Positions 1-64,000 of a stretch of DNA of 64,000 nt are shown piece by piece. Origin of the DNA: Frankia alni ACN14a (GTDB lineage Bacteria > Actinomycetota > Actinomycetes > Frankiales > Frankiaceae); contig NC_008278.1 of NCBI RefSeq assembly GCF_000058485.1, positions 2,846,962 through 2,910,961 on the forward strand, given 5' to 3'. Below the pieces are notes generated by a model. It was not told the DNA's origin, ran no database searches, and worked only from the letters and a program-made list of their open reading frames with translations. Position 1 is the first letter of the stretch; the number at the start of each line of letters is the position of its first letter. The translations under genes and the position numbers were made by a program.

Positions 1-203
1 TCGGGATCGGAGAGCACGTCATACGCCTCCGACAGGTCCTTGAACCGCTCCTCGGCCCCAGGATCGGAGTTGACGTCGGGGTGGTACTGGCGGGCGAGTT
101 TCCGGTACGCCCGCTGGATCGCGTCGGCGTCGGCGTTCCGGGGAACCCCGAGGATCTCGTAGAAGTCCTCGTTGGCCCGATTCGTGGTCTGGCCGCTGCT
201 CAT
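1..203 (-). CDS. dnaJ: DnaJ co-chaperone, N-terminal J-domain (partial)
   Basis: The reading frame runs off the left edge of the window; 67 residues are visible. It starts [20 protein letters not shown] and contains the J-domain core with the HPD tripeptide (in YHPDVNSDP), which stimulates the ATPase of DnaK. Only one base separates the grpE stop from this ATG, so it is the third gene of a dnaK-grpE-dnaJ operon. Seen: the J domain. Inferred: that the rest of a DnaJ or CbpA-type protein follows outside the window. Confidence 0.9.
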
Positions 204-204
204 G

Positions 205-825
205 TCACGATGCTTCCGACTCGGTATCCGGTTCTGGTCCCTTTCCTGGTTCCGACCCGGTATCCCGCCTTGGCCCGTCGTTCGATTTTTCTCCGTTGTT
301 CGATTCTGGTCCGTTGTTCGGTTTCGGTCCGGCGCTCACGGCCACGGACGCGGGGCGCAGTACACGGCCGTCGGCCTGGTAGCCCGGGCGGAGTACCTCC
401 ACGACGGTGCCCGCCGGGGGAGGACGGGACGTCGAGCCGCTGTCGACGACGGCGCCGACCTCGTGACGGGTCGGGTCGAAGGCGCCGGTCTCGTCGTCGA
501 GCCGAGTGACCCCGGAGTTCCGCAGCGCGCCCAGAGCGAGCTGGCGTACCCCGCGTACCCCGTCGACGAGCGAGTCCGGGTCGGCGTCCGCGTGCGAGAG
601 GGCGAGCTCAAGGTGATCCAGCACCGGCACCCACGCGAGAACCACACGATCCCGCTCGGCTGCCTTCGCGGCGCCGATCTCGCGTCCGGTCCGCCGACGG
701 TAGTTGTCGAAGTCGGCGAGGGTACGCAGGTGGCTGGCCTGGCACTGCTCGAGCTTCGCGGCGAGGTCGGGTGCCGGGGTGGTCTCGGGCCGCTCGGCAT
801 CCGATCGGTTCTCACCCATCGTCAT
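205..825 (-). CDS. grpE: GrpE nucleotide exchange factor
   Basis: GrpE releases ADP from DnaK in the cytoplasmic chaperone cycle. The 206-residue protein has the family signatures: a helical start with DFDNYRRR, a central [11 protein letters not shown]-type segment and the C-terminal beta-domain [18 protein letters not shown]. The start is taken at the ATG at 825 (MTMGENRSD); the ATG at 819 is equally possible, and both overlap the end of dnaK. After the beta-domain there is an unusual low-complexity tail of about 40 residues rich in Asn, Gly, Pro, Ser and Glu ([20 protein letters not shown] and on), which is not part of the normal GrpE fold. The order dnaK-grpE-dnaJ is the classical actinobacterial one. 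Confidence 0.93.
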
Positions 826-2752
826 GCGTGGTGAAGTCGGCGTCGATGACGTCGTCCCCACCGGCCGAGGTCTCGCCCGGTCCACCGGCTCCAGCTCCGC
901 CGCCTCCAGCTCCGGCTCCGGCTCCGGCGCCGCCGCTGGCCGTCGGTGCCGCCTCGCGCTGCGCTACGGCCGGGAGGCCGTAGAGGACCTGCTGGAGATC
1001 GTTGATGATCGGCCGGACGCGGTCGACGTCGGCGTGCTCCTCCAGCGCGCGGCGGGCGTCGGCGATGAGCTGTTCGGCGCGGGCCTTCTCGTGCACGGGG
1101 ACCTGGTCGCCGAGTTCGGTGAGCCGCTGCTCGACCTGGTAGACGATCGTGTCGAGCTGGTTGCGGGCGTCGGCGTTCTCGCGCAGCCGGGCGTCCTCGG
1201 CCCGGTTGCGCTCGGCGTCGGCGACCATGCGCTGGATCTCGTCCTGCGGCAGGTTGGTGTTGTCCGAGATGGTGATCTGCTGTTCGGCGCCGGTGCCCTT
1301 GTCCTTCGCGGTGACGTTGAGGATGCCGTTGGCGTCGATGTCGTAGGTGACGTCGACCTGTGCCTGGCCGCGCGGGGCGGGTCGGATGCCCTCGAGCCGG
1401 AACCGGCCCAGCGTCCGGTTGTCGGCGGCCATCTCACGTTCGCCCTGGAGCACCACGATGTCGACGGCCGACTGGTTGTCCTCCGCCGTCGAGAACGTCT
1501 CGCTCCGGCGCGCGGGGATGGTGGTGTTGCGGTCGATCACCTTCGTGCTCACGCCACCGAGCGTCTCGACACCGAGGGAGAGCGGGGTGACGTCCAGCAG
1601 CAGCACGTCGGAGACCTCGCCCTTGATGACCGCGGCCTGGATGGCGGCGCCGACGGCGACGACCTCGTCCGGGTTGACCGTCATGTTCGGTTCCTTGCCG
1701 GCGGTCAGCCGGCGCACCAGGGCCTGCACGGCCGGCATGCGGGTGGCGCCGCCGACGAGGATCACCTCGTCGAGGTCCTGCTCGGAGACCTTCGCGTCCG
1801 CCATCGCCTGGCGCAGCGGCGGCAGGCATCGCTCGAGCAGATCGGCCGTGATCTTCTCGAACTGCGAGCGGGTGATGGTGGTGTTGAGGTGTCTCGGGCC
1901 GTTCGCGTCGGCGGTGATGAACGGCAGGTTGATCTGGGTCTGGGAGACAGTCGAGAGCTCGACCTTCGCCTTCTCGGCGGCTTCGAAGAGCCGCTGCAGT
2001 GCCTGCGGATCGTTGCGCAGGTCGATGCCGGTCTGGTTCCGGAACTCGTCGGCGAGGAAGTCGACGAGGCGGCGGTCCCAGTCGTTGCCGCCGAGATGGG
2101 TGTCGCCGGCGGTCGCCCGCACCTCGACGATGCCGTCGCCCACGTCGAGGACGGACACGTCGAAGGTGCCGCCGCCCAGGTCGAAGACCAGTACGGTCTC
2201 GTGCGACCTCTTGTCCATCCCGTAGGCCAGCGCGGCGGCGGTGGGCTCGTTGATGATGCGCAGCACGTCCAGGCCGGCGATCCGGCCGGCGTCCTTGGTC
2301 GACTGCCGTTGCGCGTCGTTGAAGTACGCCGGCACCGTGATCACGGCTTCGGTGACCTTTTCGCCGAGGAACTTGGCGGCGTCGTCGGCCAGTTTCCGGA
2401 GCACCATCGCCGAGATCTCCTCGGGGGCGTACTCGCGCCCGCGAACGACGATCCTTACTGCGTCTTCCTTTCCGGCGGTGATGTCGTACGTGACCGTCTT
2501 CAGCTCGCTGGTGACCTCGCTGTACCGGCGGCCGATGAACCGCTTGACCGCGGTGATCGTGCCTTTGGGATTGAGCACCGCCTGACGGCGGGCGAGTTCA
2601 CCCACCAGCCGCTCGCCGCTCTCCGTGAAAGCAACGACCGAAGGCGTCGTGCGCGAGCCCTCAATATTGGGGACAACTGTCGGCTGGCCGCCCTCGACAA
2701 CGGCGATGACCGAGTTCGTCGTCCCCAGGTCTATTCCTACTGCCTTACCCAC
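812..2752 (-). CDS. dnaK: Hsp70 chaperone DnaK
   Basis: This is a 646-residue Hsp70. The start is the GTG at 2752, preceded by GGGAGGT at good spacing, giving [20 protein letters not shown], the phosphate-1 loop of the actin-like ATPase domain. Further landmarks are [15 protein letters not shown] (phosphate 2), [14 protein letters not shown] (adenosine motif), the linker [15 protein letters not shown] and a substrate-binding domain ending in a Gly/Ala-rich tail followed by DDVIDADF. Upstream (2753-2942) I see neither a HAIR (HspR) nor a CIRCE (HrcA) operator, although actinobacterial dnaK operons often carry HAIR. This may be a second dnaK locus rather than the main one; that is inference. 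Confidence 0.96.
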
Positions 2753-2942
2753 GATGACCTCCCGGTGGGAGCCTTCTGGTGGAAGTGGCGGGGCCCCGGC
2801 AGTCCTCACGACCACGGTAGGACCGGCCGGACGAAGACCGCAACATGCCGCCACCCGGCGAACCAGTGCAAGACGGCGGAGCAGAGGCCGACACGTCCGC
2901 ACGACGCGCCACCGCGCGCGCCGGGCCGGCGGACGATCAATG

Positions 2943-3602
2943 TCAGCTTCGGCTGCTCCCGGCGGACGAGAGCCGGCCGAACTCGGTCTGCGCCAGAAGC
3001 CGGGCCGCCTCGTGCGCCACGTCGGCATCGACGAGCAGGTCGTAGCGATCGGCACTCAGCGCCGACACGGAGACGAAATCCCGCCGGCCCCGGCTGAACG
3101 CGTACATGAGCAGGCCCATCAGAGCACCGAGGACTGCGCCGAAGATGGCTCCGTAGAGCGCGAGCAGCGCCGCTGCCTGGACAGGATTGATCCAGTTGAA
3201 CAGGCCGAAGATCCAGCCGATCAGTGCGCCCGTGACGGCACCGGCGAGCGCCGACCGGCCTGCCGCGGACGCCCAGGTCAGCCGGCCCGTGACCTTCTCG
3301 ACCGTGTGCAGGTCGCGGCCGACGATGGCGGTCCTTTCCACCGGGAAGTGAAGGTCGGCAAGTCGGTCGACGGCCCGTTCGGCATCGGCGTAGGTACTGA
3401 AGGTGGCGACCACTTGCTGCGACCCGACCGTGTGGCCGGTCCCGTCCGCACGGTCCGTTCCCCGCTCGCTGCGAGCATCATCGGGGCCCGGGTCGTCGCG
3501 GTGGAGAACCCCTGCTCGAGGAGCACCGGCTCCAAGGTCATTCGACCGTGAGCCGCGGGCACTGCCCCCATCTGTCGCGAAATTGCCATCACCATGTGAC
3601 AT
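2943..3602 (-). CDS. YflT-like general stress protein with glycine-zipper membrane segment
   Basis: The protein has 219 residues from the ATG at 3602 ([13 protein letters not shown]). Residues 1-75 are low-complexity and probably disordered. Then comes a general-stress-protein-17M/YflT-type domain ([20 protein letters not shown], then [11 protein letters not shown]), followed by two hydrophobic Gly/Ala-rich stretches ([19 protein letters not shown] and [18 protein letters not shown]) that look like a membrane hairpin, and a soluble end that resembles another copy of the stress domain ([17 protein letters not shown]). This family is usually induced under general stress; its biochemical role is not known. 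It lies upstream of dnaK in the same direction, 190 bases away. A longer in-frame start exists but is less likely. Confidence 0.75.
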
Positions 3603-3883
3603 ATCGATCGCCCCCACCCGACGTGGGTCGTGATTGCACCACCGCGCAGGGCATCCAAGATGTTTCCCCGAACGACGCGGTCGTTCTGGAGAGCCTGCCC
3701 GCGTGCCGGGTACCCAACCGAGTGTGCCCAAGATCCCCGGGGGCCACCACATCGAGATCTCCGAGCCCTCGGCGACGCGGAGCGGCCGGGCGATCGAGGA
3801 TGTTTCGGCCCGGGCTGACCTCACCACGCCTTCCCTTCCTCGCGTGCCTTCCCCCAGGTGTTCAAGGGAGGTTCACCGGCGGC

Positions 3884-4333
3884 TTAAAGGAGGAGGTCGA
3901 AGATGCGGCTGACGCGTTCCCATTCGCTGGGTCCGGGATTCTTGAGCTCCGGTTCGATGATCGTGAAGGCTCTGGCGAGTGCGAGGCTCAGTCCGCCGAC
4001 GATGAGGGGAAGGCGGGCCGCGGTGTCGTCGCTCAGGGCAAGGTCCAGCGGGGGACGAGCCGCGATCTGTTCCAGGATGGGACGCAGCTCGATCTCCTCG
4101 TCGAGATCCCGGAAATGATGTATGCTCTCCTGGAGGCCCTTGGTGATGGGCAGGTCCCAGGGTTCTATCACATCTCGGACGTTTGCCTTCGCGGTCGCCT
4201 GCGCCATGAGCAGCAGATCGTAGACCTTGTTGTTGACGAAATCGCCGTAACGCTTCACGTCGTTCTTGTCCATGTCCAGACCCGCGGCGATCCGGAAGAA
4301 TCGCTCGAATCTGGTCACGCCCATAACCGGCAT
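3884..4333 (-). CDS. DUF1931 family protein (bacterial double histone-fold)
   Basis: The protein has 149 residues from the ATG at 4333 (MPVMGVTRFERFFRIAAGLD); GGGAGGA precedes this ATG, so it is preferred over the ATG at 4324. The sequence matches the DUF1931 family, whose structures show two histone folds in one chain. Typical segments are GLDMDKNDVKRYGDFVNNKV and IEPWDLPITKGLQESIHHF, with the second fold near LPLIVGGLSLALARAFTIIE. The DNA-binding role of these proteins in bacteria is not settled. Its neighbours are stress proteins on the same strand, which fits nucleoid or stress function by inference only. Confidence 0.8.
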   Translation of the reverse strand: MPVMGVTRFERFFRIAAGLDMDKNDVKRYGDFVNNKVYDLLLMAQATAKANVRDVIEPWDLPITKGLQESIHHFRDLDEEIELRPILEQIAARPPLDLALSDDTAARLPLIVGGLSLALARAFTIIEPELKNPGPSEWERVSRIFDLLL

Positions 4334-4370
4334 GGTGGTCCTCCCTCGGCTGGTCGTCGCGTGCGCGCCG

Positions 4371-4727
4371 CTATCCGGCGCGTACAACGTCAAGCATTCC
4401 ATGCAGGTGGGCGGCGGCCTGTTCAACGTCGAAATGCTTGTACTGCCCGGCTCTCGACTCGGCAGACAGGACCCCGCACCGGTGCACGTTTTCGAAGTCA
4501 CCGTAGGGGAACTTGTACCGCGTCCTCCGGCCCTCGCCGACCTTGTCGTCGATCCCCAGGTACCACCTCTGGTACTCACCGAGGCCATGCTCCTCGACGA
4601 ACCTTCTCTCCCGCTGAGCTGACGGCTGATGCTCGCTCCAGTCGTCCCGCTCGTCCAGCATGACCTTCCTGTCCTCGATCAGCTTCCGGGCATGGTCATA
4701 GGCCTTTCTGTTCAGTCTCACCGCCAT
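4371..4727 (-). CDS. Conserved actinobacterial protein of unknown function
   Basis: The protein has 118 residues and starts MAVRLNRKAYDHARKLIEDR. It is charged and soluble, with no signal peptide or membrane segment. Recognisable conserved-looking stretches are DERDDWSEHQPSA, YQRWYLGIDD, YKFPYGDFENVHRCGVLSAE and GQYKHFDVEQAAAHLHGML. From memory, similar short proteins are common in actinobacteria without assigned function. It ends 37 bases before the DUF1931 gene on the same strand, so the two are probably co-transcribed. No function is proposed. Confidence 0.7.
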   Translation of the reverse strand: MAVRLNRKAYDHARKLIEDRKVMLDERDDWSEHQPSAQRERRFVEEHGLGEYQRWYLGIDDKVGEGRRTRYKFPYGDFENVHRCGVLSAESRAGQYKHFDVEQAAAHLHGMLDVVRAG

Positions 4728-5131
4728 GATCTCCCTCGATCCTCATTGCTACGTTTCTACCCGGGTCCACTCTGCCCACGTCCACGTAGCCAGAGTGGAA
4801 CGGGTGGGCTGGTTCCGCAAGAGATCAGTTCTCGAGCTCACATGAACGCTATCTCAGTAATGTCGCCGCATGCTCCCATGCCTCTGCGCGGGGCCGCGGG
4901 AGCCTGGGAAGGCCGCGGGAGCCTGGGAAGACAGCCGCGAACCGGCGATGTGTTTTCTGTTGGCCGCGGTGGGGCATCACGCCATTTTGGTCGCCGAGCA
5001 GGCAGGATAGAGGGTCATGTCCAATAACCGCGTGTTTCGTGACCGTAGGCTGGGGTGCGGGCCAGGAGGAACTGGCGATGGGCGCGATCGCCGGCGGCGG
5101 GGTGCTGGTTCAGGCCACTTCGAGGAGTCGT
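4728..5131. other. Divergent intergenic region with 19-base tandem duplication
   Basis: This 404-base gap separates the minus-strand stress genes from the plus-strand fusion protein and must hold both promoters. No gene is convincing here. The one structured element is an exact tandem duplication of the 19-mer ggccgcgggagcctgggaa at 4892-4910 and 4911-4929. I could not assign promoter hexamers with confidence. Confidence 0.5.
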
Positions 5132-7063
5132 ATGTCTGAGCGGCGCTCGACCACCGACCAGAACCTTCGACGGGAGCACGGCGCAACGGACGGGGAGGGA
5201 CCGGCCGCCGCAGCCACGCCGACCTCCGCACGTAGGGACGCGTTCGACCCGACCGAGACTCCTGATCGGACCGAGACTCCTGATCTGACCGAGACACCCG
5301 ACCTGTACGGGGCGTATCCCAGGCTGTCCGACGATCAGATCGCGACCCTGGCCGCCCGCGGGGAACGGCGCCAGGTCCGGGCCGGCGAGGTGCTGGTCCG
5401 GGAGGGCGAACGGACCGAGGAGTTCCTGGTCATCCTGCGTGGCAAGGTACTTGTGATCACCGGGTACGGCACCGACGAGGAACGGGTGGTCCGGGTGCAC
5501 GGACCCGGTCGTTACCTCGGTGAGCTGGGTTTGCTGGAGGGCCAGGTCTCCTTCTTCACTGCGATCGCCGGCGAGGACGGCGAGATACTTGCGGTGCCGC
5601 TGGACGTCCTGCGGGAGGTGACAAACCGCGACGCCGGTCTCGGCGACGAGATCGTGCGGACCTGCTTCCAGCGCCGATCGATGCTGATCGGCCTGGGCGC
5701 CGGATTCCGGATCATCGGCTCCCGCTACAGCCCGGACAGCCGGCGGCTGCGGGAGTTCGCCGCGCGCAACCGGATGCCGCACCGGTTCGTGGACCTGGAA
5801 CAGGACCGCGAGGCAGAGCAGGTGCTGCGCGCCGTCGGCCTGACGCCCCAGGACACCCCGGTGGTGATCTGGCGGGACACCCTGGTGCTGCGCAATCCGA
5901 GCAACATCGAGCTGGCCCAGGCCATCGGCCTGCCAGTGGGCCGATCGGACACGTCGGTGCGGGACGTGCTGGTCATCGGGGCCGGTCCCGGCGGGCTCGC
6001 GGCGGCTGTCTACGCCGCCTCGGAGGGGATGGCCACCACCGTGTTCGATTCCGTCGCCACCGGCGGGCAGGCGGGCACATCGTCCCGGATCGAGAACTAC
6101 CTGGGCTTCCCCGCGGGGATCTCCGGGGCGGAACTCGCCGACCGCGCGGCCATCCAGGCGCACAAGTTCGGCGCCGAGATCAACGTGCCGGCCGAGGCGG
6201 TGGCGCTGGTACCGGACGGTGACCTGTACGTGGTCCGGTGCGACACCGGCGGCTCTCACACCGAGATCGTCAGCCGGACCGTAGTGATCGCCACCGGCGC
6301 GCGGTACCGCCGGCTGGACGTGCCCGGCATCGACAGGTTCGAGGGGACCGACGTCCACTACGCCGCGACGGTGATGGAGGCCCGCCTGTGCGCCAGCCGC
6401 CCGGTCGCGGTGGTCGGCGGTGGCAACTCCGCCGGGCAGGCCACGATCTTCCTGGCCGACATCGCGCCGGTCGTCCACCTGGTGGTCCGGGAGGACGACC
6501 TGGCCGCGAACATGTCGCGGTACCTGATCGACCGGATCATGCGGCATCCCCGGATTTTCGTCGTGCCGCACACGGAGGTCCAGCAGGTGCAGGGAGACGA
6601 CTCGCTGCGAGCTGTCGTACTGCGTGACAAGCACACCGGTGAACAGCGCACGGTCCCGGCCGAGGCCCTGTTCGTCTTCATCGGCGCGAAGCCCTGCACC
6701 GGGTGGCTCGCGGACACCGTCGCGCTGGACGACCGCGGTTTCGTGCTCACCGGCACGGACGCGGAAGAAGCCATGACCAGGACCACCACCGCGACCAGTG
6801 CGGCAGGCAACGCCACGACCGCCGCCACGACCGCCGCCACGACGACGCGGGACGGCGCGCCGCGGCGTCCCGACTGCCGCACGAACATGCTGGAGACCAG
6901 TCAACCCGGCGTCTTCGCCGTGGGTGACGTGCGCAGCGGCACCGTCCGCCGAGTCGCCTCAGCCGTCGGCGAGGGCGCCACCGCCATCCGCATGTTGTAC
7001 GCATACCTCGAAAGCACCGGCAGCCCGGCATCGGTGACCTTCAGAAGGAGCCGAGGCGGTTGA
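5132..7063 (+). CDS. Cyclic-nucleotide-binding / thioredoxin-reductase-like FAD fusion protein
   Basis: The protein has 643 residues from the ATG at 5132, chosen because GAGGAG lies six bases upstream; the longer frame from 5039 lacks this. Residues 38-57 contain a TETPD repeat. Residues about 60-180 are a cNMP-binding beta-roll (GRYLGELGLLEGQVSFFTAI). Residues 190-268 are a thioredoxin-fold remnant without a CxxC (IIGSRYSPDSRRLREF). From 278 on there is an FAD/NAD(P)H oxidoreductase (VLVIGAGPGGLAAAVYAA, GGQAGTSSRIENYLGFP, VVGGGNSAGQAT, GVFAVGDVRSGTVRRVA). The redox-active CxxC of true thioredoxin reductase is absent. A low-complexity Thr/Ala stretch (TTTATSAAGNATTAATTAAT) interrupts the C-terminal part just before the last FAD motif. 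The role is probably stress or redox sensing with flavin chemistry; the electron acceptor is unknown. Confidence 0.85.
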   Translation: MSERRSTTDQNLRREHGATDGEGPAAAATPTSARRDAFDPTETPDRTETPDLTETPDLYGAYPRLSDDQIATLAARGERRQVRAGEVLVREGERTEEFLVILRGKVLVITGYGTDEERVVRVHGPGRYLGELGLLEGQVSFFTAIAGEDGEILAVPLDVLREVTNRDAGLGDEIVRTCFQRRSMLIGLGAGFRIIGSRYSPDSRRLREFAARNRMPHRFVDLEQDREAEQVLRAVGLTPQDTPVVIWRDTLVLRNPSNIELAQAIGLPVGRSDTSVRDVLVIGAGPGGLAAAVYAASEGMATTVFDSVATGGQAGTSSRIENYLGFPAGISGAELADRAAIQAHKFGAEINVPAEAVALVPDGDLYVVRCDTGGSHTEIVSRTVVIATGARYRRLDVPGIDRFEGTDVHYAATVMEARLCASRPVAVVGGGNSAGQATIFLADIAPVVHLVVREDDLAANMSRYLIDRIMRHPRIFVVPHTEVQQVQGDDSLRAVVLRDKHTGEQRTVPAEALFVFIGAKPCTGWLADTVALDDRGFVLTGTDAEEAMTRTTTATSAAGNATTAATTAATTTRDGAPRRPDCRTNMLETSQPGVFAVGDVRSGTVRRVASAVGEGATAIRMLYAYLESTGSPASVTFRRSRGG

Positions 7064-7234
7064 GGTCGTTCTCGGAGGCGGTGGTGGAGTTCCAGCCGGG
7101 GGAGGCGGCCCGGCGGCCTTCCGCACAGCGGCGGCTGGTGGCCTCGGCGAAGGTATGGAACGCGGCGGACGCCCACAAATTGGGCCATAAGTTCCGTGAA
7201 CGGGCCGAGCACCGCTTCGTCGAAGAGGTCCGCG

Positions 7235-7660
7235 ATGGTCACGGCCGGCAACGGCGGGTCGATCGTCTGTACCAGCTCGGGTGCGGGCGCGAAGTACGTG
7301 CAGAACCTCGCCGACTACAACCCCTCCAAGGCGGGCGTCATCGCCCTCGGTAGGACACTGGCCAACGAGCTTGCCGCCCAGCAGATCCGAGTCAACGTGC
7401 TGTGCCCCGGCACCGTGAACACCCCGCTCGTCACCGAGAACGCCGGCACGTTCAAGCTGTTCCGGCCCGATCTCGAGAACCCGACGATCGAGGACGCCAG
7501 GCCGGTCTTCGCCTCGATCATGCGGATGGGCCAGCCGTGGATCGAGCCGGTCGACGTCTCCAACGCCGTCGTCTTCCTCGCCAGCGACGAGGCGCGTTAC
7601 ATCACCGGCACGGTCATCCCGGTGGACCAGGGCTCGATGAACCGGGCTGTCGGACATGAC
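7235..7660 (+). pseudogene. C-terminal remnant of a mycofactocin-type short-chain dehydrogenase
   Basis: The frame encodes about 140 residues that match the C-terminal half of an SDR: GGSIVCTSSGAGAKYV (catalytic Ser region), YNPSKAGVIAL (the YxxxK pair), IRVNVLCPGTVNTPLV, LFRPDLENPTIEDARP and FLASDEARYITGTVIPVDQG. The LFRPDLENPT segment is typical of mycofactocin-associated SDRs. The NAD-binding N-terminal half is missing and the frame runs on without a natural stop into sequence opposite the next gene. It is therefore a broken copy. The 170 bases before it (7064-7234) show no recognisable gene. Confidence 0.75.
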
Positions 7661-7787
7661 TCGAGCACCACGGGATCCGGGTTGATGCCAGCCGCCCGGC
7701 CGCCCGTATCCGCCCGACGCGCAGTATTCACCAAAGTTCACCTCCCTGCCGGATCTCTCCCGGCACGGCGCGGGAGTGCGGGGCGGC

Positions 7788-9437
7788 TCATCGGTCCTCC
7801 GATGTCGGTTCGAGAAACGACGAGAGATCGCGGCGGAGCAGGAACTTCTGCACTTTCCCCGACGGCGTCCGCGGAAACTCCGTCGCGATGTGCAACCCTT
7901 CGGGCCACTTTACCTTGGTCAGGCCGGCGCCGAGCAGATGACGCCGCACCTGTTCCAGGTCCGGCCGTGTCGCTCCCGGCCGCAGCCGCAGCACGGCGTG
8001 CGCGCGTTCCCCTGTGCTTTCGTCGGGCATGCCGATCACAGCGGCTTCCACCACGCCGGGGAGGGCGAGCAGCACATTCTCGATCTCGCCTGGGCTGATG
8101 TTCACGCCGTTGCGGATGATGAGATCCTTGCTGCGACCGGTGATCGTCAACCAGCCTTCCGCATCGAGGAAGCCGATGTCGCCGGTCCGCAACCAGCCGT
8201 CGGCGTCGAACAGCTCCGCGTTCAGCTCGGGATCGAGGTAGCCGGTCATCAGGTCGGGACCGCGGGCGCAGACCTCGCCGGCCTCACCGGGCGCCGCCGT
8301 CTCGCCCGAATCCCGGAGAATCTTCAGCTCCACGCCGGGCAGCGGCCTGCCGTCCGTTGTCTCACGTTTGTCGGCCGGGTCGGTGACGGCGGCTCCGGTG
8401 ATCGTGGGATGTTCGGTCAACCCGTAGCTGCGAACGACGTCGATGCCCAGCTGGCCGGCGCGTCTGGCGAGGGAGGTGGGCACGGGGGAGGCACCGAGCA
8501 CGACGGAGTCGATCTGTGCCAGTCGTCCGGGGGTCAGGTCGGGAGAGTCAAGCAGGCTGGCCAGAAAATACACCGCCCCGGTGCCCGCGGAAAGGCCCGT
8601 GGCATCCATGGCAGCGAAGACGTCGGCGGGATCCCAGGTATCCATGAGGTTCACGGGCTGGCCGCGGTGAATCGGCAGCAGGAGGCCCAGCAGCATTCCC
8701 GCGGCATGGGAGATCGGGCCGCCGGTGAGCTGTGGCCGGCTCGAGGACGGGACCAGAATGGGTAGATGCGACCGGACTTCGGCGCACAGCGATCTGTGCG
8801 TGTGGACGACGCCTTTCGGCGCCGATCCGGTCCCGGAGGTGAATGCCAGCAGTGCGATCTGGTCGGGGTCCGTCCGTATCGGTTCGCTCGCGATCGGTTC
8901 GCTCGCGCGGTGCGCGACGAAGGCATCGAAGCCTTCGCAGCCGGTGGGCACCGGTCCACCCACGACGACGATGTGCTCAACCGAGGGTGCTGTCGACCTC
9001 AACGCTGTCACGACGTCGGAGCATCGGGCGGGATCGGCGCCTGAGGTGATAACGACTCGGGCCCGACTCAGTCGCGCGATTTTCCCCAGATCCGACCCGC
9101 TGACGTAGTGGGGAACAGGGACGGCCACCGCGCCCGCGAACGCCAGGCCGGCGAACGAGACGGCGGCCTCCAGCCAGTTGGGGAGGTGAAAGATGACCGG
9201 GTCGCCCGGTCGCACGTTGCGGTGGTGCAGGGAACCGGCCACTCGGGTGGCCAGATCCCGCACATCCCGATAGGTGCCGGAGTATGGCCGAGTTCGGGAC
9301 CAGACGCGGAAGACCGTGTCCGGCCGGCCGGTGAGACCATGATCAATTAATTGTCCCAGGGTGGTGTCGTCCCACCAGCCCCGGCGGAGATAGTACTGGC
9401 GGCGTGACGCCTGGACCATCGAATCCTGACGGGTCAT
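7788..9437 (-). CDS. AMP-forming acyl-CoA synthetase (ligase 1)
   Basis: This 549-residue ligase activates a carboxylic acid to its CoA thioester through an acyl-adenylate. Motifs seen are FTSGTGSAPKGVVHTH (P-loop), SYGLTEHPT, GWLRTGDIGFLD and the C-terminal lysine segment PRTPSGKVQKFLLR. The start is set at the ATG at 9437 (MTRQDSMVQASRRQ); the frame could extend 11 codons further. The N-terminus (YYLRRGWWDDTTLGQLIDHG) resembles that of the ligase at 28365, so the two are probably paralogues. A copy of the shared TGGAC operator-like motif lies 46-59 bases upstream, linking it to the catabolic cluster. The substrate is unknown. Confidence 0.9.
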   Translation of the reverse strand: MTRQDSMVQASRRQYYLRRGWWDDTTLGQLIDHGLTGRPDTVFRVWSRTRPYSGTYRDVRDLATRVAGSLHHRNVRPGDPVIFHLPNWLEAAVSFAGLAFAGAVAVPVPHYVSGSDLGKIARLSRARVVITSGADPARCSDVVTALRSTAPSVEHIVVVGGPVPTGCEGFDAFVAHRASEPIASEPIRTDPDQIALLAFTSGTGSAPKGVVHTHRSLCAEVRSHLPILVPSSSRPQLTGGPISHAAGMLLGLLLPIHRGQPVNLMDTWDPADVFAAMDATGLSAGTGAVYFLASLLDSPDLTPGRLAQIDSVVLGASPVPTSLARRAGQLGIDVVRSYGLTEHPTITGAAVTDPADKRETTDGRPLPGVELKILRDSGETAAPGEAGEVCARGPDLMTGYLDPELNAELFDADGWLRTGDIGFLDAEGWLTITGRSKDLIIRNGVNISPGEIENVLLALPGVVEAAVIGMPDESTGERAHAVLRLRPGATRPDLEQVRRHLLGAGLTKVKWPEGLHIATEFPRTPSGKVQKFLLRRDLSSFLEPTSEDR

Positions 9438-9482
9438 CCTGGCGCCCACCTTCTCGTGACATCGCTGCAACCGAATGATTTA

Positions 9483-9496
9483 TGGACTATAGTACA
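9483..9496 (-). promoter_or_regulatory. Operator-like site 1, TGGAC-TATA-GTACA
   Basis: This lies in the 334-base gap 9438-9771, upstream of the minus-strand ligase 1, and no gene is visible in that gap. The surrounding sequence atttatggactatagtacag is nearly identical to site 2 at 18484. The core is an imperfect inverted repeat (TGGAC against GTACA, where GTCCA would be perfect). Read in the gene direction it also contains TATAGT, which could serve as a -10 element, so operator and promoter may overlap. Confidence 0.5.
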
Positions 9497-9771
9497 GAAA
9501 TTATCTCCAGGTAAAGCCCCAGCTGCGGGACCTGGCGGCCGAGTGGGTGCGGAAGTGCGGCGCCGACGGCGCCGGCGGCGCCCGGAGAAGATCTTGGTGG
9601 CTGTGTGGCCCGGGTCGCCGTGAATTGGCCTCCGGAACGCGTGGGCGAGCGAGTCCGCCTGATCGTCCGCCCGCAACCTGGAGCAAGGTTGGGAAATCTG
9701 AGCTGACCGCGCGGTGGAACGCGTCGGTCGCATCAGCCGGCGTGAGGTGAGCCCGCCAGGAAGAGGAGCTG

Positions 9772-10466
9772 ATGCCAGGACCCTTACAGGATCTCCGGGT
9801 GCTCGAACTCGGCGGGATCGGCCCGGGGCCGCATGCCGCCATGCTGCTGGCCGATCTGGGGGCGGATGTCGTCCGGGTGGAGCGGCCGGCCAGTGGTCTG
9901 CAGGTACTGCCCGAAGAGGCAGAGGCCTGGATGCTGCGCGGCCGTAGTTCTGTTTCGGCGAATCTGAAGGAATCGCGCGGCCGTGATATCGTACTCGCGC
10001 TTGCCGGGCGCGCGGACGTGCTGATCGAGGGATAGCGCCCGGGCGTGACAGAGCGGCTCGGCGTGGGGCCCGACAACTGCCTCGAGCGCAACCCGCGCCT
10101 CATCTATGCGCGTGTGACCGGATGGGGCCAGGACGGGCCGCTGGCCCTGTGGGCGGGACACGACATCAACTTCATCTCGCTCACGGGAGTGCTCAACGCG
10201 ATCGGGACCGAGGGCGCGCGGCCCACGCCGCCGCTCAACCTTGTCGGCGACTTCGGGGGCGGCTCGCTCTATCTGGTAATGGGTGTTCTGGCCGCCCTGT
10301 ATGAGCGGGAACGGTCCGGCGAAAGACAGGTTCTCGACGCGGCAGTCGTCGACGGGACGTGCTCGCTCGCGTAGATGATGTGGGCGGGACGCGCGGGGGT
10401 GGCTGGTCGGACGAACCGGCGAGCAACCTGCTCGACTCCGAGGCTCCGTACTATGACACCTACAGC
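9772..10466 (+). pseudogene. CaiB/BaiF CoA-transferase, N-terminal part with in-frame stops
   Basis: A good start ([20 protein letters not shown] after GAAGAGGAG) opens a class III CoA-transferase: [19 protein letters not shown] and [24 protein letters not shown] at 10033-10035 interrupts the conserved segment LIEG[16 protein letters not shown], after which the same frame continues with [14 protein letters not shown] and [20 protein letters not shown], holding the Asp region of the active site. Around 10372 a second TAG and a frame change lead to GWSDEPASNLLDSEAPYYDT, where similarity to this copy ends at about residue 220 of 390-400. The gene is dead unless the stops are read through. Confidence 0.8.
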
Positions 10467-11074
10467 CTCGGGATGTTCCTCGCCGATCTCGATGCAGATG
10501 TGATCAAGGTTGAGGCGCCACCGCGGGGCGATTATCTGCGCTACTTTCTCGGCCAGCTCGAACCCGGTTACAGCGTGCCGCATCTGCAGGTGAACAAGAA
10601 CAAGCGCTCAATCGCGCTGGACGTGCGCGCCGACGCTGGCCGGGAGGTGTTCTGGCGCCTGCTGGACGGTGCGGAGAGCTTCCTCGACGGATAGCCTTCG
10701 GGGCGAACGGGCCGTACCGTGGTATCCCGGCGCACGGGATGATGATGGGCGCGGTGGCCGGGGCGCACCTGCTGGCCCGCGGCGACGACGGGCTGCTGCA
10801 CCCGCGGGAGCCGACCACGGCAGGCACCGAGATGGCCGACGAGGCAACGGTGGTGGGGGCGATGCAGGCTGCCCTCTACGCCTGCGCCGCCCTCATCCGG
10901 GCCCGCGAAACACGGATCTACAACCGCACCGGCGCCCCGCTCCTCGGCCAGCACAACACCGAGATCCTGCGCGACCTGCTCGGCCTCTCCGACGAAGCAG
11001 TCAAGACTCTCGAAGCCAACGGCGTCATCGGCACGGAACCCAGGACCGGTGGTCGTAGTCGTGGCATGCGGTAG
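10467..11074 (+). pseudogene. Second CaiB/BaiF CoA-transferase remnant, internally deleted
   Basis: Directly after DTYS of the first remnant the sequence jumps back to an N-terminal CaiB segment (LGMFLADLDADVIKVEAPPR, NKNKRSIALDVRADAGREVF), reaches a TAG at 10692, then changes frame to FGANGPYRGIPAHGMMMGAV and HPREPTTAGTEMADEATVVG. It finally jumps to the family C-terminus (GAPLLGQHNTEILRDLLGLS, LEANGVIGTEP). The order of pieces is explained by at least one deletion between two tandem CaiB genes and another inside the second. No functional product is expected. Confidence 0.75.
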
Positions 11075-11161
11075 CACGCACCGCGCCGGCCGAGGCCCAT
11101 CAGCGCACAAATCAGCGCTGTTGTGCGTTGCGGGGAGACGGCGCAGGCCGGCCCAGGAGCG

Positions 11162-12823
11162 TCAGGTCTGGTCGCGCAGCGCCCGGCGCAGGAGCTTCCC
11201 GCTGGTCGTCTTCGGAATGTCGTCGACCAGCTCGAGCAGCCGCGGGTACTTGTACGCCGCCATCCGTTCCCGGGCGAAGGCGATGAGTTCCTGCGCGGTG
11301 GCGTTCGCTCCCGGCACGAGCGAGACGTACGCCTTCACGGTCTCGCCGCGGTAGTCGTCGGCGACGCCGACGACGGCTGCTTCTCGTACCGCCGGATGCT
11401 CGTAGAGTACGTCCTCGACCTCGCGCGGCCAGACCTTGTAGCCGCCCGCGTTGATCTGATCCTTCTTGCGATCCACGAGATAGAACCAGCCGTGCTCGTC
11501 CATGAAGCCGACGTCGCCGGTCCGCAGCTCGCCGGCGACGAAGGCCTGGGCGGTCTCCGCGGGTTTGCGCCAGTAGCCCGCGCAGACCTGAGGTCCCGAT
11601 ACCGCGATCTCCCCGATCGTGCCGGGAGCGCAGGGCGCGCCCGCCTCGTCGAGGATCCGCACGGTCGTGTCGAAGACCGGTATGCCGACGGCGAGCGCAC
11701 CGCTCACGGGATCGACAGGCGCCTCGACCCCGAACGGCACGCCCATCGCCGGAGAGGTCGTCTCGGTCAGGCCGTAGATGTTGTGGATGTAGATCCCGAA
11801 GCGCTGCTGGAAGGCCCGCGCCGTGGCGGGGGCGATCGGCGCGCCGCCGGAGTAGAGGGCTCGCAGCGAGGTGAGCGCGTCGGGATCCGTGTCGGCGGCG
11901 TTCATCAGCGCGATGAAGACCGTGATGGACCCGACCATGAAGGTCGCCCGCTCGTCGCGGACGGTGCGCAGCAGGTCCGACACGTCGAACCGGTAGGTCA
12001 GCACCAGCGGTGCCCCGATCAGCAGCGACACCGCGATGTGGGCGATGAGACCGGTGATGTGGAACAGCGGCGCAACACCGAGAACGACGTCGTCACCGTT
12101 CAGCCCGACCCAGTCGCGGAAGGTCTGGGCGTTGAACACGGCGTTGCCGTGCGTCGTCATGGCCCCCTTCGGGGGCCCGGTGGTCCCCGAGGTGTACGTA
12201 AGAAGGGCGACGTCCGAACCCTGCAACGCCGGGCGGACCGGACGTTCGCCGTCGTGCTCGCCGACGAGCTCGAGCAGGTCGTGCGTCCCCTCCGCCCGGG
12301 TGCGCACGATGCCCGTGAGCAGCGAAGACTCGTCGGCCGCGAGGTCGAGCTCCGAGGTCGTCAACACCGTCCGGACGGCCGTGCTCCGCACCACCGCGGC
12401 CGCGACGTCGCGGTACAACGATTCGAGGCTGACCAGCACGGTCGCTCCGGAGTCGTGCAGGATCTCCGCGAGCTCCCGCGCCTTGTACATCGGGTTGGCC
12501 GACACCGCAACGCCGCCTGCCTTCCACACCGCCACCTGCGCGATGACGAACTGCGGCACGTTCTGCAGGTAGAGCACGGCACGGTCGCCCGCCGCGAAGC
12601 CCAGCGCCAGCAATCCGCTCGCCAACGCATCGCTCATCCGGTCGAGCTCGGCAAAGGTGATCGAGCGGCCGAAATAGCGGATGGCCGGCCGGTCCGGCAC
12701 CCGCCGTACCGACGCCTCGATCATGTCGAGGATCGAGGCGAATTCCGGCTCGATGTGCGTCGGTAGTGTCGACGGGTAGAGGGAGTGCCACGCCTCGGTG
12801 GGTGTGGCGGCTTCGCTCGTCAC
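11162..12823 (-). CDS. AMP-forming acyl-CoA synthetase (ligase 2)
   Basis: The start is the GTG at 12823 (VTSEAATPTEAWHSLYP), which overlaps the stop of the amidohydrolase gene by four bases (GTGA), so the 553-residue protein is translationally coupled to it. The frame is open much further upstream, but that part is only antisense-like sequence within the neighbour. Motifs are LLTYTSGTTGPPKGAMTTHG, NIYGLTETTSPA, GELRTGDVGFMDEHGWFY, DRKKDQINAGGYKVWPREVE and the catalytic lysine in PKTTSGKLLRRALRD. This resembles long-chain or aromatic acyl-CoA ligases. It is the last gene of a minus-strand operon beginning at 18443. Confidence 0.92.
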   Translation of the reverse strand: MTSEAATPTEAWHSLYPSTLPTHIEPEFASILDMIEASVRRVPDRPAIRYFGRSITFAELDRMSDALASGLLALGFAAGDRAVLYLQNVPQFVIAQVAVWKAGGVAVSANPMYKARELAEILHDSGATVLVSLESLYRDVAAAVVRSTAVRTVLTTSELDLAADESSLLTGIVRTRAEGTHDLLELVGEHDGERPVRPALQGSDVALLTYTSGTTGPPKGAMTTHGNAVFNAQTFRDWVGLNGDDVVLGVAPLFHITGLIAHIAVSLLIGAPLVLTYRFDVSDLLRTVRDERATFMVGSITVFIALMNAADTDPDALTSLRALYSGGAPIAPATARAFQQRFGIYIHNIYGLTETTSPAMGVPFGVEAPVDPVSGALAVGIPVFDTTVRILDEAGAPCAPGTIGEIAVSGPQVCAGYWRKPAETAQAFVAGELRTGDVGFMDEHGWFYLVDRKKDQINAGGYKVWPREVEDVLYEHPAVREAAVVGVADDYRGETVKAYVSLVPGANATAQELIAFARERMAAYKYPRLLELVDDIPKTTSGKLLRRALRDQT

Positions 12824-14025
12824 AGCGCGCGTAGCAGCCGGAGGCCGTTGTCGCGCAGGAACGCCCGCCGGCGTTCGTCCCCGAGTGCGCTGACCCTGTC
12901 GAAGAAGTCCGCCGGCTCGCGCATGCCCTCGGCGTGCGGCCAGTCCGAGCCCATGAGCAGGCTGTCCGTGGTGCCGAGCCGGTCGGCGAGTGCCACCACG
13001 TCGTCCTCCGGATACGGGACCACCCGGACGAACTGCTGGAAGATCGTGCTCGGGCGTTCGGTGAGCGGGCCGCCCAGCCACGGACCATTGCGCCCCATGC
13101 CGCGGCTTTTGTCCATGTGCTTGACGAAGTGCGGCACCCACTCGGCGCCGAACTCGCTGACCAGGACCCGGATGTTCGGGAAGCGCCCGAACAGGTTGTC
13201 AAAGATGAGCGCCGACAGGGTGTCGGTGATCGGCCGCTCGCCGTAGGTGTTCTGCCACTGCCAGGCGGAGAACTGGAACGGCGGGACCAGACCCCAGCCC
13301 CACGGGGAGGCGACGTTGTCCTGGTAGAAGAACTCTGTGATGTGATAAGCCAGCACGGCTCCGGCCTCGTTCATCCGCTTCCAGAACGGGTCGAAGTAGG
13401 GGTCGCCCGGCGTCCGCCCGTAGGCCGGGCCGGTCGGCAGCATGATGAAGCGAGCCCCGGCCGCCAGCACCCGGTCGAGCTCCGCGACGGCCCGGTCGAG
13501 GTCCCGCAGAGACAGCAGCGCCGGCGCGTAGGACCGGTCCTTGTAGTTGAATCCCCAGTCCTCGTCGATCCAGCGATTGAACGACTCGAGATTGTCGTAC
13601 AGCGGGCCCACGCCCTGGAGGTAGGCCTCCGCCATCAGCGCCCAGCCACCCGGGTACATGATCGAGCGCTCGACCTGCTGTTCGTCCATCTGCTTGAGCC
13701 GCACGTCCCGGTCGAGGTACTCCGGCTGCAACGGCTGCCAGAAGCGCTCGGCGTCGGCGGCCTCCCCGGAGGCGCGTTGGCGCAGCATCTCCGCCAACGA
13801 GCCGGGAACGTAGACCTGGTCGAGGTCGTTCTCGAGGGCGGTGACGATCCGGTCGCCGGCCAGCAGCACCTTCTTGCCGCTCGGCGCGACGATCGGCGCC
13901 ACCGCGCTGTCGATCCTGGACTTGGGCATGTGCCGGGTGAAGCAGTCCTCGGCCTCGTAGGAGTGCTGGTCGAAGTCCACGAGCTGGTAGGGCAGTCGCC
14001 CGACGGTGTTCTCGATCATGGCCAT
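12820..14025 (-). CDS. Amidohydrolase-2 family metal-dependent hydrolase
   Basis: This 401-residue member of the ACMSD/amidohydrolase-2 group has the DxH-like metal site at the N-terminus (VDFDQHSYEAEDCF), an internal YHITEFF that may give the third histidine, and the C-terminal Asp in MGSDWPHAEGM. The family performs decarboxylations or hydrolytic C-C or C-N cleavage with a metal ion; proteins of this subgroup are common next to acyl-CoA genes in actinobacteria but their reaction is mostly unassigned. A second, diverged family member lies at 32511. It is followed with a four-base overlap by ligase 2 and preceded by a thiolase 27 bases away. Confidence 0.85.
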   Translation of the reverse strand: MAMIENTVGRLPYQLVDFDQHSYEAEDCFTRHMPKSRIDSAVAPIVAPSGKKVLLAGDRIVTALENDLDQVYVPGSLAEMLRQRASGEAADAERFWQPLQPEYLDRDVRLKQMDEQQVERSIMYPGGWALMAEAYLQGVGPLYDNLESFNRWIDEDWGFNYKDRSYAPALLSLRDLDRAVAELDRVLAAGARFIMLPTGPAYGRTPGDPYFDPFWKRMNEAGAVLAYHITEFFYQDNVASPWGWGLVPPFQFSAWQWQNTYGERPITDTLSALIFDNLFGRFPNIRVLVSEFGAEWVPHFVKHMDKSRGMGRNGPWLGGPLTERPSTIFQQFVRVVPYPEDDVVALADRLGTTDSLLMGSDWPHAEGMREPADFFDRVSALGDERRRAFLRDNGLRLLRAL

Positions 14026-14052
14026 CAGAGGTAGTCCTTCGTCATGCTGGTG

Positions 14053-15258
14053 TCAGGAACGGGAAGTGGGCGCGGGCACGTCGAGCACGATCGCGGATCC
14101 CATGCCCCCACCCGCGCATAGCGCCGCGACGCCGGTCCCCCCACCACGCCGTCGCAGCTCATGGACGAGCGTCGTAATCATGCGGGCGCCACTGGCCGCG
14201 ATGGGGTGACCGAGGCTGCAGCCGGACCCGTTGACGTTCACGGTCGCCGGGTCGATGTCGAGGGCCCGGGTCGTGGCCACGCACATCGAGGCGAAGGCCT
14301 CGTTGATCTCGAACAGGTCGACGTCGCCCAGCGCCGTCCCCGAACGTGCGAGCGCCATCATGATGGCCTCGACGGGAGCGAGCCCCGTACGCACCGGGTC
14401 GACTCCCACCGAGGCCCAGCCGCGCACGAGCGCGAGCGCCTCGACCCCCTCCTGCCGGGCGAGGTCGTCCGCGAGGAGGGCCATCGCCGCCGCCCCGTCA
14501 TTGAGGCCGGAGGAGTTCCCCGCGGTGATCGAGAAGCCCTCGATCTCGGGGTGCAGCACCTTGAGCCCGGCGAGCTTCTCCGCGGTCGTGTCCCGGCGGG
14601 GGTGCTCGTCAACGCCGAAGACGACCTCGGTCCCGTCGACCCGGGTCACCTTGACCGGGACGATCTCGTCCTCGAACCGGCCGCCGTCGATGGCCGCGAC
14701 CGCCTTGCGGTGGGACTCCGCCGCCCACGCGTCCATCTCCTCGCGGGAGACGCCCGCGATCTGCGCGGTGTTCCAGCCGACCGTGATCGACATGTCGATC
14801 GCAGGCGCCGTCTCCGTGGGCTGGTGGGACGGCGACATCCACCGCGCGGGATCGAAGTCACGGGTGCCCGGGATGCGCTGATGCACACTCGGCGTGAGTG
14901 ACAGCGACTCCGTGCCACCTGCGATGACCGCCCGCCCCATGCCGGCGCGGATGTCCGCCGCCGCCGTGATCACCGCGGACAGACCCGAGGCGCACTGCCG
15001 GTTCTGGGCGAGCCCCGGCACCGAGGTCATGCCGAGGCGGACCGCCGTGTGGCGCGCGATGTTGCCGCCGCCCTGCATGACCTCGCCCAGCACGACGTCG
15101 TCGTACGCCTCGGACGGCAGCCCGCTGCGCTCGAGCGCGGCGGCTACCACGTGCTCGGCGAGATCGAAGGCGGAGGTCGCTGCAAGAGTGCCCTTGTTCG
15201 CGGTACCGATGGCGGTACGGGCCGCGGAGACAATCACTGCATCGGGTCGGACCGGCAT
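14053..15258 (-). CDS. Acetyl-CoA acetyltransferase (thiolase)
   Basis: This 401-residue thiolase has all catalytic elements: Cys89 in NRQCASGL, the GHPIAASGAR histidine motif and the C-terminal cysteine in ALCAGGGMGSA. These suit CoA-dependent thiolytic cleavage of a 3-ketoacyl-CoA (or the reverse condensation). Its length is normal for the family. It starts MPVRPDAVIVSAARTAIG and lies 23 bases after the end of the beta-lactamase-fold gene in the same operon. In contrast to the two SCP2-type thiolases of the plus-strand operon, it is a classical FadA-type enzyme and needs no DUF35 partner. Confidence 0.93.
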   Translation of the reverse strand: MPVRPDAVIVSAARTAIGTANKGTLAATSAFDLAEHVVAAALERSGLPSEAYDDVVLGEVMQGGGNIARHTAVRLGMTSVPGLAQNRQCASGLSAVITAAADIRAGMGRAVIAGGTESLSLTPSVHQRIPGTRDFDPARWMSPSHQPTETAPAIDMSITVGWNTAQIAGVSREEMDAWAAESHRKAVAAIDGGRFEDEIVPVKVTRVDGTEVVFGVDEHPRRDTTAEKLAGLKVLHPEIEGFSITAGNSSGLNDGAAAMALLADDLARQEGVEALALVRGWASVGVDPVRTGLAPVEAIMMALARSGTALGDVDLFEINEAFASMCVATTRALDIDPATVNVNGSGCSLGHPIAASGARMITTLVHELRRRGGGTGVAALCAGGGMGSAIVLDVPAPTSRS

Positions 15259-15281
15259 GGCTGTCCATCTCCTTGGTTGCG

Positions 15282-16397
15282 TCAGGGCACCAGATCGGCG
15301 GCGAGGTTGGCGACGTTGGTGAGGAAGGCGGTGCCGCTGCGCGTGTAGTCGTAGCCGCGAAGCGGATAGCCGTTGCTGAGCAGCGCGAACGAGACGTCCG
15401 TCTCGGGGTCGTAGAACGCCAGCTGGTATGCGGCGCCGCCGTGCCCCCAGGTGCGCGGTGACCCTGTCGTCGGCATCCAGTTCCCGCCGGTCGCACCGCT
15501 GACCGTGACGAACAGGCCCATGTTCACTGGCGTCGCGGAGCCGCCGTAGAGCTGGTCACCCGCGGGTATTGCGCTCAGCCGGATCCGCGTGGCATCGTCC
15601 ACGACCGCTGCGTCCCACCGGCCGGAGTGGGCTACCGCCTGGTAGAACAGCGCCATGTCGGTCGCCGATCCGACCATCGAGTGGCTCGGCTCACCGGCGG
15701 CCAGCACCTCGGGCCGGGCGAGGAACCAGGGACCCCACGGATCGACGTCCTGGTCGGCGGACGTCCGGTCCACGGCGACCATCGGCGCCACGGTCGATGC
15801 CTGCTCCTCAACCGGCACACCCAGCTGGAGCGACAGGCCCAGGGGTTCGCTGATCTCCGCCGCGAGGTACTGCCCTGCTGTGCGGCCCGTCCGGCGCTCG
15901 ATGATTTCCGCGAGCAGCCACGCGGCCGACGTGAGGTGGAACTGGAGCGCGCTGCCGGGTGCATAGTCGAGCCGCCACCGGCCGAACGCCTCAAGCCGTT
16001 GTGCGCGGTCCAGCATGCGTGGAAAACCCAGCGGTGCGAACGGGAAGCCCGCCGTGTGCAGGAGGACTTGTTCGACGGTGACCTCCGCCTTGCCGTTCGC
16101 CCCGAACTCGGGGATCACGTCGGCCACCCGCTCCTCGGCGGACAGCAGCCCGTCTCCGATGAGCCGCCAGACGAGCGAGGCCAGCACCGGTCGGCCGACC
16201 GACTGCAGCACGTACCGGGTGGCGGTGGTCGCCGTACCGAAGTTCTCCGACGCGACGAGCACGCCGTCCTGCGCGACGGCGACCTGGGCCGAAGGGAGCG
16301 GACCGTGCGTGGGGCCAAGGGCGATCCGCGCGAGTAGCAGATCGACCCGACGGCGGTCGATGTGACCGCGCACAGCAGTCGTGTCGGTCGCGGTCAC
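15282..16397 (-). CDS. Beta-lactamase-fold serine hydrolase-like protein with altered SxxK
   Basis: The 371-residue protein starts at a GTG at 16397 that overlaps the stop of the short acyl-CoA dehydrogenase by four bases. The fold signatures of class C beta-lactamase/EstB-like esterases are visible: an N-terminal nucleophile region, LLHTAGFPFAPLGFP, YAPGSALQFHLTSAAWLLAE and the C-terminal WGHGGAAYQLAFYDP. At the nucleophile, where the family has S-x-x-K, the sequence reads S-V-G-R (YVLQSVGRPVLASLVW), so the general-base lysine appears to be arginine. Either this subgroup uses a different base or the protein is not a hydrolase. No signal peptide is seen, so it is cytoplasmic. A CoA-ester or lactone hydrolase role is possible from context. 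Confidence 0.8.
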   Translation of the reverse strand: MTATDTTAVRGHIDRRRVDLLLARIALGPTHGPLPSAQVAVAQDGVLVASENFGTATTATRYVLQSVGRPVLASLVWRLIGDGLLSAEERVADVIPEFGANGKAEVTVEQVLLHTAGFPFAPLGFPRMLDRAQRLEAFGRWRLDYAPGSALQFHLTSAAWLLAEIIERRTGRTAGQYLAAEISEPLGLSLQLGVPVEEQASTVAPMVAVDRTSADQDVDPWGPWFLARPEVLAAGEPSHSMVGSATDMALFYQAVAHSGRWDAAVVDDATRIRLSAIPAGDQLYGGSATPVNMGLFVTVSGATGGNWMPTTGSPRTWGHGGAAYQLAFYDPETDVSFALLSNGYPLRGYDYTRSGTAFLTNVANLAADLVP

Positions 16398-17299
16398 GGT
16401 GTTATCGCCCCGTCGACGAGCCGGCGGCCCAGTCTCTCCTCGAGGAAGCCGGACTCGCCTGCGAGCGCGTCAAGCGACGCGGCCCGCCGGACATAGCCGT
16501 GGAGCTTGTGCTCCCACGTGAGGCCGATGGCGCCGAAGACCTGCATGGCTGTCCGCATGGTGTGGTCCGCGGCGCGACCGGCGGCGGCCTTGGCGAGGCA
16601 GGCATCGTCCGCATCGCCCGAGTTCCAGGCGGCCCCGACCAGCTCCTGCGCGGCCGTGAGGTGCACGTGGGCCTCGGCCAGCCGGTGACGGACGGCCTGG
16701 AAGCTGCCGATCGGTCGACCGAACTGGGTGCGCTGCGACACGTACGTTATGGCCAGGGCCAGCGCTTCCAGGCCCACGCCGACCAGTTCGGAGGCAAGCG
16801 AGCGTCGCGCCGCGGTCAGGGCCGCGGACCAGGCCGCACCGTCGACCGGACGGCCGGACGCATCCGCACGGAGCACGACCCGGCGGGCGCCGAGCGTCGT
16901 GTCCAGCAGCCCGATGCCGTGCGGGCCGATGTCGTGCGGGTCGATGTCGGACTTCGTGAGGAAGACCGCGGACCGCAGGTCCCCGACGACCAGCTTCTCC
17001 GGGATGACATCGGTGAGGAGGATCGCCAGGTCACCGGACCTGGCACGAACGGGGATCGTCACGCCCGTCCCGACGTCGACGCCGAGCGCCTCGCAGAGGG
17101 AGGTGTTCAGGACATCGCTGGCCGCGAGCGCCCTGCCCTGTTCCTCGAAGAAGGCGACGTCCGTCCGCGCGGGGTCGTCGTGGCGCGCGTCGTCCCAGCC
17201 GAGGTCCGCGAGGTCCTTGTTGACGACGGAGGGGTCGGCGCCGGCGGCGAAGACCCTGCGCAGCGTCAGGCGGAGCTCGTTGAGCGTGTCGGCGTCCAT
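16394..17299 (-). CDS. Short acyl-CoA dehydrogenase subunit (beta-type partner)
   Basis: The 301-residue protein starts at the ATG at 17299, one base after the stop of the preceding dehydrogenase; an in-frame ATG at 17317 would overlap it. It carries acyl-CoA dehydrogenase C-terminal helices (YVSQRTQFGRPIGSFQAVRH, QVFGAIGLTWEHKLHGYVRR) but is about 80 residues shorter than usual and lacks the YGGT-type segment that carries the catalytic glutamate. This pairing of a full and a degenerate subunit matches the alpha2-beta2 heterotetramers known from actinobacterial steroid side-chain degradation (ChsE-type). It probably forms one enzyme with the product of 17301-18443. Confidence 0.85.
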   Translation of the reverse strand: MDADTLNELRLTLRRVFAAGADPSVVNKDLADLGWDDARHDDPARTDVAFFEEQGRALAASDVLNTSLCEALGVDVGTGVTIPVRARSGDLAILLTDVIPEKLVVGDLRSAVFLTKSDIDPHDIGPHGIGLLDTTLGARRVVLRADASGRPVDGAAWSAALTAARRSLASELVGVGLEALALAITYVSQRTQFGRPIGSFQAVRHRLAEAHVHLTAAQELVGAAWNSGDADDACLAKAAAGRAADHTMRTAMQVFGAIGLTWEHKLHGYVRRAASLDALAGESGFLEERLGRRLVDGAITP

Positions 17300-17300
17300 G

Positions 17301-18443
17301 TCAGGCCTTCCCCTCACTGGGGAGCTTCAGCACGTGGTCGGCCAGAATCGACCGCTGTACCTCGGCGGAGCCGCCGTAGATGGAGGCTGCGCGGGTGTAG
17401 AACCACTCGGAGCGGGCGTCGTCGAGGTCCTCGGTGGCGAAGGTGAATGCGGCCAGGTCGACGGCCCGAGCGGCATCGGCGACCGCCTGCTCGGCCGTTG
17501 CCAGCAGAACCTTGTCGACGGACGTCTCCGGGCCGGGCGTCTCGCCCTCGGCCAGGCGCGCGATGGTGTGCCAGGTCCGGGCGCGCAGGGCGCGCTGGGC
17601 GGCGAGAGCCCGGCCGACCTCCCGGCAGCCGATCGGATCGGCGGGGTCGACTCGCCGGGCGAGCCGTGCCAGCCGTCCGCGCAGGCGCGCCATGCGCAGC
17701 CACGCATACATCCCCCGCTCGAACTGCAGGAGATACATCGCCACGGACCAGCCTTTGTCAACCTCCCCGATGAGCGAACTCCCGGCGACCGGCGCATCGT
17801 CGAAGAAGACTTCCGAGAGTTCCTCTTCTCCGTTGGCCAGCCGGATGGGCCGGCGCGTGATGCCGGGACCCGACAGGTCAACCATCAGCATCGTGAGGCC
17901 GCGATGCCGACTCTCGGCACTTCCGGTTCGGACGAGCGCCACCATGCGGTCGGCAAGGTGCCCGTAGCTGCTCCAGATCTTCTGGCCGGAGACGAGGAAG
18001 CCGCCCCCGGTGGCCACGGCACGACAGCGCAGGGAGGCCAGGTCGCTGCCGGCTTCGGGCTCCGAGAAGCCCTGGCACCACAGCTCCTCTCCGCGCAGGT
18101 ACGGCAGCAGCAGCTCCTTCGCCAGCGTGGGGGCGAACCGGATGACCGCGGGCCCCACCGTCTCGATGACCGTGAACTGCTCCGGCACACCGATCCCGGC
18201 ACCCTCGAGCTGGTCGTAGAGGACCGCCCGCTCGCGGATGTCCCCCCCGCTGCCCCCGACGTCCTCCGGCCAGCCGCGCAGGCTCCAACCGTCGGCCGCC
18301 AGCAGGGCCATCAGGCCGCGTCCCAGCTCGAGCCGGTCGGACACGGATGAGGGGTGCTCGTGGCGGAAGACAGCGAGCTCGGCCGCGCGCTCGTCGGTCC
18401 AGGCATGGAACTGCGCCGCCAGCGAGGTCAGATCTGCAGCCAT
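17301..18443 (-). CDS. Acyl-CoA dehydrogenase, full-length subunit of a heteromeric pair
   Basis: This 380-residue FAD enzyme starts MAADLTSLAAQFHAWTDERA. Motifs include GWPEDVGGSGGD, QGFSEPEAGSDLASLRCRAV (FAD and substrate contacts), VSGQKIWSSYGHLADRM and the C-terminal RAASIYGGSAEVQRSILADH. The last is characteristic of the actinobacterial heteromeric dehydrogenases acting on bulky acyl-CoAs. It is the first gene of the minus-strand operon 18443-11162 (dehydrogenase pair, hydrolase, thiolase, amidohydrolase, ligase), with an operator-like site 41-54 bases upstream. The reaction is expected to be alpha,beta-dehydrogenation of a CoA thioester with electron transfer to ETF; the substrate is inferred to be branched or cyclic. 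Confidence 0.9.
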   Translation of the reverse strand: MAADLTSLAAQFHAWTDERAAELAVFRHEHPSSVSDRLELGRGLMALLAADGWSLRGWPEDVGGSGGDIRERAVLYDQLEGAGIGVPEQFTVIETVGPAVIRFAPTLAKELLLPYLRGEELWCQGFSEPEAGSDLASLRCRAVATGGGFLVSGQKIWSSYGHLADRMVALVRTGSAESRHRGLTMLMVDLSGPGITRRPIRLANGEEELSEVFFDDAPVAGSSLIGEVDKGWSVAMYLLQFERGMYAWLRMARLRGRLARLARRVDPADPIGCREVGRALAAQRALRARTWHTIARLAEGETPGPETSVDKVLLATAEQAVADAARAVDLAAFTFATEDLDDARSEWFYTRAASIYGGSAEVQRSILADHVLKLPSEGKA

Positions 18444-18483
18444 CGTTCTCCTTCCACTGCAACGTGGAACCCTGGCTTATTTA

Positions 18484-18497
18484 TGGACTGTAGTACG
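18484..18497 (-). promoter_or_regulatory. Operator-like site 2, TGGAC-TGTA-GTACG
   Basis: This site is in the 76-base gap upstream of the dehydrogenase-pair operon. The context tttatggactgtagtacgaa shares almost every base with site 1, and the following cgaaaaatag is shared with site 4 at 23692. In the gene direction TACAGT overlaps the core and could be a -10 element. Confidence 0.5.
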
Positions 18498-18519
18498 AAA
18501 AATAGACGGCCGCAAGCAG

Positions 18520-19278
18520 TCAGGCGGTCAGCTCGGCTCCCAGATAGGCACCCAGCAGCTGCTGTTCGTCGACGTCGGAGGCCGAGCCGCTGTAGACGAC
18601 CTCGCCGTGGTCGAGGAGGAGGACATGGGGGGCGAGAGCCAGTGCGCGCTGCACGAACTGCTCGACGATCACGAGCGCGCACCCCGCAGCGGCCAGCGAG
18701 GCGAGGGCCTCGAAGAGCTCGTCGACCAGACGCGGCGCGAGCCCCATGCTCACCTCGTCGACGAGCACCAGCTTCGGTTCGGCGACGAAGGCTCGGGCGA
18801 GCGCCAGCATCTGCTGCTGGCCGCCGCTGAGGCTGCCCGCCCGCTGGTCGAGACGCCCGCGCAGGTCGGGGAATGCGGCGAGGGCGGCGTCCCACGATCC
18901 GGACGGCGACCACGGCGGCACGGCGAGCCGGAGGTTGTCGCGAACGTCGAGGTTGCGGAACACACCCCGGCCGTCGGGGATGCTGCACAGTCCGGCCCGG
19001 GCCCGCCGGTGCGGGGCGGCGGCGGTCACGTCGACACCGTCGAGCTCGATCGTCCCCGAGGCCGCGCGCAGGGCGCCGGAGAGCGTTCTGAGCAGCGTCG
19101 TCTTGCCGGCCCCGTTCGCGCCGAGCACCGCGACGGTGGCCCCGGCGTCAAGGGACAGCGAGACGTCCCGCAGCACCGTGGTCCGGCCGTAGCCGGCGGT
19201 GATCCCGCGGGCGGAGAGCAGCGGGCGCGTGTCCGCCATCCCCGCTGCGTGCCCGGGGCCTTCCTGCGGTTGCGTCAT
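18520..19278 (-). CDS. livF: Branched-chain-type ABC transporter ATPase (LivF)
   Basis: This 252-residue ATP-binding subunit has Walker A (LGANGAGKTTLLR), the signature LSGGQQQMLALAR, Walker B with glutamate (LVLVDEVSMGLAP) and the H-loop-equivalent region VEQFVQ, where the usual His is Gln. The frame overlaps the stop of the upstream triple-fusion gene by four bases (ATGA at 19275-19278); an internal ATG at 19239 (MADTRPLLSARG) would give a more typical LivF N-terminus. It pairs with the LivG domain of the fusion to power uptake. Confidence 0.9.
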   Translation of the reverse strand: MTQPQEGPGHAAGMADTRPLLSARGITAGYGRTTVLRDVSLSLDAGATVAVLGANGAGKTTLLRTLSGALRAASGTIELDGVDVTAAAPHRRARAGLCSIPDGRGVFRNLDVRDNLRLAVPPWSPSGSWDAALAAFPDLRGRLDQRAGSLSGGQQQMLALARAFVAEPKLVLVDEVSMGLAPRLVDELFEALASLAAAGCALVIVEQFVQRALALAPHVLLLDHGEVVYSGSASDVDEQQLLGAYLGAELTA

Positions 19279-22055
19279 CGGGTCACCTTCTCCGTGTCGG
19301 CGGGCGACTGCTCGTCCGGCGAGGTCGCTGGTTCGGCGACCGAACCGCCGAGGTACGCCTCTCGGACGGCGGCCGAGGCGACGACGTCCGCCGGCGGGCC
19401 GTCGAAGATCTGCCGGCCGAAGTCCAGGACGTAGATGTGGTCGCAGACCCTCGTCACGAGTCCCATGTCGTGCTCGACCAGCAGGATCCCGACCCCACGG
19501 GCACCGACGACCTCGAGCAGCGTGTCGCCGAAGCGCACGGTCTCCGCCCGGTCGAGGCCGGACGAGGGTTCGTCCAGGAGCAGGACCTTGGTATGTCCGG
19601 CCAGTGCCCGCGCGAGGTCGACGAGGCGGCGCTGTCCGGTCGACAGAGCACCGGCGGGTCGCGCCGCGAGGTCCGTGATGCCGCAGAGCTCCATTGCTTC
19701 ATCCGCGGCGCGTCGCACCTCGCGCATCTGCGCGCGGGTCCCCGAGAGCTGGCGCAGCGCACTGCTCCCGGCGAACCGGGCCTCGGCGCCCATCGCCACG
19801 TTGTCGTACACCGGTAGCGAGTCGAACAGCTGCATCTGCTGGAAGGTGCGTCCCAGGCCGAGGCGCGCCCGGGCGGCCGGTCCGCGACGCGTGACGTCGC
19901 GCCCGTCCAGCTCGACCCGGCCCTGCGCCGGTCGGAGCAGACCGGAGCAGGCGTTGAAGGTGGTCGTCTTGCCGGCGCCGTTGGGCCCGATGAGTCCGGT
20001 GATGCGGCCGACCGGCGCCGACAGCGACACGCCGTCGACGGCCACGACACCGCCGAAGCGGACGGTGAGTTCGTGGGTGTCGAGGCTGCCCGAGGCGAGT
20101 CGCGGCGGCGTCCTCGAGCCTGCGTGCCCGGCGGCGACCGACGCTGTCGACGGGAGGATCACCGACGGCCCTGTGGAGGTCTCTCCCTTCCAGCGAGCCG
20201 GGAGCGCCGCGGGCAACCGCTCGCTCAGTCGCTCGCTCACCTGGCGGAACAACCGGTCGCTCAGGGGGAGGAGCAGAGCGGCCGCACCGAACAGGAGCTG
20301 CAGACAAGTGGCCGTCGTCGCCCCCGAGAACGCGGCGAGGGCGGGAATCAGGATCAGGCCGAAGGAGGCGAACAGCGCATACCAGGGGTCACGCCCGGGA
20401 ACGATCATGATCAGCGCGAAGAACGTCAGGGACAGCAGCGGGCTGTAGGCGTCCCCGCTCACCTGCTGCGCGGAGACGCCCTGCAGGGCGCCGGCCTCGG
20501 CCGCGAGGAACGCGCTCAGGCAGAAGACGAGGATGCGGGTGACGTTGATGGAGCTGCCCGACGTCGCCAGTCCCACCGGGCTGTCGGCCAGGGCGCGCAG
20601 CAGGCGTCCGAGTCGACTACGGGTGATCATCAGCGTCGTGGCCGCGGCGGCGGCGGCGAGCACCAGGACGAGGTAGTAGTAACCCTTGTCCGAGGAGACG
20701 GACAACCAGCTCACGGCGGGCCGGGACAGCGTGAGTCCGACGCCGCTCTCGCCGAACATGTAGTGCTCTGTGTAGAACATGTACTGCAACAGGATTCCGA
20801 AGCCGAACGTCGCGAGGGCCAGGTAGAGCCCCGAGAGCCGGATCGCCGGAATCGCGAGCACCGCACCCACCGGAATCGCGATCAGACCCGAGACGATGAG
20901 TGCGAGGAGCCAGGGCAGGTGCTCGCTCTGGGTCAGGTGGCTCATCGCGCTGACACCGATGGCCATGAAACTCACATGGCACAACGACACCTGTCCGGAC
21001 GTACGGACGAGCAGGCCGAGCGACAGAAACAGGATCACGTAGGACAGCGCGTTGGTCCAGTCGGTCAGATGGAGCGTGTCGATCTGGGGGATGAAGGCGA
21101 GCAGCACCAGAACTGCCGCCCCTCCCACGCCCTGCACCGGCCACGGGACGACGAGGGCACGGCTACGCGGAACGATCCGGGAATCATCGGAGAGGCGTCG
21201 GCGCGACGAGATCAGCAACACGACGAACAGGACCAGGAAGGGCAGGGCCGGCGCCAGACCGGTCAGGACTCCGGTGGTGAACTGCTTGGTGCACAGTTGC
21301 TGCGCGACGCCGATGACCAGGCCACCGCCATAGGTGAGCGGAAGACTGCTGAACCTGCCGATCGCCGCGGCGCCGAAGGCGGTCACCACGAGGAAGGTCA
21401 GGTTGAGCGGATTGAGCTCCGCAAGCAGCGGAGCCAGGAGCACTCCCGAGGTTGCCGCGAAGGTCGCGCCGATGATCCACGACCAGCGCCGAACCGAGAG
21501 GGCCGAGGTGCCTGCGGCGTCCAGCAACGGGCCGTCGTCGACGACGGCCCTCATCGCCGCACCCAGCCTCGCCCGGCGGAAGAACACGGCGAGGGCCGCG
21601 GTCGCGGTGACACCCAGGACCGCGATGATCACCTGGGCGGCCGTGATCGGGGTGCTGCCGAGGTGAAAGCTCGACTGAGGGAGGTATTGCGGGACCACGC
21701 GGGTGGTCGTGCTGTCGTAGCGCAACGACACGATCGACACGACGACGAGTAGAAAGCCGATCGTGGACGCGATGCGCACGCTCAGACCGGTCGAGCCGAG
21801 AGAACGTGCGATCAGCTCGAAGACCAGTCCGAGGACCGGGCCGCCGACCAGTACGCAGATCGCCGCCGCTAATCCCCAGGGCAGGTTCGCGTGGACGTTT
21901 AGCTCGTAGAAAAGGTACGCGGCAACGGTCGCCAGGGCCCCGTGGCCGAGGTTGAAAAGCCCGGACGTCTTGTAGGTGAGGACGAGGCCCGTCGCGGCGA
22001 GCCCGTAAACGGAGCCGGTGACCAAACCGGCGATGAGATAGGGGAGGTAGGTCAT
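19275..22055 (-). CDS. LivH-LivM-LivG triple fusion: two permease domains plus ATPase
   Basis: One 926-residue chain carries three components of a branched-chain-type importer. Residues 1 to about 290 are a LivH permease (MTYLPYLIAGLVTGSVYGLA, FNLGHGALATVAAY). About 300-605 is a LivM permease (GLLVRTSGQVSLCHVSFMAI, IPAIRLSGLYLALATFGFGI). From 658 on is a LivG ATPase with Walker A GPNGAGKTT near 690, a signature LSTGQRRLVDLARAL near 804 and Walker B VLLLDEPSSGLD near 828. The linker between LivM and LivG (about 620-655) is Pro/Ser-rich. Such fusions occur in actinobacteria but are not the usual arrangement. With LivF and the lipoprotein it makes a complete importer; by context the cargo is the cluster's substrate rather than an amino acid. 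Confidence 0.92.
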   Translation of the reverse strand: MTYLPYLIAGLVTGSVYGLAATGLVLTYKTSGLFNLGHGALATVAAYLFYELNVHANLPWGLAAAICVLVGGPVLGLVFELIARSLGSTGLSVRIASTIGFLLVVVSIVSLRYDSTTTRVVPQYLPQSSFHLGSTPITAAQVIIAVLGVTATAALAVFFRRARLGAAMRAVVDDGPLLDAAGTSALSVRRWSWIIGATFAATSGVLLAPLLAELNPLNLTFLVVTAFGAAAIGRFSSLPLTYGGGLVIGVAQQLCTKQFTTGVLTGLAPALPFLVLFVVLLISSRRRLSDDSRIVPRSRALVVPWPVQGVGGAAVLVLLAFIPQIDTLHLTDWTNALSYVILFLSLGLLVRTSGQVSLCHVSFMAIGVSAMSHLTQSEHLPWLLALIVSGLIAIPVGAVLAIPAIRLSGLYLALATFGFGILLQYMFYTEHYMFGESGVGLTLSRPAVSWLSVSSDKGYYYLVLVLAAAAAATTLMITRSRLGRLLRALADSPVGLATSGSSINVTRILVFCLSAFLAAEAGALQGVSAQQVSGDAYSPLLSLTFFALIMIVPGRDPWYALFASFGLILIPALAAFSGATTATCLQLLFGAAALLLPLSDRLFRQVSERLSERLPAALPARWKGETSTGPSVILPSTASVAAGHAGSRTPPRLASGSLDTHELTVRFGGVVAVDGVSLSAPVGRITGLIGPNGAGKTTTFNACSGLLRPAQGRVELDGRDVTRRGPAARARLGLGRTFQQMQLFDSLPVYDNVAMGAEARFAGSSALRQLSGTRAQMREVRRAADEAMELCGITDLAARPAGALSTGQRRLVDLARALAGHTKVLLLDEPSSGLDRAETVRFGDTLLEVVGARGVGILLVEHDMGLVTRVCDHIYVLDFGRQIFDGPPADVVASAAVREAYLGGSVAEPATSPDEQSPADTEKVTR

Positions 22056-22153
22056 GCGCTCGAGTCCTCAGATCGATGTGGCGGCGGAGCGGGCGCACCC
22101 GGGACGGGGCTGGCGGTGCCCCGGCCCCGGTGCGTTTCCGGCGAGCGTCAGCC

Positions 22154-23407
22154 CTACGACTTACCGATCTGTGAAACGATCCCGGCTACAAGCGCGTCCG
22201 GGGCACAGGTCGTCTTGCTGCCGTTCGGCTGGGTGAACTTCCCGCCGTCGATGCCCATCGTGAAGTAGCAGTTCACGAGCGGTGCCTTGCCCTGGGTGAA
22301 GGTCAGCGGTGGCGTCAGTCCGTCGAGAGTCTCGCCCTTGAGCCCGTACAGAGCTGTCTTGAGCGAGCTGGCGGTGATGTCGCTGCCCGCGGTCGCGGCG
22401 GATCTGGCGGCCTTCTCGAAGAGCCTTCCGGCGGCGAAGGCGTACAGGCTGGCCGGGCCGTTGCTGTTACCCAGCTTCGGGAGGTACTTGGCGAGCAGCG
22501 CCTGGTAGGCCTGTCCGCCCGGCGTCGTCGTGTCGATGAAGGGCAGGGCCGCCTCGGCGAAGCGCGCCCCGTCGAGACTGGGCTCGGTCGCCCAGGCCGG
22601 CGAGGGTGTCCCGTCGTCGCTGAGCGGTTCGGCCTTGAGACCAAGCTGGCTGCATGCCCGGGAGACACGGATCACCACCGCGGAGGCGCTGGCAACCGAG
22701 TAGCTCTGGACGCCGGCGTCCTTCAGCTGCTGGCATACCCCGGTGTAGTCGGGAGCTGTCGCCGAGACCTTGCTGGCCACCGGCACCTGAACTCCGATGG
22801 CGCTGGCGATGCCCTTCACCAGGGGAACGGAGCTCGCGCACTGCGGCGCCTCGGCGCAGTAGAGGAACCCGAACTTGTTTCCCACCTGCTTCGCCAGTGC
22901 CAGCTCCCCGTAGAGCAGCGCGAAGGCGTTGGTCCCCGCCGGGAAGAAGTCGGCGTTCGTGGCAAAGGGAATGTTGATCGGCAGGCCACCGATGACTGGC
23001 ACGCCGGTGCTCGCGATGTACGAGGCCCAGGTCGTGTCGGCGTTGTCCTGTTCGCCGACGATCGCGACGACCTTCTCTCGCTGAACGAGCTCCTTGGCCG
23101 CCGCCAGGCCCCCCGTGACGTTGTTCCCCAGGTCCTTGATGACGAGGTCGACGGGGTGCCCGGCAATGCCGCCGCCGTCATTGACCGACTGCGCCCACGC
23201 CTTGAGCACTTCAACGGAGCCGCCCTCGGACGACGCCTGGCTGCCGCTGAACGACCCGATGCTGCCAATCTTGATCGGTGTGCCCTTGAGTGTCGATAAC
23301 GCCTTGGGGCTCGACGTACTCGACGTACTCGACGAGCCACACGCGCCGGTTATGAACAGAACGACGAACGCGACGGCCGCTGACGCGACCACCCGCTTCC
23401 TGAGCAT
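22154..23407 (-). CDS. Branched-chain-type substrate-binding lipoprotein
   Basis: The 417-residue protein starts at the ATG at 23407 with AAGGGAG upstream. It begins with a lipoprotein signal peptide: MLRKRVVASAAVAFVVLF then ITGAC, with the lipidated cysteine at residue 23, followed by a Ser/Thr linker. The mature part is a periplasmic-binding-protein-like receptor of the LivJ/K type (GTPIKIGSIGSFSGSQAS, VVAIVGEQDNADTTWASYIA, GVPVIGGLPINIPFATNADF). It would be anchored on the outer face of the membrane and deliver ligand to the fused permease. The frame extends further upstream, but that part does not encode recognisable protein. Confidence 0.9.
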   Translation of the reverse strand: MLRKRVVASAAVAFVVLFITGACGSSSTSSTSSPKALSTLKGTPIKIGSIGSFSGSQASSEGGSVEVLKAWAQSVNDGGGIAGHPVDLVIKDLGNNVTGGLAAAKELVQREKVVAIVGEQDNADTTWASYIASTGVPVIGGLPINIPFATNADFFPAGTNAFALLYGELALAKQVGNKFGFLYCAEAPQCASSVPLVKGIASAIGVQVPVASKVSATAPDYTGVCQQLKDAGVQSYSVASASAVVIRVSRACSQLGLKAEPLSDDGTPSPAWATEPSLDGARFAEAALPFIDTTTPGGQAYQALLAKYLPKLGNSNGPASLYAFAAGRLFEKAARSAATAGSDITASSLKTALYGLKGETLDGLTPPLTFTQGKAPLVNCYFTMGIDGGKFTQPNGSKTTCAPDALVAGIVSQIGKS

Positions 23408-23691
23408 GGGGGCTCCCTTGTCCCTGGTGTCAAGTTGAGCGCGACGTCCGAGTGATCCGTCGTCGGCCAGGCCGCACACCCGGTCCGGCGGAAGCCGGAG
23501 GCACAGGTACGCGGACCAGGAGTGCCGCGCTCCGGTGAGCGCGGCATCCGGTGATCGGTGGATCTCCGTCAGCCCGGAAGTTGTGCACGTGGCCTCGGTG
23601 CCTGCCCCATCGCGGGGACTCCCGTGCCACTCGCGTACCCGGCCCGAGCCGCCGGGCTGATCCAACGTCGGCCGTCGCCGGGCGTCATTAT

Positions 23692-23705
23692 TGGACCAGG
23701 GAGCG
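23692..23705 (-). promoter_or_regulatory. Operator-like site 4, TGGAC-CAGG-GAGCG
   Basis: This is the weakest core of the set, but its flanks match: cattattggac is shared with site 5 and gcgaaaaatag with site 2. It lies in the 406-base gap 23408-23813, which holds no convincing gene, 285 bases upstream of the lipoprotein start, so it may control the transporter operon through a long leader. Confidence 0.4.
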
Positions 23706-23813
23706 AAAAATAGCAAGACTTGTCACAGATTTCCTTGCGCTACAGCCGCACCGCCGACGCGCGAGTCGGGTCCGTGGACCGGCGGCCGGACCTCGCCGCT
23801 TCGGGGTCCCGGG

Positions 23814-24956
23814 TCAGAAGCCCAGCGAACGCCCGATGAGGTCCTTCATGATCTCGTTGGTGCCGCCGTACAGTCGCTGCACGCGCGAGTCGCGCCACAG
23901 CCGGGCGATCTCGTACTCGTTCATGTAGCCGTAGCCGCCGTGGAGCTGCAGGCAGCGGTCGAGGATCTCCCACTGCGTCTCGGTCGCCCAGTACTTCGCG
24001 CCGGCGGCCTCCGCAGCCGTCAGCTCGCCGGCGTTCACGGCCTCGATACACCGGTCGACGTAGGTCTGCATGACGTCGACCTTCACCGACATCTCGGCGA
24101 TGGCGTGGCGGTTGACCTGGAAGGTGCCGATCGGCTGGCCGAAGGCGCTGCGGTCGGAGGCGTACTGCTTGGTCAGCTCGACCGCGCGCCGAGCCTGGCT
24201 GACCGCGTTGATCGCGATGCCCAGGCGTTCCGCCGGGAGGTTGCTCATGAGGTGGTAGAAGCCTCGGTTCTCCTCGCCGATGAGGTTCTCGACCGGCACC
24301 TTCACCTCGTTGAAGACGAGCTCCGCGGTGTCGGCCGACTTCTGCCCGATCTTGTCGAGGTTGCGGCCCCGCTCGAAGCCCTCCATACCGCGCTCGATCG
24401 CGAGCAGGCTGATGCCCTTGCGGCCCGCGGCGGGATCGGTCTTGACGACGGTCACGACGAGGTCGCTCAGGAGCCCGTTGCTGATGAAGGTCTTCGAGCC
24501 GTTGACGACGTAGTGGTCTCCCGCGCGCCGGGCGGAGGTCTTGACGCCCGCCAGGTCGGACCCCGCCCCGGGCTCCGACATCGCGATGGCAGTGATCAAC
24601 TCTCCGTTGACGAAGCCGGGGAGCCACCGCTCCTTCTGCTCGTCCGTCGTCATGTCCACGAGATACGACGCCATGATGTCGTTCTGCAGCCCGATGCCGA
24701 TGCCGACCGTGCCGGTCGCGTACATCTCCTCCGTCATGATCGCGTTGTACCGGAAGTCCTTGATGCCCTGGCCGCCGAAGGCTTCGGGGGCTTCCCAGCC
24801 GATGAGTCCCATCGCTCCCGCGACGAGCCAGGGCTCGCGGGCGGTGACGCCGGCCTTCTCCCACTCGGCGGAGTGGGGGGCGCACTCCTTGTCGTAGAAG
24901 GCGCGAGCGATCTCGCGGAAGGCCCTGTGCTCGTCGGTGAACAGCTCGCGCTTCAT
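23814..24956 (-). CDS. Acyl-CoA dehydrogenase (homomeric type)
   Basis: This 380-residue FAD-dependent dehydrogenase starts MKRELFTDEHRAFREIARAF. It contains ITAIAMSEPGAGSDLAGVKT, VVNGSKTFISNGLLSDLV, LQLHGGYGYMNEYEIARLWR and the C-terminal VQRLYGGTNEIMKDLIGRSL, with the catalytic glutamate in the YGGTNE context of long-chain or isovaleryl-type enzymes. Unlike the pair at 16394-18443 it looks self-sufficient. It stands alone on its transcript with its own operator-like site 46-59 bases upstream, and its stop is about 400 bases from the transporter start. Its role is probably the first oxidation of a fatty-acyl or side-chain CoA ester. Confidence 0.93.
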   Translation of the reverse strand: MKRELFTDEHRAFREIARAFYDKECAPHSAEWEKAGVTAREPWLVAGAMGLIGWEAPEAFGGQGIKDFRYNAIMTEEMYATGTVGIGIGLQNDIMASYLVDMTTDEQKERWLPGFVNGELITAIAMSEPGAGSDLAGVKTSARRAGDHYVVNGSKTFISNGLLSDLVVTVVKTDPAAGRKGISLLAIERGMEGFERGRNLDKIGQKSADTAELVFNEVKVPVENLIGEENRGFYHLMSNLPAERLGIAINAVSQARRAVELTKQYASDRSAFGQPIGTFQVNRHAIAEMSVKVDVMQTYVDRCIEAVNAGELTAAEAAGAKYWATETQWEILDRCLQLHGGYGYMNEYEIARLWRDSRVQRLYGGTNEIMKDLIGRSLGF

Positions 24957-25001
24957 GCCGGCTCCCGTCGTCGCGCCGCCCGCGGCCGCAGGGGCAATTA
25001 G

Positions 25002-25015
25002 TGGACGACGGTACG
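25002..25015 (-). promoter_or_regulatory. Operator-like site 3, TGGAC-GACG-GTACG
   Basis: This lies in the 97-base gap between the dehydrogenase start (24956) and the TetR stop (25054), in the context caattagtggacgacggtac. Orientation relative to the downstream gene is the same as for sites 1, 2 and 4. Confidence 0.5.
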
Positions 25016-25053
25016 ATAACCTCGGAGTGGCGGCAAGGACGAGCCTCGCGGCG

Positions 25054-25665
25054 TCAGGCGTGGACGAGCCCGGCGACGAACAGGTCGACCACGTTTTTGA
25101 TCATTTTCTGGTCGGGGGTGGAGGTCTTGGTCCCCAGCAGCGCGTTCATGAGCAGGGCACCCATGAACGCGCTCGCGGCCGTGTCGAGGTTGATGTTCCG
25201 GCCGATCTCGCCCCGCTCGCGGGCCAGCAGGAAGATCTCCTTGCCGCGGGCGATGCCAAGTGCCATGTCGTAGCTCTGAAACCGCCGGTAGACCCCCGGA
25301 GCCGCGGCTCCCATCGCGACGAAATGCATGTGCAGTTCCAACAGCGGCGTCACCATCGAGACCCGGACGACCTGCTCGCCGAGCTGGAGGAGATCGGCGC
25401 GCAGGTCGCCCTTCGAGGGCAGCAGCTTGAACTGGGAGACCTCGACGAGTGCCTCCGCGAGCAGGTCCATCACGCTCGGCCACCGCAGGTAGACGGTGCT
25501 CTTGGCGACCCCGGCGCGCCGCGCGATCGACGCCAGCGTCACCTCATAGGTCCCGAGCTCCGCGACTTCCTCGCGCGCCGCCGTGCGGACACGCTGCGCG
25601 AGCTCCTCGTCGCGGGGGCGGCCCGGCCCCCGCCTTGCGGTCGATTCCTGCCGCGCGACCGTCAC
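25054..25665 (-). CDS. TetR-family transcriptional regulator
   Basis: The start is taken as the GTG at 25665, giving 203 residues (VTVARQESTARRGPGRPRDE). The N-terminal helix-turn-helix is typical: VTLASIARRAGVAKSTVYLR. The C-terminal ligand-binding part (FVAMGAAAPGVYRRFQSYDM) resembles regulators of the TetR C-terminal group found beside acyl-CoA metabolism genes. It is divergent from the enoyl-CoA hydratase gene and sits at the centre of the cluster, which makes it the first candidate to bind the TGGAC-N4 sites; no such site is seen in its own 88-base upstream gap. The inducer may be a CoA ester, as in KstR-type regulators (inference). Confidence 0.88.
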   Translation of the reverse strand: MTVARQESTARRGPGRPRDEELAQRVRTAAREEVAELGTYEVTLASIARRAGVAKSTVYLRWPSVMDLLAEALVEVSQFKLLPSKGDLRADLLQLGEQVVRVSMVTPLLELHMHFVAMGAAAPGVYRRFQSYDMALGIARGKEIFLLARERGEIGRNINLDTAASAFMGALLMNALLGTKTSTPDQKMIKNVVDLFVAGLVHA

Positions 25666-25753
25666 AGAACCCAGAGTAGAACGCCCCCGCCAGGTCCGAC
25701 AGCGCATGCCGGCGTGATCTCCGTGACGCGCCGCCAGGAAAGCGAGACAACAC

Positions 25754-26578
25754 ATGTCCGGCGATGATCTGTTCGACGAGTACGCGACGGTGCGATGGGA
25801 GGACGCGGCCCCCAACGTCGTGCGCCTCTGGCTGGACCGGCCGGACCGGATGAACGCCTACAACAGCCAGATGTGCGCCGACCTGCGGGCGGCGATCGAT
25901 CGCTTCGACCGGGACGACACCGTGAGGGTCCTCGTCCTGACCGGTGCCGGGCGGGGGTTCTGCGCGGGAGGAGACATCGGCGGTGACGACCCGAGGCTCG
26001 CCGCCGAGCTCGCCGGCCAGCTCGGCCGGGCGCAGAACCTGAAGCACGACCTGCACGCGGTGGTGCGCGACCTGCTCGCCCTCGACAAGCCCGTCATCGC
26101 GGCCGTGAACGGAGCCGCGGTGGCGGGCGGGCTCACCCTGGCGCTTACCGCGGACCTGCGTGTCGCGGGCGAGTCGGCGAAGCTCGGCGACACCAGCTCT
26201 CGCGTGGGGCTGCTGCCCGACGAGGGCGGCGCCTGGCTGTTCCCGCGCGTCATGGGCCACGGCGCCGCCTACCGCATGGTCGCCCTCGGCGAGGTCTACG
26301 GCGCGGCGCGGGCGCGCGAGCTGGGACTGGTGGACGAGGTGGTACCCGACGGCGAGCTCGCGCAGGTCGCGCTCGACCTCGCGAGCGCCTTCGCCGCCCG
26401 GTCCCCGCTCGCGCTTCGGGTCGCGAAGCGGCTGCTGCGCGACGGGGCGACGAGCACCCTGGAACAGTCGTTCTCCGACGCCGCCCTCGCCGTCATGTTC
26501 GTGAACACGAGCGAGGATGCCCAGGAGGGTCTGCGTGCCTTCCGGGAGAAGCGCGCCCCGGACTTCACCGGGCACTGA
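25754..26578 (+). CDS. Enoyl-CoA hydratase/isomerase (crotonase family)
   Basis: This 274-residue crotonase starts MSGDDLFDEYATVRWEDAAP. Motifs are RMNAYNSQMCADLRAAI, GAGRGFCAGGDIG (first oxyanion loop) and AAVNGAAVAGGLTLALTADL (second). In the catalytic loop the sequence is GLLPDEGGAWLFPR, where hydratases have PGAGG, so an acidic pair replaces the usual residues. It may hydrate an enoyl-CoA or act as a hydrolase or isomerase of the same fold. It is the first plus-strand gene, divergent from tetR, with 195 bases to the next gene. Confidence 0.88.
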   Translation: MSGDDLFDEYATVRWEDAAPNVVRLWLDRPDRMNAYNSQMCADLRAAIDRFDRDDTVRVLVLTGAGRGFCAGGDIGGDDPRLAAELAGQLGRAQNLKHDLHAVVRDLLALDKPVIAAVNGAAVAGGLTLALTADLRVAGESAKLGDTSSRVGLLPDEGGAWLFPRVMGHGAAYRMVALGEVYGAARARELGLVDEVVPDGELAQVALDLASAFAARSPLALRVAKRLLRDGATSTLEQSFSDAALAVMFVNTSEDAQEGLRAFREKRAPDFTGH

Positions 26579-26665
26579 GACCCGCACCGGACCGGAGGAG
26601 ATCACGCGCCGAGCCCTGGACCGGCGCCTGTCACCCCACCCTCAATCCGAACGGAAAGTAGTTGT

Positions 26666-26683
26666 ATGACTGCTTTCAGTCAT
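26666..26683. promoter_or_regulatory. Perfect 7-base inverted repeat ATGACTG-cttt-CAGTCAT
   Basis: A perfect dyad with a four-base spacer lies 91-108 bases upstream of the DUF35 gene that opens the long plus-strand operon. There is no T-run after it, and it lies downstream of the hydratase stop by 87 bases, so it could be an operator rather than a terminator. It is related in size but not in sequence to the TGGAC-N4 sites. Confidence 0.45.
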
Positions 26684-26732
26684 CGAACAAAGTCCTACCA
26701 GCGCATTGCTCCGACAGCCTCCGGCGGGTTAC

Positions 26733-26746
26733 TGTTCCCGAGTCCA
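26733..26746 (+). promoter_or_regulatory. Operator-like site 5, TGGAC-TCGG-GAACA (minus-strand reading)
   Basis: On the plus strand it reads tgttcccgagtccaataat. It is 28-41 bases upstream of the GTG at 26774, the first gene of the long operon. Because that gene is on the plus strand and the site is inverted relative to sites 1-4, its orientation relative to the gene is the same in all five cases. Confidence 0.5.
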
Positions 26747-26773
26747 ATAATCCCGGACGTGAAGGACTGAGCG

Positions 26774-27220
26774 GTGAGCGCACCGATCCCCCTGGCCGAA
26801 GGCCTGTTCACGTGGCCCGCGGACGAGCCCGAGCTGATCGCGGGAAGGGTGCCCGGCACTGACCGCGTCCTGTTCCCGCGACCGGAGCACGTGATGGCTG
26901 ACGACGGCAGCCTCGTCGAGACCGAGGAGATTCGGCTACCTCGGCGCGGAAACCTCTGGACGTTCACCACCCAGCGGTTCCGCCCACCGGCCTCGAAGGA
27001 CTCCACCACGGCGTTCAGCGAGGAGAACTTCAGGCCGTTCACCGTGGGCTACATCGAGCTGCCGGGCTTCCTGAAGATCCAGACGCGGATCACCGAAGCG
27101 GACCCCGACAGGCTCCGGATCGGTCAGGAGATGGAGCTCGTCATGGAGCCCTTCGGTCAGGACACGCAGGGCCGGGATGTCGTGACGTTCGCCTTTTCCC
27201 CCGTCGAGGAGGTCTCCTGA
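26774..27220 (+). CDS. DUF35/OB-fold partner protein without zinc-ribbon cysteines
   Basis: The 148-residue protein starts at GTG 26774. The OB-fold half is recognisable (RGNLWTFTTQRFRPP, FTVGYIELPGFLKIQTRITE, DRLRIGQEMELVMEPFG), typical of DUF35 proteins that bind SCP2-type thiolases. The N-terminal rubredoxin-like zinc ribbon is degenerate: the segment AGRVPGTDRVLFPRPEHVM occupies the ribbon position, and the whole protein contains no cysteine. Its stop shares one base with the start of the thiolase gene, so the two are surely made together and presumably form a complex. Confidence 0.85.
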   Translation: MSAPIPLAEGLFTWPADEPELIAGRVPGTDRVLFPRPEHVMADDGSLVETEEIRLPRRGNLWTFTTQRFRPPASKDSTTAFSEENFRPFTVGYIELPGFLKIQTRITEADPDRLRIGQEMELVMEPFGQDTQGRDVVTFAFSPVEEVS

Positions 27221-28368
27221 TGTCGGACGTGTCGATCATCGGTACGGGGCTGTTCCCCTTCGGTCGGTACGCCGAACTCAGCGCGCTCGACCTGGGAGCC
27301 GAGGCGGCACGGCGGGCCCTCGTCGACGCCGGGGCCAGGTGGTCCGACGTGGGAGCGATGTTCACCGGTTCACTCGAGGTCGACTGCCCGGAGGCTCTGG
27401 TCGCCAGGCTGGGTCTCACCGGCGTGCCCGCTCGATCGGTCTTCAACGGGTGCGCTACCGGCAACACCGCGCTGTATGCCGCCGTCTCCGCGGTCGAGCG
27501 CGGCGAATGCGACCTGGCCCTGGCGGTCGGACTCGACAAGCACCCGCGCGGCGCCTTCGTGGCCGATCCCTCCGTCTCTGGACTACCAGCGTGGTACGGC
27601 CAGGCCGGCCTGTACCTCACCACGCAGTTTTTCGGGATGAAGGCAACCCGCTACCTGCACCTGTACGGCGTGACTGCGAGGACGCTGGCACGGGTGGCCG
27701 CCAAGAGCTTCCGCAACGGTGCCCGCAACCCCGACGCCTGGCGGCGCAAGCCGCTCTCGGAGGACGAGATCCTGGGCTCCGAGCTGCTGAACTCCCCGCT
27801 CACCCAGTACATGTACTGCGGGCCCAACGAGGGCGCGGCGGCCGTACTCGTCACGCGGAGCAGCAGTGCGAGCAGCTACTCGGGCACCCCGATCAGGGTC
27901 CTCTCCACGGCGTTGCGCAGCCGCCGCGAAGGTGCCTTCGAGATCATGAGCACCTCGTTGCCGCTCGCCGAGGTCGAGAGCGTGACGGTCGACGCCTCAC
28001 GCGAGGCGTACGAGAAGGCGGGTATCGGCCCCTCCGAGGTCGACGTGGCCCAGCTTCAGGACACCGACGCCGGGTCCGAAGTCATCCACATGGCCGAGAA
28101 CGGCTTCTGCGAGCACGGCGACCAGGAGAAGCTCGTCGCCACGGGCTGGACCGAGATCGACGGTGGCCTCCCGGTCAACACCGACGGCGGGCTACTCGCG
28201 AACGGCGAGCCGGTCGGCGCGTCGGGTCTCCGCCAGATCCACGAGCTTGTGACCCAGCTGCGCGGCCGGGCCGGCAAGCGGCAGGTGCCGAACGAGCCGC
28301 GGATCGGCTATGCGCATCTCTACGGTGCTCCTGGTACCGCCGCGATCACGATCCTCGCTCGGCCATGA
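27220..28368 (+). CDS. SCP2/lipid-transfer-type thiolase with intact nucleophile
   Basis: The 382-residue protein has the SCP2-thiolase layout: FNGCATGNTALYAAVSAVER with Cys78 as nucleophile, LDKHPRGAFVADPS, DVAQLQDTDAGSEVIHMAEN and the glycine-rich GGLPVNTDGGLLANGEPVGA near the end. It is paired with the cysteine-free DUF35 protein upstream. Members of this family act as thiolases or as retro-aldolases on bulky 3-hydroxyacyl-CoA esters; the retained Cys makes thiolytic chemistry possible. It overlaps the next gene (ligase 3) by four bases (ATGA). Confidence 0.88.
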   Translation: MSDVSIIGTGLFPFGRYAELSALDLGAEAARRALVDAGARWSDVGAMFTGSLEVDCPEALVARLGLTGVPARSVFNGCATGNTALYAAVSAVERGECDLALAVGLDKHPRGAFVADPSVSGLPAWYGQAGLYLTTQFFGMKATRYLHLYGVTARTLARVAAKSFRNGARNPDAWRRKPLSEDEILGSELLNSPLTQYMYCGPNEGAAAVLVTRSSSASSYSGTPIRVLSTALRSRREGAFEIMSTSLPLAEVESVTVDASREAYEKAGIGPSEVDVAQLQDTDAGSEVIHMAENGFCEHGDQEKLVATGWTEIDGGLPVNTDGGLLANGEPVGASGLRQIHELVTQLRGRAGKRQVPNEPRIGYAHLYGAPGTAAITILARP

Positions 28369-30032
28369 GTGGGAGCCGCTTACCGGCCTGGACGGTCCCG
28401 CCCGAGCTGCGGCGCCACTACCGCGAGGCAGGGTGGTGGGACGGCCGCACGCTGGTGGATGTCGCGGTCCAGGGGTTCGGCGGCTCGCCCCGCAGTGTCG
28501 TGCGCACGCATTCGGCGACCCATCCGTCCTGCCTGACCTACGCGGAGGTGCTCGACGGTGGGCGAGCCCTCGCCGCCCACCTGGAGTCCGTGGGCGTGCG
28601 CCAGGGCGATGCCCTTGCGTTCCAACTGCCGAACTGGTCGGAGGCGCTGGTCTGCTTCGTCGGCGCCCTTCTGCGCGGCGCGGTGCTCGTGCCGATCGCG
28701 CCGTACTACCGCGAGCACGAGTTGACCGGGATCCTGCGACGAAGCGAGGCCCGCTGCCTGGTCGTGGCCGAACAGGTGCGCGGCCGGCGTCCCATCGACG
28801 AGGTCGCCGGGCTGCGCGAGCAGCTTCCCGCACTTGGCGAGGTGATCGTTGTGGGCGACGGTCCCATCCCCTCGTGGGCGACGCCGTACGCCGGCGCCGT
28901 GGGGCACTCGAAGCGAGCCGGGGACCTGCCCCGCATCGATCCCGAGGCGCCGGCGGCCGTCACCTGGACCAGCGGGACGACCGCGGAGCCGAAGGGCGTC
29001 GTCCTCAGCCATCAGGCGCTCGCCTTCGAGGTTCGCTTCCACATGGCACCGTCCCTACCGTCCGGCGCCCGGCTGGCGGCAGCTCCGCTGTCCCATGTCA
29101 CGGGCATGCTCGCCACCGCTCTCGTCCCACCCGTCCGCGGCGAGGACATCCATCTCCTCGACGTCTGGTCTCCCCCCTCGGTCGTGGCGCTGATGGACGA
29201 GCTAAAGCTGCCGCCGGCGCTGTACGCGCCGGTGTTCGCGACGTCGCTGCTGGACGAGCCGAGCCTGAGGCCGGACCACCTCCGTCTCATGGACACGGCG
29301 AGCCTCGGCGGGGCCCCGGTGTCCAGGGCGCTCGCCGAACGGCTCGAGAGCGCGGGTGTCGCCGTGACACGGGGCTATGGGTGCACGGAACATCCGTCGA
29401 TCAGCCTGTCCGCGAGTTCGGACGGCAGTCGAGCGCGGTTGACGACCGACGGGCGCATCCTCCCCGGGGTCGAGCTGCGGCTTCTCGACGACGATGGCGC
29501 GCTCGTGGCCGTCGGAGCGCAGGGCGAGATCCACAGCCGCGGCCCCGATCTGTTCAGCGGTTACCTCGGAGCCGCGGGCAGCGCGACGAACGAGGACGGC
29601 TACTTCGCGACCGGTGACATCGGGGTCGTCGAGGAGGATGCAAGCGGCCGCTGGCTCCGGCTTGTGGACCGCAAGAAAGACATCGTCATCCGCGCCGGGA
29701 TCAACATCAGCGCCGCCGAGGTGGAGGCCGCGCTCGACGGGCTTCCCGGGGCCCGGGAACTCTCGGTCATCGGCGTGCCCGATGCGCGGACCGGCGAGCG
29801 GGTGTGCGTCGCCGTCGTACCGGTCGCCGGTCGTGAGGTGACGCTCGAGGACGTCCGACGCCATCTCGACGCAGCGAGGGTGGCCAGGCAGAAGTGGCCC
29901 GAGTCCGTCCTGCTCGTCGACGAGGCGCTGCCCCGCACTCCGTCCGGCAAGGTGCGCAAGCCCGACCTCTGCCTGCAGTGGTCGCGAAGGTCGGGTGGAC
30001 CGCTTAGGTCGGGCGGACATGGTGGCGACTGA
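28365..30032 (+). CDS. AMP-forming acyl-CoA synthetase (ligase 3)
   Basis: The start is the ATG at 28365 (MSGSRLPAWTVPPELRRHYR), coupled to the thiolase stop; the frame is open further upstream but that is sequence inside the thiolase gene. The 555-residue enzyme has WTSGTTAEPKGVVLSH, TRGYGCTEHPSISLS, FATGDIGVVEED, DRKKDIVIRAGINISAAEVE and the lysine motif PRTPSGKVRKPDL. The opening YREAGWWDGRTLVDVAV resembles ligase 1 at 7788, suggesting an old duplication. It probably activates a pathway intermediate such as a propionate side chain or ring-opened acid; the substrate is unknown. Confidence 0.92.
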   Translation: MSGSRLPAWTVPPELRRHYREAGWWDGRTLVDVAVQGFGGSPRSVVRTHSATHPSCLTYAEVLDGGRALAAHLESVGVRQGDALAFQLPNWSEALVCFVGALLRGAVLVPIAPYYREHELTGILRRSEARCLVVAEQVRGRRPIDEVAGLREQLPALGEVIVVGDGPIPSWATPYAGAVGHSKRAGDLPRIDPEAPAAVTWTSGTTAEPKGVVLSHQALAFEVRFHMAPSLPSGARLAAAPLSHVTGMLATALVPPVRGEDIHLLDVWSPPSVVALMDELKLPPALYAPVFATSLLDEPSLRPDHLRLMDTASLGGAPVSRALAERLESAGVAVTRGYGCTEHPSISLSASSDGSRARLTTDGRILPGVELRLLDDDGALVAVGAQGEIHSRGPDLFSGYLGAAGSATNEDGYFATGDIGVVEEDASGRWLRLVDRKKDIVIRAGINISAAEVEAALDGLPGARELSVIGVPDARTGERVCVAVVPVAGREVTLEDVRRHLDAARVARQKWPESVLLVDEALPRTPSGKVRKPDLCLQWSRRSGGPLRSGGHGGD

Positions 30033-30124
30033 GGTCGGCGGGCGACCCGCCGACCGGCCTTCGGGCGGCCGGTGGCAGCGCTGCGGATGCCTGTTCCGTA
30101 CACCGTGCAAAGTTGGGAGACGAC

Positions 30125-31603
30125 GTGGCTCACGATGAGTACGAGGGTCGGCTGTTCATCGGCGGATCCTTCCGCGAGGCCCGCTCTGGCCGGCGTTTCG
30201 ACGTCGTGGATCCTTGCGACGAGTCGGTCGTCGCCACCGCGGCCGACGCGGACGCCGAGGACGTCTCTGACGCGGTGGCCGCCGCACGCGACGCCGCCGA
30301 CACCACGTCGTGGGCGACCGACCACGAGCTGCGGCAGCGGTGCCTGCAGCAACTCCAGGTCGGTCTGCGCAAGGAGACGCAGGAGATCCGGGCCCTCCAG
30401 ATGGCGGAGGCGGGCATCTGCTCGAGCGTGCTCGACTCCCACGTGGAGGCCCAGATCGAGAACATGTCGTGGTTCAACGACCTGATCGGCCGCTTTCCCT
30501 GGGAGACCGACTTCCCGGCCTTCTCGTTGCTGGGCATGCAGAGCCTTCGCCGGGTGCGGTACGAGCCGTACGGCGTCGTCGGAGCCATCACGCCCTGGAA
30601 CGCGCCCTTCATGACCGACCTGTGGAAGGTCGACCACGCGCTCGCGACCGGGAACACCGTGGTGCTCAAGACGGCGCCCGACACCCCGCTGTCGGGCGCT
30701 GCCCTCGCCCGGATCGTGGCGGAGCACACCGAGATCCCGGCGGGCGTGGTGAACGTGATCAGCTCCGCCGACAAGGCCATCGCCGGCGAGGCGCTGACGG
30801 CAGATCCCCGCGTCGACATGTTCCACTTCACCGGCTCGCCCGCGGTCGGACGGCGCATCGCCGAGCGGGCCGCGGTCGGCATCCGTAAGGCGTGTCTCGA
30901 ACTGGGCGGGAAGTCGGCCAACCTCATCCTCGACGACGCCGACCTCGATCAGGCCACCGGTCTCGGCGTCGCGATGTGCATGAGTTCGAGCGGTCAGGGT
31001 TGCGCGCTGGCGACCCGCATGGTCGTGCACGCCTCCGTGTACGACGAGGTGCTCGAGCGCCTCGCGGCGATCGTCGGCGTCCTGCCGTGGGGTGATCCCC
31101 GTGACTCGGGCAACGTGGTCGGACCGATCATCCGCCGGGAACAGCTCGACCGGATGGCCGCGCTGGTGGACCGGGCGCGCGACGCCGGGGCGCGCGTGCT
31201 CGTCGGCGGTGAGCGCGGTGACCGGGGCGGGAAGGGATTCTGGTACCTCCCGACGGTCGTCGCCGATGTGGGCGAGGACGACGAGATCGCGCAGACCGAG
31301 GTGTTCGGGCCGGTGCTCACGGTCGTGCGGTACGACGGCGATGACGACGAGGCCGTCCGGGTGGCGAACAACTCGGTCTACGGGCTGTCGGGCTACGTGC
31401 AGACCTCCGACCCCGAACGCGCCTGGCGCATCGCCCGACGGCTGCGTACCGGCACCGTCAACCTCGGGCCCGCGTTCTACCTGTCGCCGGACACGCCGTT
31501 CGGCGGCTACGGCGTCAGCGGCGTCGGCCGCGAGCACGGCGAGGACGGCTTCCGGGAGTATCTGCAGGCCAAGACGATCGCGTACCCGCAGGTGTCGGCA
31601 TGA
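30125..31603 (+). CDS. NAD(P)-dependent aldehyde dehydrogenase
   Basis: The start is GTG 30125 with GGGAG upstream; a TTG at 30113 is an alternative. The 492-residue enzyme carries GAITPWNAPFMTDLWK (coenzyme site), FTGSPAVGRRIAE, the general base Glu259 in CLELGGKSANLI, the nucleophile Cys293 in SSGQGCALATRM and EVFGPVLTVVRY. It would oxidise an aldehyde to its acid. In this operon the obvious source of an aldehyde is retro-aldol cleavage by a thiolase/DUF35 pair. The 92-base gap before it is the largest inside the operon. It is coupled to the SDR by ATGA. Confidence 0.92.
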   Translation: MAHDEYEGRLFIGGSFREARSGRRFDVVDPCDESVVATAADADAEDVSDAVAAARDAADTTSWATDHELRQRCLQQLQVGLRKETQEIRALQMAEAGICSSVLDSHVEAQIENMSWFNDLIGRFPWETDFPAFSLLGMQSLRRVRYEPYGVVGAITPWNAPFMTDLWKVDHALATGNTVVLKTAPDTPLSGAALARIVAEHTEIPAGVVNVISSADKAIAGEALTADPRVDMFHFTGSPAVGRRIAERAAVGIRKACLELGGKSANLILDDADLDQATGLGVAMCMSSSGQGCALATRMVVHASVYDEVLERLAAIVGVLPWGDPRDSGNVVGPIIRREQLDRMAALVDRARDAGARVLVGGERGDRGGKGFWYLPTVVADVGEDDEIAQTEVFGPVLTVVRYDGDDDEAVRVANNSVYGLSGYVQTSDPERAWRIARRLRTGTVNLGPAFYLSPDTPFGGYGVSGVGREHGEDGFREYLQAKTIAYPQVSA

Positions 31604-32496
31604 CCGGCCGGCTCGACGGCAAGACCGTCCTGCTGACCGGCGCCGGCTCCGGTCTGGGTCGCGAGAGCGCCCACCTGTTCTCCGCCGAGGGTGCGCGCGT
31701 GGTTGTCACCGACGTGCGTCCCGAGCGGGTCGAACGTGTCGTCGGCGAGATCAAGGCGGCCGGCGGGGATGTCACCGGCACGCCCTGCGACGTCCGCGAC
31801 CCGAAGGACTGTGCGGCCGCCGTCGCCGCGGCGGTGGCGACCTACGGGCGGGTCGACGCGCTCATGTGCTCGGCCGGCATTCCGGAAGAGGGGTTCGGCG
31901 CGACACCGTTCGAGGAGGCCACGCTCGAGTCGTTCGTGGACGTCGTGTCGACCAACCTCTTCGGCGTGTACCACGCGGCGCGCGCCGTGGTACCGCACAT
32001 GAAGGCGAACCGGGCGGGGACGATCCTCGCGGTCTCTTCGATGGCCGGGCTGGTCGCCTACCCCGGCTTCCCGGGCTACGTCGCCGCCAAGCACGGGGTC
32101 AACGGTCTGGTAAAGTCCCTGTCGCTCGATCTGGGGCGGTTCGGCATCCGGGCCAACGCGCTGTGCCCCGCGCACGGCATGAGCGTGAACTTCGCGATGC
32201 CGCCCGACGCCGAGGTGCTCGGCCTGTCGTACGAGCAGGCGCAGCCGTCGTGGGACCCCTACGCAGGGTCGATCCCCCTGAAGCTGGCCCGTCCCCCCGC
32301 TCTTCGCGACAACGCCAACGCCGCCCTGTTCCTGATCAGCGACGAGTCGGCGTACATGTCGGGCGTGTGCCTGCCGGCCACGGACGGCGGCAACCTCGCC
32401 CGCAGCTCGATCATCTTTCCCAGCGACCTCGACGCGTCGTCGGACACGGCACCCGACGGCGTGCTGCCCGCCGACCAGGCCGCCCGGCTCGCCTAG
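31600..32496 (+). CDS. Short-chain dehydrogenase/reductase
   Basis: The 298-residue SDR has the NAD site TGAGSGLGRESAHLFSAEGA, CSAGI in place of the usual NNAG, the Ser of VSSMAGLVAYPG and the YVAAKHG catalytic Tyr/Lys. It is about 40 residues longer than a minimal SDR because of an extended substrate loop (HGMSVNFAMPPDAEVLGLSY) and a C-terminal tail (FPSDLDASSDTAPDG). It presumably oxidises a hydroxyl to a keto group in the pathway. It is coupled by a four-base overlap to the aldehyde dehydrogenase. Confidence 0.9.
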   Translation: MTGRLDGKTVLLTGAGSGLGRESAHLFSAEGARVVVTDVRPERVERVVGEIKAAGGDVTGTPCDVRDPKDCAAAVAAAVATYGRVDALMCSAGIPEEGFGATPFEEATLESFVDVVSTNLFGVYHAARAVVPHMKANRAGTILAVSSMAGLVAYPGFPGYVAAKHGVNGLVKSLSLDLGRFGIRANALCPAHGMSVNFAMPPDAEVLGLSYEQAQPSWDPYAGSIPLKLARPPALRDNANAALFLISDESAYMSGVCLPATDGGNLARSSIIFPSDLDASSDTAPDGVLPADQAARLA

Positions 32497-32510
32497 GCAG
32501 TGGAGGAACC

Positions 32511-33581
32511 ATGACCGACAAGATCTGGGCCAGCTCGGCCGACTCCCATGTGCTCGAACCACTCGACCTGTGGAAGCGGGCGCTGCCCGCGGCGCTCGCC
32601 GAGCGGGCGCCGTGGACGGTGCGTGACGACAACCGCGAGACTGTGTACGTCGACGGTCAGGTGATGCGGCGCGACCCCATCTCCTTCTCCGACGCGATGC
32701 GACCCCCTGGCGCGGAGGACGTGTCGGCTCGGCTCCAGGACCTCGACGAGCAGGGCGTCTGGGCGGAGGTCGTCTTCCCGTCCCGCGGCCTGTGGATCTC
32801 GAACATGAGTGATGCCGAACTCTCCCGCGAGTGCGCCCGGGCCTGGAACGACTGGTGCGCCGCGGACTTCGCCAGCGCGTCGGCGCGGCTGCTGCCCTCG
32901 GCGATCGTGAGCGCGCTCGACGTCGCCGACGCGGTGAGCGAGCTGGGACGCGCGAAGGAGCTCGGCTTCCAACACGTCTACCTACCCACGACGCCGCCCG
33001 CCGGGATGCCCTACAACAACGAGATCTGGGAGCCGCTGTGGGCGGCCGCCGCCGAGGCCGGGATGGCGCTGTCGTTCCACGTCGGCACCGGGGCCTCGCC
33101 CGTCGTGGCGCGCGGTCCTGGCGGAGCCGTCATCAACTACGTCGAGACGACGATGCCGGGGCAGCGCGTGGTGACCCATCTCGTCGCCTCCGGTGCCCTC
33201 GACCGGCACCCGGACCTCAGGATCGTCATCGCCGAGGGTGGCTGCTCGTGGATCCCGGCGCTGGCGGACCGGATGGACGAGGGCTACCGGCAGCACGACA
33301 TGTTCGTGCGCCCGAAGCTGTCGCGGCTGCCGAGCGAGATCATCTTTCGGCAGGTCTACACATCGTTCCAGCATGACCGCAGCGCGGTGCCGACGGTCGA
33401 GGCCCTCGGCTACGACAAGGTCATGTGGGGTAGTGACTATCCGCATCTCGAGGGGACCTTCCCGAACACGCAGAAGGTCCTGCACGAGCTGTTCGACGGG
33501 GTGGACCAGGCGGTCATCGACCGCATCACCGAGGGGACCATGCGCGAGCTGTTCGACCTGCCCGAACGGATCCCGGCGTGA
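32511..33581 (+). CDS. Amidohydrolase-2 family metal-dependent hydrolase
   Basis: The ATG at 32511 follows GGAGG with good spacing; the longer frame upstream is antisense noise. The 356-residue protein has a metal site SSADSHVLEPLDLW, a mid-chain histidine in LSFHVGTGASPV and the terminal Asp in MWGSDYPHLEGTFP. These belong to the ACMSD-like amidohydrolase-2 group. It is homologous in outline to 12820-14025. In this context it may decarboxylate or hydrolyse a ring-cleavage or side-chain product; the exact reaction cannot be told. Confidence 0.87.
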   Translation: MTDKIWASSADSHVLEPLDLWKRALPAALAERAPWTVRDDNRETVYVDGQVMRRDPISFSDAMRPPGAEDVSARLQDLDEQGVWAEVVFPSRGLWISNMSDAELSRECARAWNDWCAADFASASARLLPSAIVSALDVADAVSELGRAKELGFQHVYLPTTPPAGMPYNNEIWEPLWAAAAEAGMALSFHVGTGASPVVARGPGGAVINYVETTMPGQRVVTHLVASGALDRHPDLRIVIAEGGCSWIPALADRMDEGYRQHDMFVRPKLSRLPSEIIFRQVYTSFQHDRSAVPTVEALGYDKVMWGSDYPHLEGTFPNTQKVLHELFDGVDQAVIDRITEGTMRELFDLPERIPA

Positions 33582-34060
33582 CGGCTGCGCTGACCACGGT
33601 CCGTGGCTGGGGCCCGCACGGGGTCGTCCTGTGCGCGTCGTGCCGCCGGACCGGCCTCTGCCGCCTGGGCGTCACCAGTGAGATCGTCGACGGCGACGCC
33701 GTCGCGTACGAGTTGCACTGCCCGCGCGAGCACGAAGGCGGCCCGAACGTCGCGCACGGCGGCTGGACAGCCGGGGTGCTCGACGAGCTCGCCGGGCACG
33801 TCGTGGTGCTCCGTGGGCAGCTCGCGGTGACGGGTCAGCTGTCGGTGCGCTTCGTCAGACCGGTGCCGGTCGAGCGGCCGCTGCTCGGCAGGGCGTCGCT
33901 CGTGCGCCGGGAGGGCCATCGGTGGTTCATCGAGGCCCAGATTGTGCTGGCGAGCAGCGGAGCGCAGCTCGCGGCGGCCGAGGCCGTCCTCGTGGCGCGG
34001 GACGCCGACCACTTCGCCCGCCACGAGCGATGGCTCGCCGAGCAGGAGGGATCGGCATGA
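33578..34060 (+). CDS. PaaI-like hotdog-fold thioesterase
   Basis: The 160-residue protein starts at a GTG that overlaps the amidohydrolase stop (GTGA). The hotdog signature is GGPNVAHGGWTAGVLDELAG, followed by LAVTGQLSVRFVRPVPVERP. The N-terminal part has two cysteine pairs' worth of residues (LCASCRRTGLCRLG) that might bind a metal. A release of acids from CoA esters, or rescue of dead-end thioesters, is the usual role. It couples by ATGA to the next thiolase-like gene. Confidence 0.85.
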   Translation: MTAALTTVRGWGPHGVVLCASCRRTGLCRLGVTSEIVDGDAVAYELHCPREHEGGPNVAHGGWTAGVLDELAGHVVVLRGQLAVTGQLSVRFVRPVPVERPLLGRASLVRREGHRWFIEAQIVLASSGAQLAAAEAVLVARDADHFARHERWLAEQEGSA

Positions 34061-35211
34061 CCCACGGCCGCCCGGTGGCCGTCGCCGGTGTGCACGTCAC
34101 CGAACAGGCGCGTCGCCTCGACGGGCGCACCTCCTTCGACCTGGCGCTCGAGTCGGTGCTGGGCTGCCTGACCGACGCGGGCCTGGACCGCGCCGACGTC
34201 GACGGGGTGCTGCTCGACTGGCCGGGCCCGGGCGGCATCGCGGGCGAGACGAGCTCGTGGGCCCGGCTGCTCGGGCGGCGGGCGTCCCTGTCGAGCGACA
34301 CGATCATGGACAACGCCGGTGCTCGCGGGCTGCTCAAGGCGACCGCGATGGTGGCGGCCGGCTTCTGCGACGTGGTGGTGGTCGGGGGCGGCATGGCGGG
34401 CGTGTTCGGCGGCGGCCCGGTTCCCGGCGGCTCCGGCGCCACCTACAGCGACCTGTGGGGTTGCTACGTGGTGCCGCACTTCGCCCTGGTCGCGCAGCGG
34501 CATATGGCCGACCACGGCACCACCGCCGAGCAGATCGCCCGCGTCGCGGCAGTGATCCGCAACAACGGCCACGTCAACGAAGAGGCGGTCATGCACGGCC
34601 GCGGTCCGTACACCGTCGACGACGTCCTCGCGTCGCCGATGGTGGCGTCGCCGCTGCACCGTCTCGAGGTCTGCCTCACGGCGGAGGGCGGGGCGGCGTA
34701 TGTCGTGACCACGCTCGATCGCGCCCGTGACCTGCGCCAGAAGGCGGTCGTCGTCCGCGGGGGCGGCATGGAGTACCACCAGGGCGCCTACGCCAACCCG
34801 GCCCTGCTGCGCGAGGTCGGTGACCTCGGGGCGCTCGCCATGCGGCGCGCCCTCGGCCTCGCCGACCTCGACCGCGGCGACATCGACGTCCTGTCCGTCT
34901 ACGACCCCAGCTCCTTCGAGGTCATCCGGCAGCTCGAGGCGCTCGGGTTCTGCGAGGCGGGCGACGGCGGTGGCCTCGTCGACGCGGGGGTCATCGAGCT
35001 CGACGGTGCGCTGCCCGTCAACCCCGACGGCGGATGCCTCGCGCACTCCTGGAACGGAACGCAGCAGATGTCGATCCGCGTCATCGAGGCCGTGCGCCAG
35101 CTGCGGGGCACGGCCGTCAACCAGGTGGTCTCGGCCCGGCACGCCCTCGTGGCCAACGCGGGGTCGGGCGCCCAGCACTATGAACTGGCGATCCTCGGGG
35201 CGGACCGATGA
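34057..35211 (+). CDS. Thiolase-fold (Ltp2-like) protein lacking the nucleophilic cysteine
   Basis: The start is the ATG at 34057 (MTHGRPVAVAGVHVTEQARR), within the end of the thioesterase gene. The 384-residue protein has the SCP2-thiolase outline, with SWARLLGRRASLSSDTIMD, DVLSVYDPSSFEVIRQLEAL and LPVNPDGGCLAHSWNGTQQM. At the nucleophile position the sequence is DNAGARGLLKATAM where thiolases have N-C-A-T-G, so Cys is replaced by Ala. Loss of this cysteine together with a zinc-ribbon DUF35 partner is the pattern of the steroid-degradation aldolase Ltp2 (known family), so a retro-aldol C-C lyase is the best guess. Confidence 0.88.
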   Translation: MTHGRPVAVAGVHVTEQARRLDGRTSFDLALESVLGCLTDAGLDRADVDGVLLDWPGPGGIAGETSSWARLLGRRASLSSDTIMDNAGARGLLKATAMVAAGFCDVVVVGGGMAGVFGGGPVPGGSGATYSDLWGCYVVPHFALVAQRHMADHGTTAEQIARVAAVIRNNGHVNEEAVMHGRGPYTVDDVLASPMVASPLHRLEVCLTAEGGAAYVVTTLDRARDLRQKAVVVRGGGMEYHQGAYANPALLREVGDLGALAMRRALGLADLDRGDIDVLSVYDPSSFEVIRQLEALGFCEAGDGGGLVDAGVIELDGALPVNPDGGCLAHSWNGTQQMSIRVIEAVRQLRGTAVNQVVSARHALVANAGSGAQHYELAILGADR

Positions 35212-35609
35212 CGGAGCTGCCTGTGCCCGTCTTCGACGATCTCTGGGGGCCGTTCTGGAAGGAGCTCGTCGACGGCCGGCTGACGATGCCGCTGTGCCCG
35301 AACGGGCACAGGTTCTTCGTTCCGGAGCCGGTCTGCCCGACGTGCCTGAGCGCAACCTGGTCGTGGTCGCCGGCGGCCGGGCGCGGCTCGCTCTACTCGT
35401 GGTCCGTGGTGCACCGCGCCCCGGTGGCGGATGTCGCGACGCCCTATGTCATCGCCGTCGTCGACCTGGACGAAGGCTGGACCCTGATGACCCACCTCGT
35501 CGACGTGGCCCCCGGCCGGCCGTTGCTGGCCGGGGACCGTGTCGCGCTACGCATCACCCATCGCGGCGGGTGGGCGCTCCCGACCTTCGCCCTTGAGGAG
35601 GACCAGTGA
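35208..35609 (+). CDS. DUF35/OB-fold protein with zinc ribbon
   Basis: The 133-residue partner of the Ltp2-like protein overlaps it by four bases. The N-terminal ribbon is intact in a Cys-His variant: Cys30, His34, Cys43 and Cys46 in LCPNGHRFFVPEPVCPTC. The OB-fold half follows (GRGSLYSWSVVHRAPV, YVIAVVDLDEGWTLMTHLVD). DUF35 proteins support catalysis by SCP2-type thiolases or aldolases; here it is expected to form a heteromer with the upstream gene product. It couples to the CaiB gene through GTGA. Confidence 0.88.
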   Translation: MTELPVPVFDDLWGPFWKELVDGRLTMPLCPNGHRFFVPEPVCPTCLSATWSWSPAAGRGSLYSWSVVHRAPVADVATPYVIAVVDLDEGWTLMTHLVDVAPGRPLLAGDRVALRITHRGGWALPTFALEEDQ

Positions 35610-37858
35610 TCCTCGACGGGATCCGCATCGTCGACCTGACCACCGGACTGGCCGGTCCGGTCGCAACCCAGCTGCTCGCGGAGGCGGGCGCGGAGGTCCT
35701 GAAGATCGAGCCCCCCGCGGGCGATCCGGTCCGGTCCCGGCAGCCCACGGCCTTCGAGACCTGGAACCGCAGCAAGGACGGCCTCGTGCTGGACCTCGGC
35801 GACAGCGGCGACCGGGCCCGCCTCGACCAGCTTCTGGCCGGGGCGGATGTGCTGGTCCACGAGCTGACGCCGGCCCAGGCCACCGCGCACGGCCTCGACG
35901 ACACCCAGCTCCGAGCCCGGTTCCCCGACCTGATCGCCGCCTCTGTCATCGGGTACGCCCACGGCCACTTGGACGCCGAGCGGCCGTGGGCGGAGATCCT
36001 GGTGCAGGCGCGGTCCGGGGCGATGGACGAGCAGCTCAGCCACCGCCCGGGGCCGTGCTTCCTGCGCTTTCCGATCGCGAGCTGGCCGACGGCGTACCTC
36101 GTGGCGGCTGGCGTGCTGGTCCGGTTGATCACCCGGCAGCGGACGGGCCGGGCCGGTCCGGTCCACACCAGCCTCCACCAGGGCCTGCTGGCCGTCCTGG
36201 CGATGCTCTGGAACGACGCGGAGTCTCCGAGTGACTTCCTGCGCGCGAAGATTCCGCTGCCCAAGGCGATGCCCTACGTCACGATGACGCTTTTCGAGTG
36301 CAGCGACGGTCGCTGGGTGCAGACGCTCGGCGGGTTCATGGAGAACCCGCTCGTCCTGGAGTCCTGCGCGATGCTCGGGGAGGAGCCGCCCTACTCGCCC
36401 TTCGGCACGATGCCGTCCGCCGAGGCGCAGGCGCTGTGGCGCCGGATGTTCAGGACCCGCCCCGCGCACGAGTGGATCGAGTCGTTCCACGCGACCGACG
36501 TCCCGGCGGAGTACGTCGAGGAGCTCGGCGCCGTCTTCCGCGACGAGCAGGTCCGGGTGAACGACTATGTCGTGGATCTCGACCATCCCCGGCTCGGCCA
36601 GGTCCGTCAGGCCGCCGCGCCCTTCACCACCTCGCCACCCTCCCGGGTGCGACGACCTGCTCCCGCACTGGACGAGTCCTGGACGAACTGGACAGACCGG
36701 CCCGCGGCCCACGTCAGGAACGAGCCGTACGCCGCCCGGCCGCTCGCGGGTATGCGCGTGCTCGACCTGGGCTCCTATCTCGCTGGCCCGCTCGCGCCGA
36801 TGCTGCTGGCCGACCTGGGCGCAGACGTCATCAAGGTTGAGTCGACGACCGGGGAGCGGATGCGCCGCAGCGAGATGCTCTTCATCGGGGCCCAACGCGG
36901 CAAGAGGTCCCTGGCGGTCGACCTCAACCGGCCGGAGGGGAAGGAGGTACTGCGGCGGTTGATCCGCTGGGCCGACGTCGTGCACCACAACATGCGAGGC
37001 CCCGCGGCGGACCGGATCGGCCTCGACGAGGCGTCCGTGCGAGCTGTCAACCCCGGCGTCGTCTTCTCCCACGTCAGCGCCTACGGGCCGCACGGCGAGA
37101 AGTCGGCGTGGCCGGGCTACGACCCGATCGCCCAGGCCGCCAGCGGCTGGATGCTCGCCGGTGCCGGCGAGGGCAACCCGCCGCTGTGGCACCGCTTCGG
37201 CATGATGGATCACCAGGCGGCGCTCGCCTCGCTGCTGCCGACGCTTCTCGCCGTCTATGAACGCGATCGAACGGGCCGTGCCACCGGGACGACGTCCTCA
37301 CTGCTGGCCGCGGCGACCATGACCAACAGCGAGACCTGCCTCGACCGCACGACCGGCGAGGTCGCCGCGGTCCCGGCCGTGGATCCGAACCTGTTCGGCC
37401 TCGACCCCTACTATCGGATCTATCCGGTGGGCGAGCGGTTCGTCGCGGTCGCTGCGACGACGCCCGAGCAACAGGACGCACTGCGAAGCGTCTGCGGCGC
37501 CTCCGACCTCGCCGCTGCGCTCGCCGACCGCGAGCCCGAAGAGCTGCTCGCGGAGCTCTCGCTGCGTGGCGTTCCGGCGGAGCTCGTCCGGACCGAGCAG
37601 GAGCTGGCCTTCCTCCGGGACGAGGAGAACCAGCGCCTGGGACTGGCGGTGTCCTACCAGCACCCCGAGTACGGCCGGCTGACCCAGCCCGGCGCCTTCT
37701 GGGACTTCGTCGACCAGGACCTGTTCCTCGACCGGCCACCGCCGACGCTCGGCGAGCACACGCGTGAGGTGTTGATCGAGCTCGGCTTCTCGGCGAAGGA
37801 AGTCGGCGCATTCAGGAAGGCCGGCCTCATCGCCGGCCCAGGGTTGGAGGACTCGTGA
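35606..37858 (+). CDS. Tandem double CaiB/BaiF class III CoA-transferase
   Basis: The 750-residue chain contains two complete CaiB-type domains, about 1-375 and 380-745. Domain 1 opens ILDGIRIVDLTTGLAGPVAT, domain 2 LAGMRVLDLGSYLAGPLAPM with ADLGADVIKVES. The catalytic aspartate that forms the acyl anhydride is found in domain 2 (RFGMMDHQAALASLL), but the equal-length segment of domain 1 reads RFPIASWPTAYLVAA, with Ser in place of Asp. Domain 1 is therefore probably structural or regulatory. Single-domain CaiB proteins normally form interlocked dimers, so the fusion may make an asymmetric intramolecular dimer. It would move CoA between acids without ATP. Confidence 0.9.
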   Translation: MILDGIRIVDLTTGLAGPVATQLLAEAGAEVLKIEPPAGDPVRSRQPTAFETWNRSKDGLVLDLGDSGDRARLDQLLAGADVLVHELTPAQATAHGLDDTQLRARFPDLIAASVIGYAHGHLDAERPWAEILVQARSGAMDEQLSHRPGPCFLRFPIASWPTAYLVAAGVLVRLITRQRTGRAGPVHTSLHQGLLAVLAMLWNDAESPSDFLRAKIPLPKAMPYVTMTLFECSDGRWVQTLGGFMENPLVLESCAMLGEEPPYSPFGTMPSAEAQALWRRMFRTRPAHEWIESFHATDVPAEYVEELGAVFRDEQVRVNDYVVDLDHPRLGQVRQAAAPFTTSPPSRVRRPAPALDESWTNWTDRPAAHVRNEPYAARPLAGMRVLDLGSYLAGPLAPMLLADLGADVIKVESTTGERMRRSEMLFIGAQRGKRSLAVDLNRPEGKEVLRRLIRWADVVHHNMRGPAADRIGLDEASVRAVNPGVVFSHVSAYGPHGEKSAWPGYDPIAQAASGWMLAGAGEGNPPLWHRFGMMDHQAALASLLPTLLAVYERDRTGRATGTTSSLLAAATMTNSETCLDRTTGEVAAVPAVDPNLFGLDPYYRIYPVGERFVAVAATTPEQQDALRSVCGASDLAAALADREPEELLAELSLRGVPAELVRTEQELAFLRDEENQRLGLAVSYQHPEYGRLTQPGAFWDFVDQDLFLDRPPPTLGEHTREVLIELGFSAKEVGAFRKAGLIAGPGLEDS

Positions 37859-38151
37859 AACTGTCCGTCGGAAGCCGCCTGCACAGCCGGGTGGGGACCG
37901 CGTCCGTGATCGTCATCCGGGCGCCCAAGATCGATGTCGAGCTCGCGTGCGCCGGTCAGCCGATGTCGGACTCTGACGGCGACCGCGTCGCCGCCGACGA
38001 CCTGGCTTTCGACCTGCCGATGGGCAAGCGCTTCGAAGACGCCGGACTCGGGCTCGAACTGCTCGTGACCTCGGCAGGATCCGGTCCGTTGAGCGTTGAC
38101 GGCGTGCCCTTGACCATCCGCGCGCCGCGCACTCTGCCTGCCTCGGACTGA
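37855..38151 (+). CDS. Small conserved-context protein of unknown function
   Basis: The 98-residue protein starts at GTG 37855, overlapping the CaiB stop by four bases, so it is the last gene of the coupled chain. It begins MKLSVGSRLHSRVGTASVIV and contains AGQPMSDSDGDRVAADD and LGLELLVTSAGSGPLSVDGV. There is no membrane segment, signal peptide or clear metal motif; the alternation suggests mostly beta strand. I do not recognise the family. Its coupling suggests it assists a pathway enzyme. Confidence 0.65.
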   Translation: MKLSVGSRLHSRVGTASVIVIRAPKIDVELACAGQPMSDSDGDRVAADDLAFDLPMGKRFEDAGLGLELLVTSAGSGPLSVDGVPLTIRAPRTLPASD

Positions 38152-38246
38152 CAGGTCGTCAGAGCAGGGGTCCTCGGTCTGGGCCGCGTAGTAGCTACAG
38201 GCTGTGGCCGGCCCGGCCTGTGCTCAGCGCAAGGTGGGAGGGGACT

Positions 38247-39101
38247 GTGACCTTCGCTTTGGTTCTGTGCGGTGGTGGCGTGGCCGGTGTCGCGTGGGAA
38301 CTGGGCGTTCTCCGCGGGATCGCCGACGTCGACGAACCGCTCGCCGCGCGTCTGCTGGCCGCCGACACCGTCATCGGCACGTCGGCCGGCTCCACGGTCG
38401 CCGCACAGATCACCGGTGACACCCCGCTCGCCGCCCTCTACGACCGTCAACTGGCCCCTTCCTCCTCCGAGCTCGACATCGAGCTCGACCTCACGGAGCT
38501 GGCGAGTCGGCTCGGCACGGCGGTCGGCGGGGCCAGGGACGCCGCCGACCGCCGCCGTCGCATCGGTGCCCTCGCCCTGGCCACCGACACGGTCAGCGAA
38601 GCGACCCGTCGCGCCGTCATCGCAGGACGGCTGGACAGCGATCTGTGGCCCGTGCGGGACCTGCGCATCCTGGCCGTCGACGCGGCCACTGGCGAGCTCG
38701 TCGTGTTCACCCGCGACTGCGGGGTCGGCCTCGTCGACGCCGTGACCGCCAGCTGCGCGGTGCCGGGTGTCTGGCCGCCGGCCACCATCGGCGGACGCCG
38801 TTACGTCGACGGCGGCGTGCGTTCGGCGAGCAACGCCGACCTGGCCCGGGGAGCCCAGGCGGTACTCGTGCTCACCCCCTCTCCGCCGGGCCAGCCCGGC
38901 GCGTGGGGTGACCTGGGCGCGGAGCTGTCCTGCCTTGCGCCGGCCCGCACCAACGTCGTGTTCGCCGACGAGGAGTCGATCGACGCCTTCGGCGCCAACC
39001 CGCTCTCGGTAGCCACCCGCGGGCCGTCCGCCCGCGCCGGACGCATCGTCGGCCGCGCGGCCGCCCAGACGGTCGGGACGTTCCTGAACCCGAAGCAGTA
39101 G
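38247..39101 (+). CDS. Patatin-like phospholipase/esterase
   Basis: The 284-residue protein starts at GTG 38247 after GGGAGGGG. It has the patatin elements in order: ALVLCGGGVAGVAWELGVLR (oxyanion glycine-rich loop), VIGTSAGSTVAAQI (GxSxG nucleophile elbow) and RRYVDGGVRSASNADLA (DGG catalytic Asp). It would hydrolyse lipid or other esters with a Ser-Asp dyad. It sits 95 bases after the coupled chain and may have its own promoter; whether it belongs to the pathway is unclear. Confidence 0.88.
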   Translation: MTFALVLCGGGVAGVAWELGVLRGIADVDEPLAARLLAADTVIGTSAGSTVAAQITGDTPLAALYDRQLAPSSSELDIELDLTELASRLGTAVGGARDAADRRRRIGALALATDTVSEATRRAVIAGRLDSDLWPVRDLRILAVDAATGELVVFTRDCGVGLVDAVTASCAVPGVWPPATIGGRRYVDGGVRSASNADLARGAQAVLVLTPSPPGQPGAWGDLGAELSCLAPARTNVVFADEESIDAFGANPLSVATRGPSARAGRIVGRAAAQTVGTFLNPKQ

Positions 39102-39254
39102 CCAGGACCGTCAGCACGCCTGCAGTCGCCCGACGGCCAGCCCATCAGCCGGAGAGCCAGGTCACCCGCCACCCGGGCCGGGCCGGCCGTGCTGAGCGCA
39201 CGGGGAGCGGACGCACGAGTCCCGCGGACAGAGCTCACCACTCGGCCCCCGTCC

Positions 39255-40046
39255 TCAGGACGAGGCCTGACGGCGCGCCCGCCTCTCCCGTACCGCCGCC
39301 AGGAAGGCCTGGTGGTCGTCGTCGCCCATGCTGAATCGCTCCGCGACGAGGGCGTAGCTGCGTGTGGCGGCCATGTTCTGTTCGAGTACGAGGTTCAGGG
39401 CGCGCTTGGTGTCCTGCGCCGCGCGCGCGGGAAGCGCGGCGAGCCGGCCCGCAAGCTCACGGGCCACGGTCATCAGGTCCGCGGCCGGCGCGACCCTGTT
39501 GGCAAGCCCCATCGCGACCGCGCGGTCCGATCCGATCCTGTCTCCGAGGAGAAGGAACTCCTTCGCGTGCAGCATGCTCACGTGCGCCGGCCAGGTCGCC
39601 GATCCGCCGTCGCCGGCGACGAGTCCAACCGACACGTGGGGATCCGCGAGGTACGCGGAGTCGGCCAGCACGACCAGGTCGCACATGACCGCGATGCTGG
39701 CACCGAGGCCGACGGCGGGACCGTTCACAGCCGCGACCAGCGGGAGCGGAAACCGGAGCATCTCCTCGATGATCCGGCGGCCTTCCTCCATCACGCGCCA
39801 GCGACCCGCGGGGTCGACCGCCTGCATCATGAAGGCAAAGTCGCCGCCCGCGCAGAAGTCCGCACCCACGCCGGTAAGGATCGCGGCGCGGGCGCCGGGG
39901 TCCGCCGCGATCTCGGCCCAGACGGTGGCCAGCCGGGCATGCAGCTCGGCGTCGACCGCGTTGTGCGCGGCGGGCCGGTTGATCGTGATGATCCGGATGT
40001 CACCCTCGGCCGCGATCATGATGGCCGGCTGATCGGCGTCGCCCAC
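39255..40046 (-). CDS. Enoyl-CoA hydratase/isomerase (crotonase family)
   Basis: The 263-residue crotonase starts MGDADQPAIMIAAEGDIRII. It contains GVGADFCAGGDFAFM, AAVNGPAVGLGASIAVMCDL and SVGLVAGDGGSATWPAHVSM. The acidic residue of GDGG replaces the more common PGAGG, as in the other crotonase at 25754, though the two are clearly different proteins. It is convergent with the patatin gene (154-base gap) and has operator-like site 6 52-65 bases upstream, so it is likely a member of the same regulon. Confidence 0.88.
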   Translation of the reverse strand: MGDADQPAIMIAAEGDIRIITINRPAAHNAVDAELHARLATVWAEIAADPGARAAILTGVGADFCAGGDFAFMMQAVDPAGRWRVMEEGRRIIEEMLRFPLPLVAAVNGPAVGLGASIAVMCDLVVLADSAYLADPHVSVGLVAGDGGSATWPAHVSMLHAKEFLLLGDRIGSDRAVAMGLANRVAPAADLMTVARELAGRLAALPARAAQDTKRALNLVLEQNMAATRSYALVAERFSMGDDDHQAFLAAVRERRARRQASS

Positions 40047-40097
40047 CCGTCCTCCCGTCTCCTCGCATGACTGCTTCGGCCACCCTAGAGGGTTTTA

Positions 40098-40111
40098 TGT
40101 CCCGCAGTCCA
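40098..40111. promoter_or_regulatory. Operator-like site 6, TGTCC-CGCA-GTCCA
   Basis: This lies between the crotonase start (40046) and the SDR stop (40199). The flank is attaataag beside GTCCA, like the other sites. Relative to the minus-strand crotonase it is inverted compared with sites 1-5, but the near-palindromic core (ATGTCC against AGTCCAT) could work in both directions. Confidence 0.4.
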
Positions 40112-40198
40112 TTAATAAGACCTACGTCTACGCCTCCATCGGCAAGGTCACGGCTGCAGTCCCGCTGGCCGGTGCCGCCGAGATCGACCTCGCCGCCG

Positions 40199-40960
40199 TC
40201 AGGTCACGGTGAAGCCGCCGTCTACGGCGAGTGTCTGCCCGGTGACGAAACTACCGGCGTCGGAGGTCAGGAAGACCAGCGCCGCGGTCAGTTCCTCCGG
40301 TTCGCCGAGCCGTCCGCCGAGTACGCGGGACATCTGGGCATCGAGATAGCCCGGCTGATACTCGTCGGTCATCTCGGAGCGGAAGAAGCCCGGGGCCAGG
40401 GCGTTCACCCGGATGCCGCGCCGGCCGGTCCACTGCTGGGCGAGATCCCGCGTCATCCCGATCAGCCCCGCCTTGCTCGCCGCGTAGGCGGCCTGTGGCA
40501 GACCGGCGGTGGTCAGACCGAGGATGCTGGAGATGTTGACGATGCTGCTGCCGGGCCGCATGACCCGGGCCGCTGCCTGGGCCATCCAGTAGCAGCCGTT
40601 CAGGTTGACGTCGATGACGGAGCGGAACTGCTGCGGGGTCTCTCTCAGCGCGGGGACAGCGGTGCCGATCCCGGCGTTGTTGACCAGAATGTCGACGCGG
40701 CCGAAGGCTTCCACCGCGGCGACGACAAGCGCGTCGCAGGAGGCCGGGTCGGCGACGTCGGTGGCGACCGCGAGTGCGCGACGGCCCTCCTTCTCCACGG
40801 TCTCGGCGGTGGTGGCGAGCCGATCGACCCGGCGGGCGCCCAGGACCACGTCCGCGCCCGCCTGGGCGAGGCCCCGGGCGAAATCCACCCCGAGACCCGA
40901 GGATGCTCCGGTGACGACGGCGACCCGACCATCCAGCCGGAACCGTTCCAACACTGACAT
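40199..40960 (-). CDS. Short-chain dehydrogenase/reductase
   Basis: The 253-residue classical SDR has TGASSGLGVDFARGLAQ (NAD(P) site), DILVNNAGIGTAVPAL, NISSILGLTTAGLPQAAYAA followed by SKAG (catalytic Ser, Tyr, Lys), NALAPGFFRSEMTDE and a C-terminal FVTGQTLAVDGGFTV. This resembles FabG or 3-hydroxyacyl-CoA dehydrogenases, which suits beta-oxidation. It reads on the minus strand into the crotonase, so the two may form a small operon, although 150 bases and site 6 lie between them. Confidence 0.9.
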   Translation of the reverse strand: MSVLERFRLDGRVAVVTGASSGLGVDFARGLAQAGADVVLGARRVDRLATTAETVEKEGRRALAVATDVADPASCDALVVAAVEAFGRVDILVNNAGIGTAVPALRETPQQFRSVIDVNLNGCYWMAQAAARVMRPGSSIVNISSILGLTTAGLPQAAYAASKAGLIGMTRDLAQQWTGRRGIRVNALAPGFFRSEMTDEYQPGYLDAQMSRVLGGRLGEPEELTAALVFLTSDAGSFVTGQTLAVDGGFTVT

Positions 40961-41046
40961 GGCACACTCCTACTCGGTGAACTTCGGTCTCGGACCCGCG
41001 CCGATGATCGCCTGCGAGGTTTCGGTGACGGGAAAGTGCTTCCGAA

Positions 41047-41290
41047 TTGGAAGCTCCCCGGCTCGTCGAAGCCGTTGGCCTCCGCCCGGACGCCGCCGCC
41101 GAGCTGCTGCCGGCCGCCGGCGACAACACCGACGGCGTACGCTCGGAATCCGCTTTCGTGAAGCTGTGTGGAGTGAGCCCGATTCCAGCATCGTCCGGTG
41201 AGACGAACTGGCACCGGCTCAACCGCGGCGGGAACCGGCAGGCGAACGCTGCACTCTACCGCGCCATGATCGTACCTATGCGCTGGCACC
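41047..41290 (+). pseudogene. IS110-family transposase, C-terminal remnant
   Basis: About 75 residues match the transposase IS116/IS110/IS902 domain: EAVGLRPDAAAELLPAAGDN, SESAFVKLCGVSPIPASSG and NWHRLNRGGNRQANAALYRA. There is no N-terminal DEDD part. After this the frame turns into unrelated sequence, so only a scar of the element remains. It marks the start of the IS-scarred boundary of the island. Confidence 0.8.
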
Positions 41291-41533
41291 AGCCGACGGT
41301 GAACGACCGGACGACAAGCGCGGCAAGCTCACCGCGGCGGGGCGGTCGCGCCACACGTAGAAGCCGGAACGGGAGACGTCAAGCCAGGCGTACATCTGGA
41401 TGATGGACGGCGCCGGTGTGCGGGCATTCGCGGTGGTGCGGGTGGCGTACTCCGCATCGATGAACTCGAACCTGTCGCTCACGATGATCCTTGGCGAAGT
41501 ACGCTGCGGCTTTTTCGGGACCTCGTTTTCCAT
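41276..41533 (-). pseudogene. IS3-family OrfB transposase, N-terminal remnant
   Basis: The segment reads SDRFEFIDAEYATRTT and APSIIQMYAWLDVSRSGFYV followed by WRDRP, which is the start of the IS3-group OrfB integrase-like protein just before the DDE domain. The DDE domain itself is absent, and the fragment abuts the IS110 scar on the other strand. It is non-functional. Confidence 0.7.
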
Positions 41534-41613
41534 GTGCAGCTCACGGTTCTGCCGTTCGCGTTCGCGTGGCCGGACGTCGTCGTCGGCGGTCGGTGGCGGC
41601 GCCTCGCTGTGGA

Positions 41614-41694
41614 AATGGCCTCTGATCAGGCGCGGGCGAGGTGGCGGCTGATCACCATGCGCTGGATCTGGTTGGTTCCTTCAAGGATTTGCAT
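41614..41694 (-). repeat. Left direct repeat: acyl-CoA dehydrogenase 3' end (attL candidate)
   Basis: Read on the minus strand it encodes MQILEGTNQIQRMVISRHLA then RA and a stop, the classical C-terminus of an acyl-CoA dehydrogenase, plus 12 bases after the stop. It is about 90% identical to 57690-57770 by eye (roughly eight differences in 80 bases). The dehydrogenase frame does not continue beyond 41694; unrelated sequence follows. Confidence 0.8.
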
Positions 41695-41705
41695 GATTCC
41701 GCGGA

Positions 41706-41999
41706 TCACGCTGCATACAGCGGCTGCTTGGTCTGCATGACCCGTTCGCGGAAGTACGGGTTCCGGATACTCGTGACACTGACAACATCGACGGCACGGC
41801 CCAGCAGTTGCTCCAGCCCTTCCTTCAGGGCGAAGTAGGTGCCGAAGTAGTCGAACCCTGTGCGAGCGTCGTCGAACTCAACCAGTACATCGACATCACT
41901 GGTGTCGAGATCGAAGGAGTTCCCGACGGCGGAACCGAACACGTCAAGACGCCGAATCCCGAGCCCTCGACACAGAGCCTGGATCTCCGCTCGTCTCGC
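41706..41999 (-). pseudogene. MntA-like nucleotidyltransferase, probably truncated
   Basis: The frame encodes a minimal nucleotidyltransferase: GIRRLDVFGSAVG, NSFDLDTSDVDVLVEFDD (GS and D-x-D catalytic motifs) and VDVVSVTSIRNPYFRERVMQ. The N-terminal helix is readable (ARRAEIQALCRGLG), but a TAG at 42000-42002 precedes it and no normal start codon lies between; the GTG at 41942 would begin inside the catalytic motif. Such proteins are the antitoxin of HEPN/MNT pairs, and no HEPN gene follows; the dehydrogenase repeat does. It is probably a decayed antitoxin. Confidence 0.65.
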
Positions 42000-42002
42000 C
42001 TA

Positions 42003-42577
42003 GATCAACGGATGCACGCCAACCTCCCCATGCGATTGTGCCCGACCGGGCGGCGCATAGCTCAGATCTGGGCATCGACACGGCTCCACCCGTGCCGAAG
42101 ACCTCGCATCGTCGCCGTGTCGCCCCTGCTGGGACCAGCCAGACGATCAGTCGCAGCATCGTTTCATCGCACCCGCTGCAGGGTTCGCTCTGGGCTCCCG
42201 TTGCATCTGGCTGGAGCAGAGGTTCGCGTCGATGGGCGACATGGGGGCTGCGGTGGGAGGCCCGTCGGGGGACTTGCTGCGGTTGGCTGTGCGTCGATGG
42301 CCGCTGCCGGGATCTCCACACAGGTAAGGATGCCAGCCGCCGGGCACAGCAGCCGACCCGCCGGACGGACCGGCATCGTGTTCGAGCAGCAGGCTGCCGT
42401 CCTGCTGGGTCGGCTGGTCTTCTCCGCGCCCTGAGCCGGATCCCTTGGGTCAGTAGCGCCCAGATGAACGGCGGCGCGCCTCTGGCCGGGGACTCGAAGG
42501 CCACGCACGACATGGTGGGTGCGATCAGCCGCCTTGTCCTGGCCCGACGTTCCGGTTTCAGCCTGGGGGTGTGGCCT
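42003..42577. other. Gap without recognisable gene
   Basis: Frames are open on both strands here (for example 42038-42745 plus and 41944-42513 minus), but none shows recognisable domains, good codon pattern or a ribosome-binding site in a convincing place. It may hold the transcription end of the large operon. I see no repeats or RNA gene. Confidence 0.4.
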
Positions 42578-45500
42578 CTATCTCTCTGGGTACTTCGGGC
42601 TCCCCTCGGGGCGAAGCATGCGGGTGCGCCGGGCTGTGGTCATGATCGGTGTCTGGATGTAGGCATCGCCGACAGGAAGCTGTTCCAGGTCCTCGGACAG
42701 GTCCTTACCTGCCCGTGTGTGCAGGAAGCCGGCAGCCTTCCGTGACTGAGGGTAGTTCATCCGAAAGACAATCTTGGTGCCGGCGTTGGCGAGGACGTCG
42801 GGGTGGAAGTCGTCGATGCCCTGGCTCGCGACGATGACGGCCACGCCGAACTTCCGTCCCTCCTTCATCAGCTTCGGCAGGGTCGCGTCCTTGGCGAGGC
42901 GGTGCGCCTCGTCGAGGACGATCGCGAGGCGGAGTTCTCCGGTCTGGCCCCAGGAGAACATGTCCCGGTAGACCTTGCGGAGCAGGAAGGCGCCGGCGGC
43001 GATCTGCGCTTGTTCGACCTCGGCGAAGCCGTGCAGGTCGACGACCAAGCCCTCACGGATAAGATCCTGAATCTTGGCCCCGGCGCTGTCGGTGAACAGA
43101 CCGTACTCGAGGAGCGGGCGGCAGCGCGCGAGTACGTTCTGCACACCTCGCTCCTTCTCTAGCGCGGCGATGTTGTCCCGGACCTCGTCGAGGGTCGGGA
43201 TCCCGGCCGGGGTGGGCCCGCCGTGGCCGCGGTCCTCATAGGCCTTCGCCAGCGCCTGATAGAAGACGTCGCGCTGGATGTCCCCAAGTCCGCAGACATA
43301 GCCGAAGATCTCGGAGATGGACGTCGCGTTGATCCGGTAGGCGAACCTGCCGCTGCCGTCCGTGATCTCGAATGGTGAGAACGGCAGCCCATCGGTCGCG
43401 TTGTAGACCCGCAGTGATGGGGGCCGGCGGGCGTCGGTGCCGAACTGGCCATGGAAGTCGATAACCAGAGCCGGCAGGCCGTCGGCTGCAGCTCCCTGCA
43501 GGAGCCGGATCGTCGTCTCAGACTTGCCCTGGCCTGGAATTCCGAGGATGAACAGATGTGGGCTGCCGCTGGTGCTTGCCTCCCAGACGATCTCTTCTTC
43601 GGGCGGCAGGGTCCGGCCCAGGGTGACCCGTGCGGTCCTCAGTGGGTCTGGAGCCGCAGGCTCTGGGACTTCTGGGGTGGGAACTGGCCGGCCGTCGCCA
43701 TGGATCCCGGTATCCGGCACCCCCGTGTCAGCCTGGTCGTGGTGTGGTGACAGTACGTCGTCGGGGCGGTGTGGCGCCTGGGTGGTCTCCGCCAGCGCTT
43801 CAGTTTCTTCGGAAGCCGCCCGCTGGGCTGGCGGTAGGACGGTGAGCGCATCGGCGCCGCACGGCGGTAGGACATAACCTGCGGGCTGGACGCCAGCCCC
43901 AGCAGGGTCGTCGGCGCCCAGGTTGTTGGCGGTGAGGCTGCGGATGCGGACGCCGTCGACCTGGAAGTCCGCTGTCCCATCCGCGTGGAGCACGACGATG
44001 TAGCCACTCCCGCGGTAGTCGATGGTCAGACCGGCGTTGTCCAGCCGCTCGATGGCCTCGGTCGCGCGGTGGAACTCGGCCTCGTTGGTGACCAGGCCGC
44101 GCCGTACCGCCCGGCGTAGGTAGAAGCGCAGCAGCGAAGCGAGCCGGGCGCGCTGCAGGGGTCGGTCGATACGCGCCGGCTCCTTGAAGAACAGCCCCTC
44201 GACGAGCTCGTTTGTGCGGAGAACCTGGCTGGCGATGTCACGGCCCAGGTCCTCGCTGCCGAGCATGCCGCGGGACTTGACCTCGACCGCCTCAATGCTG
44301 ACCCGCCGGCTGGAGGGGAACCGGACCAGAAGGAGGTCGCAGCGGCGGGCCTGCTGCTGGGTGGCCTGGGACTGCCGCTGCGCGTGGACGCCGAACAGTT
44401 CGGGGTGCGCGTCGACGGGGATGACGATGGTGTTCTCGAGTTCGCCGCGCCGCCGCAGATGCGCGACGACCGCCGCGAGCGCCACGGCCTCCTTCGCGCG
44501 GTTGTCGTCCCCGGTTGCGGCTAGGACCAGCCGGCCGGAAACGAGTAGCAGCTCGTCGATCACCGACGAGACCGACTCGTCGGGCCGGGTGAAGCCGAGC
44601 TCGATCATCGCCTTGTAGAACATTTTCTCGACGTCGGCGCGGTATGCGGTCGTGATGGCCATCTGCTGGCCAATGCCGTCGAGGAACTCCGGAGCGTAGT
44701 CGAGGATGTAGCGGCGGCCGCTCGCGGTGCGGGCCGACGGGTCGTCGAAGGAGTCCAACCCGAGGAACCGGTCGAGGACGATGACCCAATCGCATCGCTC
44801 GTGCGCGATGTCAAGGATGTGCTTGGTCATCCCTGAGACCTCCATGCGAACCCGGGCATCCGCTGCGGCGCCTCGCGGCTCCGCGCTGGCCGGGGGAGGC
44901 CCATCGGTTGCGGGCGGGACGGGAACCGCCAAGGACTGGGTGGTGAGGAGGACGGTCGCATCAGTGTCGAAGGGGTCGGGCAGTGGCACGACACCGGTCG
45001 TTGCCGGGGCCGACGCCGCGGCGTCGGCCGGAACGCTCGACGCGGCGACGAACAGGGTGGTCACGGCTTCGGCGAACCGCCGGTGGATTTCGGTCACCTC
45101 GGCGCCACGGGCTGTGGGAAAGTCGATGCCTGTGACCCACCCGCCCTCCGGGTCGCGTTCGGTGACCGGTCGTGTGATCAGCCCGTGGAAGGACATGCTG
45201 CCTACCGCGGGAGCGGTGCGCGCGATGACCAGCTCGGGTCGGCTGAGGTCGGTGAGCACCGCCAGGTGGGCGTCGTGGGCCGCGTCGATCTCCTGGAGTG
45301 GGGCGACGGACAGCTCCAGCTCCGGGTCGAGGAATCCCCGCCCGCGGCGGGTCCGGGAACGGGTCTCCAGCAGGTCCCGTTGCAGTTCGCGCAGCGCCGG
45401 CAGCGGGCTGGTCTCGGACGCGCCTTCGCCGAACGCCTGGATGTACAGGTGCGGGGGCAGCGAGCTCTCGGCCTCGCCGTTGACGGAGTCCTCGTCCTGC

Positions 45501-47836
45501 TCCGTGGTCACGATGCTCAACGCGTCGGCGAGGAACGCGCCGCTGCCAGGATTCGTCGCGAGGATCCGAAGCCGCGCCGGATGCTGGTGAGTGCCGCGGT
45601 AGAGCCGCACCCGGTCGGCGAGCCGGCTTGCTGGAACCTCGCCGACGCTGACATCCGAGGCCGGCAGGCCGAGCGCGTTGATGATCTCACTCACCGCCGT
45701 AGCCGGGTCGGACTCGTCGACCGGCAGATAGAGGCCGTGCAGGAGCCGCAGGTTCTGGGTGAAGACGTAGGGCGCGCCAGCGTCGTTGTTGAGCAGGAAC
45801 GGTACCCGGGCCGGGCTGAGCCGAGCCAGCAGCTCCAGGTCTACCTGGGCTGCGCGTTCTCTGGCGGGCATGGCGCGGAGCTGGCGGCGCCATGACTCCA
45901 ACTCGGCATAGTAGGCCGCGTACCAGGCGACCCGCAGCGGGTGGGTGGGCAGCACGACCAGGGCGTCGACCGGCGTGTTGCGGCGGCCGAGGACAACGCG
46001 CAGCCGGAGGGTGTCAAGGGCGGTGAGCGCATGCAGGTCGGCGAGGCTGGCGCCGTCACGGCGCTGAAGGATCCGGCTGTACGTCGCCGTGTACCTGTTC
46101 GCCAGTGCGGTCAGTTCGTCGTCGAAGTCCGCGACCTCGACGAGGCCCCGACCGGACTGGCCGCGCACGGCCTCGAAGAACTCTCGGCGGACGGTACTGA
46201 AGGCGCGGCCGGCGACGCTCGCCCAGTCGGGGCTGGCCTGGGCGGTGCGTTCGGGGGTGAGGAGCTGGCCAGCGGGGACCGTCGCGGCATAGCGGCCGCC
46301 GTTGTCGGGCGTTTCGAGGATCTGCTGTTGAAGTTCCCGCAGCGGGATGCTCAGCGACATTCGGCCGCCGTGTCTGCGGCCGAACCGCAGCTGTAGATAG
46401 GCAAGGTCCGACTCCTGCCAGCCCTCGCAGGATTCGATGTCCGCCTCGGCACCCTCCGCCGCGGCCCGTAGCCGGGCGATTGGTAGTGACGGCGCGCTCT
46501 CCCGACGGACTGAGGTGCTCTCCGACGGTGGGGTGCTGTCGAGCGCGAACTCCTGGCTGATGGCCTGTGCCGGTTCTCCGTCCGCGAGCTTGAGCACCTG
46601 GCCGTTTCGGTCGAGCGCCTGGATGCGGACCACGACGACGGCGGGGGCGCGATCCACGCCCTCCGGATCGAGGTTGATAGTGAGCTTGCTGCTGTGCGCG
46701 GTGCCCTTGGGGGACGCGGTCGGCAGTTCCACGTCGAAGTCGGTCTCCGGGCCGTAGAACTCCTTCGACGGGAGCATCTCGACGCTCCATTTGGTGACGT
46801 CCTTGGGCTTGGCGGGCTCGGTGCTCCAGGTGAGCTTGACGAAGCCGCCCTTCGCCGAGCAGGTCGGCAGAGTGCCGTCCTGGGGGTCGCGAAGCCCCGT
46901 TCCGGCTGGGATGACGCCGTTGACGGCGAACGGGTTGACATACAGTGAGAGGAGGTCGCTGTCCGTCGACGGGTTTAGTGGCCAGTGCTCGAACGTGAGT
47001 TCCCGATGTGCCGGCGCGGCTAGTTCACGCAGCCAGGTTCGTTCGGACAGCCGCGGCACGGCGACGATGAACCGTTCGATCGCCCGGTAGGCATCGTCGT
47101 AGTGCTGGTGCAGCGGGCAGTTGCGTAGCCGGGTCCGGGCGTCATCCTGCGCCCGCGCCGGCTTGACCAGCGCCGCGACGCAGGCGGCGTTGTCCACCAG
47201 CCGCTCGGTGAACGGCGCTCCGCCCAGATCCGGGATGAGGCCCAGCAGGTGCAGGTTTGCCCCGGCCGCGTGGAGGGCGCTGTCCATGCTGTCCTCCCGT
47301 GACTCGTTCGCCGCCGCGTGAAGGGCCAGCAAGTATTCGGCCCGGGCATGCCGCGACAGCGGGAACACGCGGCGCTGGGTCGACTGCGCCTGCAGGACCT
47401 GGTCGTAGGTATCGCGCAGCGGGCGGGGGAGGTGGTTTTCGAGGTCGCGCAGGATCCCCTTGAACAACTGCTCGAGGTCGATCGCTTCGAACGAGTTCTC
47501 CAGGCTGCTGGCGGCCGGGCTGTCGACGCCGGCCGGGACGAGTAGGAGCAGCGCCGCGATCTTGCGGTTGCGCAGCTCGATCGCCCGTTCCGGGGAGATG
47601 ACGGTGTCGTCGGCCCGGTTCTCGGTGCCCAGCACGGCGACCTGGGCGTTCGCGCCGCCCGTTGACGAAGGCGGCAACTGGGCGAGGACGATGGCCGCCG
47701 CGTCCCGGATGGCGTGGCAGTCGGACTCGAGCAGGTGGTCGAGCCGCAGGCATCGGCCTGCGGTGGCACCGCGCAGGAAGTCGTCCACCAGCAGCGTGGC
47801 GATCCGGGTGGCAAGGGGACGGCTCAGGTCAGTCAT
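42578..47836 (-). CDS. Large HerA/FtsK-type ATPase protein (MAD8-like; DptH-like size)
   Basis: The 1752-residue protein is the last of three coupled genes (ATGA overlap at 47833-47836). Its C-terminal 325 residues form a HerA-type ATPase: Walker A LGIPGQGKSETT at about 1431-1442, VIDFHGQF near 1458, and Walker B LRLAIVLDEAHRL with Asp1642 and Glu1643. Before it lies a possible PD-(D/E)xK nuclease core: Asp1167 in RRCDLLLVRF and Glu1185/Lys1187 in EAVEVKSRG. A Pro-rich linker (about 1330-1400) separates the two. The N-terminal 1100 residues are not recognised. It is large and cytoplasmic. From memory the best named relative is MAD8 of the methylation-associated defence system; DptH of phosphorothioation-dependent restriction has a similar size and C-terminal ATPase. 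Confidence 0.75.
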   Translation of the reverse strand: MTDLSRPLATRIATLLVDDFLRGATAGRCLRLDHLLESDCHAIRDAAAIVLAQLPPSSTGGANAQVAVLGTENRADDTVISPERAIELRNRKIAALLLLVPAGVDSPAASSLENSFEAIDLEQLFKGILRDLENHLPRPLRDTYDQVLQAQSTQRRVFPLSRHARAEYLLALHAAANESREDSMDSALHAAGANLHLLGLIPDLGGAPFTERLVDNAACVAALVKPARAQDDARTRLRNCPLHQHYDDAYRAIERFIVAVPRLSERTWLRELAAPAHRELTFEHWPLNPSTDSDLLSLYVNPFAVNGVIPAGTGLRDPQDGTLPTCSAKGGFVKLTWSTEPAKPKDVTKWSVEMLPSKEFYGPETDFDVELPTASPKGTAHSSKLTINLDPEGVDRAPAVVVVRIQALDRNGQVLKLADGEPAQAISQEFALDSTPPSESTSVRRESAPSLPIARLRAAAEGAEADIESCEGWQESDLAYLQLRFGRRHGGRMSLSIPLRELQQQILETPDNGGRYAATVPAGQLLTPERTAQASPDWASVAGRAFSTVRREFFEAVRGQSGRGLVEVADFDDELTALANRYTATYSRILQRRDGASLADLHALTALDTLRLRVVLGRRNTPVDALVVLPTHPLRVAWYAAYYAELESWRRQLRAMPARERAAQVDLELLARLSPARVPFLLNNDAGAPYVFTQNLRLLHGLYLPVDESDPATAVSEIINALGLPASDVSVGEVPASRLADRVRLYRGTHQHPARLRILATNPGSGAFLADALSIVTTEQDEDSVNGEAESSLPPHLYIQAFGEGASETSPLPALRELQRDLLETRSRTRRGRGFLDPELELSVAPLQEIDAAHDAHLAVLTDLSRPELVIARTAPAVGSMSFHGLITRPVTERDPEGGWVTGIDFPTARGAEVTEIHRRFAEAVTTLFVAASSVPADAAASAPATTGVVPLPDPFDTDATVLLTTQSLAVPVPPATDGPPPASAEPRGAAADARVRMEVSGMTKHILDIAHERCDWVIVLDRFLGLDSFDDPSARTASGRRYILDYAPEFLDGIGQQMAITTAYRADVEKMFYKAMIELGFTRPDESVSSVIDELLLVSGRLVLAATGDDNRAKEAVALAAVVAHLRRRGELENTIVIPVDAHPELFGVHAQRQSQATQQQARRCDLLLVRFPSSRRVSIEAVEVKSRGMLGSEDLGRDIASQVLRTNELVEGLFFKEPARIDRPLQRARLASLLRFYLRRAVRRGLVTNEAEFHRATEAIERLDNAGLTIDYRGSGYIVVLHADGTADFQVDGVRIRSLTANNLGADDPAGAGVQPAGYVLPPCGADALTVLPPAQRAASEETEALAETTQAPHRPDDVLSPHHDQADTGVPDTGIHGDGRPVPTPEVPEPAAPDPLRTARVTLGRTLPPEEEIVWEASTSGSPHLFILGIPGQGKSETTIRLLQGAAADGLPALVIDFHGQFGTDARRPPSLRVYNATDGLPFSPFEITDGSGRFAYRINATSISEIFGYVCGLGDIQRDVFYQALAKAYEDRGHGGPTPAGIPTLDEVRDNIAALEKERGVQNVLARCRPLLEYGLFTDSAGAKIQDLIREGLVVDLHGFAEVEQAQIAAGAFLLRKVYRDMFSWGQTGELRLAIVLDEAHRLAKDATLPKLMKEGRKFGVAVIVASQGIDDFHPDVLANAGTKIVFRMNYPQSRKAAGFLHTRAGKDLSEDLEQLPVGDAYIQTPIMTTARRTRMLRPEGSPKYPER

Positions 47837-49485
47837 CGCCGCGCTCCGGCTGGAACGAGGGGATTGGTCACGTACTGGGCGTTGAAGTCATCGGACAGAT
47901 CTGTGAAGAAGCCCATCTGGCGGAGTCGCCCGGTGAAGGCGGCGAGGTTCGTGGTCGCGACCGCCCGGGATGACGCATCAGCACGGGCCGTCGGTGGTCT
48001 GGCGATCAATATGCCCCATCGGGTCTCGAACGTCTGGAGCAGCGTCGCGAGCCGCATCCTGGGCAGCGGCTCGCCGCCAGCCGGGTCGACGAGGGTGCCG
48101 AGCAGCAGGGTTGTGAGCAGTTCGTCGGTCATCGCGTATCGCCAGGCCCGTCGGCCGCGTAGGTTGCCCCGGAGCAGCCCGGCCTGTCTGCGCATGCCGC
48201 CGGTGTTCCAGAACCACTGTCGGGCGGCCTGAATCGCGCTGCTCTTCTGTGACTCGCGGATCGCTGCCACGACCTGGTCGAGCTGCGAGCCGCTGGGTGT
48301 CGCCCGTTCCACCTCTACCCTGGCCTCGTCGGCGGAGCAGCCAGTGTGCCGCACGGTCTCCGTGATGATCTGCTCAAGCTCGATGCCGGCCCGGAGCTCG
48401 ACGAGCGGCTCCTCACGCATCGCCAGTAGCCCGCGAAGCCAGTCGGGCCCTTTCTGGTCCTGGATGTAGGTCCGCAGTCTGGCGTCGTTGCGCCCGTACC
48501 GGTCGAGGGTCTTCAAGAGAAGCATTCCGTCGAGGTAAGCCGGCAGCCGTTCCAGGTCCCGTTCAACGCATTCCCCGGCGAGGCGGTCGGAATCGCCCCC
48601 GGTCTGGCGGGTGAAGTCGACGTAGATCTCAGTCTGCGCGTCCGAGTACTCGACGCCGAGGTCGGCGGACTCCGCGTTCCCCCGACACAGATCGTTGACC
48701 AGGTGGAACAGTCGCAGCGATGTGGTGAACAGGCCCAGGTTCAGCAGTGCCGCGAGATGATGGGCCAGTGCGATCGTGGGTAGCCGATTCTGATAGACGG
48801 CCAGGAAGTCGAGAAGCTGGTCGCCCAGCGTGACCATGACTCCGGGCATGATCGGATCCCAGTCGAATTCCCGGCTACTCGCCTGAAGCCTGCCCGGGGC
48901 GAAGCCCTCCAGGTAGTAAAGGGAGAGCAGAACGTTGGCGTCGAGATCGGTGCTCACCCCGTCGAAATCCGGAACGAATTTCTCGGAAATTGTCACGCCA
49001 TGCCCGAACGCGCCGAGGAACAGCGCCCGCAGGGCGTCGGCGGGGTTCGGATGGCCGCGTCGTACCAGCGCATCCATCAGTAGGCGGTAGATGACCAGGT
49101 GTACTTTGCGGTGCCGGGCACCTCCCACCGGAAGCCCGGCCCGGTAGGCGCCAATGTGGATCGGCTGGACCGCCGCGAGCTGGACTTCCCGACGGCCACG
49201 TCCCTCGTGGCCGAGCCGCACGACCGTTGTGTTGATCCACTGTTCGAGTACCGCCCGACCGTGCTCATCGTCAAAGCCACGCAGGTTCGGGTGGCTCGCG
49301 AGCGCCTCGATGTAGCGGCGAGCCTCGGTGGGCTTCGCGTCCGAGCTGCCCAGCCGACGCCCGCGGGTTACCACCATCTGGAAGAGCACCGGCAGGAACC
49401 GGTCGACATCGAAGTCGTTCAGCTCGTACCCGGAGAGCTTCTCAAACGAGTACGAACGCAGGTCCTTCGTCGGGTACAGCCTCAT
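47833..49485 (-). CDS. Middle protein of the kinase/HerA operon (MAD7-like), unknown fold
   Basis: The 550-residue protein starts MRLYPTKDLRSYSFEKLSGY, with four-base overlaps to both neighbours, so all three proteins are made in fixed ratio. It is probably mostly helical. Conserved-looking stretches are YELNDFDVDRFLPVLFQMVV, VSTDLDANVLLSLYYLEGFA, ALAHHLAALLNLGLFTTSLR and a C-terminal YAMTDELLTTLLLGTLVDP resembling a winged-helix-like end. No catalytic motif is visible. By position between the kinase and the ATPase it corresponds to MAD7 (or, in the alternative reading, DptG). It is likely an adaptor or DNA-contacting subunit, but that is only inference from context. Confidence 0.65.
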   Translation of the reverse strand: MRLYPTKDLRSYSFEKLSGYELNDFDVDRFLPVLFQMVVTRGRRLGSSDAKPTEARRYIEALASHPNLRGFDDEHGRAVLEQWINTTVVRLGHEGRGRREVQLAAVQPIHIGAYRAGLPVGGARHRKVHLVIYRLLMDALVRRGHPNPADALRALFLGAFGHGVTISEKFVPDFDGVSTDLDANVLLSLYYLEGFAPGRLQASSREFDWDPIMPGVMVTLGDQLLDFLAVYQNRLPTIALAHHLAALLNLGLFTTSLRLFHLVNDLCRGNAESADLGVEYSDAQTEIYVDFTRQTGGDSDRLAGECVERDLERLPAYLDGMLLLKTLDRYGRNDARLRTYIQDQKGPDWLRGLLAMREEPLVELRAGIELEQIITETVRHTGCSADEARVEVERATPSGSQLDQVVAAIRESQKSSAIQAARQWFWNTGGMRRQAGLLRGNLRGRRAWRYAMTDELLTTLLLGTLVDPAGGEPLPRMRLATLLQTFETRWGILIARPPTARADASSRAVATTNLAAFTGRLRQMGFFTDLSDDFNAQYVTNPLVPAGARR

Positions 49486-52400
49486 CGGTCGGCTCCCAGC
49501 AGCTCGATCGTCGTGCCCGTCAGGTCGATGGTGTTGCGCCGCCCGTTGGGCTCGATGACGATTACCTTTTGTGCGCGTTCCAACGTTAAGCGCGACCGGA
49601 ACAGCCCGAGTTCCTCCAGTAGCGGCGTCACCTCGGGGTTGGTGGGTAGGTAGCCCGTGGCGGCCCGCATGAGCAGTTCGAACAGGTCGACGTCAACGGT
49701 CATCGCCGCCTGGCCTTTGCTGTGGCGGAGAGTAAAGACGTCGGCGGCGGCCTCGACGTAGCTGTCGTCCGGCTGCTCTGCCTCGATCCGGAACTCTTCC
49801 GCAGGGAGGATCTTGACGACGGCACCCCCGTCATCCGTCGGCTCGCCGACCGACACCGCTACCCCCAGGTCGTTGTAGCCGACCGGGCCGATGCAGCGGG
49901 ACAGCCCGCGTAGCAGCGGCTCAAGGAACTCGTCGCTCGGACTGCCCGCGAGAATCGCGGTGAACGCGTCCAGATGGCGGTAGGGCCCAAGGTGGCCGAC
50001 TGCGGCCAGTTCCTCGTCCGCGGCGGTGAAGTAGTAACGGCGCTTCGCGCGGATGACCTCGTCGGCCGTGCGCGCCTTCGGAGCGAGCAGGCGCTCCGCC
50101 CTGGGCGCGGAAACGGCGCCAGGGTCGAGCATCCGCCACTCGTCGAGCAGGCGGTCGCGGCCGCCCAAGGCGTTGAAGGCCGCGGCGCTGAAATGCCGAT
50201 CCAGCGCCGATAGGCCGAGCAACCCATCCCGGAACTCCCGGTGGATGTCCAAGCAGCCGAGGTCGACGGTCACCAGGTAGGCCAGCGCCGAGCGCAGGTC
50301 CCGGATCGTTGGCCGGCGGCCGCGCCGCAGGTGCGAGGTGAGGACCAGCCGGTGCAGACGGTCCTGGGCCTGGGGCTCGCGCAGGTCGGAGGCGTTACGG
50401 ACAATCGGGCAACGAGGCTCGGCGAGACAGCCGGAGCAGGCGGACCACAGGTCGTCGGTGACCAGCGCGTCGAGCATCCGGACGGTCAGCGAGTCGGCTG
50501 CCGCCTCGGTGGACGCCATCGATCGCTTCTTCAGATCGACCCGGTCGATTCCGGTCTCTTCGGCCGTGGAGTCGTCGCCGTCAGTCTGGGTGAGCTTGTC
50601 GGCGATCTCGGGGTAACGGCCCGCCTCCCGTTCGAGGAAGTCGAGTAGCCGCCCGTCGTTCGCCGCGATCAGCGCCGTGTAGTGCGTGGCACGGGCCGGG
50701 TCGGTCAGCGGCTCGAGTGCCCTGCGGAGCAGGTCGTCCGCGGACATGTCCTCGTGCGACTCACTGGCGTCGTAGACGGACGCGAACTCGTGGCCGTCGA
50801 GTTCGAGCCGCCACCCGGACGCGTCGCGAGCGAGCACGGTCGCAGCACGCTCGAGCAGCGTGGCGCTCAGGCGTTCCAGGAAGGCGGTCTTGCCGTCACC
50901 CGGGTTGCCGCTGAAGACGACGAGCCTCGGCCGCCCGTCCACGATCCGCGGGACGAGGCGCTCGTCGAGTCTGGTCTCGACGTAGGTCTGGTTGGCGAAC
51001 GGGGAGTCAAGGCCGCGGTTACCGCTGTTTCCGAGCCGGCTGTTGCGGAACAGCTGGCGAATGTCGTCCACGTTCGGGTTGACGAGCCAGGTCCGTTCGG
51101 GGGCTGTCTCGGTCTCCTGCCTGCTCTCCTCGAGGATCTTCGCGTCGTCCGGATGGATGGAGGACGGCTGTGCCTCCTGCGCGAGGCTGTGGGTGAGAGC
51201 GTTTCGGAAGGCCGAGGCCGATGCGAACCGACGGTCGGGATTCGGGTCGGAGCCGTGGAGCAGGACCTCGAGCAGCGTTGCCCCGCCGGTCGCCGAGACC
51301 TCCTCGTCCGTCGGCCGGACGAGGTTGGCCTTGTTCTGGTAGCGGCCGTTGTCCTCATAGGGGTAGCGACCGGTCAGCGCCTCGAAACACACGACGGCCA
51401 GGGAGTAGAGGTCCGCCGCGTCCGACCACGAACGGCCGGCAGCGATCTCCGGTGCCTGGTAGGGCAGGGTCCCGACGATGCTGTGGTCGGCGCCGTCGGA
51501 GGCCACGCCGAAGTCGATCAGAGTCGCCCGATCGTCCGCGTCCACGATGATGTTGTTGGGCGACACGTCGCGGTGCAGGACTTTGCGCTGGTGGGCGTAC
51601 TCGAGGGCGTCGAGCATGTCGTGCAGGATCTTCAGGCAGGCCGCCGGGTTGCCCCGCAGCGTCGGGGCCAGCTTCTTGACCGTCTGGCCCTCGACGTACT
51701 CGGCGATGAGCGCGGGGCCGAACGGCTCCCACAGATAGTCCGTGGCCCGCACGATCCGGTCGTGTTTGAGTTTGTTCAGGTGCTTCAGCTCAGTACGTAG
51801 CCGGTCCTGCATCCCCATCGAATGCATGATCTTGAGGGTGTGGCGGATGTCCATCCGACGGTCGATCATCAGCCAGGTCATGGCGGTCGCGCCGGACCCC
51901 AGCTCCTCGAGGAGTTCGTACTTGTCGACCTTCGCTCCCCGCACGGGACGCGCCGAGCGCTTGCGCTCCTCACGCAGATAGCCGGCGAGCATTTCGGCGG
52001 CCTCGCGGGCGTCCGGTCGGTCGTTCGGGCTCACCGCCATGCAGGCTGCCAGCACGTTGCGAACGCGGTCCGGCAATGTCGTCGGAACCAGTGGTTCTCC
52101 CTGCGGGTCGGCCTTGTCCAGCTTGAGCCAGGCCAGGAGGCACACGGCCAAGGAGTAGACGTCCGACCGGTAGGTCGCCGCGTGGCCCGAGGCGCGGCAC
52201 TCGGGCGCGCGGAAGGGGCGGCCAAGGTCGTCGATATCGTCCACATCGGTGATCGTGGCATCCGCGTTGGTGAACTTCGCCAGCAGGAAGTCGGAGAAGG
52301 TCACCTTGTCCGACGTCTCGGGCACCCAGATCCGGCTCGGATGCAGCGCGCGGTGCACGATCTCCGCGGCGTGGATGTCCGCCAGACCCGCGTAGGCGCA

Positions 52401-53342
52401 CGCCGCCACCTCGGCAAAGGTCGCGGTCGATGGCCTGTCCCCAGCCACGATCCGTTGCCGCAACATGCTGAGGTCAGCCGGGGGCAGGTACATCGGCGCA
52501 ACCCACAACTGGTCGTCGTTCTCGCTGAAGTAGGGCTCGACCTGGAAGACCACGCCGGTCGGGGCGAGCTTCCGCATCGCGTCGTACTCGCGCAGGACCT
52601 CCTTGTCGCTGGCTGCGAGCTCCTTCTCCGACAGCCCCTTGCGGACGTAGGTCAACAGGATCCGTGCGCTGCCATCGGGGTGCACGGCCACGTACCGCGG
52701 GCCGCGGGGTGTCGCGTCGAGCTCATCGATGATCGAGTAGCTGCCGAGCCGGGCTGGGCGGGCTGGGCGGTCTGGCAGCCCCTTGACCAGTGTCAGGATC
52801 TGCGCTCGGTACGGGCCGAGGTCGAACTGCTTCTTCATCGCCTGGTCGATGTCGAGCAGCTTCCGCTCGCAGCCGACCAGGCGGGCCACCTGGTCAGGGA
52901 CGCGCGAGTCGGCGATGTCGAAGCTGACGTCCGACGAGGACAACACCACGAGATGGCGGACAAGGTGAACATCAGGGCGCTTGGGCACCACCCGGTCGAG
53001 CCGGGTGCGCAGTATGCGGGCAACACTGTTGACCTGGCTAATCGGGCTACCCAGCGCCTTGTGGGACTTGCGGTCGTACCAGAGTTCCTCGGTGCCTACG
53101 AGCTCGCCGTGCCAGGACTTCTCCTCGATGATGGTGACGCTGTTCGGGCCGACAGCGATGAAGTCCGAGTCGCGGGTCTTCGTGCCGCTGACGATCTGAC
53201 GACCGCAGACAACCGTCCAGTCGTCGGGGAGGTGATCGCGAAGATAGACCGCGGTGGCCTCCTCGCCTGGACCGCCCCATGCACCGTGACGAACGATCTC
53301 TGCCACCATTGCCCCCGTCTTCTCGCCATCCTCGGCCGTCAC
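49482..53342 (-). CDS. NERD-pseudokinase-Ser/Thr kinase-P-loop ATPase fusion (MAD6-like)
   Basis: The 1286-residue protein is first in the operon. Residues about 20-190 are a NERD nuclease-like domain with Asp60 (TRDSDFIAVGPNSV) and the E-x-K of IIEEKSWHGEL (Glu73, Lys75). About 198-460 is a kinase fold without HRD or DFG (HRALHPSRIWV, FSDFLLAKF), hence a pseudokinase. About 473-720 is a complete kinase: ELGSGATAMTW, Lys504, HRDVSPNNIIV at 590-600, DFG at 610-612 and APE at 630-632. From 785 a P-loop ATPase follows (VVFSGNPGDGKTAFLERL) with a cysteine cluster near 969-978 (ACSGCLAEPRCPIV). The kinase probably gates the effector on infection, as for PglW and MAD6. An internal ATG (MVAEIVRHGAWGG) is an alternative start. 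Confidence 0.8.
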   Translation of the reverse strand: MTAEDGEKTGAMVAEIVRHGAWGGPGEEATAVYLRDHLPDDWTVVCGRQIVSGTKTRDSDFIAVGPNSVTIIEEKSWHGELVGTEELWYDRKSHKALGSPISQVNSVARILRTRLDRVVPKRPDVHLVRHLVVLSSSDVSFDIADSRVPDQVARLVGCERKLLDIDQAMKKQFDLGPYRAQILTLVKGLPDRPARPARLGSYSIIDELDATPRGPRYVAVHPDGSARILLTYVRKGLSEKELAASDKEVLREYDAMRKLAPTGVVFQVEPYFSENDDQLWVAPMYLPPADLSMLRQRIVAGDRPSTATFAEVAACAYAGLADIHAAEIVHRALHPSRIWVPETSDKVTFSDFLLAKFTNADATITDVDDIDDLGRPFRAPECRASGHAATYRSDVYSLAVCLLAWLKLDKADPQGEPLVPTTLPDRVRNVLAACMAVSPNDRPDAREAAEMLAGYLREERKRSARPVRGAKVDKYELLEELGSGATAMTWLMIDRRMDIRHTLKIMHSMGMQDRLRTELKHLNKLKHDRIVRATDYLWEPFGPALIAEYVEGQTVKKLAPTLRGNPAACLKILHDMLDALEYAHQRKVLHRDVSPNNIIVDADDRATLIDFGVASDGADHSIVGTLPYQAPEIAAGRSWSDAADLYSLAVVCFEALTGRYPYEDNGRYQNKANLVRPTDEEVSATGGATLLEVLLHGSDPNPDRRFASASAFRNALTHSLAQEAQPSSIHPDDAKILEESRQETETAPERTWLVNPNVDDIRQLFRNSRLGNSGNRGLDSPFANQTYVETRLDERLVPRIVDGRPRLVVFSGNPGDGKTAFLERLSATLLERAATVLARDASGWRLELDGHEFASVYDASESHEDMSADDLLRRALEPLTDPARATHYTALIAANDGRLLDFLEREAGRYPEIADKLTQTDGDDSTAEETGIDRVDLKKRSMASTEAAADSLTVRMLDALVTDDLWSACSGCLAEPRCPIVRNASDLREPQAQDRLHRLVLTSHLRRGRRPTIRDLRSALAYLVTVDLGCLDIHREFRDGLLGLSALDRHFSAAAFNALGGRDRLLDEWRMLDPGAVSAPRAERLLAPKARTADEVIRAKRRYYFTAADEELAAVGHLGPYRHLDAFTAILAGSPSDEFLEPLLRGLSRCIGPVGYNDLGVAVSVGEPTDDGGAVVKILPAEEFRIEAEQPDDSYVEAAADVFTLRHSKGQAAMTVDVDLFELLMRAATGYLPTNPEVTPLLEELGLFRSRLTLERAQKVIVIEPNGRRNTIDLTGTTIELLGADR

Positions 53343-53718
53343 CGGTCTGCTCGAGGCTGGCGCAACCGTCTCGCCACATTTCTATCGCTTGTCGCATATC
53401 CCCGGCGCGGAGGGTGCGGCAGACATGCAGCTCTAGCGAAGTCCGACTTTCGGTGACCTTGAGTAGTTGAGTGAATACTTGGAGACCGGTTCGCTGGTTG
53501 GCGTAGATAATTGGGTGAATCTGACAGATCCGTTCCAGGCGGCTTCCTTGTCGGACTGGCGCCAGCGAGGGGCCGGCGCCGTCGGCGCCAGCAATACCCA
53601 CAGCCATAGGGCGTCGAGGTGCGGCTCATCCCTGCGGGTGGGGGCACACTGCCGGCCGTGCACGTGGGGGGCGATCTACCCTCGACCTCGCTGGGTAGAA
53701 GGTGTTTGAGATCGTCGG
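53343..53718. other. Upstream region of the kinase operon
   Basis: This 376-base gap must contain the promoter of the three-gene operon. No gene is convincing. There is no helix-turn-helix regulator, methyltransferase or other mad1-5-like gene here; the IS5 transposase remnant begins directly beyond, so upstream operon genes could have been lost by insertion. Confidence 0.4.
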
Positions 53719-54400
53719 TTAGATGATTCTCTGTAGCGGTCGGGGTCCTGACCATCGGGCGGGTGCGCGCCGGTCGATCCGCCGGGCCATGACGCCGATC
53801 ATCGCCCAGCGGATCAGGGCCTCGGCGTGGTCGGGGCGGCGTTCGTAGTCCCGGGCGTGACGACGGTGCGCGGTGATCCACGCCAGGGTCCGTTCGACGA
53901 CCCAGCGACGGGGCCAGAGCTTGAAGCCCTTCTGCCCCGCAGGCCGGCGCACGACCTGCACCCGTAGGCCAAGCGGGTGGGCGGCCCAGTCCACGATCGT
54001 CCCGGCGAACATCCCATCGCCGAACACCAGCTGTAACCGCCGGCCGGCGAAGTAACTGTCGAGAAGAACCTGCCGCCCACCGGCGGTGTCATGCGTACTC
54101 GCGGGAACGACCAGCACAGCCAGCAGCAGACCCAGGGTTTCAACGACGAGGAATCGCTTGTGGCCGTCGACTCTCTTGCCCATGTCGAAGCCGCAGCTGG
54201 CCGCCGGGACGGTGTCGGCGCCCTTCACCGACTGGGAGTCGATGATCCCCGCCGTCGGGTCGGTGTCACGTCCTTCCTGCACGCGGAGCTGGTCGCGTAA
54301 CGCGTCGTGGACACGTTCGGTCACGCCCTGGTCGTGCCAGCGGGCGAAGTAGTGTGGAGCGCCGCCATCCGGCGGCGCGTCTTCCGGCATTACAGCGTCC
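53719..54400 (-). pseudogene. IS5-family transposase, N-terminal third missing
   Basis: The frame carries the DDE core of an IS5-group transposase: AGIIDSQSVKGADTVPAASC (first Asp), LVFGDGMFAGTIVDWAAHPL (second Asp) and KLWPRRWVVERTLAWITAHR (Glu). It ends normally (RRIDRRAP then a short tail). N-terminal to HYFARWHDQGVTERVHDALR the expected helix-turn-helix region is absent; instead the frame reads into unrelated sequence (see 54396-54720). The ORF is open to 54486, but the element is probably inactive. Confidence 0.75.
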
Positions 54401-54720
54401 TTCCCTTCTCGAACCCACTGCCGCCCTTCCCCATGCACCGGGCTCTCCCCGGCTCGGAGTACTACGGCGGCTCCGTCCCACCCCACCGGTTCGACGGTCG
54501 GTGCGTCTATCCCGCCGGCCAGCTGGCTACCGGCCGGCCGGGAATCCGGACAGAGCGGTTCCCACGTTCACCATATTTCGTTTGTCGGAGGAGGAGGAGG
54601 AGGAGGAGCCCGACTGTGTCCCAGCGGCATCGCCACGGGTACGCCGCAGACTTTCCCCGTGGCCTCCGGCTCGGCGGTTTCAGACTTCCCTGAAGTTCCC
54701 TCACACCCGGGCGGGTGCTC
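54396..54720 (-). other. Non-coding segment resembling group II intron 5' sequence
   Basis: Joined to the truncated transposase is sequence that does not look like protein. On the minus strand it includes ggagccgccgtagtactccg, then gggagagcccggtgcatggg and gaagggcggcagtgggttcg. These strings resemble the region before the maturase gene in bacterial group II introns. No reverse transcriptase frame follows, so at most a 5' fragment remains. The assignment rests on recall of similar strings and is weak. Confidence 0.3.
54587..54607 (+). repeat. (GGA)7 microsatellite
   Basis: Seven perfect GGA triplets occur in the non-coding stretch between the IS5 and IS110 remnants. Nothing indicates a function; it is a slippage-prone tract. 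Confidence 0.8.
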
Positions 54721-55035
54721 GGTGCGCAGCGCGCCTGGCCCTTATCTACCAGATTTGAGCATTCCTGGCGGTGTGGCCGCCACCTGATCAAATGAGAATG
54801 TTGTGGGCTGCGGTGACCTGTTTGTCGGGTGCTGGGTCGCGGCTGGGATGATGGTGGGGCGTTGCCCGGTCGACGTCGGCTCTCTCTGGTGCGGACGAGC
54901 CCGTGTTTGAATATGGCGGCGGAGGCCTGGGGTACTTGTTCCTGCTGCCGTGAGCGCGTTCCTCGGTTTCCGTGTTCAGGCTTCCCCGGGCAACGCGCCC
55001 TGAAGAGTGTTTCCTGGTTGGGAAGGGAGGCAGAG

Positions 55036-56270
55036 GTGGAAGTGGTGTTCCCGCGCTGCGCGGGACTCGACGTCCATCGGGACACGGTGGCCGCGGCGAT
55101 ACGGATCCAGCCCGCGAAAGGACCCGCGAAAGTCGAGGTCCGAACGTGCACCACGACCGGCGGTCGCTGGGGCTCCTGGCGGACTGGCTGGCCCAGAACA
55201 AGGTCACGATCCCGGGGATGGAATCAACCGGGGTTTACTGGAAACCTGTCTTCCACATCTTGGAAGACCAGTTCGAGTGCTGGCTTCTCAACGCCGCGCA
55301 TGTGCGTAACGTACCAGGCCGGAAAACGGATGTGGCGGACGCGGCGTGGCTCGCGGACCTCGTCGCGCACGGCCTGGCTCGGTCGTCGTTCGTTTCCCCG
55401 AAGCCGTTCCGGGACCTGCGGGAGCTCACCCGGGCGCGGCGTACGGTCGTGGAGAAGAAGACCCGCGAGGTGCAGCGGCTGGAGTAGCTCATGCAGGACG
55501 CCGGGGTGAAGCTGACGTCGGTGGCCTCCCAGCTGCTGGGTGTGTCCGGCCGGGCGATCCTGGAGAAGATGATCGCCGGTGAACGGAACCCCGAGTACCT
55601 GGCCGAGCTGGCACGCGGCCAGCTGCGCGGGAAGATCCCCCAGCTGAGCGAGGCGTTGGCGGGGACGTTCCGCTCCGGCCATCACGGGTTCCTCGCCGCC
55701 CAGCTGTTGGAACGCATCGATCTGTGCGACGAGATCGAGGAGCTCGACCGTCGGATCGAGGTGATGATCGCCCCTTTTGTCGAGACGGTGGACCGGGTCC
55801 AGACGATCCCGGGGGTGGGTAGGGTCACCGCGATCGTGCTGCTCGCCGAGGTCGGGATCGACATGTCCCGGTTCCCGACCGCGGGGCATCTGGCGTCCTG
55901 GGCGGGGATCTGCCCGGGGAACCACACCGCGGGCGGGAAACGGCTGTCCGGTCGTACCCGCCACGGGAACAAGCGGTTACGTACCTCGTTGACCGAGGCG
56001 GCGTGGGCCGCGGCCCGGAGCAAGAACGCCTACCTGGCGTCGCACCACGCCCAGGTCCGGGGCCGCCGCGGGGTCCAGAAAGCGATCGGGACGACCCGCC
56101 ACGACATTCTCATCGCCTACTGGCACATCGTCGCAGGCAACACCGAGTATCGCGATCTCGGTGGTGACTGGCATGCCCGCCGGCGCCGGAACCCGGAGAA
56201 ACGAAAGAACACCCTCGTCGGCGAACTGGAGAAGCTCGGCTACACCGTCACCATCGAACCAGCGGCCTAA
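55036..56270 (+). pseudogene. IS110-family transposase with frameshift and in-frame TAG
   Basis: The natural start GTG at 55036 gives VEVVFPRCAGLDVHRDTVAA (first DEDD Asp), but near 55150 the frame shifts by one base; the following frame reads LLADWLAQNKVTIPGMESTG and VYWKPVFHILE. A TAG at 55485-55487 interrupts EVQRLE-stop-LMQDAG, where a lysine or similar codon is expected. From 55491 the C-terminal serine-type domain is intact (VDRVQTIPGVGRVTAIVLLA, FPTAGHLASWAGICPGNHTA, RHGNKRLRTSLTEAAWAAAR). Two lesions make it inactive. The 5' flank from 54721 to 55035 holds no gene I can identify. Confidence 0.85.
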
Positions 56271-56386
56271 ACCCACTAATCCTCTGAAAACACATCCGCC
56301 ACGCGTGGACCGACCGGCACTGGGTCCCCGTGCGATCCTGTATGCCCTGACCCAGCCTCTCCGAGGTCCGGTAATTCACTCCTCAG

Positions 56387-57681
56387 GTGGCTCGGGGTTT
56401 CACGGATGCAAAGTGGGAGGAGCGCCAGGCTCCTGGTAGTCGGCGTTCGATCGCACAGGGGCTTGGGATTGTCACGGATGCCCTTTTCGATGCTCCCGTA
56501 CCGGCGGAGTTCGCCGAGCTTGTCCGTGAGGCCCTGGCAGGCTGGTCGTTCAACACCGGCGCGCGCACGGTAACAGGTCGGGATGGGCGCAGCCGTGAGG
56601 CCACGCCGCCTGCCGGCTGGGCGGGGGTGCTGGACTGGATGGAGCGGCATAGCAGGCCGGTGACGGACCTGGCCGACCCAGAGGTCGCTCGCGCGGCTCT
56701 CGGGGCATTGTCCCGACGGATGGACGGCCGCCCGGCCGTGGGGAACACCATAGTCCGCCGTCGGCAGGTCTTCGAGATGGCGATCAAATATGCGATTGCT
56801 CGTGGTGACTTGGATGTCAATCCGCTCGTGGGTCTCGACTGGAGGCCGCCGCGTAAGCTTGTTGCGGTCGATCGGCGCGTCGTCATCAACGCCGACCAGG
56901 CACGCCGCCTGTTCGCGGCGGTCGCGGAGAATGCCCCGGATCTTGAGGCCTTCTACGCCACGATCTACCATGCCGCGCTTCGGCCCGGCGAACTCCAGGA
57001 ACTGCGTCTCGACCAGCTGACGCTGCCCGCATCCGGCTGGGGTGAGGCACTTGTGGACGCGAACAACCCTGAGATCTCGCCTCGCTGGTCCGATGCTCCG
57101 GAGGGACCGCGCCAGCCTCGCGAGCTCAAGCACCGGGCGAAGGGGGAGGTACGGCCGGTGCCGTTGAACCCGCCGCTGGTCGCGATCCTGCGCCGCCATA
57201 TCGACACGTTCGGGGTGACCGCCGATGGTCGACTGTTCCGGTCGGAAAGGACGGGCCGGTGAAGGCGATCCGGTACCTCGCGAGGTGGCGGCAGGCCCGC
57301 GAAATGGCCCTCACGCCAGCCGAGCAGGCATCGCCGCCGGCGCGACGGCCCTACGACCTGCGGCACGCCGCCGTGTCCGGCTGGCTGAACGCCGGCGTCC
57401 CCGTCACTCAGGTCGCGGAGTGGGCGGGCCACTCCGTGCGGGTGTGTCTGCTCGTCTACGCGAGGTGCATCTCCGGTGGGGACGAGGCCGCCCGGCGGCG
57501 GATCGACGCGGCCTTGGCCGCCGAGAGCGAGACGCCCGAGGTCTCGCTGGCTCCGGAGCCAGCGGATTCTCATCCGCGCCCTATCCGCAGACAGCCGGAA
57601 ACGACCGGACTGGACCGGACACCGCCGGACATCACCCTGGCAGAGCCCGAACCGACGACCGGACCCGAACTGGAGCTCTGA
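56387..57681 (+). pseudogene. Tyrosine recombinase (integrase) split by a frameshift
   Basis: The first frame (56387-57262) has an N-terminal core-binding domain (VGNTIVRRRQVFEMAIKYAI) and the first catalytic arginine in YHAALRPGELQELRLDQL. It ends DGRLFRSERTGR-stop. The second frame (57259-57681) carries the rest: YDLRHAAVSGWLNAGVPVTQ with His/Arg, VAEWAGHSVRVCLLVYARC with His and the nucleophilic Tyr. The join lies around ggaaaggacgggccggtgaa, a -1 shift between frames. This could be a mutation, a sequencing error, or slippage at ggaaagg. The gene ends nine bases before the right direct repeat, so it is the best candidate for the enzyme that placed the island. Confidence 0.85.
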
Positions 57682-57689
57682 CCAGCGTG

Positions 57690-57770
57690 AAGGCCCTCTG
57701 ATCAGCCTCGGGCGAGGTGGCGGCTGATCACTAGGCGCTGGATCTGGTTGGTTCCTTCGAAGATTTGCAT
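57690..57770 (-). repeat. Right direct repeat: acyl-CoA dehydrogenase 3' end (attR candidate)
   Basis: On the minus strand it encodes MQIFEGTNQIQRLVISRHLA then RG and a stop, followed by the same dozen bases as the left copy. It aligns with 41614-41694 without gaps. The dehydrogenase frame stops resembling the family directly beyond 57770. Confidence 0.8.
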
Positions 57771-57837
57771 AGTCTCCCACGGGGCGCTGCGGCATATGGA
57801 CCTTTCGGCTGGATCATGGCCATGACCTGCTGAGATC

Positions 57838-57877
57838 CTGACCCTGTCTGACTCCATCTGACCCTGTCTGACCCTGT
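57838..57877. repeat. Four 10-base tandem units, consensus ctgaccctgt
   Basis: Units begin at 57838, 57848 (ctgactccat, the divergent one), 57858 and 57868, and a partial fifth (ctgaactcgc) follows. The 10-base period is about one DNA turn, so a protein could bind all on one face. It lies in the 655-base gap 57682-58336, which otherwise holds the att repeat and the inverted repeat below but no gene. Confidence 0.7.
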
Positions 57878-57942
57878 CTGAACTCGCGATCACACCCAGA
57901 AAACGCCCAGAGCGTGGGTCGATCGCCCAACGGCACCCCGGC

Positions 57943-57969
57943 CAGATAGTGACTCTGGGTCACTATCTG
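57943..57969. repeat. Perfect inverted repeat, 11-base arms, 5-base loop
   Basis: Arms CAGATAGTGAC and GTCACTATCTG flank tctgg. No U-rich tract follows on either strand, so a simple terminator is unlikely. It is AT-richer than its surroundings. An operator or a recombination or replication site are the options; it sits 66 bases from the 10-base tandem units. Confidence 0.75.
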
Positions 57970-58336
57970 CCGGACGCTCACCACACCCACACGGGCCTTC
58001 ACTGCCAGTCCGCCTGCGACGCGAATGTGCCACGCCAAGAGCCGACATGGCGCTGGCAGGTGCTCCGTCGGCGTTACCAGCCGCCAGTTCGATGGCTGTT
58101 TCCGGCCGGTCCAGCGCACGGTGTGCCGGTCCGACAGATCGGCATACCGATCAGGCCATCCCATCTGCGCGAACCTTCACGCCCTCGGAGATCGCAGGTG
58201 CGATCGACATGTCCGCAGCCGTCCGGGACCCCGAGCCCGACAGCAGAGTGCGGTCGGGCATGATCGGGGAGGCGATTGTCCGGCACCGACGCGCGGGGCG
58301 GCGCCGTCCCACAGCCGCCACTGCTTGGAGGCAGCG

Positions 58337-58645
58337 ATGACCACTTACACGCCCCGAGAGTATTCGTATCTCACCCTGGAGCGTTTCGAGCAGGACGCCT
58401 ACCGCCTCGTGTGCCGCGTAGCCGGAGTCCCGGCTACCACGACCGGCTATGGGCTTCTCCACCTCACCGATGCCAGCGAAACTCGATGGACGGCCATCTC
58501 CGAGGATCTGATATACGTGGGCTTGTTGGCAGCGTTGCACCCGGTGGGACGGGCGGGACTGGAAATCCCAGCGAACAAATTCGCTCTTATCCGTCGCGGA
58601 TGGCCGGATGAGTGGGCAACCCCTCCTGCTCGCAGGAGCCGGTGA
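58337..58645 (+). CDS. Small protein of unknown function
   Basis: The 102-residue protein starts at the ATG at 58337 with GGAGG a few bases upstream, which is why the longer frame from 58025 is rejected. It begins MTTYTPREYSYLTLERFEQD and contains VCRVAGVPATTTGYGLLHLT and IPANKFALIRRGWPDEWATP. It is soluble and has no recognised domain. It is convergent with the peptidase gene at 58668 and may be phage-derived like its neighbours. Confidence 0.6.
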   Translation: MTTYTPREYSYLTLERFEQDAYRLVCRVAGVPATTTGYGLLHLTDASETRWTAISEDLIYVGLLAALHPVGRAGLEIPANKFALIRRGWPDEWATPPARRSR

Positions 58646-58667
58646 CGACCCTGCCGAGCTCGCCAGC

Positions 58668-59420
58668 TCACGTGCCGGCGAGCCGGGGTACGACAATGTC
58701 GCCCTGCTGGGCTAGCAGCCAGGCCATGTCCGTGCCGGCCAGGTATGCATATCCTCCCTGCCCCCAGCTCGCCCCCCAGGAGTTCGCGAGTCGGTACCGG
58801 TCGTGGGGGGCATCCCACGCGATGATGTCGTACTCATGGCCGCCGGCCAGGCCGCTGGACCGATCCACCGGGATCAACCCGTTGCGGTCCGGCTCGAACA
58901 TGGAATTCAGCCAGAGAGTGCCGGCGGCGACCGGCCCGGACTGCAACGCGGAGCGCAACGCCTGAGTATCGAAGGCATGGGTGTAGCGGCGCATCAGCCC
59001 GGCTGCTTGCAATGCCTTGGCGCCGCCCAGGCCGGTGCTGCCGGTGTCGGTGGGTGGGCAGTGGCCGTTGACGTCGTCCAGCCAGGTGGCCAGATGATAG
59101 AAGTCGACCGCCAGCTTCTCGTCGACCTGGCGGCTGCCGGCGCGCAGGATGCCGTACTTGTCGGCGGTGAGGGTGACGGTGGTGCGCCCGGTGTAGCCCG
59201 CGGCGTCCGTGCCGACGATCCCGGCGACCGCGTTTCCCACGCAGGACCCCAGCTGTCCCTGATCGAAGATCGGCACCCGGCGGGTCCATTCCACGCTGTG
59301 CAGCGCAGATTCGGGCAGCACCTGGTGGGAGTAGGCCAGGGAACGGGGATCGAGATGGAAGTGGCGGCCCAGTGGATACCGGCTGCCCGTCCAGTCCAGG
59401 ATCTTGATGTCGCCGACCAT
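58668..59420 (-). CDS. Papain-like cysteine peptidase
   Basis: The 250-residue protein shows the papain triad in order: Cys in FDQGQLGSCVGNAVAGIVGT, His in GLAGGHEYDIIAWDAP and Asn in LANSWGASWGQGGYAYL. There is no signal peptide (it starts MVGDIKILDWTGSRYPLGRH). It is the last gene of the minus-strand operon and begins three bases after the stop of the small membrane-protein gene. In a phage lysis context it may process virion or wall proteins; the substrate is unknown. Confidence 0.85.
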   Translation of the reverse strand: MVGDIKILDWTGSRYPLGRHFHLDPRSLAYSHQVLPESALHSVEWTRRVPIFDQGQLGSCVGNAVAGIVGTDAAGYTGRTTVTLTADKYGILRAGSRQVDEKLAVDFYHLATWLDDVNGHCPPTDTGSTGLGGAKALQAAGLMRRYTHAFDTQALRSALQSGPVAAGTLWLNSMFEPDRNGLIPVDRSSGLAGGHEYDIIAWDAPHDRYRLANSWGASWGQGGYAYLAGTDMAWLLAQQGDIVVPRLAGT

Positions 59421-59422
59421 GG

Positions 59423-59671
59423 TCAGATCTCCCGTCCGGACGGCGCGCTGCTGCGGGCCGGCGCGTGCAGGGCCGCGGCCTTCACCTGGCTGCGGGCATG
59501 GGAGTAGAAGGCGGTGGCGATTGCTGATGCGACCACCCCCAGGGCCTGAACCAGCCCGTCGAAGCGGTGGACGTCCCCGATGCCGGGGTCGACCAAGGCG
59601 ATGACGGCCAGCACCTGGGTGATCAGCATGCTGATCCCCTCCGAGGTCAGTAGACCCGGACGCACGTTCAT
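59423..59671 (-). CDS. Small membrane protein, holin-like
   Basis: The start is the ATG at 59671 with AGGAG upstream; the longer frame is only antisense to the amidase. The 82-residue protein has a hydrophobic stretch (EGISMLITQVLAVIALVDPG) and a second weak one (LVQALGVVASAIATAFYSHA), followed by a charged tail. Its size, position two bases after the amidase stop and membrane segments fit a phage holin. Confidence 0.65.
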   Translation of the reverse strand: MNVRPGLLTSEGISMLITQVLAVIALVDPGIGDVHRFDGLVQALGVVASAIATAFYSHARSQVKAAALHAPARSSAPSGREI

Positions 59672-59673
59672 GG

Positions 59674-60486
59674 TCACTCCTGGGTGAGTGGGTATGAGGT
59701 AGTGGCGGCGGTAGGGGGCGGCCAGTCCGGCGGCCGAGGCGGCAGCGGAACCCCGAAGTGGACGGCGATCGCCTCGACGCTGTCGATCAGCCAGCTCACC
59801 CCCGCCTCCAACCGGCCGGCCTTGCGGTAGGTGGCGTAGAGGGCCCCGCCGGGGGTGGCCTGCCGCAGGGGCTGCTGAGCCTGAAGGGCCGCGTCCTGCA
59901 TCTGGGTCCACAGCAAGCTGAGCGTCGCCGCGGCCGAGCCGGCGGCGATGTCCCGCTCCTGATCCGGGGTGATCTGCTCTGCGGGCATGGTGAGCTCCTG
60001 AACGATCTGCTGGGCGCGGGTGAGGATCGCCGGGCGCTGCGCGGCGCGGATCGGGCCCGGACAGGCGTGGTTGCCCCACGCCGCCCCGCCGGCGGAGTGC
60101 AGGATCAGTCCGGGCGCCCCCGGGGTGTCCGTGGCCTGCGCCGGCCATCCGTAGATGACCATCCCGGTGGCGTAGGCCACCGCCACGGTCTCCAGCTGCG
60201 CGGCGGTCAACGGCTGGTCGGACCATCCAGCGGTCTCGATGGAGGCATACAGCCGGTTGCCGGCCATCTGGGCCCAGGCTGGCTGGTCCAGGGAGACGTA
60301 CTGCTCACGCTCGCCGTTCATCCCGGCCCACAGGTGAGACGACGTGGTGCTGTCCGGATGGGAGAACGCCCCGTACAGGCTGCCGGCGGCCTGCGCGACG
60401 TGCAGCACCAGACCGATCGGCCGCATGGCCTGCTGGTAGTGGGCGTCCACCGGCCGCCAGGTGAAGGAGGGCACCAGAACGGTCAT
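59674..60486 (-). CDS. Peptidoglycan amidase (endolysin-type)
   Basis: The start is the ATG at 60486 (MTVLVPSFTWRPVDAHYQQA), overlapping the upstream stop by four bases. The 270-residue protein resembles N-acetylmuramoyl-L-alanine amidase 2: zinc ligands are probably the His of GLVLHVAQAAG and the His/Cys region of GNHACPGPIRAAQRPAIL, with the substrate region ASIETAGWSDQPLTAAQLET. The C-terminal 90 residues are a separate helical part. There is no signal peptide, so export would need a holin, as in phage endolysins. Confidence 0.8.
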   Translation of the reverse strand: MTVLVPSFTWRPVDAHYQQAMRPIGLVLHVAQAAGSLYGAFSHPDSTTSSHLWAGMNGEREQYVSLDQPAWAQMAGNRLYASIETAGWSDQPLTAAQLETVAVAYATGMVIYGWPAQATDTPGAPGLILHSAGGAAWGNHACPGPIRAAQRPAILTRAQQIVQELTMPAEQITPDQERDIAAGSAAATLSLLWTQMQDAALQAQQPLRQATPGGALYATYRKAGRLEAGVSWLIDSVEAIAVHFGVPLPPRPPDWPPPTAATTSYPLTQE

Positions 60487-60965
60487 CGCCGGTACCTCAC
60501 CGTGCAGTTCACCGGCTGCGGGATCGCCGCCAGATACGCCTGGTAGGCCGCGGTTTCCTGACGCAGGTAGGTGATCACCGGGCCCAGTCGGTCTGCGTAC
60601 GGCCCGCCGGCCATCTCCTCGGCCAAGCCGTGGGCGTCGTCGCGCAACTGCTGGTTCTTCGCGCGCAACGCGGCGTCGGAGGCCTGCCGGGCCTGGCATG
60701 CCTCGATCAACCCGGCCCGGACCCGGCGGAACTCGCTCTGGTTGCGGTGCTGGATCCCTCCGATGCTGGCCGCGGCTGCGGCCAGCAGCAGCACCGCGAC
60801 CAGCAGCACGGCGATGCGCCGCCGGGCCCGCTGGGTGGCGGCCGCGGTGGTGGCCTCCAGCCGGTCGATGCTGGTGGTGAGAGCGGCCATGTCGGTGGTG
60901 AGCTGGCGTACGGCGGTTGGCAGCCCGCCGGCCTCGCCGGCCACGTTGCGTCGGGATTCAGACAC
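60483..60965 (-). CDS. Coiled-coil membrane protein of the lysis operon
   Basis: The start is GTG 60965 after AGGAAGGGGG. The 160-residue protein has an N-terminal helix with heptad-like spacing (LTTDMAALTTSIDRLEATTA), one membrane segment (IAVLLVAVLLLAAAAASIGG) and an outer helical region (RAGLIEACQARQASDAALRA). This resembles spanin-like or tail-associated proteins of actinophages only in outline. It overlaps both neighbours. Confidence 0.65.
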   Translation of the reverse strand: MSESRRNVAGEAGGLPTAVRQLTTDMAALTTSIDRLEATTAAATQRARRRIAVLLVAVLLLAAAAASIGGIQHRNQSEFRRVRAGLIEACQARQASDAALRAKNQQLRDDAHGLAEEMAGGPYADRLGPVITYLRQETAAYQAYLAAIPQPVNCTVRYRR

Positions 60966-61128
60966 CGCCGCCCCCTTCCTGCGGGCTGTGGTGGGGATCA
61001 TGCGTCTGGTCCGCCAGAGCGGCCAGGCCAGTCAGGACGGCGGTCAACTCCCGGCAGATCCGCCGTGCCTCGGCCAGCACCTGCCGGGCATCGAGGACCT
61101 GGGCGCGCACTGCCGGGTTATCGGTCAT
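60958..61128 (-). CDS. Very small protein of the lysis operon
   Basis: The 56-residue frame starts at the ATG at 61128, inside the end of the preceding gene (ATGA), and ends overlapping the next start by eight bases. It reads MTDNPAVRAQVLDARQVLAE then a short helical stretch and ends in DQTHDPHHSPQEGGGG. The tight overlaps on both sides are the evidence that it is translated. No function is evident. Confidence 0.5.
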   Translation of the reverse strand: MTDNPAVRAQVLDARQVLAEARRICRELTAVLTGLAALADQTHDPHHSPQEGGGGV

Positions 61129-61427
61129 GGCCCGCCCTGCGCGCGCCGGGAGAGCACTTCCACGTACTCCTGGGCCAGATCCACCGACCGTGTCAGCGCC
61201 GGCATGACCTCGTCCCGCACGAACCTGGTCTCCTCCGCCAGCGCCGCCTCGACTGCGGCCCTGTCCTCCCGCAGCGCCGCGATCTGGGCGTCCCGTGCCT
61301 CGAGTTCCCGGGCGTGCACCGCTTTCATCTCCCGGTAGACCCGCACGCCCAGGGAGATCACCAGCACGAGGACCACGCCGAGGATGCCCTGGCTCAGCAG
61401 GGGGCCGAGCGGATCGGAACCGTCCAT
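61125..61427 (-). CDS. Small membrane protein with coiled coil, holin-like
   Basis: The 100-residue protein starts MDGSDPLGPLLSQGILGVVL. It has one N-terminal membrane segment (ILGVVLVLVISLGVRVY) followed by a long charged helix (LEARDAQIAALREDRAAVEA). This layout is common among phage holins of the one-segment class. It starts 61 bases after the stop of the GH26-like gene on the same strand. Confidence 0.65.
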   Translation of the reverse strand: MDGSDPLGPLLSQGILGVVLVLVISLGVRVYREMKAVHARELEARDAQIAALREDRAAVEAALAEETRFVRDEVMPALTRSVDLAQEYVEVLSRRAQGGP

Positions 61428-61488
61428 GGTCAGCCGCCCATTCCCCAGGGGCCGGGGACGCAGCGGACTCGGTCATCCCACCCTCCTC

Positions 61489-63345
61489 TCATGGGTGGTA
61501 GTGACTGAGATAGGCCGCGGAGGCCTGCGGATTGTTCGGTCCGCAGGACCGGTACAGCGTGGAGGCGACGTTGGTCTGCTCACAGTCGTCGAAATAGGCT
61601 TCATAGAGCAGAGTGCCTTTCGCGGACTGGAACAGATCCCACATGCGGTGGATGTAGAAGGGGTTGTCGCCTCCGGCGTTACCCTGGCCAACCGCGGTGG
61701 GATTGTGGTTGATCCCCCACTCGCCCACGGAGAACAGCTTGTGATGGTTCCTGGCGAACGTCAGGACCGAACAGATACCTTCCGAGGCGTTGCAGGAGGA
61801 ATTCCATGCGGCCTGATTCGGGGACGGGGGGTAGTGGTCGTAGTTGTCGGTGCCGATCACGTCCACGTAGGCGTCGCCCGGATAGCAGTTGAAGGCGCTT
61901 CCGCCGCACACCCCCGGCGGGGTACTGTGCCCGTTGATCGTCCAGTCGATCACCACCTGCGGGTCGGTGGCCCGGATCGCCGTTGAGATCTTCTGGAAGC
62001 AGCCGATGAACGGTCCAGCGTCGTTGTCGGGATGCCAGTACATATAGGTGCCGTTGAACTCCCAGCCCACCCTGACGATGGAGTTCGCGCGACCGTTGTT
62101 GACCAGCACCGTGCCGAACTGCCGCCAGTAGGAGTCATAGGCCCCGCTGGCGCAGGCCCCGATACTGGCCCCGACGTTCTGCGGGAACAGCGGCTGGCTG
62201 ATCGACATGCGGCCCGGCCAGCCGCCGACCGCGTTGAACATCCACGCGCTGTTGGTGACCCCGCCCCAGGAGGTCCGGTCGGTGTAGGCCAGGTCCAGGT
62301 CGACCGCGCGGCCCCGCCAGTTCCCGAACCCTTGGACCTGATCTCCGCCGTTGATCCCGGACAGCCACGGCAGCCCGGACAGCGGGCCGTTGCCCGCACC
62401 GCCACCGCCGGTCGGGGACACCGACGGGGACGCGGACGGGGTCGTGGTGGGGGCGACCCCGACGGAGTACACGTCGGCCTTGTCGAAGGTCAGCGTCGGC
62501 CCGCCGGTCGCCTGGGGGTTGTGCTGTCCCGTCAGGGTGATGATGGTGGTGTGGTTGCCGCTGGCCAGGACCGGTGAGGTCCACACCAGGTCCGGGGCCT
62601 GCCCTGCCGCGCGATACCAGTCGGCCGTGCCTTGGCCGGCCCCGTCGGTGGCGATGCTGTCGATGCCGCCCTGGGGTTCCTTGACGCCGTAGACCTTCAG
62701 CTGCACCCCGGCCCAGGTGATCGTCACCTTGTCCCCGGTGGCCGAGGCCCATCGGTAGGAGCTGTTCGCGGTGCTGGCCACGGCGGTGTTGCAGCCGGCG
62801 GCGCACTGATGCCAGTTCGCGGCCGGGGTGTAGGACACCGTGTTGGTGGTCGTCCCGATCGCGGTGTCCTCGATGGTGGTGGACAGCACCGGTGCCCCGG
62901 TCGGGGTCACGGTCGGCGCTGTCGAGGTCGGGGCCGGCCCCGGCCCCGGATTGCCTCCTGCGTAGGCGGTGTACCCGAAGGTGATCTGCCGGCTGGCCGC
63001 CGGCGCACCAGTCGAGGTCAGGAACTGCACGCGGAAGGCACTCGCGGTGACCTGGTCGACCGCGTGGATCAGTGGGGCGGTCGGTTCCACCACCACCGCT
63101 GCCGGCACCGGCAGCATCTGCAGCCCGACCGTGCAGTAGCCGGAGGGGTCGGTGGTGCAGGTGACCGTGTCGGCCTGCAACGCGACGGTGGCCGTGACCT
63201 GCCGCGGCTGCTGCGGCAGGGCGGTCCCTACCGTCACCCCCACCCCGGCTGCCACCAGCATCCCGACCGTGGCGAAGACCGCAGGCCGGCCGCCCCACCA
63301 GCGTCGGACCCTGCGCACCCGTGTCACCTTCCAGCCCCCGCTCAT
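61489..63345 (-). CDS. Membrane-anchored GH26-like glycoside hydrolase
   Basis: The 618-residue protein has an N-terminal signal anchor after a basic stretch (RVRRVRRWWGG then AVFATVGMLVAAGVGVTVGT). Residues about 50-300 are beta-rich and Thr/Pro-rich. The C-terminal 290 residues resemble family 26 hydrolases (mannanase-type): IVRVGWEFNGTYMYWHPDND with the putative acid/base Glu, VVIDWTINGHSTPPGVCG, and FSVGEWGINHNP with the putative nucleophile Glu. It overlaps the GH16 stop by four bases (ATGA). It would act outside the cell on a beta-glycan. Confidence 0.8.
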   Translation of the reverse strand: MSGGWKVTRVRRVRRWWGGRPAVFATVGMLVAAGVGVTVGTALPQQPRQVTATVALQADTVTCTTDPSGYCTVGLQMLPVPAAVVVEPTAPLIHAVDQVTASAFRVQFLTSTGAPAASRQITFGYTAYAGGNPGPGPAPTSTAPTVTPTGAPVLSTTIEDTAIGTTTNTVSYTPAANWHQCAAGCNTAVASTANSSYRWASATGDKVTITWAGVQLKVYGVKEPQGGIDSIATDGAGQGTADWYRAAGQAPDLVWTSPVLASGNHTTIITLTGQHNPQATGGPTLTFDKADVYSVGVAPTTTPSASPSVSPTGGGGAGNGPLSGLPWLSGINGGDQVQGFGNWRGRAVDLDLAYTDRTSWGGVTNSAWMFNAVGGWPGRMSISQPLFPQNVGASIGACASGAYDSYWRQFGTVLVNNGRANSIVRVGWEFNGTYMYWHPDNDAGPFIGCFQKISTAIRATDPQVVIDWTINGHSTPPGVCGGSAFNCYPGDAYVDVIGTDNYDHYPPSPNQAAWNSSCNASEGICSVLTFARNHHKLFSVGEWGINHNPTAVGQGNAGGDNPFYIHRMWDLFQSAKGTLLYEAYFDDCEQTNVASTLYRSCGPNNPQASAAYLSHYHP

Positions 63346-64000
63346 ACGCGCTGCCAGACACGCAAATAGTCAATGTCCATCGAGGCCGGAAACCGCGTGG
63401 TGCTATCAGGCCCGCCGTGCAGCGGCGGCCAGTTCCCACCGACACTCAAATTCGCGATCAGGTAGAACGGATAGGCTTTGAACGCCGCAGGATCGTGATA
63501 CCCGTTGCATTCCCCGGGATGATTCGCGGCATAGATCTCCGTGCAGATCGACAGCCGGGCTCGGTGGCCGTCGATGTACCAGGACAAATGGTCCGGTTCC
63601 CAGTCGAAGCCGTAGACATGAAAATTGGCCGCAGTATCGGGACCCGTGATGGTAGCCGTGGCAGTGTCTCCGGCCTGACCGCTGACCGCATCATGCTCGG
63701 TGAGGTGGACGGTGGTCGGATCGTTCCCAGCGATCTCGAACACATCCTCCTCGCCGGAATCCGGCCAGCCGCCGTACACACGCTGGTCCGGCAACATCCA
63801 CAGCGATGGCCAGAAACCGTTGCCGCTCGGGACGCGCACCCGCCCCTCGTAGTAGCCGTAGGTGAACTGGAACGGGTGATAGCCGGGATTGTTGGCCCCG
63901 AACACGTCCGGGCCCGTGGACACCATCCCCGAATAGATCTTCCCGCCGGATTGCGTGGCCGTCAGGTGCAGTTGTCCCCCGGAGACGGACACATTGTCGT
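63342..64000 (-). CDS. GH16 family glycoside hydrolase (partial)
   Basis: The frame continues beyond the right edge; the GTG at 63992 is internal (the frame reads DNVSVSGGQLHLTATQSGG). The visible 219 residues hold the GH16 core: GFWPSLWMLPDQRVYGGW, the catalytic E-x-D-x-x-E in DSGEEDVFEIAGND, DWEPDHLSWYIDGHRARLS and a terminal PASMDIDYLRVWQRV. GH16 enzymes cleave beta-1,3 or beta-1,3/1,4-glucans or galactans. It is coupled to the GH26-like gene. Confidence 0.9.
   Translation of the reverse strand, partial: DNVSVSGGQLHLTATQSGGKIYSGMVSTGPDVFGANNPGYHPFQFTYGYYEGRVRVPSGNGFWPSLWMLPDQRVYGGWPDSGEEDVFEIAGNDPTTVHLTEHDAVSGQAGDTATATITGPDTAANFHVYGFDWEPDHLSWYIDGHRARLSICTEIYAANHPGECNGYHDPAAFKAYPFYLIANLSVGGNWPPLHGGPDSTTRFPASMDIDYLRVWQRV

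Follow-up and report, generated by a model that had tools for sequence, protein, structure and literature searches.

The genes described here lie at one end of a 64,000-nucleotide stretch of the genome of Frankia alni ACN14a (GCF_000058485.1, NC_008278.1, positions 2,846,962-2,910,961 of the forward strand), referred to below as the window. They form a single minus-strand run leading from a GH16 gene, which crosses the window edge, down to a papain-like C1 peptidase [Table 1]. Among the eight joints between a 290-aa tail-side gene and the peptidase, four-base overlaps occur at three (GH16/GH26, 100-aa/56-aa and 172-aa/amidase), gaps of 1-2 bases at three more, a 61-base gap at one and, with the start codon used, a 44-base overlap at one, which would be shorter if a later start were chosen. 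The overlaps of four bases that the initial annotation placed at several joints are thus found at three of the eight, the others being gaps or the single longer overlap. The GH16 gene itself is one base away from the tail-side gene and shares four bases with the GH26 gene.

Table 1 Features of the locus (positions are those of the window).
Feature	Position	Strand	Basis
Papain-like C1 cysteine peptidase, 250 aa	58668..59420	-	Pfam PF00112; phrog_16701, E 2.1e-48
Holin-like protein, 82 aa	59423..59671	-	Sequence and hydropathy
N-acetylmuramoyl-L-alanine amidase (endolysin), 270 aa	59674..60486	-	Amidase_2; start within ATGA overlap
172-aa protein, start codon uncertain	60483..61001	-	Hydropathy
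56-aa soluble protein	60958..61128	-	Four-base overlap with preceding gene
100-aa protein	61125..61427	-	Hydropathy
GH26-like enzyme, 618 aa	61489..63345	-	Profile and alignments; GWEFNG and GEWG motifs
Lectin-like domain of GH26 protein, modelled residues 48-135	62941..63204	-	Identity to GH16 copy; AlphaFold2; fold matches
GH16 enzyme, 410 aa in full (to 64574)	63342..64000	-	Pfam; EEDVFE motif
Broken tyrosine integrase, two frames (56387-57262, 57259-57681)	56387..57681	+	phrog_1
Transposase-like ORFs beside broken integrase	54829..56270	+	ORF list; IS110-type by eye

Capsid and tail genes are indeed missing from view inside the window; beyond its edge, where the initial annotation had proposed to look for structural phage genes, they are present. 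The first gene assigned to a phage protein family, one of unknown function, starts 576 bases past the edge and a tail gene 1,734 bases past it, with tape measure and capsid genes then following. Directly upstream on the same strand, matches were obtained for a tail protein (phrog_1887, E 1.8e-46), a tape measure (phrog_167, 4.4e-58), a major head protein (phrog_777, 5.1e-65) and a portal/protease-like protein (phrog_859, 9e-68), and on the other strand for a portal (phrog_776, 4.1e-113); from portal and capsid to tail the genes are present as open frames. IMG/VR lists the stretch as provirus UViG_637000115_000001 (42,859 bases). These matches, together with a similar lysis block in Gordonia phages, support the proposal that the run is the lysis module of a prophage reaching past the window.

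This is not the complete ordinary prophage that would have reduced the locus to a standard lysis region with unusual hydrolases: a prophage is present, but its integrase is broken and its terminase displaced. Portal, capsid, tape measure and tail were all found, and an intact terminal integrase was absent. The two integrase frames match phrog_1 at positions 221-370 and 380-460 of 611, the N-terminal part being missing, and lie beside transposase-like ORFs that, by eye, look to be of the IS110 type. No terminase was found in the subset of ORFs searched between 57 and 100 kb, and a search of the genome with PF20441 was empty. Across the whole genome, phrog_2, a terminase family, matched two places, the stronger at 135349-136752 (extended coordinates), whose relatives are annotated as terminase; the nearest terminase is 35 kb away, with the large subunit outside the structural block. 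An integrase-like ORF was noted by eye at 166565-167929 (extended coordinates). No convincing attachment repeats emerged from a comparison of 53000-58700 with 96500-108000, in which the longest exact repeat was 15 bases. Because the integrase is broken and the nearest terminase lies 35 kb away, the prophage looks damaged and may be defective, in which case nothing would be released. The capsid family was seen in 3 of 97 genomes, namely the genome itself, a class-level relative (G047) and, as a short stretch, G008; that short match aside, a search of 12 further members of the genus gave no sign of it. The contig carrying the G008 match holds no relative of 29 prophage proteins and was read by eye as gas-vesicle genes.

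The lysis genes themselves are ordinary. Both an amidase and a papain-like peptidase, as first annotated, were confirmed against Pfam: the former scored 39.6 bits against Amidase_2 (cut-off 26; 4.3e-10) and, queried with a longer start, matched the endolysin family phrog_1493 at 3.1e-14, while the latter scored 27.7 bits against PF00112 (cut-off 20.7). The peptidase contains Cys, His and Asn motifs and is matched by 49 phage records, 'cysteine protease', 'peptidase' and 'putative lysin' being among the 15 listed. The 82-aa protein has one hydrophobic stretch over threshold and a second, weaker one discernible by eye, and matched no family in Pfam, PHROGs (query with 11 extra residues) or NCBIfam; it is holin-like by hydropathy and position only, and the earlier assignment stands on those two grounds. 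Of the 'two or three small membrane proteins' two qualify: the 100-aa protein has one N-terminal transmembrane-like segment and the 172-aa protein one such segment followed by a polar C-terminal part, whereas hydropathy gave zero hydrophobic segments for the 56-aa protein. The 100-aa protein yielded weak or sub-threshold matches in Pfam and PHROGs, the 172-aa protein no convincing family in Pfam, PHROGs or NCBIfam, and an NCBIfam search of nine proteins nothing useful. An amidase endolysin, a holin-like protein and a phage peptidase stand in one gene run, as in an actinophage lysis module, and the run adjoins phage structural genes in the same direction.

What is unusual at this locus is the GH16/GH26 pair, which resembles secreted polysaccharide enzymes of the host. 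The GH16 enzyme, correctly recognized at the outset from a gene truncated by the window edge, scores 65.3 bits against PF00722 (cut-off 22) and comprises a secretion segment, a lectin-like domain and a laminarinase-like GH16 domain, its best solved structures being an endo-beta-1,3-glucanase and laminarinases. EEDVFE at residue 275 fits ExDxxE, the GH16 catalytic motif. The GH26-like protein alone had no Pfam match and, as a single sequence, reached structures at E 0.0076 only. A profile built from it and seven relatives matched GH26 structures (best E 2.3e-10) and retrieved 37 PDB sequences at E <= 0.01, mostly endoglucanase H, mannanase or GH26 by name. The protein consists of a hydrophobic N-terminal segment, a lectin-like domain (~54-130), a linker, an ancillary module (~146-300) and the GH26 domain (~318-616), with GWEFNG at 427 and GEWG at 541, presumably the sites of the two catalytic glutamates. 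The catalytic motifs of both glycanases are intact. By hydropathy both proteins open with a hydrophobic secretion or anchor segment; in the GH26 protein this segment may be a signal that is cleaved off or may keep the enzyme anchored in the membrane. Of the originally proposed GH26-like protein with a membrane anchor, the family assignment held and the anchor is one of two compatible readings.

The two glycanases share a 77-residue domain, 61% identical between them, that follows the hydrophobic segment and precedes the catalytic domain in both. Searched by sequence, it had no match in the PDB, nor in Pfam when both N-terminal pieces were run with a limit of E <= 10 under the HMMER filters. 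An AlphaFold2 model based on the two sequences had a mean pLDDT of 72.3 (five models, 44.5 to 72.3), and a structure search with it gave no PDB match at E <= 0.001. Its best fold matches include tailspike tips, pyocin fibre tips, discoidins and snail H-type lectins: the predicted small beta-sandwich aligns over 69-82 residues with H-type lectins and tailspike tips (Helix agglutinins, discoidins, Pam1, phi297) at Z 5.6-8.5, mostly below 8, in a list where the unrelated ZapD/DUF1342 reaches Z 6.2. Unlike these proteins, which it resembles in predicted fold, the Frankia domain has no sequence-level PDB or Pfam match and is N-terminal, ahead of glycanases. This model of moderate confidence is consistent with a lectin-like domain. 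Homology of the domain to the phage's own fibre tip is not supported (hhalign probability 7.1%).

Relatives of the GH26 enzyme were found in 30 of the 35 host-family genomes examined, and in an alignment with seven of them the phage GH26 domain shows identities of 44-55%. Isolate phages are nearly devoid of relatives of the two enzymes: among 50,697 records, and at the sensitivity used, GH16 matched one metagenomic record (30.6% identity) and GH26 none. The shared domain was absent from the six GH26 relatives printed in full. A profile of it hit five genomes in a set of 58, and three in a larger sample of 296 for which each genome had few candidates scored (18 among the rows listed); every genome with a hit belongs to the host family. 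In the set of loci around the GH relatives the profile found the prophage's own copies and one further locus (L054), and a peptide-pattern search of genome and viral contigs returned the prophage's own provirus only. None of the 12 other genus members searched gave a match to the profile, so that no donor within the genus emerges.

In three genomes (G017, G024 and G034) the domain stands at the front of a GH16 enzyme whose conserved locus also encodes a two-domain GT2 glycosyltransferase and, by eye, multi-membrane proteins; these GH16 enzymes are only 28-30% identical to that of the phage. In G016, which represents a different genus of this family, a GH16+GH26 protein begins with the domain, and the next gene, overlapping by four bases, encodes a GH16 55% identical to the phage enzyme; phage structural and lysis genes are absent from this operon. 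Enzymes of all four loci share with the phage glycanases a hydrophobic N-terminus, the same N-terminal domain, a linker and a GH16 domain, and the loci differ from the prophage in being chromosomal and without lysis genes. Twelve loci surrounding GH16/GH26 relatives were compared with the prophage proteins other than the fibre piece fib2, and relatives of the lysis proteins were found in none of them. The search for the same cassette without phage genes, suggested at the outset, came back empty for the lysis cassette in those loci, and it is the enzyme pair that has, in the G016 operon, a phage-free counterpart.

We think it probable that the run represents the tail end and the lysis portion of a prophage late operon into which two host-derived secreted glycanases, made late, were placed to cut host extracellular polysaccharide at lysis. 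Opening of the cell itself would follow the familiar route, through the holin-like protein, the amidase and the C1 peptidase. We infer that the phage gained the laminarinase-like GH16 and the GH26 enzyme from a host of the family and placed them between tail-side and lysis genes; made late together with virion and lysis proteins, they would cross the membrane via their N-terminal segments, be held on a glycan surface by the small lectin-like domain and cut host extracellular polysaccharide, which may help progeny leave the hyphae. The one-base gap and four-base overlap leave hardly any space for a separate promoter, and late expression is therefore expected; a promoter inside the upstream gene is possible.

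Other roles for the two enzymes were weighed. As lysogenic-conversion or auxiliary metabolic cargo, they would enable a lysogen to break down glucan or mannan from outside the cell, of plant or soil origin, and have no part in lysis. Both carry secretion segments, host genomes already hold many such enzymes, and two reports document activity of a soil-virus GH5 endomannanase (PMC6786970) and a functional soil viral chitosanase (PMC9485262); the scant space for a promoter and the location of the two genes, flanked on one strand by tail-side genes and lysis genes, speak against this role, which we regard as unlikely. The enzymes could also be virion parts, tail depolymerases used at entry, with the lectin-like domain as a tail-tip receptor domain: many of its fold matches are phage tailspike or fibre tips, the genes adjoin tail genes, and other virion proteins here carry hydrolase domains (an S53 peptidase fused to a tail protein, a GDSL domain in a fibre). 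However, both N-termini are hydrophobic, chromosomal enzymes from loci that lack phage relatives start with this domain too, and it is N-terminal, whereas tail-tip domains usually lie at the C-terminus; we hold a virion role to be quite improbable.

The initial annotation had also offered a domesticated, phage-free cassette with which a bacterium releases wall- or polysaccharide-degrading enzymes. The broken integrase and displaced terminase do point to decay, and the enzymes are similar to those of the host. The idea was nevertheless rejected, and we give it very little credence, since open frames for portal, capsid, tape measure and tail proteins lie next to the run, the lysis proteins recur in none of the 12 loci around GH relatives, the capsid family was not detected in the 12 other genus members searched save the short G008 match among genes without prophage-protein relatives, and the Gordonia phage Mareelih has a similar lysis block.

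Beyond late, host-derived glycanases acting at lysis, a more far-reaching version is worth stating, if tentatively: opening of the coat may be built into the phage lysis programme, two host glycanases under a shared lectin-like domain being wired into the late operon, so that release would be three-layered, through membrane (holin), wall (amidase and peptidase) and glycan coat (GH16/GH26). The domain of both phage glycanases also heads a host-family glycanase of a polysaccharide (glycosyltransferase) locus. Should the host coat prove to be their target, the prophage locus would offer a direct test of how phages exit from filamentous, coat-covered actinobacteria and would point to the host polysaccharide that these GH16/GH26 enzymes cut.

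Among known systems, the lysis genes are closest in layout to those of two Gordonia phages. By annotation, Mareelih (OP820470) has minor tail proteins followed by lysin A protease, lysin A amidase, a small gene, a cysteine protease and a holin, and thus shares a late amidase lysin, a C1 cysteine peptidase and a holin after minor tail genes; GMA2 (KR063281) has, after hypothetical genes, a putative peptidase, three putative lysins and a putative holin. In both, several genes overlap by four bases. Each has one more peptidase lysin, of the C39 type in Mareelih, and places the peptidase before the holin. In the Frankia prophage the holin-like gene comes ahead of the peptidase, the amidase is preceded by two membrane proteins of one segment each, and the GH16/GH26 pair is inserted. 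No paper was found that joins prophage, glycoside hydrolase, signal peptide, actinobacteria, endolysin and holin, and the locus is not described in the excerpts of PMC3188489, PMC3218068 and PMC10023795. The 'putative glycosidases' of Frankia resemble ManB/GH26 and, in the relevant passage, form a secreted family with several members per genome (PMC2266912); our seven aligned relatives are probably these proteins, from which the phage copy differs in lying within a prophage and carrying the lectin-like domain. The soil-virus GH5 endomannanase is likewise a virus-encoded glycan hydrolase (PMC6786970), and here the families are GH16 and GH26, with a lectin-like domain and a place between tail-side and lysis genes. 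A precedent for a phage GH16 beside tail genes is the isolate Chryseobacterium phage MA9V-1, whose single host-like GH16 gene, in the table passage of PMC10537231, lies near a tail-sheath gene and is 80.27% identical to a Chryseobacterium protein; that phage is of another phylum, the same passage gives no GH26, and it shares with the Frankia prophage a host-like GH16 near phage tail genes.

Reading rightwards past the edge of the window (positions 2846962-2910961 of a single contig of 7,497,934 bases) supported the earlier suggestion that this is the lysis module of a prophage reaching past that edge: tail, tape measure, head and portal genes were all found. Upstream of the lysis block and on its strand lie genes for a major tail protein (phrog_792, E 1.1e-14), a tape measure (E 4.4e-58), a fibre with a GDSL domain, a major head protein (E 5.1e-65) and a portal/protease-like protein (E 9e-68). 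IMG/VR records 42,859 bases of this stretch as provirus, and large actinophages, e.g. Gordonia GMA2 and Arthrobacter Racecar, are among the matches listed for capsid (20 of 516) and portal (12 of 848). No terminase was present among the ORFs searched within the structural block. The prophage looks rearranged or split, as a portal gene (phrog_776, E 4.1e-113) lies opposite in strand to the capsid and tail genes (58668-90307) and a terminase is found a further 35 kb to the right. With that terminase come phage-like small genes and an integrase-like ORF, read by eye and reaching to about 168 kb; the integrase on the left is broken.

Features of the prophage and its surroundings (window numbering, carried on past 64000)
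Feature	Position	Strand	Remark
Defence-like operon	42578-53342	-	three genes
C1 peptidase	58668-59420	-	last in gene run
Holin-like protein	59423-59671	-	after amidase
Amidase	59674-60486	-	after 172-aa gene
Small proteins of 100, 56 and 172 aa	between GH26 and amidase	-	in that transcription order
GH26	61489-63345	-	follows GH16
GH16	63342-64574	-	directly after 290-aa gene
290-aa gene	64576-65448	-	first in gene run; phrog_16452, function unknown
991-aa S53-tail fusion	65734-68709 (L009:7696-10671)	-	one ORF; DUF5047/phrog_1887
Portal	97580-100117	+
tRNA-Val (cac)	L011:1396-1471	-	inside portal gene
Second PCMT gene	100320-102008
Lantibiotic-type genes	102426-107705	-	adjoin prophage end
Terminase	135349-136752
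QueD-like, ParB-like and related genes	136.9-139.4 kb		adjoin terminase (by eye)

Several neighbouring genes were also observed. The defence-like operon encodes DndH/HerA-like (1752 aa), mad7/SspG-like (550 aa) and kinase-like (PD-T4-6/PglW; 1286 aa) proteins, and the lantibiotic-type group comprises dehydratase, LanC-like and PCMT methyltransferase genes. The group beside the displaced terminase possibly represents phage DNA-modification genes. The tRNA, which ARAGORN places antisense to the portal gene, may be spurious.

The lysis cassette itself is ordinary. Its amidase matches the endolysin family phrog_1493 (E 3.1e-14) and its C1 peptidase phrog_16701 (E 2.1e-48), with relatives of the latter in 49 phage records. 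In Gordonia phage Mareelih the C1 peptidase adjoins an amidase lysin and holin downstream of minor tail genes, and the counterparts in GMA2 are annotated as putative peptidase, lysins and holin. The four-base overlaps reported in the initial annotation occur at three of the eight joints of the run (GH16/GH26, 100-aa/56-aa and 172-aa/amidase); the others measure +1 base (290-aa gene/GH16), +61 (GH26/100-aa), -44 (56-aa/172-aa, start uncertain) and +2 on either side of the holin-like gene.

The 991-aa protein combines a siphovirus tail protein (C-terminal part, E 1.8e-46) with an N-terminal S53 (kumamolisin-type) peptidase, whose pro-domain was matched and whose subtilase match was weak. Presumed Glu/Asp, Asp and Ser motifs are present. 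Fifty-one phage records match the fusion, the 30 listed aligning to the tail part only, and the sole relative in a pattern search of genome contigs was an S53-part match in a betaproteobacterial MAG.

The GH16 and GH26 proteins, whose catalytic domains belong to different families, have a 77-residue stretch in common (61% identity) after a hydrophobic segment. AlphaFold2, run on the two phage copies, predicted a beta fold of six strands (mean pLDDT 72.3). All PDB matches were weaker than E 0.001: tailspikes and pyocin fibres took the first nine places (E 0.006-0.095), with H-type lectins of snails next. Among viral models a single, unnamed match fell below 0.001, and the 50 matches listed included 12 named tail or fibre and three H-type lectin domains. 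With VIA-align, the tailspike of Pam1 scored Z 8.5 (73 residues aligned, rmsd 2.5) and discoidin II Z 7.4 (81 residues, rmsd 3.4), and ZapD/DUF1342 proteins reached Z 6.2. On these results the shared segment is probably, short of proof, an H-type-lectin-like glycan-binding domain.

A profile of this domain found it in five of 58 genomes: the one studied (two copies), G016 (two), and G017, G024 and G034, all of the host family. In the last three it begins the GH16 gene of a conserved locus which also holds a two-domain GT2 glycosyltransferase, a second GH16 with a malectin domain (Pfam on G017 only) and multi-membrane proteins, two of which matched no family and are read by us as flippase- and polymerase-like. 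In G016 it is borne by an 872-aa GH16+GH26 protein (Pfam GH26 33 bits, cut-off 20.2) whose gene shares 4 bases with an adjoining GH16 gene, the product of which is 55% identical to the phage GH16. The sole other prophage relative on that contig (52.7 of 62.7 kb examined), an S53 peptidase about 10 kb from the pair with 43% identity to the peptidase part of the tail fusion, is tentatively taken as a host gene. The domain was absent from all 12 other genus members profile-searched, and the donor may therefore have been another genus.

The closest solved structures to GH16 are endo-beta-1,3-glucanases and laminarinases. GH26 matched solved structures weakly as a single sequence (E 0.0076); a profile with seven relatives matched GH26 structures, endoglucanase H best. 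Presumed catalytic motifs were found in both sequences. Relatives of GH26 occur in 30 of 35 host-family genomes and 42 of 97 overall, with at least 13 in the richest (13 candidates were scored in most), and relatives of GH16 (49-57% identity) at seven places in host-family genomes; the studied genome has one further GH16 (6645933-6646337). The alternative that the same cassette exists without a phage fared poorly, none of 12 loci around GH16/GH26 relatives holding a relative of any other prophage protein (29 compared, one out of frame). Across 50,697 phage records, GH16 had one relative (metagenomic, 30.6% identical) and GH26 none.

Because the +1 gap and -4 overlap spare little promoter room, the two enzymes would be made together with the tail and lysis proteins, and their N-terminal segments would carry them across the membrane. 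The presence of relatives in a glycosyltransferase locus suggests a host glycan as substrate. GH16 genes are in themselves no novelty in phages, given the weak match to phrog_17064 (function unknown, 8.5e-5) and the GH16 gene listed near the tail-sheath gene of the published Chryseobacterium phage MA9V-1 (PMC10537231). Virus-borne glycanases are a familiar kind, and what is new is the form found here, a GH16/GH26 pair that has a lectin-like domain in common and belongs to a presumed late operon.
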